The notes beneath the pieces are model-generated. The model was not told the origin of the DNA. It searched no databases and saw only the letters and a list, made by a program, of their open reading frames with translations. Made by a program: the position numbers and the translations under genes. A stretch of DNA of 64,000 nt, from NCBI GenBank assembly GCA_029974595.1, contig JARKRC010000056.1, forward strand, positions 186,001 to 250,000. Reading direction: 5' to 3'. Shown in pieces: positions 1 to 64,000 of the stretch. Every line of letters starts with the position of its first letter. Positions within the stretch are counted from its first letter, which is position 1. This DNA comes from Ereboglobus sp. (GTDB lineage Bacteria > Verrucomicrobiota > Verrucomicrobiia > Opitutales > Opitutaceae).

Positions 1-591
1 GGCGTGAAGCGCGTGATTATTTCCACCTACCAGTCCGTGTCCGGCACGGGCGCGGAGGCGGTGCGCGAGCTCGAAGACCAGGTTCAGGCGCACGTCGCCG
101 GCAAGCCGCTCGTGAACAAAGTTTATCCGTATCAAATCGCCTTCAACTGCATCCCGCACATCGACTCGTTCGATGCGACCGGCTACACCGGTGAGGAAAC
201 GAAAATGGCGATGGAGACCCGCAAGATCATGGGCCTGCCCGACCTGAAAGTCTCGGCCACGACCGTGCGCGTTCCCGTGGTGCGCGCGCATTCGATCTCG
301 GTTTGTGCGGAGTTCGAGCGTCCGGTGGATGTCGAAAAAGCGCGTGTCGCCGTCGCCGCGTTTCCCGGCGCGGAGCTCGTCGATGATCCGGCGAACAAGA
401 AATATCCGACCCCGCTCGACTTTGCCGAAAAGGCGAAGTGCGGCGTGGGGCGCATCCGCAAGGACACCGCATTTGAAAACGGCCTCTCCTTCTGGGTGAG
501 CGGTGACAACCTCTGGAAGGGCGCGGCGCTCAACGCCGTGCAGAACGCCGAGCTGATGATCCGCGAAGGCCTGCTCAAGCCGAAGGCTTGA
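1..591 (+). CDS. asd: Aspartate-semialdehyde dehydrogenase, C-terminal part (5' end outside window)
   Basis: This is the C-terminal ~196 residues of aspartate-semialdehyde dehydrogenase, which makes L-aspartate 4-semialdehyde from aspartyl-phosphate for lysine/diaminopimelate, threonine and methionine synthesis in the cytoplasm. The visible part has the dimerisation/catalytic domain pattern of the family: VPVVRAHS (substrate and catalytic His segment) near residues 90-97 of the fragment, and the C-terminal stretch ending in GDNLWKGAALNAVQNAE that packs on the NADP domain. The reading frame is open to base 1, so the true start, the NADP-binding domain and the catalytic Cys lie upstream of the window. 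The GTG/ATG-like codons near base 4 are internal. A strong terminator follows 50 bases downstream. Identification is by recognised family motifs. Confidence 0.93.
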   Translation, partial: GVKRVIISTYQSVSGTGAEAVRELEDQVQAHVAGKPLVNKVYPYQIAFNCIPHIDSFDATGYTGEETKMAMETRKIMGLPDLKVSATTVRVPVVRAHSISVCAEFERPVDVEKARVAVAAFPGAELVDDPANKKYPTPLDFAEKAKCGVGRIRKDTAFENGLSFWVSGDNLWKGAALNAVQNAELMIREGLLKPKA

Positions 592-640
592 GCGCTGCCC
601 GCCGTTTTGCGGACGCCAACAGACTCACACAACCAATCAC

Positions 641-674
641 GCGGCGCGGACGGAAACATCCGCGCCGCTTTTTT
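641..674 (+). terminator. Rho-independent terminator of asd
   Basis: A perfect 10-bp GC-rich stem (GCGGCGCGGA at 641-650 with TCCGCGCCGC at 659-668) with an 8-base loop is followed directly by TTTTTT at 669-674. It lies 50 bases after the asd stop codon and before the tRNA gene. Confidence 0.9.
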
Positions 675-764
675 GCGCGTGGATGTTGCGTATGAATTGC
701 GCGTGTGGAAAAGAGTCTTGTCAGCCGGAAGGCGAGGCGGCTTATTGACGCGCCTGCCTGACGC

Positions 765-841
765 GGACGCTTAGCTCAGTTGGTTAGAGCATCTCGTTTA
801 CACCGAGAGGGTCGGGGGTTCGAGTCCCTCAGCGTCCACCA
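765..841 (+). tRNA. tRNA-Val, anticodon UAC
   Basis: A full cloverleaf can be drawn. The acceptor stem is GGACGCT (765-771) with AGCGTCC (831-837). The D stem is GCTC/GAGC. The anticodon stem TCTCG/CGAGA (792-796, 804-808) encloses the loop TTTACAC, giving anticodon TAC at 799-801. The T-arm carries GGTTCGAGTCC. A discriminator A (838) and an encoded CCA end (839-841) are present. UAC decodes valine GUA codons. Confidence 0.97.
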
Positions 842-877
842 GATTTGTTTCTGGCCGTTACCAGACTTCCTGCCTCG

Positions 878-1942
878 TCAGGTGCGCGTGGAGTCGCGTG
901 CTATCAATTCGGCGCGCAAGAGCACCCGCCTTGCGGGCATGTGAGGCTGGCGCAAGCGGCCCAGCATCGTTTCGACTGCCGCCATGCCGAGTGCTTCGTA
1001 GGGCTGGCGCATTGTCGTCAGCGGAGGCGTGAGCAGGCGCGCGTAACGCACGTCGTCGAAGCCCGCGAACTTCAGGCGCGGCGGCAAAATGCGCCGGTCC
1101 AGCCGTCTGCACGTTTGCAGCAACGCGGCAGCCGTTGCGTCATTCGAGCAGATCACGGCGTCGGGTTTCGCCTTCGTCATGATTCTGCGGACAAATCCGT
1201 CGTCCTCCGGATTCCCCACGATGAATTCAATTTTCGCGCCCCCCATGCGCTCCACGGCTGCGCGCGCGCCGGAGAGCCGCAGGTTTGTGCTCGCCGGGTA
1301 ATCGGGGCGCACGAGCAGCACGAGCCGTTTGCATCCGCGTTCCAGCACGTGCGTGAAGAGATCGAAGGCGGCAAAGAAATCATCGATTCCCACCAGGTCG
1401 TAATCGCTGCGTTCAGGAAAGTCCCCCACGTCGCGATCGAGCAGCACGACCGCCAGCCCGCGATGGCGCAATCTTTCCGCGAGGTTGCGATTTATTGCTG
1501 CGCGTACCGGATGGTGCTCAATCGGCGCAAAAAACACGCCCGCCACTTTTCTATCGGCCCACTCGCGGGCGATCGCATCGGGCGCGCGATCGGCCATGGC
1601 CGTCCCCATGACGAGGTCCCATCCGGACTGCCTTGCCGCGCGCGTGATTTCCGCCGAGAGCGGCTGCATGATTTCCGTGCGCTCCAAGCCGTCGGCGAGC
1701 AACCCCAGCGTGCCTTTTGCGAGGGCGGGTTCCTTCACAAAGGAGCCCGAGCCCGCGTGACGTTCCACGAGTCCGAGCCGCTGCAATTCCCTCAGGGCTT
1801 GCGCGACGGTCGGGCGGGAGACGCCGAATTTCCGGGCGAGCGCCACTTCGCTGGGCAGTTTGCCGCCCTGCCTGAATTCGCCGCGTTTGATGGCCTCCTG
1901 CAAATGCTGGAAGATGGCCGCGTGTTTGTGAAGTGCGCTCAT
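878..1942 (-). CDS. GntR-type HTH / periplasmic-binding-protein-like transcriptional repressor
   Basis: A 354-residue regulator. Residues 1-70 form a GntR winged helix (recognition segment GVSRPTVAQALRELQRLGLVERHAGSGSF). Residues ~75-350 form a LacI/PBP1-type sugar-sensing domain, including CSNDATAAALL and KFAGFDDVRYARLLTPPLTTMRQP, typical of the effector domain of this class. This AraR-like arrangement (GntR DNA-binding head on a LacI-type core) usually responds to a sugar or oligosaccharide. The gene is divergent from the heptose operon, with 100 bp between the two starts. A perfect 10-bp palindrome lies 13 bases upstream of its start codon and suggests autoregulation. Its targets are unknown; divergence from the neighbouring operon does not prove control of it. 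Confidence 0.85.
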   Translation of the reverse strand: MSALHKHAAIFQHLQEAIKRGEFRQGGKLPSEVALARKFGVSRPTVAQALRELQRLGLVERHAGSGSFVKEPALAKGTLGLLADGLERTEIMQPLSAEITRAARQSGWDLVMGTAMADRAPDAIAREWADRKVAGVFFAPIEHHPVRAAINRNLAERLRHRGLAVVLLDRDVGDFPERSDYDLVGIDDFFAAFDLFTHVLERGCKRLVLLVRPDYPASTNLRLSGARAAVERMGGAKIEFIVGNPEDDGFVRRIMTKAKPDAVICSNDATAAALLQTCRRLDRRILPPRLKFAGFDDVRYARLLTPPLTTMRQPYEALGMAAVETMLGRLRQPHMPARRVLLRAELIARDSTRT

Positions 1943-1954
1943 GGTGTCCTAAAT

Positions 1955-1964
1955 TGTCATGACA
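1955..1964. promoter_or_regulatory. Candidate operator, palindrome TGTCATGACA
   Basis: A perfect 10-bp palindrome, extended by partly matching A/T flanks, lies just upstream of the GntR-type regulator start codon in the divergent intergenic region. A second imperfect inverted repeat, CCAAT...ATTGG (1973-1995), lies beside it. Function as an operator is inferred from position and symmetry only. Confidence 0.4.
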
Positions 1965-2042
1965 GCTTTTTGCCAATTGCCAGATATTTTATTGGAATGA
2001 TCCGGACCTGCGTCGCACAACTGCGGCATCACTTCACCGCAC

Positions 2043-3983
2043 ATGTCCCGCAAACAATCATCCGCATTTGACTCGGTTTTCATGACCTCATCACGCCTCG
2101 GCGAGCTCATCGCCGCCATTGGCGGCGCCCGCGTCGGCGTCGTTGGCGATTTCTGCATCGACAGCTATTACATCATAGACATGTCGGCGTCGGAGTCCTC
2201 GCTCGAGACGGGCATTGCGACGCACCCGGTGCGCGAGCAGCGGCACACGCTCGGCGGCGCGGGAAACGTCATGGCCAACCTTCGTGCAATGGGCGCGGGC
2301 AAGCTCAGCGCCTTTGCCGTCATCGGGCCCGACCTCATTGGCGCGGAACTCATGCGCCAGCTCGCCGCGCTCGGCGTCGATGCCGGTGGAGTCATTTGCC
2401 AGCCGAAAAACTGGCAGACGCATTGCTACCTCAAGCCGATCGTCGATGGCGAGGAGACGAACCGTTGCGATTTCGGCGTCTTCAACGAAGTTTCACACGA
2501 AACGACGCGCGCGCTGCTTGCCGCCCTCGACGCGGCCCTGCCGGATCTCGACACGCTCATCATCAACCAGCAGTTCGAAAAAGGTCTGCATTCAGCCGAG
2601 TTTCAAGCCGGTCTCGAAGCGCTTCTCAGGAAGCATCACAAGGTGATTGCGCTCGCCGATTGCCGGCGCTTGCGCGAAGCCTACCCATCGGCGATTCGCA
2701 AACTCAACGACCATGAGGCCGCCCGCCTTTGCGGCAAAAACCACGGCCCGCGCGAACCCATCCCCCGCATCGTCGCGCTCGAGGCGGGCTCGCAACTTCA
2801 CGCTGCGGGGAAGCGGCCTGTTTTTATCACACGCGGACGCAATGGCTGTCTTGTGATCGACGATGCCGCGACGCACGAGATTCCCGGGCTGCACATCATC
2901 AAAAAAACCGATCCCGTTGGGGCGGGGGACAGCATGATGGCGGGCATTGCAGCGTGCCTTGCCGTCGGGGCCACGCCGGCGGAGGCCGCAACATTCGGCA
3001 ATTTTGTGGCAGGTGTGACCGTGCAAAAACTCCAGCAGACGGGCACCGCCTCGCCAGCCGAGATCCGGGCGATCGGTGAAAATGCCGACTACATTTATCA
3101 ATCGGAGCTGGCTGACGATTCGCGGCATGCGGTTTATCATGCCGGCACATCCATCGAGGTGTGCGAGCCGCTGCCGGAGAGCTTTGACATCCGCTATGCC
3201 ATTTTTGACCACGACGGCACCATCTCGACGCTTCGCCAAGGCTGGGAGCAGGTTATGGAGCCGATGATGGTTCGCGCGATTCTCGGCTTGAAATACACCA
3301 CCACCGACAAGGCTACCTACGAGCGTGTCGTGCATCAGTCGCGCGAGTTCATCGACAAGACCACCGGCATCCAAACGCTCCAGCAAATGGACGGGCTTGC
3401 GCAAATGGTCCGCGACGCCGGTTTTGTTCCCGAAAGCGAAATCCTGGACGCCCACGGCTACAAACGCATTTACAACGACGCGCTCATGAAGCTGGTCGAG
3501 GTGCGCAAAGCGCAGCACGCGCGCGGAGAACTCGGCGTCGAGGACTTCACGCTCAAAAACGCGGTCCCGCTCCTTCAGCGGCTCCACGAAGCCGGCGTGA
3601 AGCTCTTCCTCGCGAGCGGCACCGACGAACACGATGTCATCCTCGAAGCCGAGGCGCTCGGCTATGCGAATCTCTTCGAGGGCCGCATCTACGGCGCGAA
3701 CCAGGACATGACGCACGATGCCAAACGCATGGTGCTCGAACGGATCCTCGGCGAAATCGGCGGCGCGAACGCCGCGCACATTGTCACTTTCGGCGACGGC
3801 CCGGTGGAAATCCGCGAAACGCGCAAGCGCGGCGGCCTCACCGTCGGCATCGCCAGCAACGAGGTGCAGCGCTTCGGCCTCGCTCCCGAAAAACGCACGC
3901 GTGTCATCCGCGCGGGCGCGCATCTGGTCGTTTCCGATTATTCGCAACTCGACGCCCTTCTCACTCTTCTTCGCATAAAATGA
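2043..3983 (+). CDS. PfkB-family sugar kinase (HldE/RfaE domain I-like) fused to HAD phosphatase
   Basis: A 646-residue two-domain enzyme. Residues ~28-350 are a ribokinase/PfkB kinase with GGAGNVMANL (71-80), the sugar-binding signature, and TDPVGAGDSMMAG (~289-301), which holds the catalytic Asp and anion hole. They resemble the kinase half of HldE (RfaE1), which phosphorylates heptose 7-phosphate at C1. Residues ~385-646 are a HAD hydrolase with FDHDGT (nucleophile motif, ~388), LASGTDEH and FGDGPVE (~583). The next gene overlaps by 4 bases (ATGA) and encodes the matching nucleotidyltransferase, and the epimerase follows, so this fusion probably supplies the kinase and phosphatase steps of ADP-heptose synthesis. 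The HAD part looks more like the phosphoglycolate-phosphatase type than classical GmhB, so its substrate is inference. Met14 (2082) is an alternative start. Confidence 0.85.
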   Translation: MSRKQSSAFDSVFMTSSRLGELIAAIGGARVGVVGDFCIDSYYIIDMSASESSLETGIATHPVREQRHTLGGAGNVMANLRAMGAGKLSAFAVIGPDLIGAELMRQLAALGVDAGGVICQPKNWQTHCYLKPIVDGEETNRCDFGVFNEVSHETTRALLAALDAALPDLDTLIINQQFEKGLHSAEFQAGLEALLRKHHKVIALADCRRLREAYPSAIRKLNDHEAARLCGKNHGPREPIPRIVALEAGSQLHAAGKRPVFITRGRNGCLVIDDAATHEIPGLHIIKKTDPVGAGDSMMAGIAACLAVGATPAEAATFGNFVAGVTVQKLQQTGTASPAEIRAIGENADYIYQSELADDSRHAVYHAGTSIEVCEPLPESFDIRYAIFDHDGTISTLRQGWEQVMEPMMVRAILGLKYTTTDKATYERVVHQSREFIDKTTGIQTLQQMDGLAQMVRDAGFVPESEILDAHGYKRIYNDALMKLVEVRKAQHARGELGVEDFTLKNAVPLLQRLHEAGVKLFLASGTDEHDVILEAEALGYANLFEGRIYGANQDMTHDAKRMVLERILGEIGGANAAHIVTFGDGPVEIRETRKRGGLTVGIASNEVQRFGLAPEKRTRVIRAGAHLVVSDYSQLDALLTLLRIK

Positions 3984-4531
3984 ACAACCTATTCGCACCC
4001 AAAATCCTTACCGTCGCACAGGCTCGCGCCGAGCGCGACCGTCTCCACGCCGAGGGCAGGAAACTCGTTTTCACCAACGGCTGCTTCGACATTGTCCACA
4101 GAGGGCACGTCACCTACATGGCCTTCGCGCGTTCGCTCGGCGACGTTCTCTGCGTGGGCCTCAATAGCGATGCCTCCGTGCGCCGCAACAAAGGCCCGAA
4201 CCGTCCGATCAATTCCGAGGAGGACCGCGCCTGGGTGCTCGGCTCGTTGCGGGCGGTGGACTGCGTCGTGTTTTTTGACGAGGACGAGCCGAAGGAAATC
4301 ATAGGCAAAATCCTCCCTCATGTGCTCGTGAAAAGCCGCGATTGGGCGCATTACGTCAGCGGACGCGAGGCCGTCGAAGCGAGCGGCGGGAAGGTCGTCC
4401 TCGCCGACATGGTCGAGGGCCGCTCTTCCACCGGAACGATCGAGCGCGTGCTCGAGGTTTATGGCGGCAAGGGGAAAATCGACGTGAAGGCCATCGACGC
4501 CACCGCAAAACAAAAGGACGACGTCAAATGA
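3980..4531 (+). CDS. Heptose-1-phosphate adenylyltransferase-like nucleotidyltransferase (HldE/RfaE domain II)
   Basis: A 183-residue cytidylyltransferase-fold enzyme. FTNGCFD (31-37) and HRGH (40-43) form the HxGH nucleotide-binding site, and EGRSSTGTIERVL near the C-terminus is the family's ISTTxII-type element. It matches the stand-alone adenylyltransferase half of HldE, which activates D-glycero-beta-D-manno-heptose 1-phosphate to ADP-heptose. Its start overlaps the kinase stop (ATGA at 3980-3983) and its stop overlaps the epimerase start (ATGA at 4528-4531), so the three genes are translationally coupled. A related function on glycerol or ethanolamine phosphate is possible for the fold, but the neighbours make ADP-heptose the best reading. 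Confidence 0.88.
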   Translation: MNNLFAPKILTVAQARAERDRLHAEGRKLVFTNGCFDIVHRGHVTYMAFARSLGDVLCVGLNSDASVRRNKGPNRPINSEEDRAWVLGSLRAVDCVVFFDEDEPKEIIGKILPHVLVKSRDWAHYVSGREAVEASGGKVVLADMVEGRSSTGTIERVLEVYGGKGKIDVKAIDATAKQKDDVK

Positions 4532-5505
4532 ACACCGCTTCCACTGCGCCAATCATTGTGACCGGAGCCGCGGGTTTCATCGGCGCGAATGTCGTTGCCG
4601 AGCTCAATGCGCGCGGACGTTCGGACCTGATTCTTGTCGATGATCTCGGCAGGGAAGGAAAATGGAAAAACCTGCGCGGCCTCGCTTACGAGGACGTCCT
4701 TCCATCCGGTGATTTTCTTGCCCGCTGCGAGGCCGGACGGATTCCCGCGCCCGAGGCTGTTGTGCATCTCGGCGCATGCAGCGCGACCACCGAGAGCGAC
4801 GCCGGTTTCCTTCTGGAAAACAATTACCGCTACACCCGCCGCCTTTGCACGTGGGCGCTTTCTCATGGGGCGCGATTTGTCTATGCGTCGAGCGCCGCGA
4901 CGTATGGCGACGGTTCGCAGGGTTACGATGACGATATTGAAAAACTTCCCGCGCTCCGTCCCCTCAACATGTATGGCTATTCAAAACACATGTTCGACGA
5001 GTGGGCGCAGCGGCACGGTCTTTTCGACCGCATCGTGGGGTTGAAATATTTCAATGTTTACGGTCCGCGCGAAGATCATAAAGGCGACATGCGCTCGCTC
5101 GTGAACAAGTCCTACGCGCGCATTTTCGAGCACGGAAACATCGAGCTGTTTGCATCCGACCGGCCGGAGTATTGCGACGGCGAGCAAAAGCGCGATTTCA
5201 TCTATGTGAAGGATGTCGTCGACATGACGCTCCATTTCGCCACGCAACGCTCCGGCGGCGGTTTGTTCAACTGCGGCACGGGACTTGCGCGGACATGGAT
5301 GGACCTCGCAAACGCGCTCTTTGCCGCCATGGGCCGGCAGCCCGACATTCGCTTCATCCCCATGCCGGACGTGCTGCGCGGCAAATACCAATACTTCACG
5401 CAGGCGAACATGGCGAAAATGCGCGCCGCCGGTTATGCAAAACCGTTCACATCGCTTGAGGACGGCATTCGCGATTACGTGCAAAATCACCTGCAAAAAC
5501 AATGA
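4528..5505 (+). CDS. hldD: ADP-L-glycero-D-manno-heptose 6-epimerase
   Basis: A 325-residue short-chain dehydrogenase/epimerase. TGAAGFIG (12-19) is the Rossmann NAD(P)-binding loop, SSAATYG (121-127) gives the catalytic Ser/Thr, and YGYSK (149-153) is the YxxxK pair. The C-terminal half has the extended-SDR substrate domain (FNVYGPRE, GEQKRDFIYVKDV). These are hallmarks of HldD (RfaD), which converts ADP-D,D-heptose to ADP-L,D-heptose for lipopolysaccharide inner core or other heptosyl glycans. The open frame extends upstream to 4342, but the start at 4528 is chosen because it overlaps the preceding stop and directly precedes the Rossmann motif. It is the last gene of the operon. Confidence 0.92.
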   Translation: MNTASTAPIIVTGAAGFIGANVVAELNARGRSDLILVDDLGREGKWKNLRGLAYEDVLPSGDFLARCEAGRIPAPEAVVHLGACSATTESDAGFLLENNYRYTRRLCTWALSHGARFVYASSAATYGDGSQGYDDDIEKLPALRPLNMYGYSKHMFDEWAQRHGLFDRIVGLKYFNVYGPREDHKGDMRSLVNKSYARIFEHGNIELFASDRPEYCDGEQKRDFIYVKDVVDMTLHFATQRSGGGLFNCGTGLARTWMDLANALFAAMGRQPDIRFIPMPDVLRGKYQYFTQANMAKMRAAGYAKPFTSLEDGIRDYVQNHLQKQ

Positions 5506-5549
5506 CACGAAAGGGCGGAGGCGTTTGCGCGCACGTCCAGTGAGCGGCC

Positions 5550-5579
5550 TTGTCTTGCTTTTGCGCCGCAAAATGCAAT
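5550..5579 (+). promoter_or_regulatory. Candidate promoter of the LacI gene (possibly leaderless)
   Basis: TTGTCT (5550-5555) and TGCAAT (5574-5579) are separated by 18 bases and could be -35/-10 elements. Transcription would then begin within a few bases of the ATG at 5590. This fits the lack of any Shine-Dalgarno sequence and suggests leaderless mRNA. The -10 box lies inside the operator at 5574-5586. Weak consensus match; inference. Confidence 0.35.
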
Positions 5580-5586
5580 CGTTGCA
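5574..5586. promoter_or_regulatory. LacI-type operator, copy 1 (TGCAA-TCG-TTGCA)
   Basis: A 13-bp inverted repeat, TGCAA-N3-TTGCA, three bases upstream of the LacI-family start codon at 5590. The same repeat occurs at 6625, 30047 and 30082. It is placed for autoregulation of the repressor gene. Confidence 0.65.
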
Positions 5587-5589
5587 AAC

Positions 5590-6612
5590 ATGGCGTCGCA
5601 ATCCTTGAAAACCATAGCCGGGCGCACCGGCCTCTCCATTGCCACCGTTTCACGCGCGCTGAGCGGCTCGGGGCTCGTGCGCGAAAAAACACGGCTGGAA
5701 GTGCAGCGGATTGCCGACGAGATCGGCTACACCCGCCCGCCCTTGGTCGGGGCGATCATGTCGAGCCTCCGCCGCTCCTCGCAGCATAGATATCTCGGAA
5801 ACCTTGGCCTCATCTACATCGCGAAGCCGGACGAAACCGGCTGGATACCGTTTCACGAGGAATCGATCAAGGGCGCGCAGGCCCGGGCGACCGAGCTGGG
5901 TTTTAATCTCAGCGTTTTCCGCCATGTCCCGAAGGACAACCGCCACGCGGCGCTGAACCGTGTTTTGAAAAGCCGGGGCATCACGGGGCTTATTTTCATC
6001 AACGCGCAGGCGCAGGGCGATTTTTCCAGCTTCGACTGGACTCCCTTTGCCTCGGCGCAGATCGATTATCCCATTTCGGTTCCGGTTTTGCACACGATGG
6101 GAATCGATCATCACCGCACGCTGCGCATGGCGCTGACCCGGCTCATGGACATGGGTTACCGCCGGATCGGTTTTTTCATCGAACGCTACAAGGACATCCG
6201 GCTCGCCTACAGATGGTCGGGCGCATTCGCGGCGTTTCAGCGCGGCGCGGAGAAATTGAAGCCGATTCCCGAGCTGGAGCTGCCCTCGATCGATCGCGCC
6301 GTTTTTTTGAAATGGTTCAACCGCCACAAGCCCGACGTGATCGTCGGGCATAAAACGGTGGCGATGCGGTGGCTGCGCGAGGAGGGCGTGCGCGTGCCCG
6401 AGGATGCCGGCTTTTTCAATTTGAACTGGAACGAATCCGATGTTCCGTGCGCGGGCCTTGATTTGCAGGCCTCTGAGCAGGGGCAGGTCGCCGTCGAGTC
6501 TGTCGTCGCGCAAATCCACCAGTTTGACAAAGGCGTGCCCGATCACCCCAAGACAATCTACATCGAAGGCCGCTGGGTTGACGGTCCCACGCTCAAGCGC
6601 GCGAAAGCCTGA
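5590..6612 (+). CDS. LacI-family transcriptional repressor
   Basis: A 340-residue LacI/GalR regulator. The N-terminal HTH (residues ~5-30: TIAGRTGLSIATVSRALSG) is followed by the hinge helix region and a PBP1-like effector domain (residues ~65-335). The start at 5590 puts the HTH four residues from the N-terminus, as usual for the family. The 13-bp repeat TGCAA-N3-TTGCA lies three bases before its start and again upstream of the next operon at 6735. The same sequence occurs twice between the heparinase-like lyase and esterase genes near 30 kb. It therefore probably represses itself, the GH105/symporter operon and the distant lyase/esterase pair in the absence of an oligosaccharide inducer. 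The inducer cannot be read from the sequence. Confidence 0.9.
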   Translation: MASQSLKTIAGRTGLSIATVSRALSGSGLVREKTRLEVQRIADEIGYTRPPLVGAIMSSLRRSSQHRYLGNLGLIYIAKPDETGWIPFHEESIKGAQARATELGFNLSVFRHVPKDNRHAALNRVLKSRGITGLIFINAQAQGDFSSFDWTPFASAQIDYPISVPVLHTMGIDHHRTLRMALTRLMDMGYRRIGFFIERYKDIRLAYRWSGAFAAFQRGAEKLKPIPELELPSIDRAVFLKWFNRHKPDVIVGHKTVAMRWLREEGVRVPEDAGFFNLNWNESDVPCAGLDLQASEQGQVAVESVVAQIHQFDKGVPDHPKTIYIEGRWVDGPTLKRAKA

Positions 6613-6624
6613 AAAAACCGGTTT

Positions 6625-6637
6625 TGCAACGTTTGCA
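6625..6637. promoter_or_regulatory. LacI-type operator, copy 2 (TGCAA-CGT-TTGCA)
   Basis: The second copy of the TGCAA-N3-TTGCA repeat, extended by T and A flanks to TTTGCAACGTTTGCAAA (6623-6639). It lies between the LacI gene stop and the GH105-like gene start at 6735, where a promoter for the catabolic operon is expected. Confidence 0.7.
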
Positions 6638-6734
6638 AAGCGCGCCTGCTGACCTTTGCGCGCCGTGTGCGTGTCATTTTCGCATCACGTTCCCAGTCCC
6701 CTTTTCATAATCCAGACACCCGGCCCGCTTTTTC

Positions 6735-7787
6735 ATGTTCACGCAAACCGACACGCATTCTCTCCTCGATAAATTGGGAATCCGCACCATGACACCCGCA
6801 TCGGGCGTTACGCATCCGGATTTCATGATCAACTTTTCCATCTGGCAGTGGCACCAGGGCGTCGCGCTCCAAGGGCTTTATCAGGCCGGCAAGGCGCTGG
6901 GCGACGAGCGTTACCGGCGCTTCTGCACGGATTGGATTGCCGAGCGCCTTTCGGAAGGGACGCCCGCAAAAAGCATCAACAGCACGGCGCCCCTTCTGAC
7001 GGTCGCGTTTCTGCACGAGGAAACACCGCGTCCCGAATATGAAAAGCACTGCCGCGAGTTTGCCGAGTGGTGCATGAAAAGTGCGCCGCGCCTGCCCGAC
7101 GGCACCTACGAGCATTCCTGCACCGACAATGTTTATCCCCAGCAAGTGTGGGCCGACACGCTTTTCATGGGCGGTTATTTTCTTGCGAAGTGGGGTCGCA
7201 TGACCGGCGACGACGCGCTTGTCAACGAGGCCGCGCGGCAGTTTGCCAATCATTACCGTTATCTTCGCGATCCGGCAACGGGGCTTATTTTTCACGGTTA
7301 CGACGGCCTTCAGGGAAAACACATCGGGGTGCTGTGGGGCCGGGGCAATGGCTGGTATGCGGCGGCCACCGCCGAAGTCCTTGCGCTGCTCGGCGAGCAC
7401 CATCCCGCCCATGCGGGGATTCTTGCGGATTTGCGCGAGCAACTCGCCGGAGTCGCCGCCACGCAGGACGTTTCGGGCGGCTGGCGCACGGTGATGAACG
7501 AGCCGTCCAGCTATCTCGAAGCGACCGCCACCGCGGCGTTTGCCTGGGCTTTTTTGCGCGCCGCCGACCTTGGTTATGTTGACGCAAGCTATCGCGATCG
7601 CGCGGTGCGCGCATTCGACTTGCTCGAGGACTGGGTCAACGACGCCGGCGATCTTACGCACAGCTCCGCGGGCACGCCGATCAAACCCGATGCGGAGAGC
7701 TACAACGCGATTCCGTTTGCCGTCACGACATTCTCACAGGGCCTTGGCCTGCTCGCATTCGCCCAGGCGCTCAAATCCGACACATAA
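6735..7787 (+). CDS. GH105/GH88-like unsaturated rhamnogalacturonyl or glucuronyl hydrolase
   Basis: A 350-residue (alpha/alpha)6-barrel hydrolase of the YteR/GH105 type. These enzymes hydrate the 4,5-unsaturated uronic acid that polysaccharide lyases leave at the non-reducing end, releasing it from the oligosaccharide. QVWADTLFMGGYFLAKWG (~137-154) holds Asp141 at the position of the family's catalytic Asp. WGRGNGW (201-207) and the later SSYLEATATAAFAWAF helix are other family hallmarks. There is no signal peptide, so it is cytoplasmic. It is the first gene of a probable four-gene operon (12-27 bp gaps) with a symporter, under a LacI-type operator. This fits import of lyase products followed by hydrolysis. 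The exact subfamily and substrate are not resolved. Confidence 0.85.
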   Translation: MFTQTDTHSLLDKLGIRTMTPASGVTHPDFMINFSIWQWHQGVALQGLYQAGKALGDERYRRFCTDWIAERLSEGTPAKSINSTAPLLTVAFLHEETPRPEYEKHCREFAEWCMKSAPRLPDGTYEHSCTDNVYPQQVWADTLFMGGYFLAKWGRMTGDDALVNEAARQFANHYRYLRDPATGLIFHGYDGLQGKHIGVLWGRGNGWYAAATAEVLALLGEHHPAHAGILADLREQLAGVAATQDVSGGWRTVMNEPSSYLEATATAAFAWAFLRAADLGYVDASYRDRAVRAFDLLEDWVNDAGDLTHSSAGTPIKPDAESYNAIPFAVTTFSQGLGLLAFAQALKSDT

Positions 7788-7799
7788 AATACCCGCAAC

Positions 7800-9659
7800 A
7801 TGAATCCCCGCTCCTCATTCCTCGCCATCGCATTTGTCATTTTCGCTTTGTGCCTTTCCGCGCGCGGGGAAAAAACGCCGCTTTGGACGGCTCCGGACAT
7901 TTCAAAAGCGCCTGCCGAGCTTGAGGCGCAATGGCGGCAGATCACCGATCGCAAACCTGTGGGTGTGCGCGGCGTGTTCCGTTTCGCTCTTGAAGCGGCG
8001 GGCGTGGATTGGAAGCCCGATCGCGTCGAGAAAGCACTCGCTTTTGCCCGCACGCTTCAAGACACCGATCCGTCGAGCGAAACATTCGGTAATTTCCGCT
8101 GGCGCAGCGATCACGACCGCGTGCTCGATCGCAATGGCGTGGAGTTCAGCGCGCAGTTGATGATTCTCATCCACAAATTGCAAAATGACCGCCTTACTCC
8201 GGCTGCGCGCGATCTGCTGCGGCAGATGATGACCGATGCGATTCCCGGCCTGCGAAACCACAGGATTCAGATTTCCTACACGAACATCTGGCTGAAGAAT
8301 TCCTGCGCCCTGATCATTCTCGGGGAAATCCTCGGACGCACCGATGTCACTCGCGACGGACACGAGCGTTTCGACGCGTGGCTCCGGTTTACCGCAAAAA
8401 ACGGCATCACGGAATACGGCGCGGTGACCTATTACGGCACCGATCTCGACGCGCTGGCGATCATAGCAAAGTTTGCCGCGCAGCCCGATACCCGGGCCAA
8501 GGCGATGCAGGCCATCCGTTATCTGTGGACCGATGCGGCGGCCAATTGGTGGGCGGCGGGCGATCGCCTCGGCTGTGCCAATGCCCGCAGCTACGACTAT
8601 CTCTACGGGCGCGGCTACTTTGAGGCGCACACATGGACGGCGGGCTGGCTGCGCGCGCTTCCCGATATTGAAAATGCGGGATGGATCGGCAGCAGCCACG
8701 CCAATCTCGTCACCTTCCGCCAGGCCGTGACGATTCCGCCGCAACGCGAATGGACGGATGCCATCACAGCGCAGGTGCCGCGCACCGTTGTGCAACGCTG
8801 GGGCGAAGCGCCCGAACATACCGCCACGGCCTGGATTGGCCGCCGCGTGAGCATCGCCTCGTCCGGCGCGGGGCGCGGCAGCGACGAGCGCACGCTCGTT
8901 GCCAATCTCGGGGACTCGCCTGAAATTCCGCAGCTCACGCTTTTCATGGACGGGCGGGGCGATCCCTTCGGCACGAAAAAGGTCGCCAATGCCGCCAATC
9001 AGGCGAAGTCGCTGCACATCGTTCCCTTCATTGCCACCGTGCAGCGCGAGGCCGAGGTGCTGCAGCTCCTGTCAAGCGAGCCGCTGGGGCCGAAAACGCG
9101 CTACAAGCCGGGCGATCTTTCCTGTTTCCTGACGCAGCTCACGATTCCGGCGAAGGCGGAAATCTGGATTGACGGCAAAATCGTCCGCGCCGGTTCGCCG
9201 GAAAAACCGCTTGGCGTTCCCGCGGGCGCGACGGTTGCCTTTCGCATCGGCGGCGCGGCGGTCGCCGTCCGCATCCTTTGCGCGGATACAACCGGCGGCG
9301 GCCCGGCGGCCGTGCAGCTTGTCGGGGATTCGAAAAAAAATCCCGCGAGCCGCCTGACGATCGTGCACGACGAAAAGGAGCCGCGCGGGCGCGCCAGCGC
9401 GATTGTCTGGATGCGCGCCGCCGAGAATCTCGACGACGGTGGCTTTGTAAAGTTCATCCGCAACTTTGCCGCGGCCAAGGGCGGCGCCCGCATTGAGGGC
9501 GCCATCGCCCGCGCCGCGGTTGCCGGGATGCGCGGGCCGATGCGCATCGAGGCGGATATCGTGAAGCAGCGTCGCATCGCCGTTGAAGGCGGTGAACCGC
9601 GTCCTGCTTTGCTCAGTGTGAACGGGCGCGAAGTCGGGCTGCCTGTCTTCGAACAATAA
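7800..9659 (+). CDS. Secreted protein of unknown function, lyase-like helical barrel plus beta domain
   Basis: A 619-residue protein with a clear signal peptide (residues 1-23, hydrophobic SSFLAIAFVIFALCLSARG). Residues ~60-300 look mostly alpha-helical with aromatic-rich helices, in the manner of (alpha/alpha) toroid polysaccharide lyases. Residues ~310-619 look like beta-sandwich sequence, the layout of heparinase/alginate/chondroitin lyase-type enzymes. I do not see the HGHxD motif of heparinase II/III or another decisive catalytic signature, so no activity is assigned. The gene lies 12 bases after the GH105-like gene and 27 before a symporter. A periplasmic or surface enzyme producing the unsaturated oligosaccharides used by the operon is therefore a reasonable guess. 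Confidence 0.6.
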   Translation: MNPRSSFLAIAFVIFALCLSARGEKTPLWTAPDISKAPAELEAQWRQITDRKPVGVRGVFRFALEAAGVDWKPDRVEKALAFARTLQDTDPSSETFGNFRWRSDHDRVLDRNGVEFSAQLMILIHKLQNDRLTPAARDLLRQMMTDAIPGLRNHRIQISYTNIWLKNSCALIILGEILGRTDVTRDGHERFDAWLRFTAKNGITEYGAVTYYGTDLDALAIIAKFAAQPDTRAKAMQAIRYLWTDAAANWWAAGDRLGCANARSYDYLYGRGYFEAHTWTAGWLRALPDIENAGWIGSSHANLVTFRQAVTIPPQREWTDAITAQVPRTVVQRWGEAPEHTATAWIGRRVSIASSGAGRGSDERTLVANLGDSPEIPQLTLFMDGRGDPFGTKKVANAANQAKSLHIVPFIATVQREAEVLQLLSSEPLGPKTRYKPGDLSCFLTQLTIPAKAEIWIDGKIVRAGSPEKPLGVPAGATVAFRIGGAAVAVRILCADTTGGGPAAVQLVGDSKKNPASRLTIVHDEKEPRGRASAIVWMRAAENLDDGGFVKFIRNFAAAKGGARIEGAIARAAVAGMRGPMRIEADIVKQRRIAVEGGEPRPALLSVNGREVGLPVFEQ

Positions 9660-9686
9660 CAGACGTCCGCCAGTCCCAATACTTTC

Positions 9687-11252
9687 ATGATAACTCCACT
9701 CCTCGCCACTGCCGAAGTTGCCGCCGGATTCGTCAAGCGCACACTTTCGCCGCTCGATTATGCGATGCTCGCAGTCTATTTTGCCGTCAATCTTGGCATC
9801 GGCTGGTGGTGCGCGCACCGCAAAAAAGGAACTGCTTCCACCGGTGATTATTTTCTCGGCGGCGGGCGCATCAAGTGGTGGGCCGCGGCAATCAGCTTTT
9901 TCGCCACATCGACGAGTAGCATCAGCTTCATGGCCCTGCCTGCGAAGGCCTACATGACCGACTGGCTCCCCTTCGGCTCCGCGCCCGCGCAGGGGCTCGC
10001 CGGCGTGCTCGTCGGCCTCGTGTTCGTGTCGTTGCTGCGCCGCATGAACATGACGACCATTTTCAGCTACCTTGAAAAACGTTTCGACAGGAACGTGCGG
10101 CTTCTCGGCGCGGGCCTCGGCGTGCTGCTCAAGGTGGGCGGGCGCATGAGCGTCGTGCTGCTCCTGCCCGCGCTCGCGCTTTCGGCGGTCACCGGCATGA
10201 ATGTTTTCCTGAGCATCGCGCTCATGGGACTGGTCACCACGATCTATGCGCTCGAGGGCGGTTTTGAGGCCGTCATCTGGACGGAGGTCTTGCAGGTGAT
10301 CGTGACGTTTGGCGGCGTGGCGATTGCCTTTTTCTTCCTTGCCGGGGGTGTCGATGGCGGGCTTGCCGGCATCATTTCGCAGGGAAATGCGGCCAATAAA
10401 TTTGAAATGATTTCCTGGGATTTCGATTTCACGAAAGCCACCGTGCCCGTGTTCATCGGCATGTTTTTTGCAACGGTGTTCACCCAGATTTCCGACCAGC
10501 CGCTCATGCAGCGCATGCTGTCCACGTCGAGCACGTCCGAGGCCAAGCGCACGGTTGTCATCGGCAATATCATCGGCATGGCCAGCTCGGTCATTTTTTT
10601 CTTTGTGGGCACGGCGCTGTGGGTTTTCTACCAGTCGAATCCGGGACGGCTTGATCCGCACCTGCCGGGCAATGATGCGATTTTCCCCTATTTCATCGCC
10701 AACGAGCTTCCGCGAGGGGTTGTCGGGTTGATTGTGGCCGGATTGTTCGCCGCGTCGATGGGCGCGCTCAGCAGCATTCTCAATGCCACGGCATCGGTTG
10801 TCGTATCCGATTTTCAAGGTGTCTTTCGTCCCGGGGCCACGGAGCGTCAGCGCATGCGCCTCGCGCGCGCAACGACTCTCGTGTGCGGTTTGTTTGCGAC
10901 GGTGTCGGCGGCCTATCTCGCATACCTGAATGTCGATTCGCTCTGGGACCAGTTCCTGAAGCTCGTCGCCTTGATCGGCGGTGGGTTCCCGGGCGTGTTT
11001 GCGCTCGGGCTTCTGACCCGCCGGGCGAATTCCATTGGCGTGATGATCGGCGCGGTTGCGAGCATCGGCGTGACCTGGGCCGTCCAGACATTCACTGCGA
11101 CGAATCCCTTTTTTCACGGCTTCGTCGCGATCAGCTCGTGCATGGTGATTGGTTACGTGGCGAGCCTCGTCATTGCGCCCTGGCTTGCGAAGCGGGCAGC
11201 TTCAAAAGACCTCTGCGGCCTCACGCTCTGGGACCGTGCGGGCGGTTCATGA
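9687..11252 (+). CDS. Sodium:solute symporter (SSS family), probable oligosaccharide/uronate carrier
   Basis: A 521-residue inner-membrane protein with about 13 hydrophobic segments. It carries SSS-family features: the periplasmic N-terminus followed by TLSPLDYAMLAVYFAVNLGIGWW, the YFLGGGRIKWW loop, FFATSTSSISFMALPA, and a central segment with VGLIVAGLFAASMGALSSILNATASVV. SSS members beside GH105/GH88 and lyase genes generally import uronates or short oligosaccharides with Na+. It is third in the operon starting at 6735 and is followed 24 bases later by a small secreted protein. Substrate is inferred from neighbours only. Confidence 0.9.
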   Translation: MITPLLATAEVAAGFVKRTLSPLDYAMLAVYFAVNLGIGWWCAHRKKGTASTGDYFLGGGRIKWWAAAISFFATSTSSISFMALPAKAYMTDWLPFGSAPAQGLAGVLVGLVFVSLLRRMNMTTIFSYLEKRFDRNVRLLGAGLGVLLKVGGRMSVVLLLPALALSAVTGMNVFLSIALMGLVTTIYALEGGFEAVIWTEVLQVIVTFGGVAIAFFFLAGGVDGGLAGIISQGNAANKFEMISWDFDFTKATVPVFIGMFFATVFTQISDQPLMQRMLSTSSTSEAKRTVVIGNIIGMASSVIFFFVGTALWVFYQSNPGRLDPHLPGNDAIFPYFIANELPRGVVGLIVAGLFAASMGALSSILNATASVVVSDFQGVFRPGATERQRMRLARATTLVCGLFATVSAAYLAYLNVDSLWDQFLKLVALIGGGFPGVFALGLLTRRANSIGVMIGAVASIGVTWAVQTFTATNPFFHGFVAISSCMVIGYVASLVIAPWLAKRAASKDLCGLTLWDRAGGS

Positions 11253-11276
11253 TATCCCGCGCATTTACTCTTCAAC

Positions 11277-12299
11277 ATGAAACAACTCGCCTTACTGTTT
11301 GCGGCCATTGCATTGACCGCGCTCCTGCCCGCCGCTTCGCATCCAAAAAATGAATACGAGGCGTTGAAACTTTTTCCCAAGGCCGTCTTTGACTCCATCG
11401 GCGGCGTGCCCGATGCCGAGGGACTTGTCGGCAGTAATCGCGGGCATTGGTATGAGGCTGGCATGCAGCGCGGCGCGATGTGGCGGCTCATCATCGCCGT
11501 GGTTGGGAATGATCCCGATGCCGCCGACAATGCGTGGCGCGCCGTCGATGCCACCTTCGCGCGCCAGCTCGACGACGGCGGTTTTCTCTCGAACAGGACT
11601 CCGTCCGCCAGGCGGGAGCCCTCCATTGCCGACCGGCGCACGACGGCGTTTTTCTTCATTCAGGAACTCGCGCACGCGATCCTTGTTGTCCGCCAGTCGC
11701 CGATGGCGTCGCGCTTCGAGGAACGCATCAGCGCGATCCTGCCGAAACTGCGGCGCGCGGCGGCCTTCGCCAGCGCGGATCGCGAGGAATTGCTCCGCAG
11801 CCATCGCAAGGCGGTCAACCGCGTTTTCCTCGCGGCAAAGGCATTCGGGTTTTGTGGCATCATCTTGGACGACCCCGAACTGCGCGCGAAGGCGGAGGAC
11901 TTGATTGCCGTCGGCCTCGAACAGCGTGATTCCGCCACCGGCGCGTTTCTTGAAAACGGCGGCTTGGATTCCAGCTACAACGCGGTCTCGCTGCTCATCA
12001 CGCAGATCATCCTCTGGCACATGCCCAGCGAAAAACTCGCCGCCGCGCTCCCCGCCGCCATGCAGTGGCAGCGGGCAAAATTCGGCGCGGACGGCAGCGT
12101 TTCCGTTGCGGGCAACAGCCGGACCGGCGTCGGCAAGGAGACCTACATGGGCAGCGCCAAAAACGTGAACTACAACGAAGTCGCGCTCATGCTCTGCTTC
12201 TGGGGCGCGCGCCACGGCACGAAGGACGATTTCGCGCAAGCCGTGAAAACCATCGAGTTCGCCCGCGCCGAGCGCCGCCGCATGGCCGGAGAAAAATAA
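11277..12299 (+). CDS. Secreted alpha/alpha-barrel-like protein of unknown function
   Basis: A 340-residue protein with a signal peptide (residues 1-20, KQLALLFAAIALTALLPAAS). The remainder is largely helical with repeated aromatic and small-residue helices (for example RGHWYEAGMQRGAMWRLIIAV, and DDGGF followed by a conserved-looking arginine-rich loop). This is reminiscent of six-hairpin or terpenoid-cyclase-like toroid folds found in glycan enzymes. No catalytic motif is recognised, so it is left unassigned. It is the last gene of the GH105/symporter operon (24-base gap to the symporter). A periplasmic role on the same substrate is likely, but this is guilt by association. Confidence 0.55.
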   Translation: MKQLALLFAAIALTALLPAASHPKNEYEALKLFPKAVFDSIGGVPDAEGLVGSNRGHWYEAGMQRGAMWRLIIAVVGNDPDAADNAWRAVDATFARQLDDGGFLSNRTPSARREPSIADRRTTAFFFIQELAHAILVVRQSPMASRFEERISAILPKLRRAAAFASADREELLRSHRKAVNRVFLAAKAFGFCGIILDDPELRAKAEDLIAVGLEQRDSATGAFLENGGLDSSYNAVSLLITQIILWHMPSEKLAAALPAAMQWQRAKFGADGSVSVAGNSRTGVGKETYMGSAKNVNYNEVALMLCFWGARHGTKDDFAQAVKTIEFARAERRRMAGEK

Positions 12300-12386
12300 G
12301 GTTTTTCCGCGATCCGCGACCATCGCCACAGAGCACATTCATTATGAATGGTAGCCATGCATTTTCCGCTCGCACGATGCCAGTCT

Positions 12387-12414
12387 TTGATGGCTTACGG
12401 CGGAATCATATAAA
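12387..12414 (+). promoter_or_regulatory. Candidate sigma70-type promoter
   Basis: TTGATG (12387-12392) and TATAAA (12409-12414) are separated by 16 bases, 220 bases upstream of the giant gene. Each box matches the consensus at four or five of six positions. Confidence 0.4.
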
Positions 12415-12427
12415 TGTAACGTTTTCA
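12415..12427. promoter_or_regulatory. Degenerate LacI/cre-like operator (TGTAA-CGT-TTTCA)
   Basis: A 13-base imperfect inverted repeat of the pattern TGNAA-N3-TTNCA, directly abutting the candidate -10 box. It resembles the operators at 5574 and 6625, but the third base of each half-site differs, so another LacI-family member may bind it. Inference from sequence similarity and position. Confidence 0.35.
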
Positions 12428-12635
12428 AAACACGCAAACTGACCTTTCCCTCCGAGTGTGTCACATTGCATTCAAGATCCCGGTTCCCTTCACCCTCATT
12501 TGACTGCGTTTAACATCCGCCACGCTTCCTTCAGAAAACAAAATCCAAACCATCCATGCCGCCTCCCCGTGCGAATGGGGCATGGCATGCAGCCGGTTTC
12601 CACATGCTTCGATTTTTGATAACCAAAAGAATAAT

Positions 12636-15600
12636 ATGAAAACCTCAATCACCCTCCGCTTCCTGTATCTGCTTTCGATGATTCTCGCGCCACTGGCTGT
12701 GGCAGCCCAGGGGGCTCTTCCGGAGCCGTTTATCCATTACAAATTCCAAGACAGCGGCACCGTGGCCGTGAACAGCGGAACCGCCGGCGCCGCGTTTAAT
12801 CAGATACTGTCGATCAACACCCGTGACAGCATAAACCTCCCGCCACCATCATTCGGCGCCGTGAGCGGCGGGCCATTTGGTGCGACACCGTATCTCGACT
12901 TCGGCAACGCGACCGCGATGGGCAACGGCTATGCGCCGCAATCCACGCTCGCGGCAAACACCGCCGCGCACGGCACGCTTGATTCCATGACGATCACCGG
13001 CTGGTTCCGCACGGACGCGGACCTTCCTGCAACCAATCAAAATGTGACCATTATGCGCGCATATGTGAACAGCCCCAAGCATGGCTGGAATCTCATCTTC
13101 CCCGACGCCAGCGGCAAACTCCGGTTGAACATGGTGGCGGCGACGGCGAGAAACTTTGAGAGTTCCGCCGCGTTTACATCGGGAACGGGCGTGTGGCAGT
13201 TCTTCGCCGTTGCATGGAGCAGCACGGGAGGCGCGCAATGGTATGCGGGCACGGAGGCGCTGGCGCCGGTTGCATCGGGGAGCAACACGACGGCATTCTC
13301 CTATGACGGCAGCGCAGCCGGCACGGTCATTCCCCTGCAGATTGGCGCGCAAAGCAACCAATCCGCCGGCGGCGCATTCAAGGGCAGGTTTGCGGATTTG
13401 CGCGTTTATTCCTCCGTGCTTACGTCCGCCCAAGTGGCATCCGTTTACGATGCCGCCAAGCCCGTCGTCGCATCGTCCGAGCCTGTCATCACAGGCTTCG
13501 CTCCTTCGCAAATCAGCATTGGCGGCACGGTCACGATTACGGGATCGAACTTCACCAACAGCGGCACCAGCGTCGTCACCGACATTCTCTTCGGCACGAT
13601 CTCCACCGGCGCGGCCAATTTCACCGTCGATTCCGATACGCAAATCACGGTGGCCTCCGTGCCTTCCGGCATCACTGCGGGCGGAAACATTTCCGTTCTC
13701 GCCACCAGCGGCACTGCGGTGAGCAGCGGCACGTTTTCACTTGAGGGCAGTCTTCCTGCGCCGCTCGCCCACTACACGTTCGAGGAAAGCGGCACCACCG
13801 TCACCTCCATCCTGAACAACGGCGCGCTTGGCGCTGACTTCAACCTCACTGCCATCGGCGCCGACGCGCGCATCGGACTGGATGGCTCCGGCGTGAACGC
13901 CAAGGGCAAGGCGCTCGATCTCACCGGCAACGCATCCATGAATGTGAATGCGGCCACGGCATACGCGGCCACATCGGCTGCGAAAGCCGGGCTCGACAAT
14001 CTCCCGGCCATGACGGTCACCGGCTGGATCAAGCCGACGGTGGCCCTCAGCTCTCCGGCGGGGGCCATGCTTATGCGTTATTCCGATGGAAGCGGCGGCG
14101 CAATCAACGGCTGGAATATGTCCGTGCAAAGCAGCGATCGCATCGGCTTCAGTGTCGGCAACGCCAGCCAGACCACCTACAGCAGCCCGAACAACACCTT
14201 CAATGCCGGCGCCAACCAATGGCAGTTTTTTGCGATCACATGGTCGGGCACCGGTGGCGGCAAATGGTATGCCGGCACTGAAGTTGGCGCTCCCATCCTA
14301 TCCGGCACAAATCCAGCGACCGCCACGATGGCTCAGAAAAATCAAGTCCTCCGCATTGGATACGCCGGGGCGAACAATGGATTCAAAGGTCTCATGGACG
14401 ACATTCGCGTTTACGGGCAGGAACTCACCGCCGCGCAAATCAAGGCGGTTTACGACAGTGCGCGCAGCGAGTCTTTCGCCAACGAGCTTCCATTTCCCGC
14501 GGCATGGGAAGGCGACGCCGACGCCCGCCGGCTTGCGACGCGCACCACTTACCTGAAACTTGTCGAACGCATCATCGCGGATGGGGCGACACCCCACATC
14601 CTCCGCATCAGCAATGTCTACGACAGCGGCACCGCGCTTTCGCGCTTCTCGCTGTATTATGCCTATGCGCAAGCCTACCGCGCCTCGCTCGCGCCCGCCG
14701 ACATCACCGGTCCGGCAAAAAGCATTCGCGACGGCTATATTGAAAACGGACGCAAGGCCATCATCGCCATCACGAATGCGATCACGAGCGCCGATCCCGC
14801 CATCGTAAAGTCGCAGGCGGCCGAGCAGGCCGGGGCGCAAGGCGCAACCGTTCAGCTCTATCGCCTCCTGGTCGAACTTGGCGTTTTCAACGCAGCCGAG
14901 CAGGGTGACATCGAACAAAAACTCGGCACAGCCGCCTCGGCCATCATCGATCCCGCAATTCACAATCCCGAATACGGCAGCTTCAATCGCAGCGCATCCG
15001 CCGCTGCCGGTTTGGCCGCCACCGCGAATCTTCCCACGCTTTCCGCTGACGCGCGGCGCGCCTCCTGGCTTGCCTACGCCAATGCCGTTTGGAACGACTG
15101 GATGCATGTCGGCGACACCTTTGAGGACGCCCGCGGTTACAACGGTCTCTGGATTTATGCCACGTTTATGCAGGCTGACGAAATGGGCCCGGCCTACCTC
15201 GACGCCATGCGAGGCATGGCCCCTGCCGCGGCTCTTGGCCGCTTTGCAAGCATGTCCGCGCCCAACGGCGTCATTCCCGATTACGGAAATTGTTATTGGG
15301 ATCACGGCCTCGGCTTCTGGCTCTATGCCAGCGAACGGCTCGGAAGTTTCTATGGACGCGCGGACTTTCTGGAGAACGCCACCCGTCTTGCCGACTTTGT
15401 CGAGCGCAACCCCGGCATGGACCTCGGCGACTACGACGGCTTTATCGAAGCCTGCCGCGCGGTTGCTGCGACGCCCGCCGACACCACGATAACGCGCCCT
15501 GACGCACTCGCCACCACGCGAACCACCGATTACGGCGACACCACGCCCGACAAACTCTACCTGCGCACCGGCAACGACCCGGCGACTTCCGCTTACGCCG

Positions 15601-18600
15601 TCCTCGATCTCCACTCGCACGGCTACCACGGTCATGAAGACAGCGCGGCCATTCTCACCTACACCAGCGGTTCCTCGGTGCTTCTACATTCACTCGGGCG
15701 TCTCGACACTTTTGCCAACCAGGCGCAAACGGCCTGGGCTGTTCCGCAGGGCCGGGATATCCTCGACACCCAAAACCGACATGCCGCGAACACATGGACA
15801 CGCTGGCTGGTCAACCACCGCTTCCCCGGCACCTACACGGGTGGTCCGGTGATTGATATTGCCAAAATCAGCACCCTGTTTTTCCGCGTGCAAAATGATG
15901 GCGACGACACCATCACGCTCACCGTTGATGTCGAATCCGTCACCGGTGTGAAAGCGGACGGAACCACGGCGCAAGTCGCCGGACCTTGGACGCTCACCCG
16001 CACGCTCGCTCCGGGTGAAGCCGCGTTTGCCAGCACCACCACTTTCAGCCCCGCGCTCGACCTCTCGCCTTACGAATACGTTCTCGTAAAATGGAAGAGC
16101 ACGCACCCCGATTACACGCAACAGTTCGGCTTCAATGGCGCATCGCTCAATCCGACGGGCTCGCCCGATGGCCGCCCTGCGACGGCCACGCTCCGCACGA
16201 CCGCGGGAGCTTCCGTTATCGATAGCTATGCGATATCCGACACCACCGCGCCCAAGGCCGGGTTCACCCGCATCATGCTGGATTCCGCCGGACGCCAGAT
16301 CGTCCACAACCGCGACCTCCGCATGCGCAAATCCGATGGCGCGCTGTTTGTCCTCGATAGTTTCGAGTTCACCGAAGGCGGCAGCTACACCGTGGGCCCG
16401 ATCTGGCACGCGCAGAACATCGTCTCGCAAACCGCCACGACCGTCATCACTCGTGATGACGCGCAAATCGACACCGCCACCAGCCAGGCCGCCGAGCCCA
16501 GGATGCCGCTGCGTTTCGATTTTGCCGCGACCGACAATGCAGGCGCGGTGACCATCGTCAGCAGCACCTACGCGGCTTCGCGCAATGCCCAGACGAATCA
16601 TTTTGCCGCCACAGCAAGCGGCGCGTATGCGGCTGGCGACGTCGTTTCCATTCTCTCCATACTCCGTCCGGGCACGATCGACACAAACGACACCGTGCCC
16701 GACGCGCCCTCGCTTGTCGCGGTCGGGGCGCGATACGCCAACTATGCCGACGCCACCGGCCAGCTCAGCATCGGCGACGCTCCGCCGCCGCCTCCCGCCA
16801 TCACGGAGTTCACTCCCGAGGCCATCACCATTGGCGGCGCCGTGAGCATCAGCGGTTACAACTTTACCAACGAAGTCACCGGAACCTCGCTTGTCACCAA
16901 CGTCACCTTCGGCGACGTTGCGACCGGCGCGGCGGGCTTCGTTGTCAATTCCGGCACGAGCATCACGGTCAATTCCGTGCCCGCGGGCATCCCCGCGAGC
17001 GGTTATGTCAAAGTGCTCGCCACCAGCGGCACCGCCGTCAGCACCGGTGTCTATACAATCGCCGCCGCGCCCGCCGTTCCTGTCACGCCAAGCGTTCCGG
17101 CGGGTTCCGCGGAGGGCGACAATATCGTCCTCACCGCCAGCGCCACGGGCAACCCCGCGCCCACCTACACATGGGAATATTCCACCGACGGCGGCGTGTC
17201 TTGGCTCGCCATTGCCGATCTCGGCGCGGCCAATTACACACTGTCCGCCGACGGAGCGACCCTGACGCTCAAGTCCGTGACCGACGCCATGCAAGGCCGC
17301 CAGTTCCGGTATGCCGCGAACAACGGCATTGGTTCCGCGATCACCAGCAGCCCGGTTACGCTCGCTTTCACGCCCGCGCCGCCGTCCATCAGCGTTTTCG
17401 ATCCGCTTGCGTTGACCGTCGGCGGCACGATGCGCATTTACGGCAGCAACTTTATCAAAAGCGGCAGCAGCGTCGTCACCGGCATTCAGATCGGCGGAGT
17501 CGCCGCCGGCGCGGACACTTGGATTGTGAATTCGGGCACGCTCATCACGGTCGGCCCCATTCCCTCCACGGTTCCCGAAAGCGGTCAGATCAGCGTTCTC
17601 GCCACGACGGGCACGGCGGTGAGCAGCGGCACCTATACGCTCGCTCCCGACCCCTCGACGATCCATCCGGTCGTTCACTTTGATTTCCAAAACGTCGTCA
17701 GCGGCACGGTGCCCAACATCGGCACACTTGGCGCGGATATGAATCTCACTTTCGCCACCGGCATCGCCGGCGTGAACGCATCCGTGACCCGCGATGGCAC
17801 CGGCCCCAATGGCAACGGCGTCGCGCTCGATCTTTCGAACGCCGCGGGCATGGGCATTCAGGGGCCGCGCGCCGCGACGCGGGCAAACAACAACCTCGTC
17901 AAGCAGCAACCGGCGCTCACCTTCACCGGCTGGTTCAAGCCGGGCAAGGACGCGACCAAGCCCGATTTCAACGCCATCCTCCTGCGCAACACCGGCGCGA
18001 CGGGCAGCGGCGGCGGCTTCATTCTCCGGTTTTTCAGCGGAATCGCCGATGCCACGAAAGTCGGACTTCAGTTCACACTCCAGGACAGTGCCAACGCGGC
18101 CACCGATTTCAAAAGCGAGACGGACAAATATTTCTTCGCCGCAGGCAAACCCAAGTGGCAGTTCTTCGCCGTCACCTGGCATCCCGAAACCGGTGTGAAG
18201 TTTTACCAAGGGGCGGAGAAAAACGACGTGCCGGTGCAGCTTGCAGGCTCAAGCACCGTGCAAAAACAAATGGGCCCCGATCCTTCCAATAGCGGGGCGT
18301 TCATCGTCGGCGCGGGCGGCTCCAGCAACGTTTTCAAGGGCTATCTCGCCGACGTGCGCGTTTACGGCGAAGTCCTCACCGACGAGCACATCGAACTGAT
18401 CCGGCAGGAGGCCATCGCCGGCGCGGGAGTGCCGGATGCGCTCGTCCGCTACACGTTCGATGCGGACAGCGATAGCGCCGTCGCGGCTGTGAATCTCGGC
18501 ACGCTCCTCGGCGATTATGACATGCCGTTCGCAGGCTCCGCCAAAGTCACTCCCGCCGGCACAGGTGTCGGCGGTTATGGCCGCGCGCTCGATCTCTCTG

Positions 18601-21600
18601 CGAATGGCGCTTTCAACGGAGCCGCCGCTGCCTACGTGGAAACTCCGGAGGCAAAATCCGGCATCAGCACGCAAAGCGCGCTGACCATTTCCGGCTGGTT
18701 CAAGCCCAATGCCGCGCTTGCCCCGGGCGGTGTCATCTTCCGCAACGCAGGCGCGCCCGACGCCGGGACTGGATGGAGCGTCACCACCAATACAAACAAC
18801 CGCCTCACGCTCACCATCGGCAACGGCTCGGGTCAGGTCAGCTACAGCAGCTCCGACAACGCCTACAATGCCGGAGCGGGCAAATGGCAGTTCTTTTCCG
18901 TGACATGGGACAAAACCACGGGGGCGACTTGGTATGCCGGAGCCGAAAAAACCGTTCCCATTGAGGTTGGCGCAACGGCTGCCGCCGCCGCGCTTCCTGA
19001 CGCTGCGGTCGCGCAAACCCTCCGCATTGGCCGCGCCGACAGCGCCAGCGGCTCTTTCGCGGGCCAGCTCGATGATCTTCGCGTTTACGAAGGAGCCTTC
19101 ACCGCCGACCAAATCCAGACCATCTACAAACAGGCCGTCCTCGAACCCGCCGATGACGAAAACTCGCTCGACACCCCGGGCTCGTGGGCAGGGGACACGG
19201 ACACGCGACGCGGCGCCGCGCGCCAAGCCTACGTGGGGATTCTCGACCGCGAGATCGCCGCGCAATCCTCCGCGCAACTCGTCGCCATCGAAGCCGCCTA
19301 CAGGGATGGCGCGGCGCTTTCCGCCACCGCCATCTCCTACGCCTACGCGCAAGCCTATCGCGCCTATATCGCCGGTGACGACACTCCGGGAGCCGCGCGT
19401 CAAATCCGGGCGAATTACATCGACGGCGCGCGTCGCGCCTTGCTTGCCGTCACCAATGCCATCGCCGGCCCGCAAGCGAAACAGCAGGCTGACGAACTCG
19501 TCGCCGGCCTCGCGCCGCTCGTGAGCCTTTACCACATGCTCGTCGATCTCCACGTCTTCGACGCCGGGACGCAAGGCGCGCTCGAACAAAAACTGGCCCT
19601 GTGCGCCACTGCCGTCCTCACCAACCGCACCGCGACGCCGACCGTGCCCGACTATGGCAGCCAGCACCGCGCCGCCTCGACTGCCGCAGGTGTCGCCGCC
19701 GTCGCCGCGATTCCTTCGCTTTCCACGCATTCGGATCGTGACACGCTCTGGCTCAAATACGCGAATGCCGTCTGGAGCGATTGGAAACACGATTCCGTTG
19801 CCGGCACGTTTGAGGATTCCCGCGGCGGCAACGGCAAATGGCTTTATTCCACGCTCAAGCAGGCCGACGCATTGGGCGCGGCGCATGTTGCCGAGCTTTC
19901 CGACGCCAATGTGAAGACCGTGTTTTCAGGCCATGTCCACGCGGTCTCGCCCGGCGGGGCGATGCCCGACTATGGCAGCAGCAACTGGGCGGATGGACTC
20001 GGCTCCTGGCTCTACGCCTTCGAGCGTCTGGGCCGAGCTTACGCGCGCCCCGATCTCACCGAAAATGCCACGCGCCTTTCCGTGTTCGTCACCCGCAACA
20101 CGGCGCTCGTTGTCACCGATCTCGAAGGCATTGTTGACGCGCTTCGTGTCGTTGACGCCACGCCCTCCGGCGCAATCACGCGCCCCGATGTCGTCGCCAC
20201 CACGCGCACGACTGATTTCGGCGATACGCTCCACGACAAGCTCTACTTCCGCACCGGCACCGCGACCAATGCCAAGTATGCCGCCTTCGACCTTCACGAT
20301 CACGGATACAACGGCGGCAATGATGCGGGTTCGCTCATCCTGCTCACCGGCACCAACGGCGCTTCCATCACGCTTCACACACTCGGGCGCGCTTCCTCCG
20401 ACGCGGCCAGTCTCCAGCAAAACGCCGCCGCCGTTCCCTCGGGCAGGGACATCCTCGCCACCACGGGGCGTCATGTCGCGAACGAGTGGACGCGCTGGCT
20501 CGTCAACTTCCCCCACCCCGGCAATTACGCCGGAAGGGCTGTGTTGAATCCGGCAGGTGTCACGAGCCTTTTCTTCCGCCTTGAGAACAAAGGCCCGGCC
20601 CAGGTCACGGCTGACGTGACGGTTGAGTCCGTTGTCGGCGTGAAGTCCGATGGCGCTGCCACAACGCTTCATGCCGGCTGGAGCGGATCGCAATCTCTCG
20701 CTCCCGGCGCTGTTGCGAGCGTCACTGCGAATGTCACGCTCGACCTGACGCCTTACCAATACGTCCTCGTCAAATGGAAGAGCGCGCAACCCGGCTGCGT
20801 TGCCAGCTTCGGTTTTGATGGCGCGGCGTTTTTCCCCGCCGGCACAGCCGATGGGCGTCCCGCCACCGCCACGCTTCTCGCCAGCGCCGGTTCGCATGTC
20901 CTCGACGCTTATGCGACGGGCGATGCCGACGCGGCCAAGGGCGGGCTCACCCGCATCATCCTCGATACCTCGGGACGCCAGATTTCGCACACGCGCGACA
21001 TTCGCCATCGCAAATCCGACGGCGCTCTCCTCGTGCTCGACTCCTATGAGTTTGTCGAATCCGGCGGCTACACGGTCGGCCCGGTCTGGCATGCGCAAAA
21101 CATCGTCAGCACCGGCAGCACCACCGTTTCCGGCGTGCCTGTGCTCAGCGTTGTGACACGCGATGACGCGCAAGCGGTTTCCGCCAGCGGCACCGTTGCC
21201 GAGGCGGTCGCGCCGCTTCGCTTCGATTTTGCGGCCACAGGCACGGCCACGCCGGTTGCGCTTGCCCGCGCCACCAGCGCGGCCGGGGGCAATCCGCAGC
21301 AGGAACACTTTGCGGCCACAGTCACCGGCGACTACGCAGCGGGCGAGATCGTTTCGATTCTTTCCGTGTTGCGCGCCGGCGTTGTTGGCACGACGGGCAC
21401 CGCAGCGGGCAATGTTTCGCCGGTTCCGGTGCTCATGCAAGTGGGCGACGCGCAAGGCGCGAACTTCGCCGATGCCGCCAGCCAGCTCGGCATCGGTCTC
21501 AATCCGCCCGTCGCCGCGCCCGCCATCGCGAGCTTCACGCCGCGCGAAGTCACCATCGGCACCCCGCTCACCATCAAAGGCTACAATCTCGACACGGTTG

Positions 21601-24600
21601 AGCACCTGCTCATCGGCGATCAACCGGCGGCGTTTATTATCGATTCTGGCACGCAGATTACAGTGCCCTCGATCCCCGATGGCATTGCGTCCGTCGGCTA
21701 CATCTATCTTTACGCCACCAACGGCAATGCCGTCAGCACGACGCAGTATTCCATCGCCCGTCCCGTGACGATCTCCGTGTTTCCGGAAACCTTCCAGGTC
21801 GCCGATGGTCACGCCACAATGCTCAGCGTGGTGGTCGATGCCAACCCCCCGGCCACGTATCAATGGCAGACCTCTGCCGACGGGGGCGTAACATGGACAA
21901 ATATCGCCGGTGCCACCGCGTCCACATATGGCATCACCGCGGCAACCGCCTCCATGAACGGCACGCTCTATCGCGTCATCGTCACCAACGTCACTGGCAG
22001 CGTCACCAACACCGTTACCAGCGAAGCCGCCGCGCTCGTCGTGAACCCTGCCCAGCAAAAAACACCCGCCGGCCTCGTGCTCGATGCGGCGGGCAACATC
22101 TATGTGGCCGATTACGGCGATCACGTCATCAGGCAGATCGATGGCAACGGCGATGTCACCATCCTCTCCGGCTCCGTCGGCGTGAGCGGCAATCTCAACG
22201 GTCATGGTTCCGGCGCCCGCTTTAATTCGCCCGCAGGCATCACGATCAGCGCGACGACCGGAAAACTTTACGTCGCGGATAGGGGCAACCACACCATTCG
22301 CGAGCTTGCCGCCAGCGGCGTGGCGAACCTCTTTGCGGGTTCCGCGGGGCAGGCCAATTATAGCGACGGGGCCGCCGGCAATGCCCGTTTCAACACACCT
22401 TACGGCATCGCCAGCGACACGACGGGCAATCTCTATATAGCCGATTCCCTCAATCACATTATTCGCAAAGTCACGCCCGGCGGCGCTGTCAGCACCATTG
22501 CCGGCACGCCGAAGGTCAGCGGGACTTCCGATGGCGCTGCCGCGGATGCGACTTTCAACACGCCCAGGGGAATCGCGGTTTATCGCGACGGCAGCATTTA
22601 TGTCGCCGACACGCTCAATCACACCATCCGCGAAATCACCACGGACGGACAGGTCCGCACGCTTGCAGGCCTCGCCGCGGTCACAGGCACGGATGACGGG
22701 GCAGGGACCCTCGCCCGTTTCAACATGCCGCACGGCATGACCATCGGAGGGGACGGACTCCTCTATGTTGCAGACACGGAAAACTCCCTCATTCGCGAGA
22801 TCGACATCGAAACCGGCATCGTTGCCACGCTTGCCGGCAGGGCGCGTGTCATCGGCCAGCTCGACGGGATCCCCGGCGTCGGCACGCTCAACAAGCCGCA
22901 GGGCATCGCGCTCGGGGCCGACGGCCTCCTCTACATTGCCGATTCGGGCAACGGGGCCATCCGCGTCATCGACGAAAACGACAATCTCGTCACCCTCTCC
23001 ATCACGGGAACGGCGACGCTTCCGCAGCCCGAACCCGCGCCCGACCGCGGCGGCGGCACGGGTGAAAACAGCGGAGGCGGTGCGTCCTCGGCCTGGCTCT
23101 TTGCGGCGATGACGGCGCTTGTCTCGTTTCGCTTTATGCGTCGTCACACCGCACTCTTCACTATTATCGCCGGGTTTACTTGTATCGGATTCTTGAATAC
23201 AGACGCCTGTGCGCAACAACCCGCTACGGGCATCGTCCAGGGACAGGTTCTCAACACTGCCACCGCCGAGTATCTCTATCAGGCGCGTGTGCGCATCACC
23301 GCGGTTTCTACAGGCGAACTCCCACGCCAAAATGAAACCCTCACCGATTCCGAGGGCTTCTATCGATTCACTGGCGTTCCTGCGGGTGTCATCACGCTCG
23401 AAGCCAGTTATACGGGTATGCTTCCGCGCTCGACAACGGTTGAGCTTGATTCGTCGGGTTTCGTCGTTGCCGGCACGATCCAGATGAGCATGGCCGCGCC
23501 TGCTGTTGTGAAAGACGACGTTGTTCACTTGGAAAGATATGTCGTTTCGAGCTCACGTGAAATGGCCGGCGCGGCAATCGCGCAAAACAGCCAGCGCTAC
23601 GCGACCAATATCAAGAACGTCGTATCCGTTGACGAACTTGGCTTCACCGGGGATGGCAGCATTGCCGGCGCGATCAAGTTCCTCGCGGGCGTCGAACTCG
23701 AGCAGGACGATTACGGTTTCGGAAACGCCATCACGCTCTCCGGCGCTCCCAGCGCCAACGTCCCCGTCACCATTGGCGGCTTCGATACCGTCACCTCGTC
23801 CGACTTGGTGCAAAACACCACGAACTCCGGCAATCAACGCTCGGTCAATCTCGCGCAGCTCTCGCTCAACAGCGTGTCCCGCATTGAGGTCAACCGCTCG
23901 CCCACGCCCGACATGCCCGGCAGCGCCCTTGCGGGTTCCGTGAACATCGTTCCAAAAAACGCCTTCGAGCGCGTCCGTCCTCTCTACACACTCAAACTCT
24001 TTGCCTCGGCCAATACCAAAAGCATCTCGCTCAACCGCTACTCTGCGCCTCTTGGCGGCACGCACATTCCCTCGCGGCCCAATGCCGTGTTCAACGCCAT
24101 TGTTCCCGTCAACAAACACTTCGGTTTCAGCCTCACGCTAAGCCACAACGAAATCCCGGCCAGCGGAAGCAAAGTCGAACGGATTTCCACGGCCAACTGG
24201 GACAAGTCCACAAACAACTTCATCGACACACCTTCCAACCCCGAGCACTACATGCTCTACAGCTTTGAAGTGCAGGACATCCTCAGTCTTCAGACAAAGG
24301 ACGGCGTCAACCTCACTTTTGATTACAAGCTCTCGCGAGTGGACACGATTTCGCTCGGCTTCAATCAAAATTACAACGTCCTGAAAAGCGGCCAGCGTCG
24401 CGCCGTCTGGCAGCTCGATACCCAGATCCTCGACCTCCACAATTCCACCGTCACCAATGTCCAGAACATTCCCGGCACCAGCACCAACCGCGGCCAGATA
24501 CGCAACGAGACCTATAACAACGACACCTCTGATTCCAACCGCCAGTTCCAGCTGAAATATCGCCATAACGGGCGTTTCTGGAAGGCCGATTTTGGAGCCA

Positions 24601-26441
24601 GCTATGGCGAGGCCGAAAAACAAATGCGCGACTTCGAGCGCAACCATCTTTTCTCCTCCGCCCTCTATCTCAATGGCTCGACGATTAAAATCAACGACAT
24701 TGGCGCATGGGATGTCGGCAGGATCACCGGCGACTATCACGGGATTCCCGTCTCTCCTTTGGACATCGGATCCTATCTCGACGCTGGCGCCATTGCGAAA
24801 ACCTACGTTGACGAAAACGGCGCGAATGTGAATGTTCTCACCTCGCTTCCCGACTTCCGCGTCAAACCGTTCAATACCTCCGACAAGAAAACCCAGCTTT
24901 TCGGCAACATCGGTCGCGATGTCCTCATCGGCAACACCTACCACATTCTCAAGATAGGATTTGACTATACGCAATGGAAGCGCGACCAGCGTTACAACGC
25001 CGCGATCGGCACCGGCGGCGGCTTCATCTACAATGGCACCGACATGCCCTACGATCAGTTTCTTGATACTGGCTACAACCGCGTTCTCCCAATGAACTAT
25101 GGGAAAATCGCTTCGTGGGATTCCGAAAAAATGGGGCGTTTTTTCAACGAAAACCGCGACCTGTTTGTGCAAGCCAACGATGCCAACGACTTCGTCACCG
25201 CCGTCAACAACAGCAAATACATCGAGGAAACCATCACGGCCGGTTATCTGCGCATGGACAGCGAGTTCTTTAACAAACGCCTCCAGCTCACCTATGGCAT
25301 CCGGTTCGAGCGCACCAAGGACGACGGTAGCGGCGTCCGTTACGATCCTTCAGCCATTCTTTACCAGCCCGATCCGGAGGAAAATCCCAACCAGTGGACG
25401 GTTCTCCCTGAATACGCCGGCAAGGCCAACGCGCTCATCACCAAGCGCGCACAGTATTCCGAACGCGCCGCCAAGGCCAGCCGCTCCTATGACAATTGGT
25501 TTCCGAGCATCAACGCGAACTACACCCTACTCGAAAACCTGATTGCACGCGCCTCCTACTCGCAAACCGTGGGGCGTCCCGACACGTATGTCATCGTGCC
25601 TTATCTTCAGATGCCCGACCTTTCAGCCGACACCGAGACGAACACTTTCACCGGCGGCAACCCGGGGCTCAAACCCTGGCATTCGCAAAACGTTTCCCTG
25701 TCGCTCGAACTCTACACAGGCAGCATCGGCAGCATCACGCTTCGCGGGTTCAGGCGCTGGATCAAGGACGCCTACTATCTTGGCGCGATGAATCAAGCCG
25801 ACGCGACCGATCTGCTCGCCTCCTATGGTGTGGATATCAACCAATATCGAAACCCCGTTGTGAGATCCTACCAGACAATCGGTGGAACCGTTGTCACCTC
25901 TGGCCTCGAACTAAGCGCAAACTACAACCTCGATGCTCTGCTCCCCCAATGGGCCAAAGGTTTCCAAGTCAGGGCAAGCGTCGTGCGCAATACCATGACC
26001 TCCGACGACCCCAACGCCTCCTCCGCCATGAGCGCGCAGAAAATGTATCTCTATCCATGGTCCGTCGCCGGACGTCTCTCCTACACGCGAAAATTCTTCA
26101 CCGTCGGCATAAGCGCCAAGTGGAACGACACCCTGCGCCAAGCATACTGGTCGCCCGACCTCAGCACCTACGCGAATACAACGATTCCGGGATCAAACAT
26201 CACGCAAGGCAGCGCCTACGAACCCGGCACCTACGATTACCTCTACCGGATACTCCTTGTGGACCTCGACATCACGATAAACCTCACCAAAAAAATCTCC
26301 CTCTACCTGAACGCGCGCAATATCAACGGCAGCGACCAGAAATATCTCCGCGCCGGCCCCAACACGCCCGACCTCCTGAAAAATTACCGTCGCCTCAAAT
26401 ACGAATCCGTCTGGTCGGCCGGCATGAACATAACCTTCTGA
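12636..26441 (+). CDS. Giant fused protein: duplicated LamG/IPT/heparinase-like lyase/NHL surface protein joined in frame to a TonB-dependent receptor
   Basis: A single open frame of 4601 residues. The start at 12636 is chosen over 12582 because it opens on a signal peptide (MKTSITLRFLYLL..., cleavage near AVAAQ). Approximate domains: LamG 10-275; IPT 281-369; LamG 374-612; heparinase II/III-like lyase 615-1382 with HGHED at 998-1002; IPT 1388-1475; Ig-like 1484-1580; IPT 1584-1670; LamG 1674-1922; LamG 1932-2168; second lyase copy 2172-2955 with NGGND at 2559-2563; IPT 2962-3042; Ig-like 3044-3140; NHL repeats 3144-3455; GGG/hydrophobic/Arg anchor ~3478-3503. From Met3501 the frame continues as a complete TonB-dependent receptor: signal-like segment with DACA|QQ at 3526/3527, carboxypeptidase-regulatory-like domain, plug, and beta-barrel ending in F. 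Two ordinary genes appear to have fused by loss of a stop codon. The lyase part would degrade uronate-containing glycan at the cell surface, and the receptor would import it. Confidence 0.8.
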   Translation: MKTSITLRFLYLLSMILAPLAVAAQGALPEPFIHYKFQDSGTVAVNSGTAGAAFNQILSINTRDSINLPPPSFGAVSGGPFGATPYLDFGNATAMGNGYAPQSTLAANTAAHGTLDSMTITGWFRTDADLPATNQNVTIMRAYVNSPKHGWNLIFPDASGKLRLNMVAATARNFESSAAFTSGTGVWQFFAVAWSSTGGAQWYAGTEALAPVASGSNTTAFSYDGSAAGTVIPLQIGAQSNQSAGGAFKGRFADLRVYSSVLTSAQVASVYDAAKPVVASSEPVITGFAPSQISIGGTVTITGSNFTNSGTSVVTDILFGTISTGAANFTVDSDTQITVASVPSGITAGGNISVLATSGTAVSSGTFSLEGSLPAPLAHYTFEESGTTVTSILNNGALGADFNLTAIGADARIGLDGSGVNAKGKALDLTGNASMNVNAATAYAATSAAKAGLDNLPAMTVTGWIKPTVALSSPAGAMLMRYSDGSGGAINGWNMSVQSSDRIGFSVGNASQTTYSSPNNTFNAGANQWQFFAITWSGTGGGKWYAGTEVGAPILSGTNPATATMAQKNQVLRIGYAGANNGFKGLMDDIRVYGQELTAAQIKAVYDSARSESFANELPFPAAWEGDADARRLATRTTYLKLVERIIADGATPHILRISNVYDSGTALSRFSLYYAYAQAYRASLAPADITGPAKSIRDGYIENGRKAIIAITNAITSADPAIVKSQAAEQAGAQGATVQLYRLLVELGVFNAAEQGDIEQKLGTAASAIIDPAIHNPEYGSFNRSASAAAGLAATANLPTLSADARRASWLAYANAVWNDWMHVGDTFEDARGYNGLWIYATFMQADEMGPAYLDAMRGMAPAAALGRFASMSAPNGVIPDYGNCYWDHGLGFWLYASERLGSFYGRADFLENATRLADFVERNPGMDLGDYDGFIEACRAVAATPADTTITRPDALATTRTTDYGDTTPDKLYLRTGNDPATSAYAVLDLHSHGYHGHEDSAAILTYTSGSSVLLHSLGRLDTFANQAQTAWAVPQGRDILDTQNRHAANTWTRWLVNHRFPGTYTGGPVIDIAKISTLFFRVQNDGDDTITLTVDVESVTGVKADGTTAQVAGPWTLTRTLAPGEAAFASTTTFSPALDLSPYEYVLVKWKSTHPDYTQQFGFNGASLNPTGSPDGRPATATLRTTAGASVIDSYAISDTTAPKAGFTRIMLDSAGRQIVHNRDLRMRKSDGALFVLDSFEFTEGGSYTVGPIWHAQNIVSQTATTVITRDDAQIDTATSQAAEPRMPLRFDFAATDNAGAVTIVSSTYAASRNAQTNHFAATASGAYAAGDVVSILSILRPGTIDTNDTVPDAPSLVAVGARYANYADATGQLSIGDAPPPPPAITEFTPEAITIGGAVSISGYNFTNEVTGTSLVTNVTFGDVATGAAGFVVNSGTSITVNSVPAGIPASGYVKVLATSGTAVSTGVYTIAAAPAVPVTPSVPAGSAEGDNIVLTASATGNPAPTYTWEYSTDGGVSWLAIADLGAANYTLSADGATLTLKSVTDAMQGRQFRYAANNGIGSAITSSPVTLAFTPAPPSISVFDPLALTVGGTMRIYGSNFIKSGSSVVTGIQIGGVAAGADTWIVNSGTLITVGPIPSTVPESGQISVLATTGTAVSSGTYTLAPDPSTIHPVVHFDFQNVVSGTVPNIGTLGADMNLTFATGIAGVNASVTRDGTGPNGNGVALDLSNAAGMGIQGPRAATRANNNLVKQQPALTFTGWFKPGKDATKPDFNAILLRNTGATGSGGGFILRFFSGIADATKVGLQFTLQDSANAATDFKSETDKYFFAAGKPKWQFFAVTWHPETGVKFYQGAEKNDVPVQLAGSSTVQKQMGPDPSNSGAFIVGAGGSSNVFKGYLADVRVYGEVLTDEHIELIRQEAIAGAGVPDALVRYTFDADSDSAVAAVNLGTLLGDYDMPFAGSAKVTPAGTGVGGYGRALDLSANGAFNGAAAAYVETPEAKSGISTQSALTISGWFKPNAALAPGGVIFRNAGAPDAGTGWSVTTNTNNRLTLTIGNGSGQVSYSSSDNAYNAGAGKWQFFSVTWDKTTGATWYAGAEKTVPIEVGATAAAAALPDAAVAQTLRIGRADSASGSFAGQLDDLRVYEGAFTADQIQTIYKQAVLEPADDENSLDTPGSWAGDTDTRRGAARQAYVGILDREIAAQSSAQLVAIEAAYRDGAALSATAISYAYAQAYRAYIAGDDTPGAARQIRANYIDGARRALLAVTNAIAGPQAKQQADELVAGLAPLVSLYHMLVDLHVFDAGTQGALEQKLALCATAVLTNRTATPTVPDYGSQHRAASTAAGVAAVAAIPSLSTHSDRDTLWLKYANAVWSDWKHDSVAGTFEDSRGGNGKWLYSTLKQADALGAAHVAELSDANVKTVFSGHVHAVSPGGAMPDYGSSNWADGLGSWLYAFERLGRAYARPDLTENATRLSVFVTRNTALVVTDLEGIVDALRVVDATPSGAITRPDVVATTRTTDFGDTLHDKLYFRTGTATNAKYAAFDLHDHGYNGGNDAGSLILLTGTNGASITLHTLGRASSDAASLQQNAAAVPSGRDILATTGRHVANEWTRWLVNFPHPGNYAGRAVLNPAGVTSLFFRLENKGPAQVTADVTVESVVGVKSDGAATTLHAGWSGSQSLAPGAVASVTANVTLDLTPYQYVLVKWKSAQPGCVASFGFDGAAFFPAGTADGRPATATLLASAGSHVLDAYATGDADAAKGGLTRIILDTSGRQISHTRDIRHRKSDGALLVLDSYEFVESGGYTVGPVWHAQNIVSTGSTTVSGVPVLSVVTRDDAQAVSASGTVAEAVAPLRFDFAATGTATPVALARATSAAGGNPQQEHFAATVTGDYAAGEIVSILSVLRAGVVGTTGTAAGNVSPVPVLMQVGDAQGANFADAASQLGIGLNPPVAAPAIASFTPREVTIGTPLTIKGYNLDTVEHLLIGDQPAAFIIDSGTQITVPSIPDGIASVGYIYLYATNGNAVSTTQYSIARPVTISVFPETFQVADGHATMLSVVVDANPPATYQWQTSADGGVTWTNIAGATASTYGITAATASMNGTLYRVIVTNVTGSVTNTVTSEAAALVVNPAQQKTPAGLVLDAAGNIYVADYGDHVIRQIDGNGDVTILSGSVGVSGNLNGHGSGARFNSPAGITISATTGKLYVADRGNHTIRELAASGVANLFAGSAGQANYSDGAAGNARFNTPYGIASDTTGNLYIADSLNHIIRKVTPGGAVSTIAGTPKVSGTSDGAAADATFNTPRGIAVYRDGSIYVADTLNHTIREITTDGQVRTLAGLAAVTGTDDGAGTLARFNMPHGMTIGGDGLLYVADTENSLIREIDIETGIVATLAGRARVIGQLDGIPGVGTLNKPQGIALGADGLLYIADSGNGAIRVIDENDNLVTLSITGTATLPQPEPAPDRGGGTGENSGGGASSAWLFAAMTALVSFRFMRRHTALFTIIAGFTCIGFLNTDACAQQPATGIVQGQVLNTATAEYLYQARVRITAVSTGELPRQNETLTDSEGFYRFTGVPAGVITLEASYTGMLPRSTTVELDSSGFVVAGTIQMSMAAPAVVKDDVVHLERYVVSSSREMAGAAIAQNSQRYATNIKNVVSVDELGFTGDGSIAGAIKFLAGVELEQDDYGFGNAITLSGAPSANVPVTIGGFDTVTSSDLVQNTTNSGNQRSVNLAQLSLNSVSRIEVNRSPTPDMPGSALAGSVNIVPKNAFERVRPLYTLKLFASANTKSISLNRYSAPLGGTHIPSRPNAVFNAIVPVNKHFGFSLTLSHNEIPASGSKVERISTANWDKSTNNFIDTPSNPEHYMLYSFEVQDILSLQTKDGVNLTFDYKLSRVDTISLGFNQNYNVLKSGQRRAVWQLDTQILDLHNSTVTNVQNIPGTSTNRGQIRNETYNNDTSDSNRQFQLKYRHNGRFWKADFGASYGEAEKQMRDFERNHLFSSALYLNGSTIKINDIGAWDVGRITGDYHGIPVSPLDIGSYLDAGAIAKTYVDENGANVNVLTSLPDFRVKPFNTSDKKTQLFGNIGRDVLIGNTYHILKIGFDYTQWKRDQRYNAAIGTGGGFIYNGTDMPYDQFLDTGYNRVLPMNYGKIASWDSEKMGRFFNENRDLFVQANDANDFVTAVNNSKYIEETITAGYLRMDSEFFNKRLQLTYGIRFERTKDDGSGVRYDPSAILYQPDPEENPNQWTVLPEYAGKANALITKRAQYSERAAKASRSYDNWFPSINANYTLLENLIARASYSQTVGRPDTYVIVPYLQMPDLSADTETNTFTGGNPGLKPWHSQNVSLSLELYTGSIGSITLRGFRRWIKDAYYLGAMNQADATDLLASYGVDINQYRNPVVRSYQTIGGTVVTSGLELSANYNLDALLPQWAKGFQVRASVVRNTMTSDDPNASSAMSAQKMYLYPWSVAGRLSYTRKFFTVGISAKWNDTLRQAYWSPDLSTYANTTIPGSNITQGSAYEPGTYDYLYRILLVDLDITINLTKKISLYLNARNINGSDQKYLRAGPNTPDLLKNYRRLKYESVWSAGMNITF
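23136..26441 (+). other. TonB-dependent receptor module (possible independent start at 23136)
   Basis: This is the segment of the giant gene that by itself would be a normal ~1101-residue outer-membrane receptor. It has a signal peptide (MRRH, hydrophobic core, DACA|QQ), a carboxypeptidase-regulatory-like beta-sandwich (~23220-23480), a plug domain containing SRIEVNRSPTPDMPGSALAG, and a 22-strand-type barrel with AVRYDP/LQLTYGIRFERTKDD-like strands and a terminal NITF. It has no stop codon or recognisable Shine-Dalgarno sequence before ATG 23136, so independent translation is only a possibility. Receptors of this class import large carbohydrate fragments using TonB/ExbBD energy. Confidence 0.75.
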
Positions 26442-26448
26442 CCTGCGA

Positions 26449-26478
26449 ATTGGAGGGCGCAGCGCTCCACCCTTCAAT
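26449..26478. terminator. Possible bidirectional terminator between convergent genes
   Basis: An imperfect 30-base hairpin (ATTG-AGGG arm paired with CCCT-CAAT arm) lies in the 56-base gap between the convergent giant gene and the cellulase-like gene. It lacks a good T-run, so this is tentative. Confidence 0.3.
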
Positions 26479-26497
26479 GCAAGCGTTATCCTGACGC

Positions 26498-27592
26498 TTA
26501 CCCGTGCCGTATCATCTTCGTGAGCTTTTGATGCCAGGCTACCTCGCGCCACATGCCGCAAAATTGCGGGCCGCAAAAATTGCTCGTGCACATGCCGCGC
26601 CAGCGCCCGGTTGAAAGCGCGGTTTTGACGCCAAACTCGCAACCTTCCTTCACCCAACCCCAATCGAGCCCCGGCCAGTCTTTGTAATCGACCACGCTCC
26701 ACGCTTCCGTCGTGACAAGCATCTTGTCCGCTTTTTCCGAAGCCGCGGCGGTTGTGAGAATGACTTTTTCCAGCAATCCGAGCCAGTGTTGTTCATTGGC
26801 GCGGTAAGTCGGCTCGCCATGTTGCGTAAGATTTTCGTAACCTTTCGGATCGAAGAGTTCATAGCGGTATCCGACGCGCTTATAAAAATCCCCCGTGTTT
26901 GCGCTGGCCATCCAGAGATGCGGTTCGAGGAAATCGAGAAACTCCACGGACACTTCTGCATAGCGATGCGGGTGCGTGTTGGTCGAAAATGTAAGCGGCA
27001 TTTCGGGGTAACACCCGCGCACGACAGCAATGGCGCGCCGCATCCAGTCGAGTGATGCGGGCGAGTTCCAATCGCCCGAGCCGTAAGGCGGACGATTATT
27101 GAAAACGGGTGCCCACGATGAATGTGTCCACTCGTTGCAGAGGTCGACGTAGAGAATGGCATCCATCAATCCCGCTTTCTCGATATGGTTCAATGTCGCG
27201 AGCCAAGCCGCGCCGTGTTGCTCGGGCGTGACGATGCGCATGCGCATGTTGTCCTCATCCTGACGGAACCACGTTGAAAGACCGACTTTGATTTTTCGCT
27301 CCGCGCATTTTTCTATAAACTCGATGAGTGCGGGCATGGGGCTGACTTTTACGCGAGCGGGGGCGCCCCAATCCTGCGTGTTCCACGCTGGTTGCAGCGA
27401 CCACTCGCGTTTGGGATCGGCGGCGATAAGATGGGGATATGCGTCGATGCGTACGCTGTCGTAGCCGCGTTCCGCAAGCTCATCGAGCGAGAGGTCCCAA
27501 TCTTCGTAGCCTGCGCCTGGCCAGCGACGTTCGAGCCACGAAAAATCCCACATGGTTATTGCGAAGGGTTTCGGAAAGATCGGTGTTTTCAT
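26498..27592 (-). CDS. Cellulase-like (clan GH-A TIM barrel) glycoside hydrolase, cytoplasmic
   Basis: A 364-residue TIM-barrel hydrolase without a signal peptide. VDLCNEWTH places Glu154 at the end of strand 4 as acid/base, and LVTTEAWS places Glu296 at the end of strand 7 as nucleophile, the classic clan GH-A pair. STNTHPHRYAEVSVEFLDFLEPHLWMAS contains other active-site aromatics. It resembles the cellulase-like proteins often found in glycan-utilization loci of Bacteroidetes and Verrucomicrobia; the exact GH family cannot be fixed from the sequence alone. The gene lies downstream of the lyase gene on the same strand after a 148-bp gap and would act on imported oligosaccharides. Confidence 0.72.
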   Translation of the reverse strand: MKTPIFPKPFAITMWDFSWLERRWPGAGYEDWDLSLDELAERGYDSVRIDAYPHLIAADPKREWSLQPAWNTQDWGAPARVKVSPMPALIEFIEKCAERKIKVGLSTWFRQDEDNMRMRIVTPEQHGAAWLATLNHIEKAGLMDAILYVDLCNEWTHSSWAPVFNNRPPYGSGDWNSPASLDWMRRAIAVVRGCYPEMPLTFSTNTHPHRYAEVSVEFLDFLEPHLWMASANTGDFYKRVGYRYELFDPKGYENLTQHGEPTYRANEQHWLGLLEKVILTTAAASEKADKMLVTTEAWSVVDYKDWPGLDWGWVKEGCEFGVKTALSTGRWRGMCTSNFCGPQFCGMWREVAWHQKLTKMIRHG

Positions 27593-27693
27593 AGAGGGAG
27601 CTGATCACGCACCAGTTTCACTGTTTTCCGCGCGACTTCAAGCGGCGAGGCGGTGTATTAGTATTAGATGTGCGTTTTATTGCGTCTCAACAG

Positions 27694-27711
27694 ATCGAGA
27701 TTATTCTCGAT
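27694..27711. promoter_or_regulatory. Perfect short inverted repeat ATCGAGA-TTAT-TCTCGAT
   Basis: A 7-bp perfect stem with a 4-base loop lies between the lyase gene stop (27741) and the cellulase-like gene start (27592) on the minus strand. No T-run follows, so it may be an operator or mRNA processing/stability hairpin rather than a terminator. Confidence 0.3.
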
Positions 27712-27740
27712 TCCCTCATGTGTGAGGTTTCATGTTGAGA

Positions 27741-29972
27741 TCATTTAACGATCTGATGCCAGCGCGGCATTTTGTCTTTAATCATCTGGTTTCTAAAATC
27801 ATCTGCGCCTTGATACATGTGTTTGTTGAGCGGCATTTCAAAAAGCGTTCTGCCATCGTAGTGTAGTTCACAGCCGTATTGGAAAGCGGTCTCTTTTGCG
27901 CCGTCTTTATATTCGCGCACAAAGGCGAAATCGGAATCGGTGCGCAGCTTTCCGTAGTCAACCTGCCCCGTCCGGAAATCCCAGAGGGGACGTCCGCGGA
28001 GGTTGGTCAGGCCGATGGTCTGGTCGAGTTTCAAGCCAACGGTGACCAGATCGCCGCCGAGCTTGAATGTGAGTCCGAGCGTGCGCCCGTCTTCACGTTC
28101 ATTGGCGATGAGTTTCACGTCGTCGAGCATGGCGGCGTTGAATGTGCCGGGATCATGCGGACGGAGAACCGTGACGAAGAGGAGGCGCTGGCCCTTGAAG
28201 AAGTAGGTGTTTTGGTATTGGAGAAAAACCTTCGATGGGTTGAAGCGTCGCTCGATTTCTTTGACCTTCGTGACCTTGTCCCCGTTTCCGAGGAATTGGA
28301 TGAGGAGTTCCTTGTTATGCGTATTCGGCCAGTATTCTTTGCGGATGGGAATGCGTTCAGGCCAGCTCACCACGTAATTGTCGCCCTGTTTCAAGATATT
28401 GTCGGGATGCCAGGTATTGCAGAAAACCTTCACGCCGGGTTCGTCGATGAGGATTGAATCCACGACAATATGCAAACTCGTTTCGGGCGAAAAAAGGATG
28501 ATGCGGTCGCCGGTGTAGCCGCGTTCCCTGTCAACGAGCCGCGTGCGCGAGTAGTCGAGGCTGCCGAAATTGCCAAAGTGTATTTTTTCGGTCTGCACGG
28601 CGTGGTAGGAGCGGTCTTTCGTTATGTAGTCAAAGGCATCTCCTTCGTAGGGCATCATCTGGCCGGTGCGCGCCACGATCTTATTATGATAAAAATCGGC
28701 GCGCCAGCCGTCTTCCCATGTTTGTATGGAAGTATGCCGGTAGCCGCCGTCGGCCAGGAGGACGGTCTTTCCGGCCATGAGCAGGTCGATGGCGTTTTCG
28801 TCGGAATGGCCGTGATGGGGCTTTTCCTGAAAAGCATTGAGCTGCGCGTTGAGATAGTCGCGCCCAAAGCGCCCGTAGGCGCCTTCATCGCGGTAGTTCA
28901 GCATGGCGTAGTCGCCGTTTGCGCTGCGGAAGGTTATTTTTTTTGAAATGAGATCGTCGATTGCCTCGCGGGATTTGACAGGCGCAAACGCTTTGAGCGG
29001 CACGCCGGAATCCATCCATCGCAGCGCGGTGGAAATGGTATACATGGAGCCCGCGTCGAGCTTCCGCCAGTATTGCATGCAGGCCTCGTAGAGCTGGCGC
29101 GCGGCGTCGAGGTATTCGCCGTCCTTGTAACGGCTGCCGGCAAGCACGAGGTTGGCGACGCTCCAGTCCCAGTTATGCGTCCAGTCTCCGTCGCCCCAAT
29201 CGGGCAAAAGGCCATTGGGCATGATAAGCGATCGTATATAATCGAAATAATAGCGAGTGGTGACGGGCTTCAGATATTCGTCCAGTTCGCCCTGCAGCTC
29301 TGCGAGCGTGAGCGTGTAGGTTTGCCAGAAAGGCAGGTAGATCGACGCGTCCTCGATCGACCATTGATACATGCTGTCGGCGGCGAGGGCGTTGCCGTAT
29401 GATTTCCATTTTTTGACATCGGGTGCATCGGGCACGGCTTTGGCGGCGAAGAGAAATGCCGCGCCGTCGATGAGTCCGCGGTTGTGAGGGCCGAAATCCG
29501 TATAGTCGTAGTGCGTCGCGACGCTGGCGATGATCTGGTCCTCGATCATCTTGCGCTGCTCGCTTGTGAGCGCGTCTTTCGCCTTCAAATACATGTAGGC
29601 TTCGCAAAAGGGCACCATGTTGCGGAAACCATTGATAAATGCCGTTTGCGCGCCATCCGGCTTTTTCGCGGCGTGCACAAGCGCCACGATGTCGTCTTGT
29701 GCCCATTGCAGGAATTTCGCGTCTCCTGTGATTGAGTGGAGGTTCACCATGGCGGCGAGTGTATTGGCGTAGCCGCGATTTGGCTTGATCGTGCCGCGCG
29801 AGACTCCACGCGCGAAGCCTTCGTGTGTCTTTTGCACGGCGGCGACCGTGTCCTTGAGCATCTGCTCCTTGAAGGCTGCCGTCGTCGGCGTGCCTGCGGC
29901 CTGGGTGACGAGGCTTGTCATGGAGATGAGGATTGCGAGTGAACAGGCGCGGATTGATGTCGTTTTTTTCAT
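27741..29972 (-). CDS. Secreted heparinase II/III-like polysaccharide lyase
   Basis: A 743-residue secreted enzyme. The start at 29972 is preferred over the longer frame (30185) because it begins the signal peptide MKKTTSIRACSLAILISMTSLVTQA. Residues ~30-400 form an (alpha/alpha) toroid. HHGHSDENAIDLLMAGKTVLLADGGYRHT begins the beta-sandwich half and carries the HGHxD active-site/metal signature of heparinase II/III-like lyases. The C-terminal half is beta-rich. Such enzymes cleave uronate-containing polysaccharides by beta-elimination and leave the unsaturated ends that GH105/GH88 enzymes remove. The gene is divergent from the esterase gene at 30194. Two copies of the LacI-type operator TGCAA-N3-TTGCA lie in the shared upstream region, linking it to the GH105/symporter operon. 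Confidence 0.82.
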   Translation of the reverse strand: MKKTTSIRACSLAILISMTSLVTQAAGTPTTAAFKEQMLKDTVAAVQKTHEGFARGVSRGTIKPNRGYANTLAAMVNLHSITGDAKFLQWAQDDIVALVHAAKKPDGAQTAFINGFRNMVPFCEAYMYLKAKDALTSEQRKMIEDQIIASVATHYDYTDFGPHNRGLIDGAAFLFAAKAVPDAPDVKKWKSYGNALAADSMYQWSIEDASIYLPFWQTYTLTLAELQGELDEYLKPVTTRYYFDYIRSLIMPNGLLPDWGDGDWTHNWDWSVANLVLAGSRYKDGEYLDAARQLYEACMQYWRKLDAGSMYTISTALRWMDSGVPLKAFAPVKSREAIDDLISKKITFRSANGDYAMLNYRDEGAYGRFGRDYLNAQLNAFQEKPHHGHSDENAIDLLMAGKTVLLADGGYRHTSIQTWEDGWRADFYHNKIVARTGQMMPYEGDAFDYITKDRSYHAVQTEKIHFGNFGSLDYSRTRLVDRERGYTGDRIILFSPETSLHIVVDSILIDEPGVKVFCNTWHPDNILKQGDNYVVSWPERIPIRKEYWPNTHNKELLIQFLGNGDKVTKVKEIERRFNPSKVFLQYQNTYFFKGQRLLFVTVLRPHDPGTFNAAMLDDVKLIANEREDGRTLGLTFKLGGDLVTVGLKLDQTIGLTNLRGRPLWDFRTGQVDYGKLRTDSDFAFVREYKDGAKETAFQYGCELHYDGRTLFEMPLNKHMYQGADDFRNQMIKDKMPRWHQIVK

Positions 29973-30046
29973 GGAAAGGGGAGGTGGGTATGAGTGACGT
30001 GCGAGTGAGTTTGCCCAGCGTGAAACAAGACGCACGCAGCAACTCT

Positions 30047-30059
30047 TGCAACTGTTGCA
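30047..30059. promoter_or_regulatory. LacI-type operator, copy 3 (TGCAA-CTG-TTGCA)
   Basis: A 13-bp inverted repeat of the same TGCAA-N3-TTGCA type as at 5574 and 6625, 75 bases upstream of the minus-strand lyase start. Confidence 0.65.
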
Positions 30060-30081
30060 GCGATGACGGCTTTGTCGTGCA

Positions 30082-30094
30082 TGCAATGTTTGCA
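30082..30094. promoter_or_regulatory. LacI-type operator, copy 4 (TGCAA-TGT-TTGCA)
   Basis: The fourth copy of the repeat. Its centre is 35 bp from copy 3, and it lies 100 bases upstream of the plus-strand esterase start. Two closely spaced operators in a divergent region would allow cooperative or looped repression of both genes. Confidence 0.65.
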
Positions 30095-30153
30095 AGCCTT
30101 TCGGCAACGATGTCATCCGTGTCCACTCTGAAACAAATGCCTCTCTCAATCTA

Positions 30154-30173
30154 CCGCGATGGAGCCATCGCGG
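30154..30173 (+). promoter_or_regulatory. Leader hairpin upstream of the esterase gene
   Basis: A perfect 8-bp GC-rich stem, CCGCGATG-GAGC-CATCGCGG, ends 20 bases before the ATG at 30194. It could influence translation or mRNA stability. No regulatory RNA class is recognised. Confidence 0.35.
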
Positions 30174-30193
30174 AACAGCGATCATCTTTTATC

Positions 30194-32392
30194 ATGAAAA
30201 CCAATCGAAGCCTGCTTGCATGTGTTGTGTTGTTCGTTTTTGCCGCCGCATCACTTCGCGCCGATGTGACGCTTTCCGCTCCCTTCGGCAACAATGCGGT
30301 CATTCAACGGGACAGGCCGATTTCCGTTTGGGGCAAGGCTGAACCCGGCGAAGCCGTCACCGTGCAATTCGGCGGGCGCACTGTGCGCGCCACTGCAGAT
30401 GCTGCGGGACGCTGGCGGGTCGAGATTCCGGCGCTTCCTGCCAGCCGGAATCCGGGCGATCTCATCATCACCGGCAAAAACCGGGTCGTCTTCAGAAATA
30501 TCCTCGTCGGGGATGTGTGGCTTTGTGCCGGTCAGTCGAACATGGAGTGGAATGTCGCCCGGACGGACAACGCGCGCGAGGAGGTCGCCGCCGCCAATCA
30601 CCCCGGCATCCGCTACATCAAGATCGACCGCGCCATCGCGTCGGCCCCGTCGGAGCGCGCAACGGGCGTCTGGCGTCTTTGCACACGGCGCGAGATCGGC
30701 TCCTGCTCGGCGGTCGCATATTTTTTTGCGCGTGAGATCAATCGTGAAACCGGCGTGCCGATTGGCATCATCCAAAGCTCGTGGAGTGGCGCGATGATCG
30801 AGTCATTCATGCCGCCGGCAACGCTGGCCGCGCCCGCGTTCCCTGAAGTTTCGCGGCGCTGGCAGCAAACGCTGGATGCCTTTCCGAAAAACAAAGCCAA
30901 ATACGATGCCGATCTCGCCGCATGGAAAAAGGAGCGCGACGCTGCCGTCGAAAGAAATGCGGCATTCGCCAAAAACGCGCCCCGCGAACCTGTCGGCATA
31001 GGACACCGTGACGAGCCTTCCGGCATTTTTAACGCCATGATCGCGCCGCTCGCACCCGTGGGGCTGCGCGGTTTTCTCTGGTATCAAGGCGAGGGCAACG
31101 CACAGCGTTTCGGCGAGTATCGCGGGCTCTTCACGACGATGATTGCGTCGTGGCGCGCCGCGTTTCAGCAAGGGGAGATCCCGTTCTACTGGGTGCAGCT
31201 TCCCAATTACAAAGCCGGACGCGGTGATGCCCGCATGCGCGCCTTCCTTCGCGAAGCGCAGGATCAAACGCTTTCGCTGCCCGGCACGGGTCAAGCCGTC
31301 ACCATCGACATCGGCAATCCCGATGACGAACACCCCACTAATAAACAGGAAGTCGGACGTCGTCTCGCGCTCATCGCTTTGAAAAATGTTTACGGCAAAA
31401 CCGTGGCGTGCGACAGCCCGCGTCTTGTGTCGGCGTGCGCGGAAGGAAAAGCCATGCGCGTCACGCTTGCACACGCCGCGGGGCTTGCGGTGCGCGGCGC
31501 TGCAACGCCTTCGTTTGAAGTTGCTGCAGCGGATGGTATTTTTAAGCCCGCCACTGCGAGCATCGAAAACAACGGCGTCGAGCTTGTGGTTTCATCGCCT
31601 GATGTTTCCGCGCCGGCTGTGGTGCGCTATGCGTGGCTCAACGATCCCGTTGCCAACCTCTACAACGCCGCCGGTCTTCCGCTCACGCCGTTCCGCAGCG
31701 ACGAATGGGAGGCCACTGACGTTTCGCGCACCAGCTCGATCATTCCCGACAATAAGGGTGGCAACAAATACTTCATGGAAAAGCACGCCGCTTTCCTTGC
31801 GCGAGCCAAGGAGGGGCCTGTCGGGGTTCTTTTCATTGGTGATTCGATCACCGACGGCTGGAGCAAAGCGCCCGCCGCTTGGGAAAAACATTTCGGAAAA
31901 TACCAGCCTGCGAACTTCGGCATATCCGGCGATTCCACGCAGCACGTCCTCTGGCGCATCGCGAATGGCGAACTGGACAATGTGAAGCCCAAGGCCGTCG
32001 TTCTCATGATCGGCACCAACAACACCGCCAGCAATACGCCCGCCGAAATCGCGCAGGGCGTGGCTACCATTATCAGCCGTATTCACGAAAAGATCCCAGC
32101 AGCCAGGGTTCTTCTCCTTGCCGTGTTTCCCCGGGGGCCGCGCACAGTGAATGGGAATTACGATGATGCCGTGAACCGCATGATTATAATCAACGACGTG
32201 AACACACGCCTCTCGTGCCTTGCCGATGGGAAACGCGTCCGCTTTCTCGACATCAACCCTGTTTTCCTTGGCCCCGATGGAAAAATCCCGAGCGAGGTCA
32301 TGCCCGACCAATTGCATCCCGGCCCGCATGGCTATCAGCTCTGGGCCGACGCCCTGCAGCCCGCACTCGACGAGATAATGCAGGAACCGTAG
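30194..32392 (+). CDS. Secreted double esterase: sialate O-acetylesterase (SASA) domain fused to a second SGNH/GDSL hydrolase
   Basis: A 732-residue secreted protein. The start at 30194 gives a signal peptide ending near LRADV; the frame extends upstream to 29933 but that stretch is not coding-like. Residues ~25-505 match sialate O-acetylesterases: GQSNMEW (nucleophile Ser115), GIIQSSWSGAMIESF, FLWYQGEGNA, and DDEHPTNKQEVGRRLA with the catalytic Asp/His. Residues ~525-732 form a second SGNH hydrolase: FIGDSITDGW, NFGISGDSTQHVLW, MIGTNNT and DQLHPGPHGY (blocks I, II, III and V). Both act on carbohydrate acetyl or similar esters, so the protein probably de-esterifies glycan outside the inner membrane before depolymerisation. 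It is divergent from the lyase gene and shares its two LacI-type operators. Confidence 0.87.
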   Translation: MKTNRSLLACVVLFVFAAASLRADVTLSAPFGNNAVIQRDRPISVWGKAEPGEAVTVQFGGRTVRATADAAGRWRVEIPALPASRNPGDLIITGKNRVVFRNILVGDVWLCAGQSNMEWNVARTDNAREEVAAANHPGIRYIKIDRAIASAPSERATGVWRLCTRREIGSCSAVAYFFAREINRETGVPIGIIQSSWSGAMIESFMPPATLAAPAFPEVSRRWQQTLDAFPKNKAKYDADLAAWKKERDAAVERNAAFAKNAPREPVGIGHRDEPSGIFNAMIAPLAPVGLRGFLWYQGEGNAQRFGEYRGLFTTMIASWRAAFQQGEIPFYWVQLPNYKAGRGDARMRAFLREAQDQTLSLPGTGQAVTIDIGNPDDEHPTNKQEVGRRLALIALKNVYGKTVACDSPRLVSACAEGKAMRVTLAHAAGLAVRGAATPSFEVAAADGIFKPATASIENNGVELVVSSPDVSAPAVVRYAWLNDPVANLYNAAGLPLTPFRSDEWEATDVSRTSSIIPDNKGGNKYFMEKHAAFLARAKEGPVGVLFIGDSITDGWSKAPAAWEKHFGKYQPANFGISGDSTQHVLWRIANGELDNVKPKAVVLMIGTNNTASNTPAEIAQGVATIISRIHEKIPAARVLLLAVFPRGPRTVNGNYDDAVNRMIIINDVNTRLSCLADGKRVRFLDINPVFLGPDGKIPSEVMPDQLHPGPHGYQLWADALQPALDEIMQEP

Positions 32393-32412
32393 CGTGGCCG
32401 ACAGCCGCGCTC

Positions 32413-32526
32413 GCATTTTGCAACCGGGTGCCACTGCGTTCGCGGAAGAAGCGCCGGGGGGCTCGTGCCCGTGATGCGCATGAAGGGTAATACTCTGGCG
32501 ATCAGCATGAAGTCATTTGGAGTGAC
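32413..32526. repeat. Intergenic repeated element, copy A (see 59819-59952)
   Basis: Two blocks are shared with the region before the MFS gene at 59981: an 18-base block (32413-32430, containing AACCGGGTG) and a 51-base block (32476-32526, ending GGAGTGAC) that matches the other copy at 38 of 51 positions. It lies between the esterase stop and the sulfatase start. The nature of the element is unknown. Confidence 0.55.
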
Positions 32527-32633
32527 GTGACGGGCCTGATGTTTTGTCTTCGTAGGTATGCACACAGCATTGTTTCATCCGGCGTTCAGATGCATGTGAC
32601 GCATTTCTGCTTCCAAAACATCACCAGACACAA

Positions 32634-34094
32634 ATGAAACCCAAACCACTCCTCCCGCTGGCCATGATGGCTGCCGCCGTCGGGCCGTTGCCAGCAACCC
32701 AGCCGACTGCCAATTTATCGACTCGTCCCAATGTGCTCTTCATCGCGGTCGATGACCTGCGCTTGAACCTGGGATGTTTTGGCGATCCGGTCGCGATCAC
32801 GCCCAATATCGACCGCCTCGCCGCGCGCGGCACGCGCTTTGCCCGGGCTTATACGCAACAGGCTGTTTGCAATGCGACCAGGGCTTCGCTCATGACAGGC
32901 TGCCGCCCCGATACAATCAAGGTGTGGAACAACTACGTGTTTTTCCGCGAAACCGTGCCTGATGTCATTACGCTGCCGGAGTATTTTAAGCATAATGGCT
33001 ATACAACGAACGCCATCGGGAAAATATATCATAATCAAACCACCATGAATGACTGGCAGTCATGGAGCGAAATCACCCCTGAGACAGCCTTCAAGGCAAA
33101 GCCTATGAGCCGCAAAGATCCCAACCAAAAAGGGAAGCGGAGAAACGCGACAAGCGCAATAGATGCTCCGGATGCCGAATATCCGGACGGGCAGGTGGCC
33201 CTGGCCGCGGCGAAGGAAATAAGGCGCTTGGCAACAACCAAAAACAAGGCTGACGCCCGTCCTTTCTTTCTGGCGGTAGGCATGCAAAAGCCGCACCTGC
33301 CATTTGCCTGCCCAAAACATTATTGGGATTTATACGACCCAAAAAAGATACCGCCGATAGAACAGGAAGCGCCTCCGAAGAACGCGCCCAAACTCGCGCT
33401 GCATGACTCGATGGAACTGCGTGATTATGCCGACATGCCAAAAAAGGGAGATTTTGCACCGGAGGTGAAAGCCAGATTGCGCCACGGGTATTATGCGGCC
33501 ACGAGTTTTACGGATGCTCAGGTGGGGATCGTTATAGATGCGTTGGATCGCAGCGGCCTCGCGGAAAACACGATTATTGTTTTATGGGGAGATCATGGCT
33601 ACCATCTCGGCGAGCATGGGATTTGGGGCAAGACGACATGCTATGAATCCGACACGCGGGTGCCTTTTATCATCGTGACACCGGACAAGCGTTCGAAGGG
33701 CGTGCGCACGGACGCGCTCGTGGAACTCCTGGACATATATCCGACATTGGTGGAGCTATGCGGCCTGCCTCCGCGAAAGGGACTGGAGGGACGAAGCCTG
33801 GTCGCCAATATCGGCAATCCGGATGCGCCGGGACTCGATGGGGCGCGCAGCCAGTTTATCCGTCCGTATGTTCGCAATCGTGATGCTGTTCCGGATTACA
33901 TGGGATATGCCGTGCGCACGGCAACGCATCGCTATGTCGAATGGAGAAAACATGGAACACTGAAAGTGGCGGCACGCGAGCTATACGCCTATAAGGGCGA
34001 CGAGCTTTTCGAAGTGGAAAATATTGCCGAGCATCCTGAAAATGCCGCACTCGTGAAAAAATTGTCCTCAATGCTCACACAAAAAATTCCGTGA
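32634..34094 (+). CDS. Sulfatase, iduronate-2-sulfatase-like
   Basis: A 486-residue type I sulfatase with an N-terminal export-like segment (residues 1-22). VDD (39-41) supplies calcium ligands. C79-N-A-T-R83 is the formylglycine motif in its less common CxAxR form, followed by ASLMTG. NAIGKIYHNQ and GDHGYHLGEHGIWGK are the other active-site segments. The pattern RPNVLFIAVDDLR...PNIDRLAARGTRFARAY, with the DVITLPEYFKHNGY stretch, is that of iduronate-2-sulfatase-type enzymes, which remove sulfate from uronate or other sugars in sulfated polysaccharides. It needs a formylglycine-generating enzyme encoded elsewhere. The gene stands alone on the plus strand after the esterase and converges on the GH95 gene. 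Confidence 0.88.
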   Translation: MKPKPLLPLAMMAAAVGPLPATQPTANLSTRPNVLFIAVDDLRLNLGCFGDPVAITPNIDRLAARGTRFARAYTQQAVCNATRASLMTGCRPDTIKVWNNYVFFRETVPDVITLPEYFKHNGYTTNAIGKIYHNQTTMNDWQSWSEITPETAFKAKPMSRKDPNQKGKRRNATSAIDAPDAEYPDGQVALAAAKEIRRLATTKNKADARPFFLAVGMQKPHLPFACPKHYWDLYDPKKIPPIEQEAPPKNAPKLALHDSMELRDYADMPKKGDFAPEVKARLRHGYYAATSFTDAQVGIVIDALDRSGLAENTIIVLWGDHGYHLGEHGIWGKTTCYESDTRVPFIIVTPDKRSKGVRTDALVELLDIYPTLVELCGLPPRKGLEGRSLVANIGNPDAPGLDGARSQFIRPYVRNRDAVPDYMGYAVRTATHRYVEWRKHGTLKVAARELYAYKGDELFEVENIAEHPENAALVKKLSSMLTQKIP

Positions 34095-34166
34095 TGCTTT
34101 TCAACGACTGGCGAGCCTGCACCTGGATGGATTACTATGTCGATCCATCGCCGGAAGTTTCAGGTG

Positions 34167-36659
34167 CTATTGGGCCTTGCTGTTGAATAATTTTTCGAGA
34201 GATTTTTCGTCTTCTGTACCCATTTCCACTGTCACAAGCCGGTTTTTATATTTGAGCTTGAGCGTGCCGGCGGTTTTGGACTTGGCAGCGCATTGGACAA
34301 GCACGCCACCGGTCCATTGAAAGGAAAATTCGTAGCCGCCCCGAGCAAGCATGCCGGTTACTTTTCCGCTTTTCCACGCGGACGGCAGGGCAGGCAGCAA
34401 CTCGACATATCCGGCGTGGGACTGTAATAACATTTCATTGACAACCGCCGCATAACCAAAATTGCCGTCGATCTGAAAAACAGTGTCATTGTATTTCGCC
34501 AGCAGGTTGGGGAAGAGCTGGCTTGCAATCATGCCTTCCAGCATTTCGAGCGCTTCATCACCTTGGCGAAACCTTGCGTGCAACGAGCCAATCCACATGC
34601 GGCTCCAGCCGAGTTTGCCCGCGCCGCCAGGATGCGTCTTCCTCCATTGGACAGTCTTGCGAGCGGCTTCCACCATGGCCGGATCATTGTCAGGAGTAAA
34701 CTGGCTGCCCGGATAAAACGCGTATAAATGTGACAGATGACGATGGCCTCCTTGGAAATCACGAAAATCCTGCGACCACTCGCAAATGCGCCCGTCCTTC
34801 GTCAGGCGCGTGGGTGCCAGCCTGGGCAACGCGGCGCGCACTTCCTCCATTACCGGGGAAGTGTATTGCAACATGGCGGCGGCTTCCAGATAATCCACAA
34901 ACAATTGATGGGCGAGTTGCTGGTCCATGGCGCATCCCATGTCAACGGCGGCGCGGGAGCCGTCCGGGGCATAATAAAAATGCTCGGGCGAAACGCCGGG
35001 GCCGACGACCAGCTCGCCTGTCTTGGGATGTTGCGCCATCCAGTCGAGTATAAACAGAGAGGCTTCCTCCAGCATTCTGAGTCCTTCGCGGCGGAGGTAA
35101 TCGGTGTCGCCTGAAAAGCGGACATATTCCATGATTATATTAACCGCCCAGGCACCGCCGGTTTTCCAGATCATAAAAGGGGCCCTTCCGGTGGGAAGCA
35201 CTGTCGCGTAACCGGCGGTGGCGTGGCCGGCGACGAATCCGCGGGCGCCATACATTTCGCGCGCGACTTTGCGTCCGTTTGTGCGCACGGTGTCCAGAAA
35301 ATCGAGGTAGGGCGGCATCGTATCAAGCAGATTGGACTGGGGGGCGAAAAGATAATTCATCTGGATATTGATATTAAAATGATAATCACAATTCCACGGG
35401 GGCGCCAGCAGGTCGTTCCAGCGGCCCTGCAAGGTTGCCGGCAGGGAATTCCCATGCGAGGAGCATATCAGGAGGTAGCGGGCGTATTGATAGAGTTGGA
35501 TGGCGAGGAAGGTATCGAAGCGGACGCCCGCTTTCTTGACCCTCTCCAGTGTGTCCATTTCCTTGTTGGAGGCGTTTTGCCGTCCGTGACCGGAGATGAT
35601 GGTGTTGTTAATATCAATTTTCAGACGTCCGTAGGTTTCCGCGTGGCGCGAGGCGGCTGCGGTTTGCAGTCGCGCGATTTTTGCGAGGCCGCCGGATTCC
35701 AGCAGCGCGTCGCATTCGTTTCCGAGATCGGCGGCGCGGCGGAGGAATGGCATTTTGCGGTCAAAGTCGGTGGCTCCCGCAATCAATATCACTGCCTCGG
35801 TTGCGTTTTTTATAGTCAACACACCGTTTTCCGAGGAGACGGAGCCGTCGGGCGTGCGAGCCATTGTTTTTGTTATGAACCGGGTGCCCTCGGATTTTCC
35901 TGACACGTGGCTCGCCGCGCCTTTTAGTGCGATTTTATCGTTCCCGTCGGAAAAGGTTTGCGCGATGCCCTGGCGCTCAAGCGAAAGCCTAGCGTTGATT
36001 TTTCCGCCGCCGGTCGCGGTGATCCGGCATATCATGAGATTTTGGCCGGGTACGGCAAAGACTTCGCGCAGATAATGCGTGTTTCCAATTTTATATTCCG
36101 TGGCTGCGACTCCCGTTCCCATGTCGAGCCGGTGTTGATAAGCGTAAACTTTGTTCGCCAGGTCGTGTTCAAATTTCATGCGGAGCGTTGCCATCGGCTG
36201 GTAGGCGCCGATGCCGTATCCTGGCGTGGATATGTTTTCTTTGTATATTTTATCCGCTTCGGCGGGCTTGCCGGCGAATATCAATTCGCGCATCCTATTT
36301 ATATGGGGGCGCGCGTCGGGCAGGCGTTTTTCCACATCTCCAAGCTCGCCGAATGAGGGGTGCGTCCAGATCGTGTCATGATTATATTGAATTTTTTCAT
36401 TGGCGATGCCGCCAAAGACCATGCCTCCGAAACTGCCATTGCCCACGGGCAGTGCCTCAAGCCAGTCTGCCGGTGGGCGTTTATACCAGAGCACATTGGC
36501 ATCCGAGGGGCCGGGAAGCGGATCGGAAAGCACGACTCCGACTGGGAGCGGTTCGTTGGTTGTGTGCGGCCTTTGAGGCCGCGCCGCCATTGCCGTTGTG
36601 AAAAAGGCGACTGCGGTCAGCGCGGCCAATGGGACGCGAATTCGGTATGATTTTATCAT
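34167..36659 (-). CDS. GH95 alpha-L-fucosidase (secreted)
   Basis: An 830-residue enzyme with a signal peptide (residues ~1-26). It has the GH95 layout: N-terminal beta domain (WLEALPVGNGSFGGMVFGG), a linker, an (alpha/alpha)6 catalytic domain and a C-terminal beta domain. FNINIQMNY supplies the two catalytic-water-binding Asn (429, 431), SPEHFY gives the acid Glu559, and QIDGNFGYAA gives the Asp-containing active-site loop known in family members. GH95 enzymes invert alpha-1,2-fucosyl, and in some cases alpha-L-galactosyl, linkages from host glycans or plant xyloglucan/pectin. It is the last gene of the minus-strand glycan cluster, preceded by a 102-bp gap with no clear promoter or terminator. 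Confidence 0.93.
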   Translation of the reverse strand: MIKSYRIRVPLAALTAVAFFTTAMAARPQRPHTTNEPLPVGVVLSDPLPGPSDANVLWYKRPPADWLEALPVGNGSFGGMVFGGIANEKIQYNHDTIWTHPSFGELGDVEKRLPDARPHINRMRELIFAGKPAEADKIYKENISTPGYGIGAYQPMATLRMKFEHDLANKVYAYQHRLDMGTGVAATEYKIGNTHYLREVFAVPGQNLMICRITATGGGKINARLSLERQGIAQTFSDGNDKIALKGAASHVSGKSEGTRFITKTMARTPDGSVSSENGVLTIKNATEAVILIAGATDFDRKMPFLRRAADLGNECDALLESGGLAKIARLQTAAASRHAETYGRLKIDINNTIISGHGRQNASNKEMDTLERVKKAGVRFDTFLAIQLYQYARYLLICSSHGNSLPATLQGRWNDLLAPPWNCDYHFNINIQMNYLFAPQSNLLDTMPPYLDFLDTVRTNGRKVAREMYGARGFVAGHATAGYATVLPTGRAPFMIWKTGGAWAVNIIMEYVRFSGDTDYLRREGLRMLEEASLFILDWMAQHPKTGELVVGPGVSPEHFYYAPDGSRAAVDMGCAMDQQLAHQLFVDYLEAAAMLQYTSPVMEEVRAALPRLAPTRLTKDGRICEWSQDFRDFQGGHRHLSHLYAFYPGSQFTPDNDPAMVEAARKTVQWRKTHPGGAGKLGWSRMWIGSLHARFRQGDEALEMLEGMIASQLFPNLLAKYNDTVFQIDGNFGYAAVVNEMLLQSHAGYVELLPALPSAWKSGKVTGMLARGGYEFSFQWTGGVLVQCAAKSKTAGTLKLKYKNRLVTVEMGTEDEKSLEKLFNSKAQ

Positions 36660-36761
36660 GGTTAGTTAGCGGCTTGGTGGATGGAGTAGAGCCAGCCCGG
36701 ATAGGTTTCTTGCTGCGAGTGCGCAGGCGAATGCGAGGACGCGGTTTTCACGGTGTTGTTT

Positions 36762-37862
36762 TTATTTCGTATTATTGCGTGGATTATCCTTCGTGGCCGT
36801 GCCGCTGCCGGCCGGCGCGACATTGGTGCCTGTGATGTATTCCTGCACGGTGGCCTCGCCGATTTCGACTTTGCCCTCGCGCATGATGCGCTTGATGATG
36901 ATTTCGGGAGCCTTCATTTCGCGGCCAAAATAATACGCTCCGTTTTCAAGCATTCCGGGCATTGTCTGCTCCAGCGAGACGCCCTGCGCCGCTGTACTCA
37001 TCCTTGTGCGCCAGAGGAGTCTTTTTTCGCGGAGCGGCCCGGCGAGCGCGAGCAAATCATACGCCGAGACGACCACATAATAGCAGTCGTCAAAAACCTG
37101 GTCGACCAGGCTGCTTGTGAGCGTGTTGCGCTCCTTGAAACGCTCGAGCGGACTGTGAATACCCGTGCCGCCCATGAGTGCCTGGTCTTTGAGAGCCTGC
37201 GCCAGTTCCTCGGCGAATTGTTTTCCCCCGACGAGATGGGCGCGCGACATGAGGTTGTCGAAATTCGATGAGTCGACGCCGTAGCGATTCTTGGCTGTGG
37301 TCCCGTCCTCGTCGGTATTCGTGAGCATGTCGACACGGTTGTGTTCGCCCCAAGTGAAGATGAGCACCTGCGTTGCCGGATGCTCCTTGTCGGAAGGCCG
37401 GTAGCCTGCCGACGCGAGCGCCTGCAACAGGCGCTTGTCAAGCTGTTCAAACGCCATCGCATTTTTTCCGCCGTAGCCCGGGCCCTTGTCCTGCTGGCCA
37501 TTCGAAAATGACATATAATAAACCGGGCGCTTGAAGGAAGGCGGTGGCAGTTTGCGTCCATAGTCGGTCATTTCCGTGAGCACCGTGAAATCGAGCAACG
37601 GGTTTTTTTGGAATGCGACCGGCAGAAACGAAAATGTCCATTTGGACGATTGCGGCTTTTTGGCGGGCGTGATGTCGTCGGGCACTGGCATGGTGATGGC
37701 TGGCGTCGCGATTTCCGGGGAACTCGCGGGTTGCGCACGGGTGCCCACTCCTGCGAAGAGCAAGGCTGCCATGCCTCCGGCATGAAGAACCCGACTGCAA
37801 GCTGGCAAGCCTCCGGCCCGCTTCTGGTTTTTACGCTCAAACTCGTGAAAGATTACATTCAT
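36762..37862 (-). CDS. Secreted protein of unknown function in the glycan cluster
   Basis: A 366-residue protein. A signal-like segment (HAGGMAALLFAGVGTRAQPA, ending near residue 45) is present. The start could be the first Met or the internal Met31, which would leave a shorter export signal. The mature part has a proline-rich linker, then a mixed region with YYMSFSNGQQDKGPGYGGKNAMAFEQLDK, VLIFTWGEHNRVD, and a C-terminal half rich in charged helices (EIIIKRIMREGKVEIGEATVQEYITGT). I do not recognise a family. It lies 28 bases after the GH30-like gene and before GH95, so it is probably cotranscribed with them and may be a periplasmic or outer-membrane accessory protein. Confidence 0.6.
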   Translation of the reverse strand: MNVIFHEFERKNQKRAGGLPACSRVLHAGGMAALLFAGVGTRAQPASSPEIATPAITMPVPDDITPAKKPQSSKWTFSFLPVAFQKNPLLDFTVLTEMTDYGRKLPPPSFKRPVYYMSFSNGQQDKGPGYGGKNAMAFEQLDKRLLQALASAGYRPSDKEHPATQVLIFTWGEHNRVDMLTNTDEDGTTAKNRYGVDSSNFDNLMSRAHLVGGKQFAEELAQALKDQALMGGTGIHSPLERFKERNTLTSSLVDQVFDDCYYVVVSAYDLLALAGPLREKRLLWRTRMSTAAQGVSLEQTMPGMLENGAYYFGREMKAPEIIIKRIMREGKVEIGEATVQEYITGTNVAPAGSGTATKDNPRNNTK

Positions 37863-37890
37863 TATTTGCTGTCAATCAATAGGCATGGCG

Positions 37891-39243
37891 TTAGTTGCCT
37901 ACTCCGGCTTGCCTTGATATTTTGAACACAAAACAATAAAGCGAATCCGGCGGTGAATTGAATGTGAACGAATTCCCCGCCGGTTTGAGGGTTGAGTTTT
38001 CGCCTGTCGGGGGAGTGCCGGCGGTCCAGAATGTTATTTCCACATCCGAGGCGAATTTTTGACCCGCCGGCAGCTCGACCGTTGTATTATCAACTTGTTT
38101 CCCGGAGGTGTTCAATATGCACACTAGCATCCGGTCATCTTTTTTCATGGTCGTGGGCATGAGCGCTGGAACCGAGGAGGTTGAAGAAACATAATTGCCC
38201 AAGTTTACGGTGTTGGCGACTTTTTTGTATATTTCATATTTTGCCTTCCTGATGATATTGGAGCCGTCCTTGTTGGAACCCACCATTGGGTGGTCCCTGG
38301 GCGTGTCCGGACCGTAGAACAGCCAGGTGGCGATGCCCGTGAACCCGGCGCGCAGGTGCCGCCAGAATATCGTGGAATTTTTTATGTCGTCGAGTTGGTT
38401 CGAGCCAACCCATCCGTGCATTTCCGTGCTCCATGCCTCCTTGTTGAGTCGGCGGGCGGCCTTGACGAACTCATCCGGGGTTCCCTTGCCGCCGGTATTA
38501 TGGGTCGATGCTATGTCAAACCCCTTGTCCTGTCCGCGTTTCGGGTCCAGAGAGTTCAAGAAGTTTGTTCCTTGTTCGATGCTCCATGACGAGGGGGCTA
38601 TCAGCAAGGGCATTTTTACGCCTTTGTCCAGCAAAGTGGGGATGGTATTGTGAAGATAAACCATGTCGGCGGCTGTCGCGAGTTGTTTCTCATTTGTGAT
38701 ATCCATGTAATCAAAGTCGAAACCATGCTTGTGCATGAGGTTCAGGTAATCGGCGAAATACCGGGCCAGTTTTTTGACATCGAATTTTTTGGTTCCAAAT
38801 TCCTTCAACCCCGTTATCCAGCCGGGGTATGGCGTCCAAGGGGCCTTTTCTTTTCCAAATTTGGCCAGGCTTTCCTTTTTGTTGTAGGCATTAAACAAGG
38901 GGCGCGGACTGGCGAAAAACTTTATATTGGGGTTCGCTTTTCGCATTTCACCCATCATTTCGAGAATGGGTTTGTAAGCGCCTTCATTTTTCACGCCTTC
39001 CTCTTTTTCATAGGCGCAGTCGATTGCGACCCTGACGAAGGCAGCGTTCAGTTCCTTGACGCCGATTTCGGCGAGTTTGCCGCCGATGCCCGGACGCCAG
39101 AACCAGAGCCTTTCGGCATCGATGCCAAAACGCAGTATTTGCCCGGTCTCTGATGAGATGGTTATCTTCTGGGCATTGGCCGGGACGGCTTGCACGCCGG
39201 TAAATAATACAAGCAGTGATAGAATGTATTTATGGAGTTTCAT
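37891..39243 (-). CDS. GH30-like glycoside hydrolase (secreted)
   Basis: A 450-residue secreted hydrolase with a signal peptide (residues 1-24, ending ANA). The clan GH-A (beta/alpha)8 barrel carries MDITNEKQ (acid/base Glu185) and WSTEMHG (nucleophile Glu274). A C-terminal beta-sandwich (MLVCILNTSGKQVDNTTVELPAG, LKPAGNSFTFNSPPDSLYCFVFK) is the side domain typical of GH30 enzymes. GH30 activities include beta-glucosidase, xylanase, fucosidase and galactanase, so the substrate is open. A strong minus-strand terminator lies just upstream (39267-39294), so expression may need its own promoter or read-through from the GH106 gene. Confidence 0.78.
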   Translation of the reverse strand: MKLHKYILSLLVLFTGVQAVPANAQKITISSETGQILRFGIDAERLWFWRPGIGGKLAEIGVKELNAAFVRVAIDCAYEKEEGVKNEGAYKPILEMMGEMRKANPNIKFFASPRPLFNAYNKKESLAKFGKEKAPWTPYPGWITGLKEFGTKKFDVKKLARYFADYLNLMHKHGFDFDYMDITNEKQLATAADMVYLHNTIPTLLDKGVKMPLLIAPSSWSIEQGTNFLNSLDPKRGQDKGFDIASTHNTGGKGTPDEFVKAARRLNKEAWSTEMHGWVGSNQLDDIKNSTIFWRHLRAGFTGIATWLFYGPDTPRDHPMVGSNKDGSNIIRKAKYEIYKKVANTVNLGNYVSSTSSVPALMPTTMKKDDRMLVCILNTSGKQVDNTTVELPAGQKFASDVEITFWTAGTPPTGENSTLKPAGNSFTFNSPPDSLYCFVFKISRQAGVGN

Positions 39244-39266
39244 GATTAGTATGAATTGTATAGTGG

Positions 39267-39294
39267 AAAACGGACTCGATTTAAGTCGAGTCCG
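39267..39294 (-). terminator. Rho-independent terminator after the GH106 gene
   Basis: A perfect 9-bp stem, CGGACTCGA (39271-39279) with TCGAGTCCG (39286-39294), and a 6-base loop. On the minus strand it is followed by TTTTCC. It separates the GH106 gene (stop at 39303) from the GH30-like gene (start at 39243). Confidence 0.75.
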
Positions 39295-39302
39295 GACGAT
39301 GG

Positions 39303-42300
39303 TTAATTTGATGCTTTCCAGATGGTGACGGGGCCGATCAGACCCGATGGGATCGGCTTGTCTTTCTCAGGCTTGAACCATGTTTCGTTTTCGCGGTAGA
39401 GCGTCCATGTCACTCGTTTTTCGGGCGGGAGCGCGGCGTCGGCTATGAAGCGGTTTCTCCATGTGTTGGCGACGCGGATGACGAGGTCGTTTTTGGCATC
39501 GGAGAGCGCGTCGGTGATGTCGACCCGGTAGGGAGGCTTCCACGCGGAGGGGAGGGTTTTGCCGTTAAGGGTGACCTCGGCAACGTTGCCGACTTTGCCG
39601 AGGTCGAGGAGGATGCGCTCGCCGGCGGCGCGTTTGTGCGCGGCGGGCGGCAGTGTGATTTGGCAGCGGTAGGTTGCGATGCCGGAGAAAAACTTGACGC
39701 CGGGATTGCTATTTTCCGAGAGAGGGGCGAGCGATGGCAGGTTGATTTGCGCGGGGGCGCCGCGTTTGGGTTGGAATTCGACGCTCCAAGCGCCTTTGAT
39801 TGTGTCAAGTTGATCGTGCCGGGGGAAGTTGGCACTTTTTTTCGCGGGCGGAGTCGCGGGGCTGCGGAAGACGATGAAATAGCTTTCGGCGGGGCCGAAT
39901 TCGAGGGGAATGTGGGTGCGCCCGTCGCGGACTTCCCAGTTTGTGAGCGGGCGCATGGCGCCTGTTTCGGGATGCCAGAGTTCGGGTTGTTTGCCCGTGA
40001 TGCGCAGGGCAACCTCGACGGCGCGCGACTCCAGCTCCTGATTGGAGAGGAAATAAAAGTCGGCATCATTGGTGCGCCGGTGAATGGAGGCGAAGGTTGG
40101 CGAGGTGTATTCCATTTCCAGCTCCGGCTTGTGTTTGGTTTTGTCGTCCTTGCCGTTCCATGCGGCGTGGCGTTGCATGACTTTTTTGCCGCGGTGGATC
40201 CATACCATGTTTGTGTCAAGGAACTCGACATCAGGGAGGAGGTTTTTGCCGTGGAGGAGGTCGGCGGGCTTGGTGTTTTGCCGGACATTGCCCCAGGTTT
40301 CGGCGACGATTTGCCGCAGTTTTTTGTCGGACTCCGGATAACCGGCGAGGCTGTAGGAGCGATTTGGCTTGGGGCCGATGACGGGCACGCCTGCCATTGC
40401 GAGCTCGCCGATTTTGGCGGCGACTTCGGGTGACATGCGCGTGCTGTCGGGCAGGACGAGCAGCGAGTAGGATACTCCGTCGAGAAGGACGACGCGTCCG
40501 TTTTTGGCGCTGACGCGGGTGAGGAGAGCGTCGCGGTTGATGCTGTCGTAGTCGTAGCCAAAGGGGAGCTCGGGGTTGAGGTCCTGACGCTGGATGGCGT
40601 CGGCGGGAAGTTCCTCGCCGATGAAATAGCAGACATCCGCAAAGGGGATTCCCTGCTGAAGCATCGCTTGGGAGCGGCGCATGTAATCAAACCATGCGCG
40701 GGAGAGGTCATGCCAGGGTTGATGGCCGCCAAAGGCAGTGCCATAAACCTTGAACAGCGTGACGCCGGGAACGCGATCCGGGAAGGCTTGGTGCGCCCAG
40801 ACGTGCAGCGCGAAGCGGTTTACGCCGGAAGCATAACTGTAGTCGCCGATTGGCTTGAGAAACCAAGGGTCCTCGGTCCATTTTATGCCGCGCTCGGTGA
40901 AGGACTCGGTCTGGACAAAGCGTTTGCCGTAAATGTGCGCGCCGGAGGCGACACGGGGGATCATGGGAGCGCCCTGGCCGTGCGACGCCACCCAGAATTC
41001 TCCCATCGGCACATCCAGTTCGCGGAAAAATTCAAGCGCGTCGGTGATGATGCCGGTGACGGTTTCCGAGCTGTAGAGGGCGCCCGCCTTGTTGGTTAGC
41101 GCAGTGGAAGTTTTGAAGAAGCCGTCGGTTATCAGGTCGACGATGGTGCGGCGGAAATCCCACAGAAAGCGTTCCGATTCCTCGGCGGAACCGACGGGGA
41201 TGCCGGTGGTAACGGGCAGGTATTTGAGCGGGTCGTAGCCGCGTCGCTTGGTGAACTCGGCGCGAAAGACCGGGGACCAGTTTTGCGGGCCGCATTCCCA
41301 ACTGTCGCTATGGTTTATCGCGAGAACCTTGCCGGTTAGTTCGGGACCGATCTTTTCGGCAGCCTTGCCCCACCAGTTCTTGAATTGGAGTTCGACGGCT
41401 TGCTTGCTGAATTTGTCAACTTCGAGGCCCATGCCAATCGCGCTTGTGGGGCGGTTGGTCTCGCCGGTGGTGGCGCAGCCGAAACGCTGGACAACCCACT
41501 TGCCCGCGGGCGGCGTCCAAGAGAGACGACCTTGCGCATCCATTTTGCCGGTAAGGTCGATGATTTGGTCGAGGGGGACGCGTTTGGCCGGAGGCACTTT
41601 TTCGTCGGGCATCCAGCTTTCCATGCGACTCGCGGTGAAGCGCGCGAGTTTGATGCCAGTTTTGACGTCGGGGTTTTTGATGAGCTGCGCGTTTTTGAAA
41701 TTTTTCCCGGAGACATCGCCCCAGCCGGGAGCGACGGGATAGGCCAGCACGGCGATGTCGCGATAGTAGTTTTCGTGTTCCTTGAGTTTCCACTGTCCGC
41801 CGCCAACGCTGGTGTTGGGGCGTTCAAGCTGGATTGTCGCGGATGAGCCGTCCCCGCCTTCGAGCACGATGGTGGACGAGACCAGTTTTTGCATTGAGTT
41901 TTCCGGCGTGTTCCATGGGCCGCCAGCCAGCGCCCAGCCGTCACATGCGTTGAGCGCAATGCGCATGCCGAGGCGTTCAGCCTCCTGCACGGCGAACTTC
42001 ACCATGTCCCAAAAGACGTCGGAATTGGCGGTGGCAGGGTTTTCGACTTTCACGTATTCCTCGTAACCGGTGCGGTCGATGGCGAAGATGTAGGCGCCAC
42101 CGATCCCGACCCGGGCCATGGCTTCGAGGTCGTGGGTGATGCCCTCGCGAGTGACGTTGCCGCTCATCCAATACCAGAAGACCCACGTTTTGGCGTCCTC
42201 GTCGGGATGCTGGAAATGCTTTTCCAGATCGGATTCGAGCGAGGTGAGCGTAGCCGCTTTCGCGTCATGCGACAGGGCTGTTGCGGCGCTTGCAGGCGTC

Positions 42301-42404
42301 AGGGCGAGTGCGAACAGCGCGGCGGCGAGGGCGAAAAGCCCGTTCCGAGCAAAGCGAGAGGGTTGGCAAGCCCGAAGGCCGAAGAGATTACGTGACGGTT
42401 TCAT
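39303..42404 (-). CDS. GH106 alpha-L-rhamnosidase (secreted)
   Basis: A 1033-residue secreted enzyme with an Ala-rich signal peptide (to about residue 41). The N-terminal part has the GH106 signature: WVFWYWMSGNVTREGITHDLEAMARVGIGGAYIF (residues ~74-107), then the TIM barrel with GMRIALNACDGWALAGGPW and GKVLAINHSDSWECGPQNWSP. Downstream are GYDYDSINRDALL (a Rossmann-like segment) and a C-terminal galactose-binding-like jelly roll (VTLNGKTLPSAWKPPYRVDITDAL). GH106 enzymes remove terminal alpha-L-rhamnose from rhamnogalacturonan, gums or other heteroglycans. The gene starts 8 bases after the autotransporter stop, so the two are cotranscribed, and it ends at a clear terminator. Confidence 0.9.
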   Translation of the reverse strand: MKPSRNLFGLRACQPSRFARNGLFALAAALFALALTPASAATALSHDAKAATLTSLESDLEKHFQHPDEDAKTWVFWYWMSGNVTREGITHDLEAMARVGIGGAYIFAIDRTGYEEYVKVENPATANSDVFWDMVKFAVQEAERLGMRIALNACDGWALAGGPWNTPENSMQKLVSSTIVLEGGDGSSATIQLERPNTSVGGGQWKLKEHENYYRDIAVLAYPVAPGWGDVSGKNFKNAQLIKNPDVKTGIKLARFTASRMESWMPDEKVPPAKRVPLDQIIDLTGKMDAQGRLSWTPPAGKWVVQRFGCATTGETNRPTSAIGMGLEVDKFSKQAVELQFKNWWGKAAEKIGPELTGKVLAINHSDSWECGPQNWSPVFRAEFTKRRGYDPLKYLPVTTGIPVGSAEESERFLWDFRRTIVDLITDGFFKTSTALTNKAGALYSSETVTGIITDALEFFRELDVPMGEFWVASHGQGAPMIPRVASGAHIYGKRFVQTESFTERGIKWTEDPWFLKPIGDYSYASGVNRFALHVWAHQAFPDRVPGVTLFKVYGTAFGGHQPWHDLSRAWFDYMRRSQAMLQQGIPFADVCYFIGEELPADAIQRQDLNPELPFGYDYDSINRDALLTRVSAKNGRVVLLDGVSYSLLVLPDSTRMSPEVAAKIGELAMAGVPVIGPKPNRSYSLAGYPESDKKLRQIVAETWGNVRQNTKPADLLHGKNLLPDVEFLDTNMVWIHRGKKVMQRHAAWNGKDDKTKHKPELEMEYTSPTFASIHRRTNDADFYFLSNQELESRAVEVALRITGKQPELWHPETGAMRPLTNWEVRDGRTHIPLEFGPAESYFIVFRSPATPPAKKSANFPRHDQLDTIKGAWSVEFQPKRGAPAQINLPSLAPLSENSNPGVKFFSGIATYRCQITLPPAAHKRAAGERILLDLGKVGNVAEVTLNGKTLPSAWKPPYRVDITDALSDAKNDLVIRVANTWRNRFIADAALPPEKRVTWTLYRENETWFKPEKDKPIPSGLIGPVTIWKASN

Positions 42405-42412
42405 AAGAATAA

Positions 42413-45400
42413 TTACCAGTCCCAGCGGAGGGTGGCGTTGATATTGTGACGGTTTACGTTGCGGGTGAATTCAAAATCGTAGTAAAGGCCGAGCGTGGAG
42501 AGATCGCCGACCGCCATGCGCAAACCCAGGCCGGTGACGATGCCGCTGCGGTCGTAGCTGTCGCAATCGAGTTCGAAGGTGTCGCCGTAGGTGCGGCTGA
42601 AGGAGGCGGTGAGCTTTGGCTGGTTGTTGGTGAGGCTCGCGCGCCAGCCGAGCGAGACGTCGAGATATCCGGGGCGTTTCCAAGGCGTGGTGAGTTTTTG
42701 AGCGAGTTGCACGCTGGTGAAGGCTTCGAAGCGGCGGGCCTTGAAATCTTTCACGAAAAACGGACTTTTGCCGGTTTCCTCATGGTTGCTGTATACGGCG
42801 CCCAGATAGTGGAACGCGAACGAGGGACGGATGACAGCGTTGTTCCAAGCGTTCATCACGTAGCCGATCTCAATGGTGCCGCCATACACGTTGGCCCTGT
42901 AGGTGCCGATGTTATAGCCGATTTGCTCGAAGCGGCTCGTGTCGGCGGTGAGGATGCCGGCCATGAAGTCGGCGACGGCATAGACTGAGCTTTCCCAGCG
43001 TTTGCCGAGGTAGAGTCCGCCGTAGGGCAGGTTGCCCTCGGTGGAGGAGTCGTTGTCGGTTTTTATGTCGATGGTGTTATAGCCGAGGTAGAGTCCCCAG
43101 ATGTTGCCGGAGCCGAGTTCGCGGTCATAGCCGAGAACCATGCCGTGAGTCCTCTCGCGGAAGCCGATCTTGGTGCTGTCGCCCGAGTAATCAGCGAAGC
43201 TGCCGACGAGCTTGAGCCAGGCGCCGTTCTGTTTCTCGACGAGCGGGGTGAGGAAATTTTCGCTGATACGCGAATAGACGGCTTTCAGGGAGGCGGTCAT
43301 GGAGTCGTAGATGGTGGCGATGTCCTTGCCGGGGTTGGCGGCCATGTTGATGAGCGTGAGGCGGAGCTTGCCCTCGCGGTAATCGAGGAAGCCGGTGTTG
43401 TTCGGGCCGGGGTCGAAGAGGAAATTGTCGAGGCCGACAAACTCGGGCGTCTCGATGAGGACGCGCTCGCCGGTGAACGAGGTGCGAATCAGGATGGCGG
43501 TGTCGTTTTCAAAAATGGCGGGGCCTTCGAGCTTGATTGAGGAGACGACGGGGGTGAGGTGGTTGTAAACGAGCGTGTTGCCCTCGCGGACGGTCAGGCT
43601 TTGCGCGATCAGGCCCGCGGTGTTGAGCTGAAGCGTGCTGGAGCCGGAGATTTCCACCACGGAAGCCGGGCCGCCGAACACGCCGCCGGCGGTGAGCGTG
43701 ATGTCGGAGGCTCCGCGAATGTGGAGACGCGAGAGGTTGTTATCGCCGCCAAAGGCCATGGTGGAACTGACCACCTCAAGGCCGCCGCCGCCGATGATGG
43801 CGTTGTTCACGGTGTTTGCGTTGGCGAGCACCGTGCCGGAGGAGAAGCCGCGGTATTCGAGTGTCGAGCCCGGGCTGAGTGTCACGGGGCCGGCGCCGAT
43901 GTTGTTGTTGCGGGAGGTGGCGACGATGCGCGGGGCCGTGACGGTGAGGCCGCCGGTGAAACCGTTGTTGCCCGTGAGCGTGTAGGTGCCGCTGCCCGCG
44001 AGGGTGAGGCCCGAGGTGCCGCTGATGTTGCCCGTGACCGCCACGGTGCCGCCGGCGTTGGCGCTGATGAGGAAGCCGTTTGTGCCCATGTTGATTGCCT
44101 GGCCGAGGGCATAATTGGCGACGTCGATGTCGAGGGCTGCGCCGGTGCCGGTGACGGTGATGGCGGCGCTGTTGGCGCCGAGCGCGCCGGCGATGTCGAC
44201 ACCGAGCGTGCCGCCGGCGATGTCGGTCGAGGCATGCGCGTTGGCGGTTTTGAGAAGGAGTTTGCCGGGGCCTGCCTTGACGAGTTTGCCGCCGCCGGAG
44301 ATCGAGCCTGAGAGCGTGGTGTCGATGGTGTTCACCACGGTGAGCGTGGCGCCGCCGGTGTTGATGTTGGTGCCGACGGCGGAGGTGAGATTTCCCACGG
44401 TCTGGTTGTTACCGGCAAGCAGCAGTCCGGTGCCGGCGGCGATGTCAAGGGAGCTGGTTTGCCCGAAGACATTGGCGGCGGAAGCGCGCACGGTGCCGCT
44501 GGTGAGGGTGGTCGCGCCGGTGTAAGAACCTTCTTTGCCGAGCGTGATGACGCCGGTGCCGGAGATGTCCACGCCGCCGTCGCCGGTGAGCGCGGTGTTG
44601 AGCGTGGAGCTGGTCGCGTCGCGGTTGTCGAGGGTGAGGATTTTTCCGTCATTGATCCTGATTTCGGAGAGGCCGTAGCCGACGTAGATGCCGTCGGCGC
44701 GCGCGGCGGCTCCGTAGGAGAAAATCGCGGTGGCGACGCTGCCGGTGGTCGCGGTGGTGGAGCCGCTTTGCGTGATGGCGCCGGTGGCGGTGGGAAGCGC
44801 GGCTCCGTCGAGCGTGGTGAGCTGCAGGTCGCCCGAGCCGGTCACGGAGCCGGCGACGAGCACGAGCACGGTGGCGCCGTAGTTACTTTGGTCGAAGATA
44901 CTCAGGTCGGGCGGAATGGCGGGATTGAGTTGCTCGCCTGCGCTGGTGGTCAGACCTGTGGGGTCGATGCCGATGGTCGAGGTGCCGGTGGCGATTTCGA
45001 GTGTGCTGACGGTGAGGGCCGGCGCGGTGGCGGCGGGGATGAGGTTGATGCGTCCGCCGGCGAGGGTGAGGCCGTTGATGGCGGTGATGGCAGCGGTTTT
45101 GTTTACGATGGCGTCGGAGCCGATGGTGAGGTTTGAGGTGGGCGAGGCGAGCCCGGCGGCGGCGTTGGCATCGAGGGTGAGCGTGCCGCGGTCAATGCGC
45201 AGCGTGCCGGTGAAGGCGCTGACCGTGGATGCGGTGGCGAAGCTGAGGGTGTCGGTGTTTTTGCCGAGGCTGATGGCGAGGGCGCCGCTGCCGGTGAGGG
45301 AGCGCGCGAACGAGAGCGCGCCGCTTGCGGCGTCCGGCTCCGCCAGGTATTCGAGCGTGGCTCCGGTGGCGATGTCGATCGCGCCCGCGCCCGAGGCGGA

Positions 45401-48400
45401 GAAGCCGCCGCCGATGGCGGCGGGCGAAGTGGCGACGAGGCGGCCTTGCGCGATGGCGAGGCTGCCCGCGAGGGCCGGGTTGGAGCCGGTGAGCGCGAGC
45501 GTGCCGGAGCCGGTTTTTGTGAAGGGGGCGGAGCCCGTGATGTTGCCGGAGAGCGTGCCGGTGGCGGCGGTCATGTCGATGAGCAGGCCGTCGGTGGCGA
45601 CGATGGTTTGCGTGATGTCGATGTTGGCGGCGAGGAGTTGCAGCGAGGCGGCGTTGAGCAAGAGTGTCTTGTCCGGGGCGCCGAGGGCGGAGTGGTTGCC
45701 GATGCCGAGCGTGCCGCCGGAGAGAAGGATGTTGCCGGCGAAATCGTTGCTGCCGCTCAGCGTGAGGGCGCCGGGGCCGTTGATGGCGAGCGCGCACGCG
45801 CCTGTGAGCGCGCCCGAGAGCGTGGCGGAGTTGCCTAGCGTGTCGAAAGTGAGCGTGCCGCCGGCGCCGGCGAAAGCGATGTCGTTGACGAGAACGAGGC
45901 CGTCGATGCCCGCGCCGATGCGGGCGGCGGCGGCGTTGACAGTGATGGCGGTGGTGCCGCTGGCACCGGCGCTGGCGAAGATGATGGCGCCGCCGTCGAG
46001 GTCGATGCCACCCTTGAAGTCGTTGGCCTCGGTATTGGCGAGGGTGAGCGTGCCCGAGCCGTTTTTAATGAGCTTGCCGGTGGCGCCGGTGAGATTGGCC
46101 GAGCCGCTCGCGGTGACGACGCTGTCCGCGTCGCCCACGATGCCGCCACCGGTGAAACTGTGGTTTGCGGAGCCGGTGACAATCATGTCGGACATGATCG
46201 TGAGCGGGGCGGAGAGGTTGATGGCGTGCGTGGCGGCGGGCGAGGAGTCGTCGAAGGTGATGCGGTCGCCGGTGGCGAAGGTGGTGACGTTGTTGGAGCC
46301 GGCCCAGTTGGACGCATCCATGTCCCAGAGTGTCGGGGTGGCAGCGGCGGTTCCGGTCCAGCGCATTGAGCGCGAGATGTCGACAAAGACGTCGACGAGG
46401 AGGTCATTTCCTTGGCTGAAGAGCGTGATGAACTGGCGGGTGCCGCCTTGAGCTCTGCCGGCGACGGTGATGCTGGCGGCGGCGAGGCCGGCACGGTCGC
46501 CGGCAGTGATGGTGGCGATGGTGAAGGTGCCTGTCTTGAATGTGTTGAAGTCAATCGTGTTCGTGCCGGCAAGCGTCGCGAGGTTTCCGATGACGAGTTT
46601 GTCGCTGGCGTTGTCGTCGAAGATGCTGAACTTCAGGGTGACTCCCTGGAGCGTGAGCGAGTTGATGTTGAGCGTCTGCCCGGTGGTCGCTCCGGGCACG
46701 CCGCCGGGCGCGAGGATCGAGCCGGCTTGCGCGACGACGGAGCCGGTGTAGTCGCCAGTGCCGCCAATCGTCGCGCCGGAGGCCACGGTGATGGCGCCGC
46801 CGAGTTTCGCGGCGGGGCTGGCGAGGCGGAGCGCGCCGGTGTCGACGCGGATATCCGCAGCCGGGGCGAATGCGGAGTAGTCGGCGGCGATTTGCAGCGC
46901 GCCCGTGCCGGTTTTTATGAGCGAGGCGGTGGAGGCGAAGCCGGAAAAGTCGCCGGCGAGCGTGACCGTGGCGCCGTCGGTTGCGAATGTGAGTGTCTTG
47001 CCCACGGCGAGCGTGAGTTTGTCGGCGAAGGTCATGTCAGCGGTGTTGGTGGCGCGGAGCGTGACGTCGCCGGTCATGCGGATGTCATTTGCGCCGGAGC
47101 CGAGGGCGGCGGCGCTGGAGAAGGCGATTTCGCCGGCGTTGAACTCGACGATGCCGAAGCTGTTTGCGGCAGTGGTGGCGCTGGTCGCGTTTTGGAGGGT
47201 GAGCGCGCCCGTGCCGTCCTTGACGAGTTTGCCGGTGGCGCCGGTGAAGCCGGATTGCGCGGAGGCGGCGTTGATGGTGAGCGCGCCTCCGTCGAAGGTG
47301 TAATTGCCAGCGCCCGAAACGCCCATGCCGGAAACGGTTACGCCTTCGGGAGCGACGTTGATGGTGCGGTTGGCGGGCGTGGCGGCGTCGGCGATGCTGT
47401 CGAAGGCAACGAAATCGCCGGTGCGGAAAAACCGTTCCGGGTTCGCAAGGCCGTCCGTCCAGTTGGGGGATTGGATGTTGACGTTTGTCCAGAGCGCAGA
47501 GTCGGCGCCTGTCCATGCGACGGAAAGGTTGGCGAAGGTGGACTGGAGCATGATGTTGTTGCCGGAGAGGGAGAGGGAGGCGGTGTTGCGGGCGGTGAGG
47601 TTGCCGCCGTTGATGGTGAAGTTGAAATTGGAGAGACCGCCAGTGAGCGAGGCCGCGCTGATGAGCGTGTAGGTGCCGTTGCCAAGGCCGGTGAGGTCGA
47701 GGATGTTGACGCCCGTGGCGATGAGTTTGTCGGCGATGAGCTGGTCGTGGGTGGAGGGGTCGGCTCCAGTGGAGCCGTAGAGGTCGAATTTCAGGGTCGC
47801 GCCGCCCGCGAGGTTGAGCGTGTTGTCGCCGGTGCGCGTGAAGGCGAGACGCTGGCCGGAGGGCGCGCCATCCACGCCGACTTGCAGGTAGGCGCCGTTT
47901 GCAAGGTTGACGGTAGTGGCGAGCACGGCGTTGCTCTGATCAAATGTCTGCAAGGTGCCGGAGCCGCCGAAGGTCGCGCCGGTGGCCACGGTGACGATAC
48001 CGCCGAGTTTTGCGCTGTCGTTGCCCAGCAGCAGGCGCCCGGCACTCACGACGAAGGTGCCGGAGTAGTAGGAGTTGTCGGCGTTGAGTATCATGGTGCC
48101 AGGCCCTTCCTTGAACATGCGCGCGGTGTTTACGCCGCTGGCGATGGAGTCGTAGGCCTTGTTGGTGGCGCTGGCGTCGCCGATGGTGAGCGTCACGCCA
48201 TCGGCGATGTTGAACCGGGTCAGGCTGGCCTGGCTGGAGTAGCTGAAGCCGCCAAAGCTGGCCTTGGCATAGGTATCGCTACGCGGGGCGTTATTGCGCA
48301 CCTCGTTCGCGGAGACGCCATTGTTGACGGACATGTAGCCTGCGCTGTTGCCTGTGATGTTGTAGTTGGTGACGCCGTTCGACCCTGTGTAGGTGAACAC

Positions 48401-49285
48401 CACCCCTGTGTTGCTGGGGCTGTCCTGCCAGATGACACCGCCCTGGTTGCCCGACCAGTTGTCGATGAATGTGCAATCGGTGAAATACATGGTGTAATTG
48501 CCGCTGTTGTTCGTCCTGCTCTTCGTGACGCCGCCTCTCTGGGCCGCGCGATTTTGCTCGAAGAGGACATTGGTGATTTCGAGCCTCATGCCGGTGGTGT
48601 TATCCGACATGCCGATGACGCCGATATTGCCGGAGGTCGCGTAATTGCCAAAGAAGGTGCCGCCGTTCATGACAAACACGCCCAAGTTGTGCACCACGGC
48701 ACCGCCGGCGGTATTTGCGCCCGCCGAGTAGTTGTTCGCAAAGAGACCGTTGGTTATATAAACGTGGGAATATATGTTCAGGGTGTAAATCGCAGCCCCC
48801 CAACTGGCGCCTGCCGTCGAGATATAATTGTTCAAAAAGGAGACATTCTCAAGTTCGACGAACACGGGCGCGTTTGCGAGGCCCTGCACGGAAAGCGCGC
48901 CGCCCATGGTGACGCCCGTGCTGGCGGGCGTGCAGTCCTGGAACACCGTCCAGCCCGAGCCGCCTGGGGTCGAGGGGCCGATGCGGAACCATGTGGTGTT
49001 GCTCGCCACGGTGTTTACAATCTGCCACATGCCGCCCCGGTCGTTCAGGATGGAGCCGTCCGGCTTGAAAGTCAGCGTGACGCCGTTCTCGATCTCATAG
49101 CTTCTGGTGCCTGACAAATTGACGACTTGGAATGGGAGCGGGCCTGGGTTTAGGACCGTGGTGTCCGATGTTATTATTGTGGTTTGGGCGGACAGCGCCG
49201 AGAGCAATGATATTGCCGCGGCGATCACGCCGGTTTTCGAGAAATGCCTCGAGGCGCGCGCATTGGGGATTGTTTGCGTTTTCAT
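42413..49285 (-). CDS. Giant autotransporter adhesin with Pmp-like and autotransporter-associated beta-strand repeats
   Basis: A 2290-residue type V secretion protein. It has a signal peptide (residues ~1-33) and then an N-terminal region with FxxN and GGA(V/I)-type motifs (FLNN 150, FANN 182, FFGN 211, FEQN 242, FIDN 273; GGAL 128, GGAV 194, GGVI 282) resembling chlamydial polymorphic membrane protein repeats. A long right-handed beta-helix passenger follows, built from autotransporter-associated repeats (TGKLVKDGTGALTL-like units, about ten visible). The C-terminal ~270 residues are a 12-strand autotransporter barrel (GLYLGYNTIDI..., YGGLYLGKRWESSVY) ending in WDW, as outer-membrane beta-barrels require. 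The passenger has no protease triad, so adhesion to substrate or host is the likely role. It is cotranscribed with the GH106 gene. Confidence 0.87.
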   Translation of the reverse strand: MKTQTIPNARASRHFSKTGVIAAAISLLSALSAQTTIITSDTTVLNPGPLPFQVVNLSGTRSYEIENGVTLTFKPDGSILNDRGGMWQIVNTVASNTTWFRIGPSTPGGSGWTVFQDCTPASTGVTMGGALSVQGLANAPVFVELENVSFLNNYISTAGASWGAAIYTLNIYSHVYITNGLFANNYSAGANTAGGAVVHNLGVFVMNGGTFFGNYATSGNIGVIGMSDNTTGMRLEITNVLFEQNRAAQRGGVTKSRTNNSGNYTMYFTDCTFIDNWSGNQGGVIWQDSPSNTGVVFTYTGSNGVTNYNITGNSAGYMSVNNGVSANEVRNNAPRSDTYAKASFGGFSYSSQASLTRFNIADGVTLTIGDASATNKAYDSIASGVNTARMFKEGPGTMILNADNSYYSGTFVVSAGRLLLGNDSAKLGGIVTVATGATFGGSGTLQTFDQSNAVLATTVNLANGAYLQVGVDGAPSGQRLAFTRTGDNTLNLAGGATLKFDLYGSTGADPSTHDQLIADKLIATGVNILDLTGLGNGTYTLISAASLTGGLSNFNFTINGGNLTARNTASLSLSGNNIMLQSTFANLSVAWTGADSALWTNVNIQSPNWTDGLANPERFFRTGDFVAFDSIADAATPANRTINVAPEGVTVSGMGVSGAGNYTFDGGALTINAASAQSGFTGATGKLVKDGTGALTLQNATSATTAANSFGIVEFNAGEIAFSSAAALGSGANDIRMTGDVTLRATNTADMTFADKLTLAVGKTLTFATDGATVTLAGDFSGFASTASLIKTGTGALQIAADYSAFAPAADIRVDTGALRLASPAAKLGGAITVASGATIGGTGDYTGSVVAQAGSILAPGGVPGATTGQTLNINSLTLQGVTLKFSIFDDNASDKLVIGNLATLAGTNTIDFNTFKTGTFTIATITAGDRAGLAAASITVAGRAQGGTRQFITLFSQGNDLLVDVFVDISRSMRWTGTAAATPTLWDMDASNWAGSNNVTTFATGDRITFDDSSPAATHAINLSAPLTIMSDMIVTGSANHSFTGGGIVGDADSVVTASGSANLTGATGKLIKNGSGTLTLANTEANDFKGGIDLDGGAIIFASAGASGTTAITVNAAAARIGAGIDGLVLVNDIAFAGAGGTLTFDTLGNSATLSGALTGACALAINGPGALTLSGSNDFAGNILLSGGTLGIGNHSALGAPDKTLLLNAASLQLLAANIDITQTIVATDGLLIDMTAATGTLSGNITGSAPFTKTGSGTLALTGSNPALAGSLAIAQGRLVATSPAAIGGGFSASGAGAIDIATGATLEYLAEPDAASGALSFARSLTGSGALAISLGKNTDTLSFATASTVSAFTGTLRIDRGTLTLDANAAAGLASPTSNLTIGSDAIVNKTAAITAINGLTLAGGRINLIPAATAPALTVSTLEIATGTSTIGIDPTGLTTSAGEQLNPAIPPDLSIFDQSNYGATVLVLVAGSVTGSGDLQLTTLDGAALPTATGAITQSGSTTATTGSVATAIFSYGAAARADGIYVGYGLSEIRINDGKILTLDNRDATSSTLNTALTGDGGVDISGTGVITLGKEGSYTGATTLTSGTVRASAANVFGQTSSLDIAAGTGLLLAGNNQTVGNLTSAVGTNINTGGATLTVVNTIDTTLSGSISGGGKLVKAGPGKLLLKTANAHASTDIAGGTLGVDIAGALGANSAAITVTGTGAALDIDVANYALGQAINMGTNGFLISANAGGTVAVTGNISGTSGLTLAGSGTYTLTGNNGFTGGLTVTAPRIVATSRNNNIGAGPVTLSPGSTLEYRGFSSGTVLANANTVNNAIIGGGGLEVVSSTMAFGGDNNLSRLHIRGASDITLTAGGVFGGPASVVEISGSSTLQLNTAGLIAQSLTVREGNTLVYNHLTPVVSSIKLEGPAIFENDTAILIRTSFTGERVLIETPEFVGLDNFLFDPGPNNTGFLDYREGKLRLTLINMAANPGKDIATIYDSMTASLKAVYSRISENFLTPLVEKQNGAWLKLVGSFADYSGDSTKIGFRERTHGMVLGYDRELGSGNIWGLYLGYNTIDIKTDNDSSTEGNLPYGGLYLGKRWESSVYAVADFMAGILTADTSRFEQIGYNIGTYRANVYGGTIEIGYVMNAWNNAVIRPSFAFHYLGAVYSNHEETGKSPFFVKDFKARRFEAFTSVQLAQKLTTPWKRPGYLDVSLGWRASLTNNQPKLTASFSRTYGDTFELDCDSYDRSGIVTGLGLRMAVGDLSTLGLYYDFEFTRNVNRHNINATLRWDW

Positions 49286-49330
49286 GGTGCTGGTGATATT
49301 AATAATGATTATATTGGTGGTATTTAGATT

Positions 49331-49401
49331 GATAAAACCGGCTGGGGTTGGATTGTTCGGGGTTTTAAATATTCATGCTCAATCGTCCCAACCCCAGCCG
49401 G
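49331..49401 (-). terminator. Terminator whose upstream arm is the sulfatase coding end
   Basis: A perfect 14-bp inverted repeat joins 49388-49401 with 49338-49351 and is followed on the minus strand by TTTTATC. The upstream arm lies inside the sulfatase gene and encodes part of its C-terminal PAGWGWDD. The stop codon (49379-49381) falls in the loop. It would end transcription before the autotransporter gene. Confidence 0.65.
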
Positions 49402-50947
49402 CCGGCGGCGACCCGGTCATGCCGGCCAGATGCATGAGTGACTCGCGTTGCGTAAATAATGATATTCCGCCGCCGGGATGCCACGGTTTTGGGCCGTTGC
49501 CTTTTTGCCGCAGGAAACGCGCGCCGGTTTCCTTATACCAAGCGTGCAGGCGCGCTTTCATCGCGGCGGTGCGCGCCGGCTCCTTGCCGGCGAGGTCGTT
49601 TTGCTCGCCGGGATCGTTGCGCAAATTGTATAAATGCGCGCGTCCGTTTTCGTGGCGCTCGATCAGTTTCCAGTCGCCCATGCGCACGGCGGCGCCGGGA
49701 AACCCGCCTTGGTTCGCATAATGGGGATAATGCCAGAAAAGCGCGTCGCGCGCCGGCGCCTTGCCGTGCTTGAGCAGCGGCGCGAGGTCGCACCCGTCAA
49801 TCGGGCGGTCCTTGGGCAGGGGCACGCCGGCGGCCGCGAATGCGGTGGGCAGCAAGTCGTTGCTAATCACAGGCACATCGCTGGTCGCGCCTGCTTTCGT
49901 GACGCCGGGCCAGCGGACTAAAAATGGCTCGCGGATGCCGCCTTCGTAGAGCCAGCCTTTGCCGCCGCGGAAGGGAAGGTTCGACGTGGGCGAGCCTTCC
50001 GCTGTGCTCAGGCCGCCGTTGTCGGAAGTGAAGATTACGATTGTATTTTTCGAGAGACCGAGGGCGTCGAGTTCGTCGAGTATGCGCCCGACGGCGGTGT
50101 CCATTGCCTCGACCATCGCGGCATAGATGACGTGGTTCTGGTGGATGCGCACTTTGCGCGGTTGCTTGCCTGGCCAGACCTGTTCCTCGGGGGCAAAATC
50201 CTTGTCGTCGTTGTTGTCGATGCCCAGGCGTTTCGCCTTTTGTTTGTATTTTTCGACCAACGCCTCGGGCGCCTGCAAGGGTGTGTGGACTTGATAAAAA
50301 CTATGATATAATAAAAACGGGCGTTTATTATTATTATTCGCCGCCGCCTTGCGCAACAAGGCAATGGATTCGCTTGCGAGGCGTTCCGTCAGGTATTCGC
50401 CGTCGGGGCCGTTCTTGAGGCGCGGATTTTTATACGGCGAAAACCAGCTTTGCGGGCGGCCCCACGAGTAGCCGGCGATGTTAACATCAAAGCCTTGGTG
50501 TTCGGGCCAGTATTTTTCATCCTCGCCGAGGTGCCACTTGCCCACAAAAAACGTCTGGTATCCGGCATCGCGCAGGCCCTCGGCGAGCGTGTATTCTTCA
50601 AGCGGCATGTAATGATTCATTTCCGCGGGGAGATAGGTGGCGCTCCTGCCTGCGCCAAACCAGTCCGTGGCGGCGACGCGCGTCGGGTAGCGGCCTGTCA
50701 TGAGGCTGAAGCGCGTAGGGCTGCAAACGGGGCACGCGGCATAGGCGTTGGTGAAACGCACGCCTTGGCGGGCGAGGCGGTCGAGATTCGGCGTTTCATA
50801 AAAGGTTTTCGCATTATAACAACCGAGGTCCATGATGCCGAGATCGTCGGCGACAATGACCACCATGTTTGGCGGTTGTTGCGCGGCGGCGGACAGCGGG
50901 AGCGCGACACTTGCGAATACTAACGCATGTTGAATGTTTTTATTCAT
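49379..50947 (-). CDS. Secreted type I sulfatase (S1 family, arylsulfatase-like)
   Basis: A 522-residue sulfatase with a signal peptide (residues 1-22, ending AAA|QQ). VADD (32-35) supplies metal ligands. C75-S-P-T-R79 is the canonical formylglycine motif followed by FSLMTGRYPTR. KWHLGE and FTSDNGG (with the preceding metal-site region) are the other conserved active-site segments. The order and loops fit arylsulfatase A-like/N-acetylgalactosamine-sulfatase-like enzymes. It would remove sulfate from the incoming glycan in the periplasm or outside. The start is 29 bases after the TonB receptor stop, so the two are cotranscribed. The last codons double as one arm of a terminator. Confidence 0.92.
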   Translation of the reverse strand: MNKNIQHALVFASVALPLSAAAQQPPNMVVIVADDLGIMDLGCYNAKTFYETPNLDRLARQGVRFTNAYAACPVCSPTRFSLMTGRYPTRVAATDWFGAGRSATYLPAEMNHYMPLEEYTLAEGLRDAGYQTFFVGKWHLGEDEKYWPEHQGFDVNIAGYSWGRPQSWFSPYKNPRLKNGPDGEYLTERLASESIALLRKAAANNNNKRPFLLYHSFYQVHTPLQAPEALVEKYKQKAKRLGIDNNDDKDFAPEEQVWPGKQPRKVRIHQNHVIYAAMVEAMDTAVGRILDELDALGLSKNTIVIFTSDNGGLSTAEGSPTSNLPFRGGKGWLYEGGIREPFLVRWPGVTKAGATSDVPVISNDLLPTAFAAAGVPLPKDRPIDGCDLAPLLKHGKAPARDALFWHYPHYANQGGFPGAAVRMGDWKLIERHENGRAHLYNLRNDPGEQNDLAGKEPARTAAMKARLHAWYKETGARFLRQKGNGPKPWHPGGGISLFTQRESLMHLAGMTGSPPAGWGWDD

Positions 50948-50976
50948 GTTTTTTTATCCAGCGGGGTTATGAAAAA

Positions 50977-53900
50977 TTAAAAATCAACTCTGACGGTGAA
51001 AGTGAAGCTTCTGGGCGCGGCGAAGCTCCAGCGCAACGGAACGTGCACGGTGTTGCCATCCAAGTCCTTGTGAAGGGTTATCTCGTTGCCGAGTCCCGGC
51101 ACCCTTGCGGTGTCGACCTGCAGGCGCTGCACGATCATTTCGTATTTATCACGGAATGGATTGCTCACCCTGAGCGAGGCGGAGGTTCGCGTGCGCACGC
51201 CGAATATGCTTTTCCTAAATTGATATGAGACACTCATCGCCGAGGTGTTGATAGAAGGCCCAAAAACTTTTTCCGTGACGAGGGATTGTCCATCCGCGGA
51301 AATCGTGCGCAGGCGGGCTATCACGGCGCCGCTTTGGTAGCTGTAATTGCCTGAAACGCTCAGCCCCTTGAGCGGACCGTTGTGGAACTGATAACGCGCC
51401 ATGATGCCGAGTTTGTGCCTGCGATTGCCGAATTCGGAGGTGAGGTTGCTTATCTGGTCGTCAAGTGTATTATTAAGTGAATAGTAGATGGCCTCGAATA
51501 CCTGCCCATTTGTATAGACCGCCCCGCCGGGCCTGTTCAGCGCGGCGTTGGCATCGAGCTTCGCCATGTTGTAGGGCGCATCAAGCACGGTCTGCGGAAG
51601 CTGCGCAACATAACCATAAAATTCTTCCAGCCAGTCGACCAAGTCGGAGGCGACTTTTTCATTGTCAACCTTGTTGTAACTATAATTCAGCCTGATTTCC
51701 AGGCCCTTAAACGGCATGAAGGTTGCGTTGAGCTCATAGCCCTTTGCCTGGCTTTCTGACTTCATGCCATAAACGCCCAAATTGCCCTCCGCCGAAGTTG
51801 GATTGCGGCCAAGCTGCTTGTCGTAGAGTGCCTTTTGCTCTGGCGTGATAACGCCGTTGGCCGCGGTCAGGTCAATCCAGTCATCGAGTATGCGCACCCT
51901 GGGTGTTGTATTAAGAGTCTGCTCCGTGGCGAACGTCCCGTCCGGCAGCAGCACATCCATGATGAAGCTCTGATAGTTGGTCAGGTTGCCTCCCCTGTAA
52001 GTGAGCGCATTCCAAAAGCCGCCCCACTTTCTGTAGCTGTCCTTCTGGGTGGTGCTGTAGCCACCCAGACGAATCGACACCTTGCCCTGCAGGAATTCGA
52101 GGCGCACGCCGTAATTGAGATTGGTGGCATTCTGGGGTGAGGGCAGCTCGCCGTCGGGCAGCACGCGATCCGGGAAGGGGTCGCCGATATTGCCAGCGTA
52201 TCCGGCAAAAATGGACATGGTATGTTTCTTGTTCAAATGCAGCACGCCGTTGATTGTCGTGGACTGCCGCGTGGTTTTTTGTCTATCGAACAGCAAGGTG
52301 TCATAATATTCGAGATAGGTGGTGTTCACCGAGGCCGCCACGTCATCCGGCCCAAACTGCGGATCAAGCTCGCGAATGTCCGTGATGTCGCGACGAAAGC
52401 CAAGGCTTGTGACAAACCGGTGATTGAACCAGTAGCTTTGCAGGGCCGCGGTGTAGGAGCGCGTGAGGGTGCGCTTGACCGTGCTGTCGCCATTGTCCAA
52501 GTCGCCTATCGGCAGGAAGCCGACATAATAAGTGGTGCCGCCGATATCATACGGGGCGACGGGGCTCCAGTTGCCAAGGTGCCAGGTCGATTTGTCATTG
52601 GGATCGAAATAATTGATGCGCCGCAGGTCAGTGCTTCTCGCAACCCCCTCGGCGTCAATCCTGTAGGCGCGCTCCTCGTAGCGCAGGCGCTTCATGCGGG
52701 TGTTCCTGTCGTCGTAGGCAAGCGAGAGGTTATGACGCCCCCATTTTCCAAAATTGGGCGACCAGAGGAAAACGGTCGAAAATGCCTCCTGCTTGGGATT
52801 GTAGGTTTCCTTGCGCCATTTTGATATGGTGTATATGCGGCCTGAGAACTCGTCGTCCGGCCCCGTGGAGGGCAGTGGATCCATGTAGAAGGTGGGGGTG
52901 GGGTTGCGGTTGATATAGCGGAGATTCGTGTCGGTGTCGGACGAGCGGTAATAGGCGCAAAAATGCATGTTCGTCGCCAGTCTTTGCTCCAGCGTAACGC
53001 GAAAATCACGGTATTTCTGAAAGTAACGCGAATCGGGACCGGCATAGGAGTATTCATTAATGTCGTAGATATCAAGCGGCACATAGTTATTGTTGAGTGT
53101 GCCGATTTCGGGATCGCGCATGGATTGTATGCGTATGCCCTCGCCAAGCGGATACTGGCTGGGAGATTTGTTTCTGCCGCCGTAAAAGTAGTTGTTGGCG
53201 CTGGGATTGAACGTGGTGGTGCCCAGGACGGTGTTCGCGACAATCGAAAATTTGGCGGGATTGTCTGTATAGTAGAACAAGGAAAAATTGTCGGTCGGCG
53301 CGTTGACCAGCCCCTGCTGACGCTCGGTTCTGCCCATCTCGTAATCAGCGTAGATTGTCGTGTTCTGAAACGGCTTATAGGTCATGGTGACATACTGGAC
53401 ATTGCGCTTTTTATAAAAATATTCGCGGAAGCTTCCGGTTTTATAAGTGACCATCTCCGCGCGGATGCCGAGCTTGTTGCGGATGAGGACGGCTTGGTAA
53501 TCGAGCGTAAAACGCCGGTCGTCATACGACCCCAGGCGCAACTCGGCGCGGATTCTTGAACGACGGAGGTCGGCGGCGTCCCTCGTGGAATTCATAAAGC
53601 CGCCGGGGGCGCCATTGCCGAACAGGATGGCGTCGGTTCCCAGATAGATGTCGGTGCGGCTAATATTGAAATTATCAACTTCCCAATCAACGATCTCGTT
53701 GCCAACCAAGCGCGTCATTTGCATGCCGCGGACGCGCCCCATGTAGTTGGCGCGGGAGGTGCTCTCAAAAAGAAGGGGCGCAATATTATTGTCCGGCTCG
53801 AAATCTCCCAAGTCCAGCTGGGCGCTGGTGGTGAACTCCATCATGTCGCTCAAATCGGTGGCGCCCAAGTCCTCGAGCATGGCCTTTGTGAGGACATCCA

Positions 53901-54216
53901 CGTTTGCTGCCATGTCCTTCAAATCGGTCGCCAGACGGCCGCTGGAGATACTCATGGTTGCAAGATAGCCGTCACCATCCCTTTCCGTGACAATAAAGGG
54001 CGACATTTCGACAATTTCGTCGTCCCCGCCGGCTGTTTTTTCGCCGGTTGTGTTTCGGGCGTCGGTTTGTTGCGCAACTACTGCCGGCGAGGGAGGCGGG
54101 GTGACGGCGGACGCGGTTTGCGGATTCTCAGCGGGGGTAATGGCTCTTTGCGCATGGGCAATCGTGGCCGCGCCCATCAGGAGCAATGCGATCAGAGTTG
54201 TTTTTGTGCAGTTCAT
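50977..54216 (-). CDS. TonB-dependent outer-membrane receptor
   Basis: A 1079-residue receptor. The start at 54216 is preferred over 54318 because it begins the signal peptide (MNCTKTTLIALLLMGAATIAHAQ). A short proline-rich stretch and EIVEMSPFIVTERDGDGY (a TonB-box-like plus linker segment) lead into the plug domain (LKDMAANVDVLTKAMLEDLGATDLSDMMEF..., GTDAILFGNGAPGGFMN). A ~22-strand barrel follows, ending RSFTFTVRVDF with a terminal Phe. No SusD-like lipoprotein gene is nearby, as usual for Verrucomicrobia glycan loci. It lies between the GH35 and sulfatase genes on the same strand and most likely imports the oligosaccharides those enzymes trim. Confidence 0.9.
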   Translation of the reverse strand: MNCTKTTLIALLLMGAATIAHAQRAITPAENPQTASAVTPPPSPAVVAQQTDARNTTGEKTAGGDDEIVEMSPFIVTERDGDGYLATMSISSGRLATDLKDMAANVDVLTKAMLEDLGATDLSDMMEFTTSAQLDLGDFEPDNNIAPLLFESTSRANYMGRVRGMQMTRLVGNEIVDWEVDNFNISRTDIYLGTDAILFGNGAPGGFMNSTRDAADLRRSRIRAELRLGSYDDRRFTLDYQAVLIRNKLGIRAEMVTYKTGSFREYFYKKRNVQYVTMTYKPFQNTTIYADYEMGRTERQQGLVNAPTDNFSLFYYTDNPAKFSIVANTVLGTTTFNPSANNYFYGGRNKSPSQYPLGEGIRIQSMRDPEIGTLNNNYVPLDIYDINEYSYAGPDSRYFQKYRDFRVTLEQRLATNMHFCAYYRSSDTDTNLRYINRNPTPTFYMDPLPSTGPDDEFSGRIYTISKWRKETYNPKQEAFSTVFLWSPNFGKWGRHNLSLAYDDRNTRMKRLRYEERAYRIDAEGVARSTDLRRINYFDPNDKSTWHLGNWSPVAPYDIGGTTYYVGFLPIGDLDNGDSTVKRTLTRSYTAALQSYWFNHRFVTSLGFRRDITDIRELDPQFGPDDVAASVNTTYLEYYDTLLFDRQKTTRQSTTINGVLHLNKKHTMSIFAGYAGNIGDPFPDRVLPDGELPSPQNATNLNYGVRLEFLQGKVSIRLGGYSTTQKDSYRKWGGFWNALTYRGGNLTNYQSFIMDVLLPDGTFATEQTLNTTPRVRILDDWIDLTAANGVITPEQKALYDKQLGRNPTSAEGNLGVYGMKSESQAKGYELNATFMPFKGLEIRLNYSYNKVDNEKVASDLVDWLEEFYGYVAQLPQTVLDAPYNMAKLDANAALNRPGGAVYTNGQVFEAIYYSLNNTLDDQISNLTSEFGNRRHKLGIMARYQFHNGPLKGLSVSGNYSYQSGAVIARLRTISADGQSLVTEKVFGPSINTSAMSVSYQFRKSIFGVRTRTSASLRVSNPFRDKYEMIVQRLQVDTARVPGLGNEITLHKDLDGNTVHVPLRWSFAAPRSFTFTVRVDF

Positions 54217-54324
54217 GGTGGATTGGGTTGTAGATTTGTGCGGGTGGCGGGTGGAGGATTGGGATGCTCGCATGGGGTGGCTCAGGAGTTGGGAGGTTTT
54301 GGAAATTGGGGCTGGCAAACGCGG

Positions 54325-56700
54325 TCATTGCTTGCGCACGAGGGAGTCGCCGACGTAAACGCGGGCGTTTTTTATGCGCCCCGTGGCCTTGTCGTCACCT
54401 TGGCGCGGGACGTAGCGGAAGCCGGAGATTTTGCGGGGACGGACAAGGTCTATGATGAGACGGTGCGGGTGCGCAGGGCTGTTTTCGGTGTATTCCGTGT
54501 GCCAGTGCGAGGTGCTCTGGCCGTCCAGCGCGTTGTCCGCCGCGCCGTCCTCGGCCAGGCGTTCCTCGCTGTCGGCATAGACAACGTGCCAGCCGTCGAT
54601 GGGGTGCGGCGCGCCGTTGTCGTCGAGCAGTTCGATTTCCGCGATGGCGGCGCCGGGTTTACCGTCGTGCGCATCGAGGCTTTCGATGCAGAAATAACGT
54701 CCGCGAACGGGTTTGTTGAAACGGATTTCAACGGGCTTGGCGCCTTGCGGGAAGGCGCCCGTCCACACGGGCTTCGCACCTTCGAGGGCGGGCACATGCG
54801 CGCGCTTGAGATTGCGCGCAAAATCGAGGGCGGGGCGCAGTTGGTCGAGTATGGGCGTCGCGAGACCTGCGATTTGCGGAGTTTCCGGGCCAAGCAGATC
54901 GAAGATGATAATTTCGTTTTCGCCGGCGCGCAGCCAGGGGCCGGGAACATACATGGTTTGCGTGGGACCGATGTTCCAAAAGCGCCCGAGGCAATGTCCG
55001 TTGATCCAGAGGACGCCTTTGCCCCAGTTGCGCATGTCGAGCCAGGTGTCGGCTTGCGAGGGCAATGTGACCGTGGCGCGCCAGAAGGCGGGCAGGGCGC
55101 TCTCGCCGCCGGTGGCAGTTTCGTAATGCAATACGGCGAGTTGCTCGTCGTAGAATGGCAGCGAGTGGATTTGCCAGCCGGAGAGTTCCTGGGCTTTCGC
55201 CTTTGCGTTTCCGTTGCCGGCGTCCTTGGGCCTGAGGAGCACGGGGCCGGCGAGTCCTTTGCGGTCGTGCATCTCCTGCCCGAAATTAATGCGGCCAATG
55301 GCCTCCACGAGTATGTCGAGCGTGCTTTCCTTGTCGCGCGCCGGGATGTCAATCGTGGTGCTGGCGTAGCGGCGGTCCATCACGCCGATGCGTTTTCCGT
55401 CGAGAAACACAAAGCCAAAATCGGCGATGGCTTTTGCCGTGAGCGTGGCAGGGGGGCCGGCGGGGAGGGTGACACGATAAAGGATGCAGCCGCGGGGTTG
55501 GTTGAGGGTTTCGAGGTTGAGCGGGGCGGGGGCGTTTGCGGCGGCGGGCGGAGGGAGATTTTTGAAGAGCGGAGCGACTTGGGCGGCGACGGGAGCGAAG
55601 GTTTGGACGGGGTTGGCGGAGGGCGGTTCGGGGATGGTTTCGCCGGGGAGGAGGTGTTTGCGCATCAGCTCGCGCGTGAGGAAAAACTTTTCTGTTGTCG
55701 CGCCGTTTTCGCTTATCGGGGCGTCGTAGTCGTAGCTTGATGTGTCGGGTTTGAAGGGACGGTCGCAGCCGGACCAGAATCCGAAGGTGGAGCCACCGTG
55801 CGCCATGTAGATGCTGAACGATGCGCGGGCTTCGAGCATGTATTTGAGGTCGGCGAGATATTTGGCGGCGTCGCCGCGATGGTGTGGCGCGCCCCAAGTG
55901 TCGAACCAACCGGGATAAAATTCACCGCACATGAGCGGTCCTTCGGACTGGATTTCGCGCAACGCCTTGAAACCGCCCGCTGGATCGGAGCCGAAGTTGA
56001 CGACTTGGAACAATTCGGGGACGAGGCCGTTGCGCAAATGCTGCCGGGGATTGCAGCCGAAGAGCGGCACGTCGAAGCCCGCGTCGAGCATGGCCTTGTG
56101 CATGGCGGCCATGTAGGCCGCGTCCTTGCCGTAGAAGCCGTATTCGTTCTCGACCTGCACCATGAGGATGGGACCGCCGCGCGTGACTTGCAGCGGGCCG
56201 AGCACGCGACCCACCTCGCGCAGGTAGCGTCGCGCAGGCTCCATGAATCCGGGATAGGTCGAGCGCAGCCGCATGTCCGGGTCGTGCAACAACCACCACG
56301 GCAGGCCGCCCATCTCCCACTCGGCGCAGGCGTAGGGGCCGGGGCGCAGGATGACCCAGAGGCCGTGTTTTTGCGCAAGGCGGCAGAACTCCGCGATGTC
56401 CGCCTGGCCGCTCCAGTTGAACTCGTCGGGGCGCGGTTCGTGCATGTTCCAGAACATGTAGGCGCAGACGGTATTTAAGCCCATCGCACGGATCATTTGC
56501 AGGCGGTGATCCCAGTATTCGCGCGGGACGCGCGCGGCGTGCAACTCGCCGCAACGTATCTGGAAGGGCCGCCCGTCGAGGAGGAAGGCGTCTTCGCCAA
56601 TCTCGAAGCGATGCGCGGCTTGCGGCGCAGCATGGGCCAAGTGCGCTGCCAAGGCGAACAGAGAAATCAGGGCGGGCAAGGAGCGTTTAAGAAGTGTCAT
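54325..56700 (-). CDS. GH35 beta-galactosidase with C-terminal discoidin-like domain
   Basis: A 791-residue secreted enzyme. A signal peptide (1-24) precedes the TIM barrel. GELHAARVPREYWDHRL, FWNMHEP and LRPGPYACAEWEMGGLPWWL are GH35 signatures, with VENEYG (acid/base Glu186) and CGEFYPGWFD (nucleophile Glu260). Residues ~390-640 hold two beta-jelly-roll domains, including WINGHCLGRFWNIGPTQTMYVP. Residues ~660-791 look like an F5/8 type C (CBM32-like) module (ESLDAHDGKPGAAIAEIELLDDNG, DNALDGQSTSHWHTEY). It removes terminal beta-galactose from glycan side chains. It is the first gene of the minus-strand glycan cluster, with a near-consensus promoter about 90 bases upstream, and is 108 bases from the TonB receptor start. 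Confidence 0.93.
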   Translation of the reverse strand: MTLLKRSLPALISLFALAAHLAHAAPQAAHRFEIGEDAFLLDGRPFQIRCGELHAARVPREYWDHRLQMIRAMGLNTVCAYMFWNMHEPRPDEFNWSGQADIAEFCRLAQKHGLWVILRPGPYACAEWEMGGLPWWLLHDPDMRLRSTYPGFMEPARRYLREVGRVLGPLQVTRGGPILMVQVENEYGFYGKDAAYMAAMHKAMLDAGFDVPLFGCNPRQHLRNGLVPELFQVVNFGSDPAGGFKALREIQSEGPLMCGEFYPGWFDTWGAPHHRGDAAKYLADLKYMLEARASFSIYMAHGGSTFGFWSGCDRPFKPDTSSYDYDAPISENGATTEKFFLTRELMRKHLLPGETIPEPPSANPVQTFAPVAAQVAPLFKNLPPPAAANAPAPLNLETLNQPRGCILYRVTLPAGPPATLTAKAIADFGFVFLDGKRIGVMDRRYASTTIDIPARDKESTLDILVEAIGRINFGQEMHDRKGLAGPVLLRPKDAGNGNAKAKAQELSGWQIHSLPFYDEQLAVLHYETATGGESALPAFWRATVTLPSQADTWLDMRNWGKGVLWINGHCLGRFWNIGPTQTMYVPGPWLRAGENEIIIFDLLGPETPQIAGLATPILDQLRPALDFARNLKRAHVPALEGAKPVWTGAFPQGAKPVEIRFNKPVRGRYFCIESLDAHDGKPGAAIAEIELLDDNGAPHPIDGWHVVYADSEERLAEDGAADNALDGQSTSHWHTEYTENSPAHPHRLIIDLVRPRKISGFRYVPRQGDDKATGRIKNARVYVGDSLVRKQ

Positions 56701-56771
56701 TGGCGGCAGAAGATCGGGGCGTGAATTGCGGGCGGGAGGTGGCGAGGTGGATAAGGCGCAGGGTCTTTACC

Positions 56772-56827
56772 TTTTGAATAACTATCATTGTAGAGTGAGA
56801 AATTTGCATGTCAATATAAAATTTTGC
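56772..56827 (+). repeat. 56-nt direct repeat, copy 1
   Basis: It aligns without gaps to 57142-57197 at 45 of 56 positions. The best conserved parts are TTTTGAATAA...TATCATT and TTTGCATG(T/C)CAATATAAAAT. It contains the GH35 promoter on the minus strand. Confidence 0.7.
56787..56814 (-). promoter_or_regulatory. Promoter of the GH35 gene
   Basis: On the minus strand, TTGACA (56814-56809, perfect -35) and TACAAT (56792-56787, five of six) are separated by 16 bases, about 87 bases upstream of the GH35 start codon. Confidence 0.65.
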
Positions 56828-57141
56828 CTTTTTACTGAGAAAACCGGATCAAGGTTGGAAGAGCGCGTTTGGGGTCAAATGCTGCCTGGGTTGTTTTCCG
56901 GGCGCACCAGAGAGAAGTTAACCCGTGTCAGGACGAAGAAGAACGGGCTGTAGAATCAGGATGCGAGGATCGATGGCCGGGGCTTTTCATGGAGCAAGGT
57001 GGCGGGGATTCGTTTTTGAGCGTGTCCCAGCCCGATTTGATGCAGGCGTTGTCGTAGCAGTTGCCGCGGGCGGCTCATGCTTGCGAGCACGTTGTTCCCG
57101 GCGACCGGAACGTGGAGGGTGACGAAATGGCTGATTCTGCT

Positions 57142-57197
57142 TTTTGAATAATTATCATTCTTACATTATAATTTTGCATGCCAATATAAAATCTTGC
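57142..57197 (+). repeat. 56-nt direct repeat, copy 2
   Basis: The second copy of the element at 56772-56827, in the same orientation, 370 bases downstream and 49 bases before the LacI start codon. Conservation of the AT-rich block outside the promoter boxes suggests a binding site for the adjacent LacI regulator. Confidence 0.7.
57144..57172 (+). promoter_or_regulatory. Promoter of the LacI/GPH operon
   Basis: TTGAAT (57144-57149) and a perfect TATAAT (57167-57172) are separated by 17 bases, 74 bases upstream of the LacI start codon and inside repeat copy 2. Confidence 0.65.
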
Positions 57198-57246
57198 GTT
57201 AAAAGGAAGATATTTCAAAAATGAATCTCAAATAGATGTTCAGCGC

Positions 57247-58284
57247 ATGAAAAATTCCGTTTCCAAACCAAAATCCAAGACGCGGGGGCGCGCCACCATG
57301 CACGATGTTGCGCGGCAGGCATGCGTGCCGCTTTGCACTGTGAGCCGCGTGCTCAACAATGAACCCGGCGTCAATCCCACGACAAGGGAACGCGTGCTCG
57401 ATTTGTGCCGCCAGCTCAACATGCGTCCGCGAGCCTCCGCGAAGCGCAAGCACTTCGCGCTGGTCATCCAGAAAAAGGACCGCGAAAACACCGCCGGTTA
57501 CACGGCGATGCTGGCATTCCAGCTTCTCGCCGAGGTCTCGGCGCGCAAGATGGCGCTCTCGCTGTTCACGGAGGACGATTGCGAGACGCTCCAGCGCATG
57601 CTTTTTGACGGCATCATTGTCGTCACCTGGGATGATCCCACCATCGAAATACTCTCGACGCTTAAAAAAACGCCCATTGTTGCGGTCAATCGCTTCAGCC
57701 TCACGTCGCGTTTTCATATCGTGGGCTGGGATCACGCGGCGGAGGGGCGCACGGTGGCGGAATACCTGCTCAAGCTCGGGCACAAGCGTCTGGCATTTGT
57801 CGCCGAGCCGCCTGCGCACTGGCGGAGCACGCAAAACCGGCTGGAAAGCTACCGGGCTGCGTGCGCCGCTGCCGGATATCCGCTGGAGGACAACCGCGTC
57901 GAGCTGCTTGAGACGCGCGAGCAACTGGCGCTGGCCTTGGCGCGTATCATGGCCAGTGGAGCCGATGCCATCTATGCGCCCGGACAGGGGCGTCTTGGCC
58001 CCGAGGTGGCGCAGATTTTGCAGGCCAGCTTCAAGGTAAACATCCCGCAGGACATCTCGCTGGTGTGCGGCGAGCATCCCGGCTGGTCGTCGCTGTTCAC
58101 ACCGCCGCTGACCACAGTGAACGCGCCCCTCGAATTGCTCGCCCGCAAAAGCGTGGATCATTTGCTCGCCCTCATGGAAAAACGCGCTTCCACGCCGATC
58201 GAGCTGTTGCTCGACACGCCAATCATAGAGAGAAAATCGGTTCGCGACAGGCGCGGACTCCAGCTCCGATCCAAATCGGTTTGA
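57247..58284 (+). CDS. LacI-family transcriptional regulator of the 57-kb glycan cluster
   Basis: A 345-residue LacI/GalR regulator. After a basic N-terminal tail, the HTH spans residues ~18-45 (MHDVARQACVPLCTVSRVLNNEPGV), followed by the hinge and a PBP1-like sensor (~68-335), with IVGWDHAAEGRTVAEYLLKLGHKRLAFV and PPLTTVNAPLELLARKSVDHLLALM as typical segments. It is divergent from the GH35-led cluster and lies 23 bases upstream of a sugar symporter. A 56-base repeat occurs on both sides of the shared control region, so it probably regulates itself with the symporter as well as the GH35 cluster. The inducer is unknown. Confidence 0.9.
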   Translation: MKNSVSKPKSKTRGRATMHDVARQACVPLCTVSRVLNNEPGVNPTTRERVLDLCRQLNMRPRASAKRKHFALVIQKKDRENTAGYTAMLAFQLLAEVSARKMALSLFTEDDCETLQRMLFDGIIVVTWDDPTIEILSTLKKTPIVAVNRFSLTSRFHIVGWDHAAEGRTVAEYLLKLGHKRLAFVAEPPAHWRSTQNRLESYRAACAAAGYPLEDNRVELLETREQLALALARIMASGADAIYAPGQGRLGPEVAQILQASFKVNIPQDISLVCGEHPGWSSLFTPPLTTVNAPLELLARKSVDHLLALMEKRASTPIELLLDTPIIERKSVRDRRGLQLRSKSV

Positions 58285-58307
58285 CGCCGCACGAGCCTGC
58301 GCAACGC

Positions 58308-59723
58308 ATGGCAACGACACTCACGCCCCAAAATCTCCCCGGGCAGGCACATCCTGCACAACCGACCCTTCGCGAATTGTGCGGCTATTGCGCCGGCGCA
58401 ATCGGCTCCAATGTCAACTACGCGCTGGTTTCCACCTACCTTATTGTATTTTACACGGAAGTCGCCGGCTTGGCGGCGGCGACGGCAGGCACGCTGCTGC
58501 TCGTCGTGCGGTCGGTGGATGCGTTTGCCGACATCGCCGTGGGATCCATCGTGGACAACACCAAAAGCAAACACGGCAAGTTTCGCCCCTATCTGCTATG
58601 CGGCAGCCCGCTCATCCTTGTTGCCTGCGTATTGTGCTTTGCCAATCCATCGCTACCAGAAACCGGCAAACTGGTGTATGCCTACTGCACCTGCTTGTTT
58701 TGGAGCATTACCTACACGCTATGCGACATCCCCTACTGGTCGCTCACGCCAGCCATGACGTCCGTCTCCTCGTTGCGCACGCGCATTGTCGCCGCCTCGC
58801 GCACATGCGCCCAAGCCGGCTTCTGGATTGCCTTGGTCGGGGCGTTCCCGCTGATCCAATGGCTCGACGGACGCGATCTGCTGGGGCTGCGCGTGTCCGG
58901 CTGGCAGGCGGTCGGCGGGATGGCGGGGTTGTTGTGCGCGATTGGTTTTCTGGTGACATTCGCGAATGTGCGCGAACGCGAAACCGTGCCGCGAAAAAAA
59001 CGCCAGTCTCCCGCGCGCGTTTTTGCCCTGCTGATAAAAAACGCGCCCCTGCGCCGGTTGCTCGGCGCGTGTTTCATGCTGGAAACAACCATGTCCATGC
59101 GCGCCGCGATGGCCGTATATTATTTCAAGTATTATTACGGCAATCCGGGGTTGGTGCCGGTTTACATGGCCGTGTATTTCACGCCGCTGCTCGCCGGCTG
59201 CATGATCGCGCCCGCCGCATGCCGGAGGATTGGCAAGGTGACCGCCGTGCGTCTTCCCATATTTGTTTCCGGCGCGCTGACCATCGCGCTGTGGTTTGTG
59301 CGCGACGATGCTATCGTGATGCTGGTTTTTGTCGCGATCATCGGCCTGTTCGAAGGCATAAGCAACATCGCACGCATGTCCTGTCTCGCCGATTGTGTGG
59401 AATACGGGCAGCTATCCTGCGGCGAGCGCGACGAAGGCGCCATCAATGCGCTGAACATCATCAAGACCAAGCTGGCCGCCGGCACGGGAGGAGGCGCGTT
59501 GATAGGCTGGCTCTTAGCTGCGATTGGCTTTCAAGCAAACCAATCCCAGGACGCGGGAACGATGGGTGCGCTTGCGCTGGTGTTCACTGTTGTCATCGGC
59601 GCGGCCTTGATGCTGTCCATGCTGCCCATGCGTCGTTACGCTCTGAACGAAGCGCGATTCAATGAAATACTCGAAACGCTCGCGCAACACGACAAGCACG
59701 GATGCGAAACCGATGGTGGGTAA
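58308..59723 (+). CDS. GPH-family (MelB/XynB-type) sugar:cation symporter
   Basis: A 471-residue membrane protein with about 12 TM segments. It carries glycoside-pentoside-hexuronide family features: GYCAGAIGSNVNYALVSTYLIVFYTEVAG, the DAFADIAVGSIVDNTKSKHGKFRPYLL loop (cation site plus the RPYLL motif), and TYTLCDIPYWSLTPAMT. The start at 58308 is chosen 23 bases after the LacI stop; the open frame reaches further upstream but only overlaps the regulator gene. It probably imports a monosaccharide or disaccharide released by the cluster, coupled to H+ or Na+. A strong terminator lies 11 bases after its stop. Confidence 0.9.
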   Translation: MATTLTPQNLPGQAHPAQPTLRELCGYCAGAIGSNVNYALVSTYLIVFYTEVAGLAAATAGTLLLVVRSVDAFADIAVGSIVDNTKSKHGKFRPYLLCGSPLILVACVLCFANPSLPETGKLVYAYCTCLFWSITYTLCDIPYWSLTPAMTSVSSLRTRIVAASRTCAQAGFWIALVGAFPLIQWLDGRDLLGLRVSGWQAVGGMAGLLCAIGFLVTFANVRERETVPRKKRQSPARVFALLIKNAPLRRLLGACFMLETTMSMRAAMAVYYFKYYYGNPGLVPVYMAVYFTPLLAGCMIAPAACRRIGKVTAVRLPIFVSGALTIALWFVRDDAIVMLVFVAIIGLFEGISNIARMSCLADCVEYGQLSCGERDEGAINALNIIKTKLAAGTGGGALIGWLLAAIGFQANQSQDAGTMGALALVFTVVIGAALMLSMLPMRRYALNEARFNEILETLAQHDKHGCETDGG

Positions 59724-59734
59724 TACCATTTGCA

Positions 59735-59774
59735 AATAAATAGCCGCGGACGAAGCAGTCCGCGGCTATTTATT
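59735..59774 (+). terminator. Rho-independent terminator after the GPH symporter gene
   Basis: A perfect 17-bp stem, AATAAATAGCCGCGGAC (59735-59751) with its complement at 59758-59774, and a 6-base loop. The arms end in A-rich and T-rich tails, so it could work in both directions. Confidence 0.9.
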
Positions 59775-59818
59775 ATAAAAATATACATTACGGCGGGAGG
59801 CCGATTTTTTTACAACTG

Positions 59819-59952
59819 GCATTGCGAACCGGGTGAGATTCCTTCGATTTCAATGGAAGGTTTTCCAGCTTGGGCGTGGGGTCTTTAAAATTACCGGCAA
59901 CGCGCACGAGAAATAACATTCTGGAAATCAACATAAAATCATTGGGAGTGAC
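59819..59952. repeat. Intergenic repeated element, copy B (see 32413-32526)
   Basis: It shares an 18-base block (59819-59836) and a 51-base block (59902-59952) with copy A upstream of the sulfatase gene, separated by a somewhat longer unlike spacer. It ends 28 bases before the MFS start codon. Confidence 0.55.
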
Positions 59953-59980
59953 TGACGGGGGCGGATTGCGCATCGTCCGA

Positions 59981-61285
59981 ATGATGCTCTCCCCATCCCT
60001 GAAAGCGCAAAAGAACAAACGCAAAATTCCCTATCACTGGGAACTTATCGGCTGGCTTTGGCTGGCCTACCTGATGAATCAGGCCGACCGGCAGATTTTT
60101 AATGCCGTGCTGCCTTCAATCAAAGCCGGACTGGGGCTGACGGACAGCCAGGCCGGGCTTATCGCGACGATTTTCATTCTTGTGATGGCGGCCATGCTGC
60201 CCGTCGCGGGCTTTCTGGGCGATCGATTTTCCCGCAGAAAAATTGTGCTGGTCAGCCTTTTCGGCTGGAGCGTTGCGACGCTGCTGACGGGGTTTACCAC
60301 GGGACTTATCAGTTTTATCATAATAAGGAGCGTGGCGACGGCGGTGGGCGAGGCGTTTTATGTGCCGGCTGCGACCGCGCTCATCGGACAGCATCACGTG
60401 AAGTCGCGCAGCCAGGCGCTGGCGATTCACCAATCGGCATTGTATTTTGGCACGGTGCTGGGCGGATGGGGCGCCGGGTGGGTTGCTGATAATTATGGTT
60501 GGGAGCAATCATTCTGGCTCTTTGGCGGGCTTGGGATCGTGCTGGTATTCCTGATGGCGCGGCGGCTCCGCGAGGCTGGGAAGGCGAGGGAAGCCGAGGT
60601 TCCCACGGCGCAGGGCGAGCCGGTCAAACTCGTCTTGAAGTCGCTTGTGCGCACGCCCACGGCGCTCGTGCTGGCGTGCGTGCTGGGCTGCGCCACGTTT
60701 GTCAACATGGGCTACCTGACTTGGATGCCGACGTATTTGCACGAGCATTTTAAGCTTTCACTGGCGAACGCCGGGTTCAACAGCATGTTCTGGCACCAGG
60801 TTTTCGCTTTTGTCGGCGTGCTCCTTGGCGGCTATTTTTCGGACAGGCTGGCCCGCTCGCGTCCTCGCGTGCGGCTGGAGATTTCCGGCTTGGCAATCAT
60901 GCTGGCCGCGCCCGCCCTTTATGTGATGGGCGCCGGCGGGCAGCTGTGGATGGTGTATGTGGCGCTGGGATGCTTCGGGTTTTGCCGCGGTCTTTATGAC
61001 TCGAACATCTATGCGTCGCTCTTTGATGTCGTGCCGCCGCGTTATCACGCTTCCGCCACGGGATTGATGGTCGCGTTTTCGTTTGCGGTGGGCTCGATGG
61101 CCCCGATCGCGCTCGGCGTGGTCAAGCAGATGACCAATACGCTTTCATGGGGCATCGCCTCGCTCGGTTTTGTCTATATAGCCGGCAGTGTTGCGATTCT
61201 TGTCGCATCCCGTTGTTTCTTTCCAAAGGACTTCCAGCGCAATCGTGAGGAGCCTTCAACCACACAAAACCCAATCATACACTAA
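59981..61285 (+). CDS. MFS transporter (ACS/hexuronate-type)
   Basis: A 434-residue major facilitator with about 12 TM segments. WLAYLMNQADRQIFNAVLPSIKAGLGLTDSQAGLIATIF opens the first helix pair, and GDRFSRRKIVLVSLFGWSVATLLTGF is the loop 2-3 MFS signature. It resembles anion:cation symporters such as hexuronate or galactonate carriers, but the substrate is unproven. The start at 59981 (or the next Met at 59984) is chosen over 59870 because the upstream stretch matches the repeated intergenic element and not a protein. Its stop overlaps the next start (TAATG at 61283-61287), so it is coupled to the small secreted protein and the GH43 gene. Confidence 0.85.
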   Translation: MMLSPSLKAQKNKRKIPYHWELIGWLWLAYLMNQADRQIFNAVLPSIKAGLGLTDSQAGLIATIFILVMAAMLPVAGFLGDRFSRRKIVLVSLFGWSVATLLTGFTTGLISFIIIRSVATAVGEAFYVPAATALIGQHHVKSRSQALAIHQSALYFGTVLGGWGAGWVADNYGWEQSFWLFGGLGIVLVFLMARRLREAGKAREAEVPTAQGEPVKLVLKSLVRTPTALVLACVLGCATFVNMGYLTWMPTYLHEHFKLSLANAGFNSMFWHQVFAFVGVLLGGYFSDRLARSRPRVRLEISGLAIMLAAPALYVMGAGGQLWMVYVALGCFGFCRGLYDSNIYASLFDVVPPRYHASATGLMVAFSFAVGSMAPIALGVVKQMTNTLSWGIASLGFVYIAGSVAILVASRCFFPKDFQRNREEPSTTQNPIIH

Positions 61286-61746
61286 TGAAAAAAGTCATCA
61301 TTGCCGCATTCATTGTTCTCGTTTCCCTCTCCGCCCACGCGCAGAGCAACGCGCCCTATACGGACGGCCCCGTGTGGGAAATGACGTTCGTGCGCACCAA
61401 GCACGGCATGTCGGACGAATATCTGCGGAGCATCACAAAAACCTTCTGGGCTGTCATGGAGGAGGCGAAAAAACAGGGCATCATTATGGATTACAAAGTC
61501 CTCCACGGCCTGGCCGCGTCGCCGACTGATTTTGATGTTTTGCTTCTCACCCAAACCAAAAACATGGCTTATCGCGACCAAGCCCGCGAGTTGCTCGATC
61601 CCATTGTGCAAAAAATCGAGGGCAATACGACAAAACAACGCGAGACAACCGGCCAGCGTCTCGATATGCGCGAGGTTCTTGGTTACAAGCTGATGCGCGA
61701 AATCTATCTGGACGGCGGCCCCGCGGGTGCAAAAAAAGACAAATGA
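61285..61746 (+). CDS. Small secreted protein of unknown function
   Basis: A 153-residue protein with a signal peptide (KKVIIAAFIVLVSLSAHAQ, cleavage after residue ~20). The ~133-residue mature part is a mixed alpha/beta sequence (WEMTFVRTKHGMSDEYLRSITKTFWAVMEEAKKQGI, VLHGLAASPTDFDVLLLTQTKNMAYRDQA). This pattern could form a single ferredoxin-like (dimeric alpha/beta barrel) domain, but that is only a reading of the pattern. No family is recognised. It is translationally coupled to the MFS gene by a TAATG overlap and lies 26 bases before the GH43 gene, so it probably works in the periplasm on the same substrate. Confidence 0.6.
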   Translation: MKKVIIAAFIVLVSLSAHAQSNAPYTDGPVWEMTFVRTKHGMSDEYLRSITKTFWAVMEEAKKQGIIMDYKVLHGLAASPTDFDVLLLTQTKNMAYRDQARELLDPIVQKIEGNTTKQRETTGQRLDMREVLGYKLMREIYLDGGPAGAKKDK

Positions 61747-61772
61747 GCCGGTCGCGAACGAATGCGTGAATC

Positions 61773-63971
61773 ATGCAAAATGTCATGAAAAAAGCGCAAG
61801 GATCAGCACGATATTTTTGGAGCGCGATATGCCCTGTTTGTTGCTTGGTTCTGGCCACAGGACTGGCGGCAGGCACGGGGAAAAATGTTGTTTACGTTGG
61901 CGGCAGGGGAGGCGAGGCAACCGGCGGCGAATTGCTGGAAGCGTATAATAAACTCGCTGCAACCGGCGGCGAGATCGTGCTGCGCGCGCCGGTGCGGATA
62001 ACGGGAGGATTCGATGCGCCTGACCATGACGCGCCCATAACTATCAGAGGCAGATACGACGGCGCGAACGCCGCCGCGGCGAGGGGCGGCGAAAAATTGA
62101 TCTTGGGCGGCGCCTATCACATCAACGGCCCGACGACGTTTGCGAATCTTTCGATTGTTTCCGAAGGCAAGGGCAGTGTGTATATATATTGCAACGGCCA
62201 TGCGGTTGTCTTCGACAGGGGCATCGTCTGCGAGCCTCCGCGCAATGGCAGTTTTCCATCCATAGCGGGCGTGAATCATGCGAATGGCCCCGAAAAACCG
62301 GGCGCAAACGTGACGATCAACAGCGGTCAGTGGCACACGGTCGTCGCGGGGACGTTTAATGATGCGCGGCCTTCGTCGGGCACGCTCAAGCTGGTGATCA
62401 ACGGCGGCCAGTATTACGGCGCAGTGTGCGCCGCCGGCACGGGACGCCACAACGGCGATGCGGAGCTGACGTTGAATGGCGGCGTTTTTCAGGGCGGTGT
62501 CGCGGGAATCGGCGACAGCGCCGATGCTGTTTTCCGGGGGAATCTTCGGATCATCGTCAACGGCGGGCGTTTTTATAATAGAATCGATGCCGCAAGAAAT
62601 GCGAAGTCGGAACTGGCGGGATCGTATTCGCTCGTGATCAACGGAGGGGAGTTCGGATCGCTCACCGACATCACCGGCACGCGCGAAGTGCGCGGCGGCG
62701 CGAGGTCCTCCATCGAGGCGGGCCGGGCGGCGTTGCTGGATGAGCCGGTCACGGGCACGGTGACATTTGCGAATCCAATCGTCAAGGGCGCTGATCCGTG
62801 GGTGTTCATGCACGATGGTTATTATTATTGCACCATGACGGGCGGGACGAGGCTTTCGGCATACAAGGCGGCCAATCTTCCCGATCTGCATTACGCCTCG
62901 CCCGTGACGATCTGGCAGCCTCCGAGAGGCCGCGAGTATTCGAGGAATCTTTGGTCCCCCAAAATATATCATCTCAACGCGGACGACGTCGGTGAAAAGC
63001 TGGCCGGCTGGTATCTCTATGTCTCGGCGAATGACGGCAAGGACAATCCCTCCGCCGACCAGCGCATGTATGTGTTGCGCAGCCTCACGGGTGATCCGCT
63101 CGGCCCCTACGGCTCGCCGACGAACGGACGGCTGAACGTGCCTGTAAAAATGACCGGCGCGAAAGGAAAAACCTTCAACAGCGAATGGACCGTCGGCCCG
63201 AAAGTGCTGCAATACGGCGGCAAACTTTATTTCATCTGGGTCGGGCGCATCGGGGACAGATACTCGGAAAAGAAAGGCGACCACTGGCAATGTCTTTACA
63301 TGGATGAACTCGTCAATCCGTGGACCGTGTCGGGAAATCCGGTGATGATATGCCGCCCGACGCTCGAGTGGGAAAAACACGGGGCGGGTCGCGCGCGCGA
63401 CGGGCGCATGCTGCCGGAGGTCGTCGAGGGCGGCACTCCGGTTTACAGCGACGACGGCACGCTTTATCTTCTCTATGCGGCGAGCGGTTACTGGACCAAG
63501 CATTACGCGATCGGCTTGTTGAAACTGGTCGGAGACGACCCCCTGAATCCGGCTTCCTGGCAGAAGGCGGTGCAGCCGATTTTCAAGGCATCGGAAACCG
63601 TGAGCGGACCGGGCAACGCCTGTTATGTGTCCTCGCCCGAGGGCCGTTCGCGCTGGACGGTTTATCATGCGTATGTCGGCTCAAAGACGACGGGTGTGCC
63701 GCGCCAGTTGTTTGCCGAGCCCTATCTTGTAAACGACAAGACGATGATCATCGGCGCGGGCCAGCCGCTGCCGCTTGGCTCGCCATTGAGAATGGAAGCC
63801 AATCCGATGCCATTGCGAAAAAAGATCGGCGGTTTCACCGAACCGCTTCCCGCGCCCGATCCCGCGTTCGCGGCCTCCGCCGAAACGCCCACGCCGGCTC
63901 CTTCGTGGCGGCAGCCGGCAAATGTGCGGAAGCCGTATGTGGGATCACGGAAACACGGAAGCTCGGAATAG
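61773..63971 (+). CDS. Secreted protein with beta-helix-like domain and C-terminal GH43 glycoside hydrolase
   Basis: A 732-residue protein. The start could be 61773 or the Met at 61785; either gives a signal peptide ending near LAAGT. Residues ~35-310 are beta-rich with repeated (L/I)xINGG turns (for example LVINGGQYYG, LTLNGGVFQGG, IIVNGGRFYN, LVINGGEFGS), a right-handed beta-helix-like pattern. Residues ~335-690 are a five-bladed propeller of GH43 type: NPIVKGADPWVFMHDGYYYCTMTGG carries the base Asp near 343, LWSPKIYHL is the typical second blade, and PEVVEGGTPVYSDDGTLYLLYAAS carries the acid Glu near 550. GH43 enzymes cleave arabinofuranosyl, xylosyl or galactosyl linkages. The last ~40 residues are a Pro/Ala-rich tail of no known fold. 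Confidence 0.85.
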   Translation: MQNVMKKAQGSARYFWSAICPVCCLVLATGLAAGTGKNVVYVGGRGGEATGGELLEAYNKLAATGGEIVLRAPVRITGGFDAPDHDAPITIRGRYDGANAAAARGGEKLILGGAYHINGPTTFANLSIVSEGKGSVYIYCNGHAVVFDRGIVCEPPRNGSFPSIAGVNHANGPEKPGANVTINSGQWHTVVAGTFNDARPSSGTLKLVINGGQYYGAVCAAGTGRHNGDAELTLNGGVFQGGVAGIGDSADAVFRGNLRIIVNGGRFYNRIDAARNAKSELAGSYSLVINGGEFGSLTDITGTREVRGGARSSIEAGRAALLDEPVTGTVTFANPIVKGADPWVFMHDGYYYCTMTGGTRLSAYKAANLPDLHYASPVTIWQPPRGREYSRNLWSPKIYHLNADDVGEKLAGWYLYVSANDGKDNPSADQRMYVLRSLTGDPLGPYGSPTNGRLNVPVKMTGAKGKTFNSEWTVGPKVLQYGGKLYFIWVGRIGDRYSEKKGDHWQCLYMDELVNPWTVSGNPVMICRPTLEWEKHGAGRARDGRMLPEVVEGGTPVYSDDGTLYLLYAASGYWTKHYAIGLLKLVGDDPLNPASWQKAVQPIFKASETVSGPGNACYVSSPEGRSRWTVYHAYVGSKTTGVPRQLFAEPYLVNDKTMIIGAGQPLPLGSPLRMEANPMPLRKKIGGFTEPLPAPDPAFAASAETPTPAPSWRQPANVRKPYVGSRKHGSSE

Positions 63972-64000
63972 TTCATAGCCAAGGCACGAAGGGCGGAAAA

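Follow-up and report, generated by a model that had tools for sequence, protein, structure and literature searches.

Cell-surface proteins that end in a GlyGly-CTERM tag are the closest described relatives of the locus discussed here. The tag has been described at the extreme C-terminus (PMC3237569); it is reported to function as an independent motif (PMC13393428) and, in Vibrio, to lead to surface attachment (PMC6219818, PMC13393428). In the case of VesB of Vibrio cholerae, the intramembrane protease rhombosortase is described as cutting at the second glycine, with attachment of a glycerophosphoethanolamine-type group (PMC6219818). The locus described below shares with this system (TIGR03501/TIGR03902; VesB-RssP) a Gly-rich motif, a single membrane helix, a basic tail and a rhombosortase in the genome. 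In contrast, its tag is internal and is followed by a signal peptide and an entire second protein. FbcH of Bradyrhizobium is a cytochrome b/c1 polyprotein that is split at an internal signal peptide; it too is a bacterial chain separated at such a site, but it is not known to carry a sorting tag and is made of other proteins. Gingipains are cut inside one exported chain, in which no internal membrane hairpin is known to join an outer-membrane receptor. Their precursors in Porphyromonas, described as initial polyproteins (PMC5837995), resemble the present case in being surface-destined bacterial polyproteins. SusC/SusD and BtuB/BtuG place a surface protein beside a TonB-dependent importer, but these are described as products of separate genes, the partner being a surface lipoprotein (PMC10404256). 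Titles and abstract beginnings in an open-access library yielded no polyprotein with an internal GlyGly-CTERM tag.

The window is a stretch of 64,000 nucleotides from Ereboglobus sp. On its + strand a frame of 4601 aa runs unbroken from the Met codon at 12636 to 26441 (the stop codon is 26439-26441) and is open already from 12582. It starts with a signal peptide, MKTS...AVAA (12636-12707, boundary by eye). The front half carries Laminin_G_3, TIG, Ig and NHL domains (Pfam), the NHL repeats occupying 22062-22991 (limits approximate), and two related putative enzyme modules of 771 and 787 residues (14475-16787 and 19149-21509), to which we return. Then comes the junction, SGGGASSAWLFAAMTALVSFRFMRRHTALFTIIAGFTCIGFLNTDACA|QQPATG, in which the predicted receptor cut falls after residue 3526 (numbered from 12636; 3544 if numbered from 12582). 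Inspection divides the junction into a GGG motif with a first hydrophobic stretch (23073-23129), which is GlyGly-CTERM-like, internal and below the TIGR03501 cut-off; a basic loop, RFMRRHT (23130-23150), with an in-frame ATG at 23136; and a second hydrophobic stretch, which is a signal peptide with the end DACA|Q (23151-23213). The TonB-dependent receptor occupies 23214-26438. Read from 23136, the back half has CarboxypepD_reg (23235-23465), Plug (23601-23936) and TonB beta-barrel (24816-26324) domains (all Pfam) and is a complete receptor of this type. The core of the original prediction, a secreted multidomain protein that runs on without a stop into a complete TonB-dependent receptor, is thus confirmed, the frame being open from 12582 or 12636 to 26441.

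Thirteen frames of the same build are found in six genomes of two genera, eight of them in the four genomes of the window's genus and five in the second genus. The first relatives were sought with the NHL-junction-receptor stretch as query. In the window's genus the fusions come two to a genome: the window protein and L050 (G000), L053 and L070 (G001), L048 and L054 (G002), and L049 and L069 (G003). A census of Plug domains in these four genomes gave 135 matches, nine in frames of more than 2000 aa, namely the eight fusions and L071. (L071, at 4789-11058 of its G003:C2 segment, is an alpha-2-macroglobulin carrying CarboxypepD_reg and Plug-like matches, and was rejected as a ninth fusion.) A junction profile built from seven window-genus fusions and run against 200 genomes of the family found the five fusions of the second genus, none of which had been used to build it: L102-L105 in G061, all on one contig of 7.8 Mb, and, in G113, L106, its front truncated by the contig end. 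L105 and the window protein are homologous end to end, from the first signal peptide through the end of the receptor (45-54% identity in the main segments, 49.7% in the receptor), and by this comparison the two are probably orthologues; L105 has one enzyme module versus two and a loop of 24 residues versus 7, the frame being open in both.

A sequencing or assembly error that deleted a stop between two genes had been named at the outset as the plain alternative. The genomes are drafts, and one of them does contain frame errors: G001 has an untrimmed end overlap (L109, G001:C1:1-14000, against L110, from 4155000) of 12.8 kb that is 99.7% identical and contains 38 gap openings, the frame errors lying in one of the two copies. 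The occurrence of the same fusion in another genus, in L105 on its 7.8-Mb contig, and of 11 more such frames leads us to reject error as the explanation; its probability is negligible. A wide profile (A3) applied to 252 genomes of the family, with the best 8 candidates per genome scored, has only the already-known receptor fusions among the matches listed (11 junction-spanning matches in one piece, L103 partial and L054 as two pieces). A phylum survey of 387 genomes with profile A4 (best 16 candidates each) gave matches in 18 genomes, 17 within the family and one, G519, outside it. Since only the best candidates per genome were scored in both surveys, absence elsewhere is not proven.

BLAST and Pfam sort the fusions by front part and receptor into four groups. 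Group A (the window protein and L105) has a lyase-fold front and group B (L053 and L103, 65% and 68% identical) a pectate lyase front. Group C combines autotransporter-type PATR repeats with putative Ig domains and has two receptor subgroups (L049/L054/L102/L104/L106 and L050/L069/L070); group D (L048) has Ig domains and repeated units that look, by eye, like right-handed helices. NHL repeats ahead of the junction are common to all. The receptors of A, C and D share about 24-38% identity over partial or full lengths, and those of group B (L053/L103) have no BLAST match to the other groups at 1e-5. Such differing fronts, attached to receptors that are distantly or not detectably related, imply that the join arose several times or moved as a unit.

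The junctions themselves are built alike. In all 13, GG(G)A leads into a hydrophobic stretch, which a basic loop separates from a second such stretch with A/S|Q at its end (the Gln at +1 in 13/13 carries no independent weight, as the pattern used to place the site itself requires A/S and then Q). By inspection, each has the Gly-rich motif, membrane helix and basic tail of a GlyGly-CTERM, the window in a weaker form, GGGASSAW. The KD value of the first stretch is 1.4-2.4 across the fusions and only moderate, 1.52, in the window, while the loops of 12 fusions (L054 left out) contain 3-9 basic and 0-2 acidic residues. The two hydrophobic stretches around a basic loop that had been pointed out in the window are therefore present in its relatives as well. 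Three of the eight window-genus junctions (L053, L069 and L050) exceed the TIGR03501 cut-off; the tags of the window, L048, L049, L054 and L070 are absent from the matches of that search at E<=1. A GlyGly-CTERM is expected at the extreme C-terminus, but the window's tag is internal, with the receptor after it. The junction loops of L050, L054 and L150 (a join of two surface proteins, see below) resemble, by eye, repeat-derived DNA read in frame.

Each of the four window-genus genomes encodes two rhombosortases that score over the TIGR03902 cut-off, compared with 0/14 control genomes. In all eight a GLSG motif is visible, with a His farther along the chain; we take these to be the catalytic residues, as in rhomboid work. 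A GspD-like secretin is matched at near full length in three of the four genomes, always under the type II cut-off (GspD only). The original prediction had envisaged a single cleavage at the junction, by signal peptidase I. That site is still the predicted one, but with rhombosortases present and a first stretch that resembles a GlyGly-CTERM, two cuts are expected, not one.

The frame is likely to encode a polyprotein that rhombosortase and signal peptidase I process into its mature parts. A single chain would start at the first signal peptide, and its front half (LamG, Ig/TIG, the two lyase-fold modules and NHL) would pass through the inner membrane until the Gly-rich motif and first helix halted transfer, with the basic tail left on the cytoplasmic side. 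Acting as an internal signal peptide, the second helix would then enter the membrane again, so that the receptor is exported. A rhombosortase cut at the Gly motif would free the surface enzyme, perhaps in lipid-anchored form, and a signal peptidase I cut after DACA would free the receptor for insertion into the outer membrane. With one message and one chain, the enzyme would be made together with the importer that takes up its products, and in matched amounts. Both cuts are what we infer, and the chain might instead stay uncut and act as one membrane-tethered giant protein. This is very unlikely: a hairpin in the inner membrane should hold the receptor off the outer membrane, and the second stretch ends in signal-peptide-like fashion in 13/13 junctions, at sites chosen by the A/S-then-Q pattern. 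If the two-cut polyprotein is real, a tag defined as C-terminal doubles as a processing site inside a chain, and bacteria rely on polyproteins of a virus-like kind for delivering a surface enzyme along with its product importer. The fusion offers a direct test of one chain feeding two envelope sorting routes. Gene calling and annotation would give such chains wrong names and miss either half.

Unfused counterparts of both halves exist. Profile A4 found 29 tags in G000 (13) and G003 (16). Five are internal (the window, L050, L107/L126, L049 and L069); the other 24 are all terminal, with a stop directly behind the basic tail, 29-43 codons past the start of the matched segment, and the Plug census has no separate Plug gene in the stretches of 1.6 to about 5 kb downstream of them. 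Standalone receptors that have their own Met and signal peptide and are related to the window's are L059 (47.6%) and L047 (30.7%). Terminal tags on the one side and the L059 receptor on the other thus bear out the claim that each half would be normal alone. In G003:C5, two GlyGly-CTERM genes (L142/L134) overlap, the ATG of the second frame lying 13 nt before the first ends.

Junctions of the same kind also join proteins that are not receptors. Two surface proteins are joined in a 4949-aa frame of G000:C25 (L107 + L126) and likewise in G064 (L111), G079 (L112) and G061 (L150). In L131 of G023 (4994 aa) three proteins are linked: one with Ig/NHL domains, a GH28 protein and a receptor with a Plug score of 22.0 (cut-off 23.9). 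In two relatives of L131 the proteins are separate at the last boundary: stop and start overlap as ATGA in G064, and in G079 an ATG follows the stop after 2 nt. The G023 fusion at this boundary rests on one draft genome, in which a single-base error is possible. L149 (G061:C1, about 1588990) is a receptor fusion in which a loss of about 65 nt from the signal-peptide region has broken the frame. The adjacent or overlapping unfused pairs of G064 and G079, set against the fused state in G023, together with the broken copy, favor a reading in which stops are lost in tight gene pairs and the fusion, processed but without advantage, is fixed by drift. We regard this as unlikely, since the frame has stayed open in both genera while the proteins diverged by about 50% and the loops changed in length, and since the recurrence with unrelated receptors looks independent. 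If the polyprotein reading is extended beyond receptors, a general system of this family, with in-frame cassettes of an internal GlyGly-CTERM plus signal peptide that join two to three envelope proteins, rhombosortase and signal peptidase I as the proteases and packed pairs with overlapping stop and start as the evolutionary source, is an evenly balanced possibility.

Is the receptor made from a start of its own? In the window, L105 and L053 an ATG lies 25-26 codons ahead of the cut (26 in the window), whereas the candidates in L069 (a GTG 20 codons ahead with a Shine-Dalgarno-like GGAGGT upstream of it) and L070 (a TTG with GGAG) are weaker. Five of the 13 fusions (L048, L054, L103, L104 and L106) have no ATG, GTG or TTG 17-50 codons ahead of the predicted cut, so that their receptors would lack a signal-peptide start of their own, unless a rarer one is used (CTG and rarer starts are outside this count). 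The ATG at 23136 means that some receptor may be separately initiated in the window. Initiation there gives MRRHTALFTIIAGFTCIGFLNTDACA, a good signal peptide, and it could be that most receptor is made in this way, as from a nested gene, the fusion product being secondary. The retention of an ATG at 25 codons in L105 and L053 and the sister states with an ATGA overlap (G064) or a 2-nt gap (G079) are consistent with such an arrangement. It is nevertheless decidedly unlikely, given the five fusions that have none of the three start codons in range and the lack of any stop that would allow coupled re-initiation. No Shine-Dalgarno-like word precedes 23136, which counts weakly, since the start at 12636 is itself without a clear one. 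No promoter- or terminator-like site was found in 21221-23953 (a weak test).

The front half had been called a lyase in the original prediction. A Pfam search of the enzyme modules at E up to 5 finds no lyase family, nor does Pfam give one for six distant relatives except Hepar_II_III_C in L159 (0.077), and PDB sequence searches returned nothing useful. A model of module 1 built from nine sequences has a pLDDT of 71 and a pTM of 0.67 (an earlier model from 3 sequences, pLDDT 42, was set aside). It has an alpha-toroid plus beta-sandwich fold, and Foldseek returns 19 matches at E<=0.001, 18 to lyases and one to human dermatan sulfate epimerase. Compared with polysaccharide lyases of the heparinase/alginate-lyase type, it reaches Z values up to 21.9, with TM-scores that are low (0.23-0.41); for a portion of the helical domain there are matches to sugar epimerases and complement C3 as well. 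Low TM-scores and matches outside the lyases mean that the model backs the fold, not the activity. The lyase label thus finds no support in Pfam and moderate support in predicted structure for a heparinase/alginate-lyase-type fold in module 1. For module 2, which is 51% identical to it (alignment A5), the fold is read from module 1.

Upstream of the fusion in the window are GH88, SSF, LacI and PfkB/HAD genes; downstream are sulfatase, GH95, GH106 and GH59-like genes. The GH88 gene (6735-7787) is on the + strand, as is the fusion, and its product plausibly takes the next step after a lyase. The neighborhood would fit the use of an acidic glycan, with a lyase outside, a receptor for its products and GH88 for the unsaturated ends. 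On the - strand of the window, at 42413-49285, a 2290-aa PATR-repeat protein is encoded in a group with GH106, GH95 and sulfatase genes.
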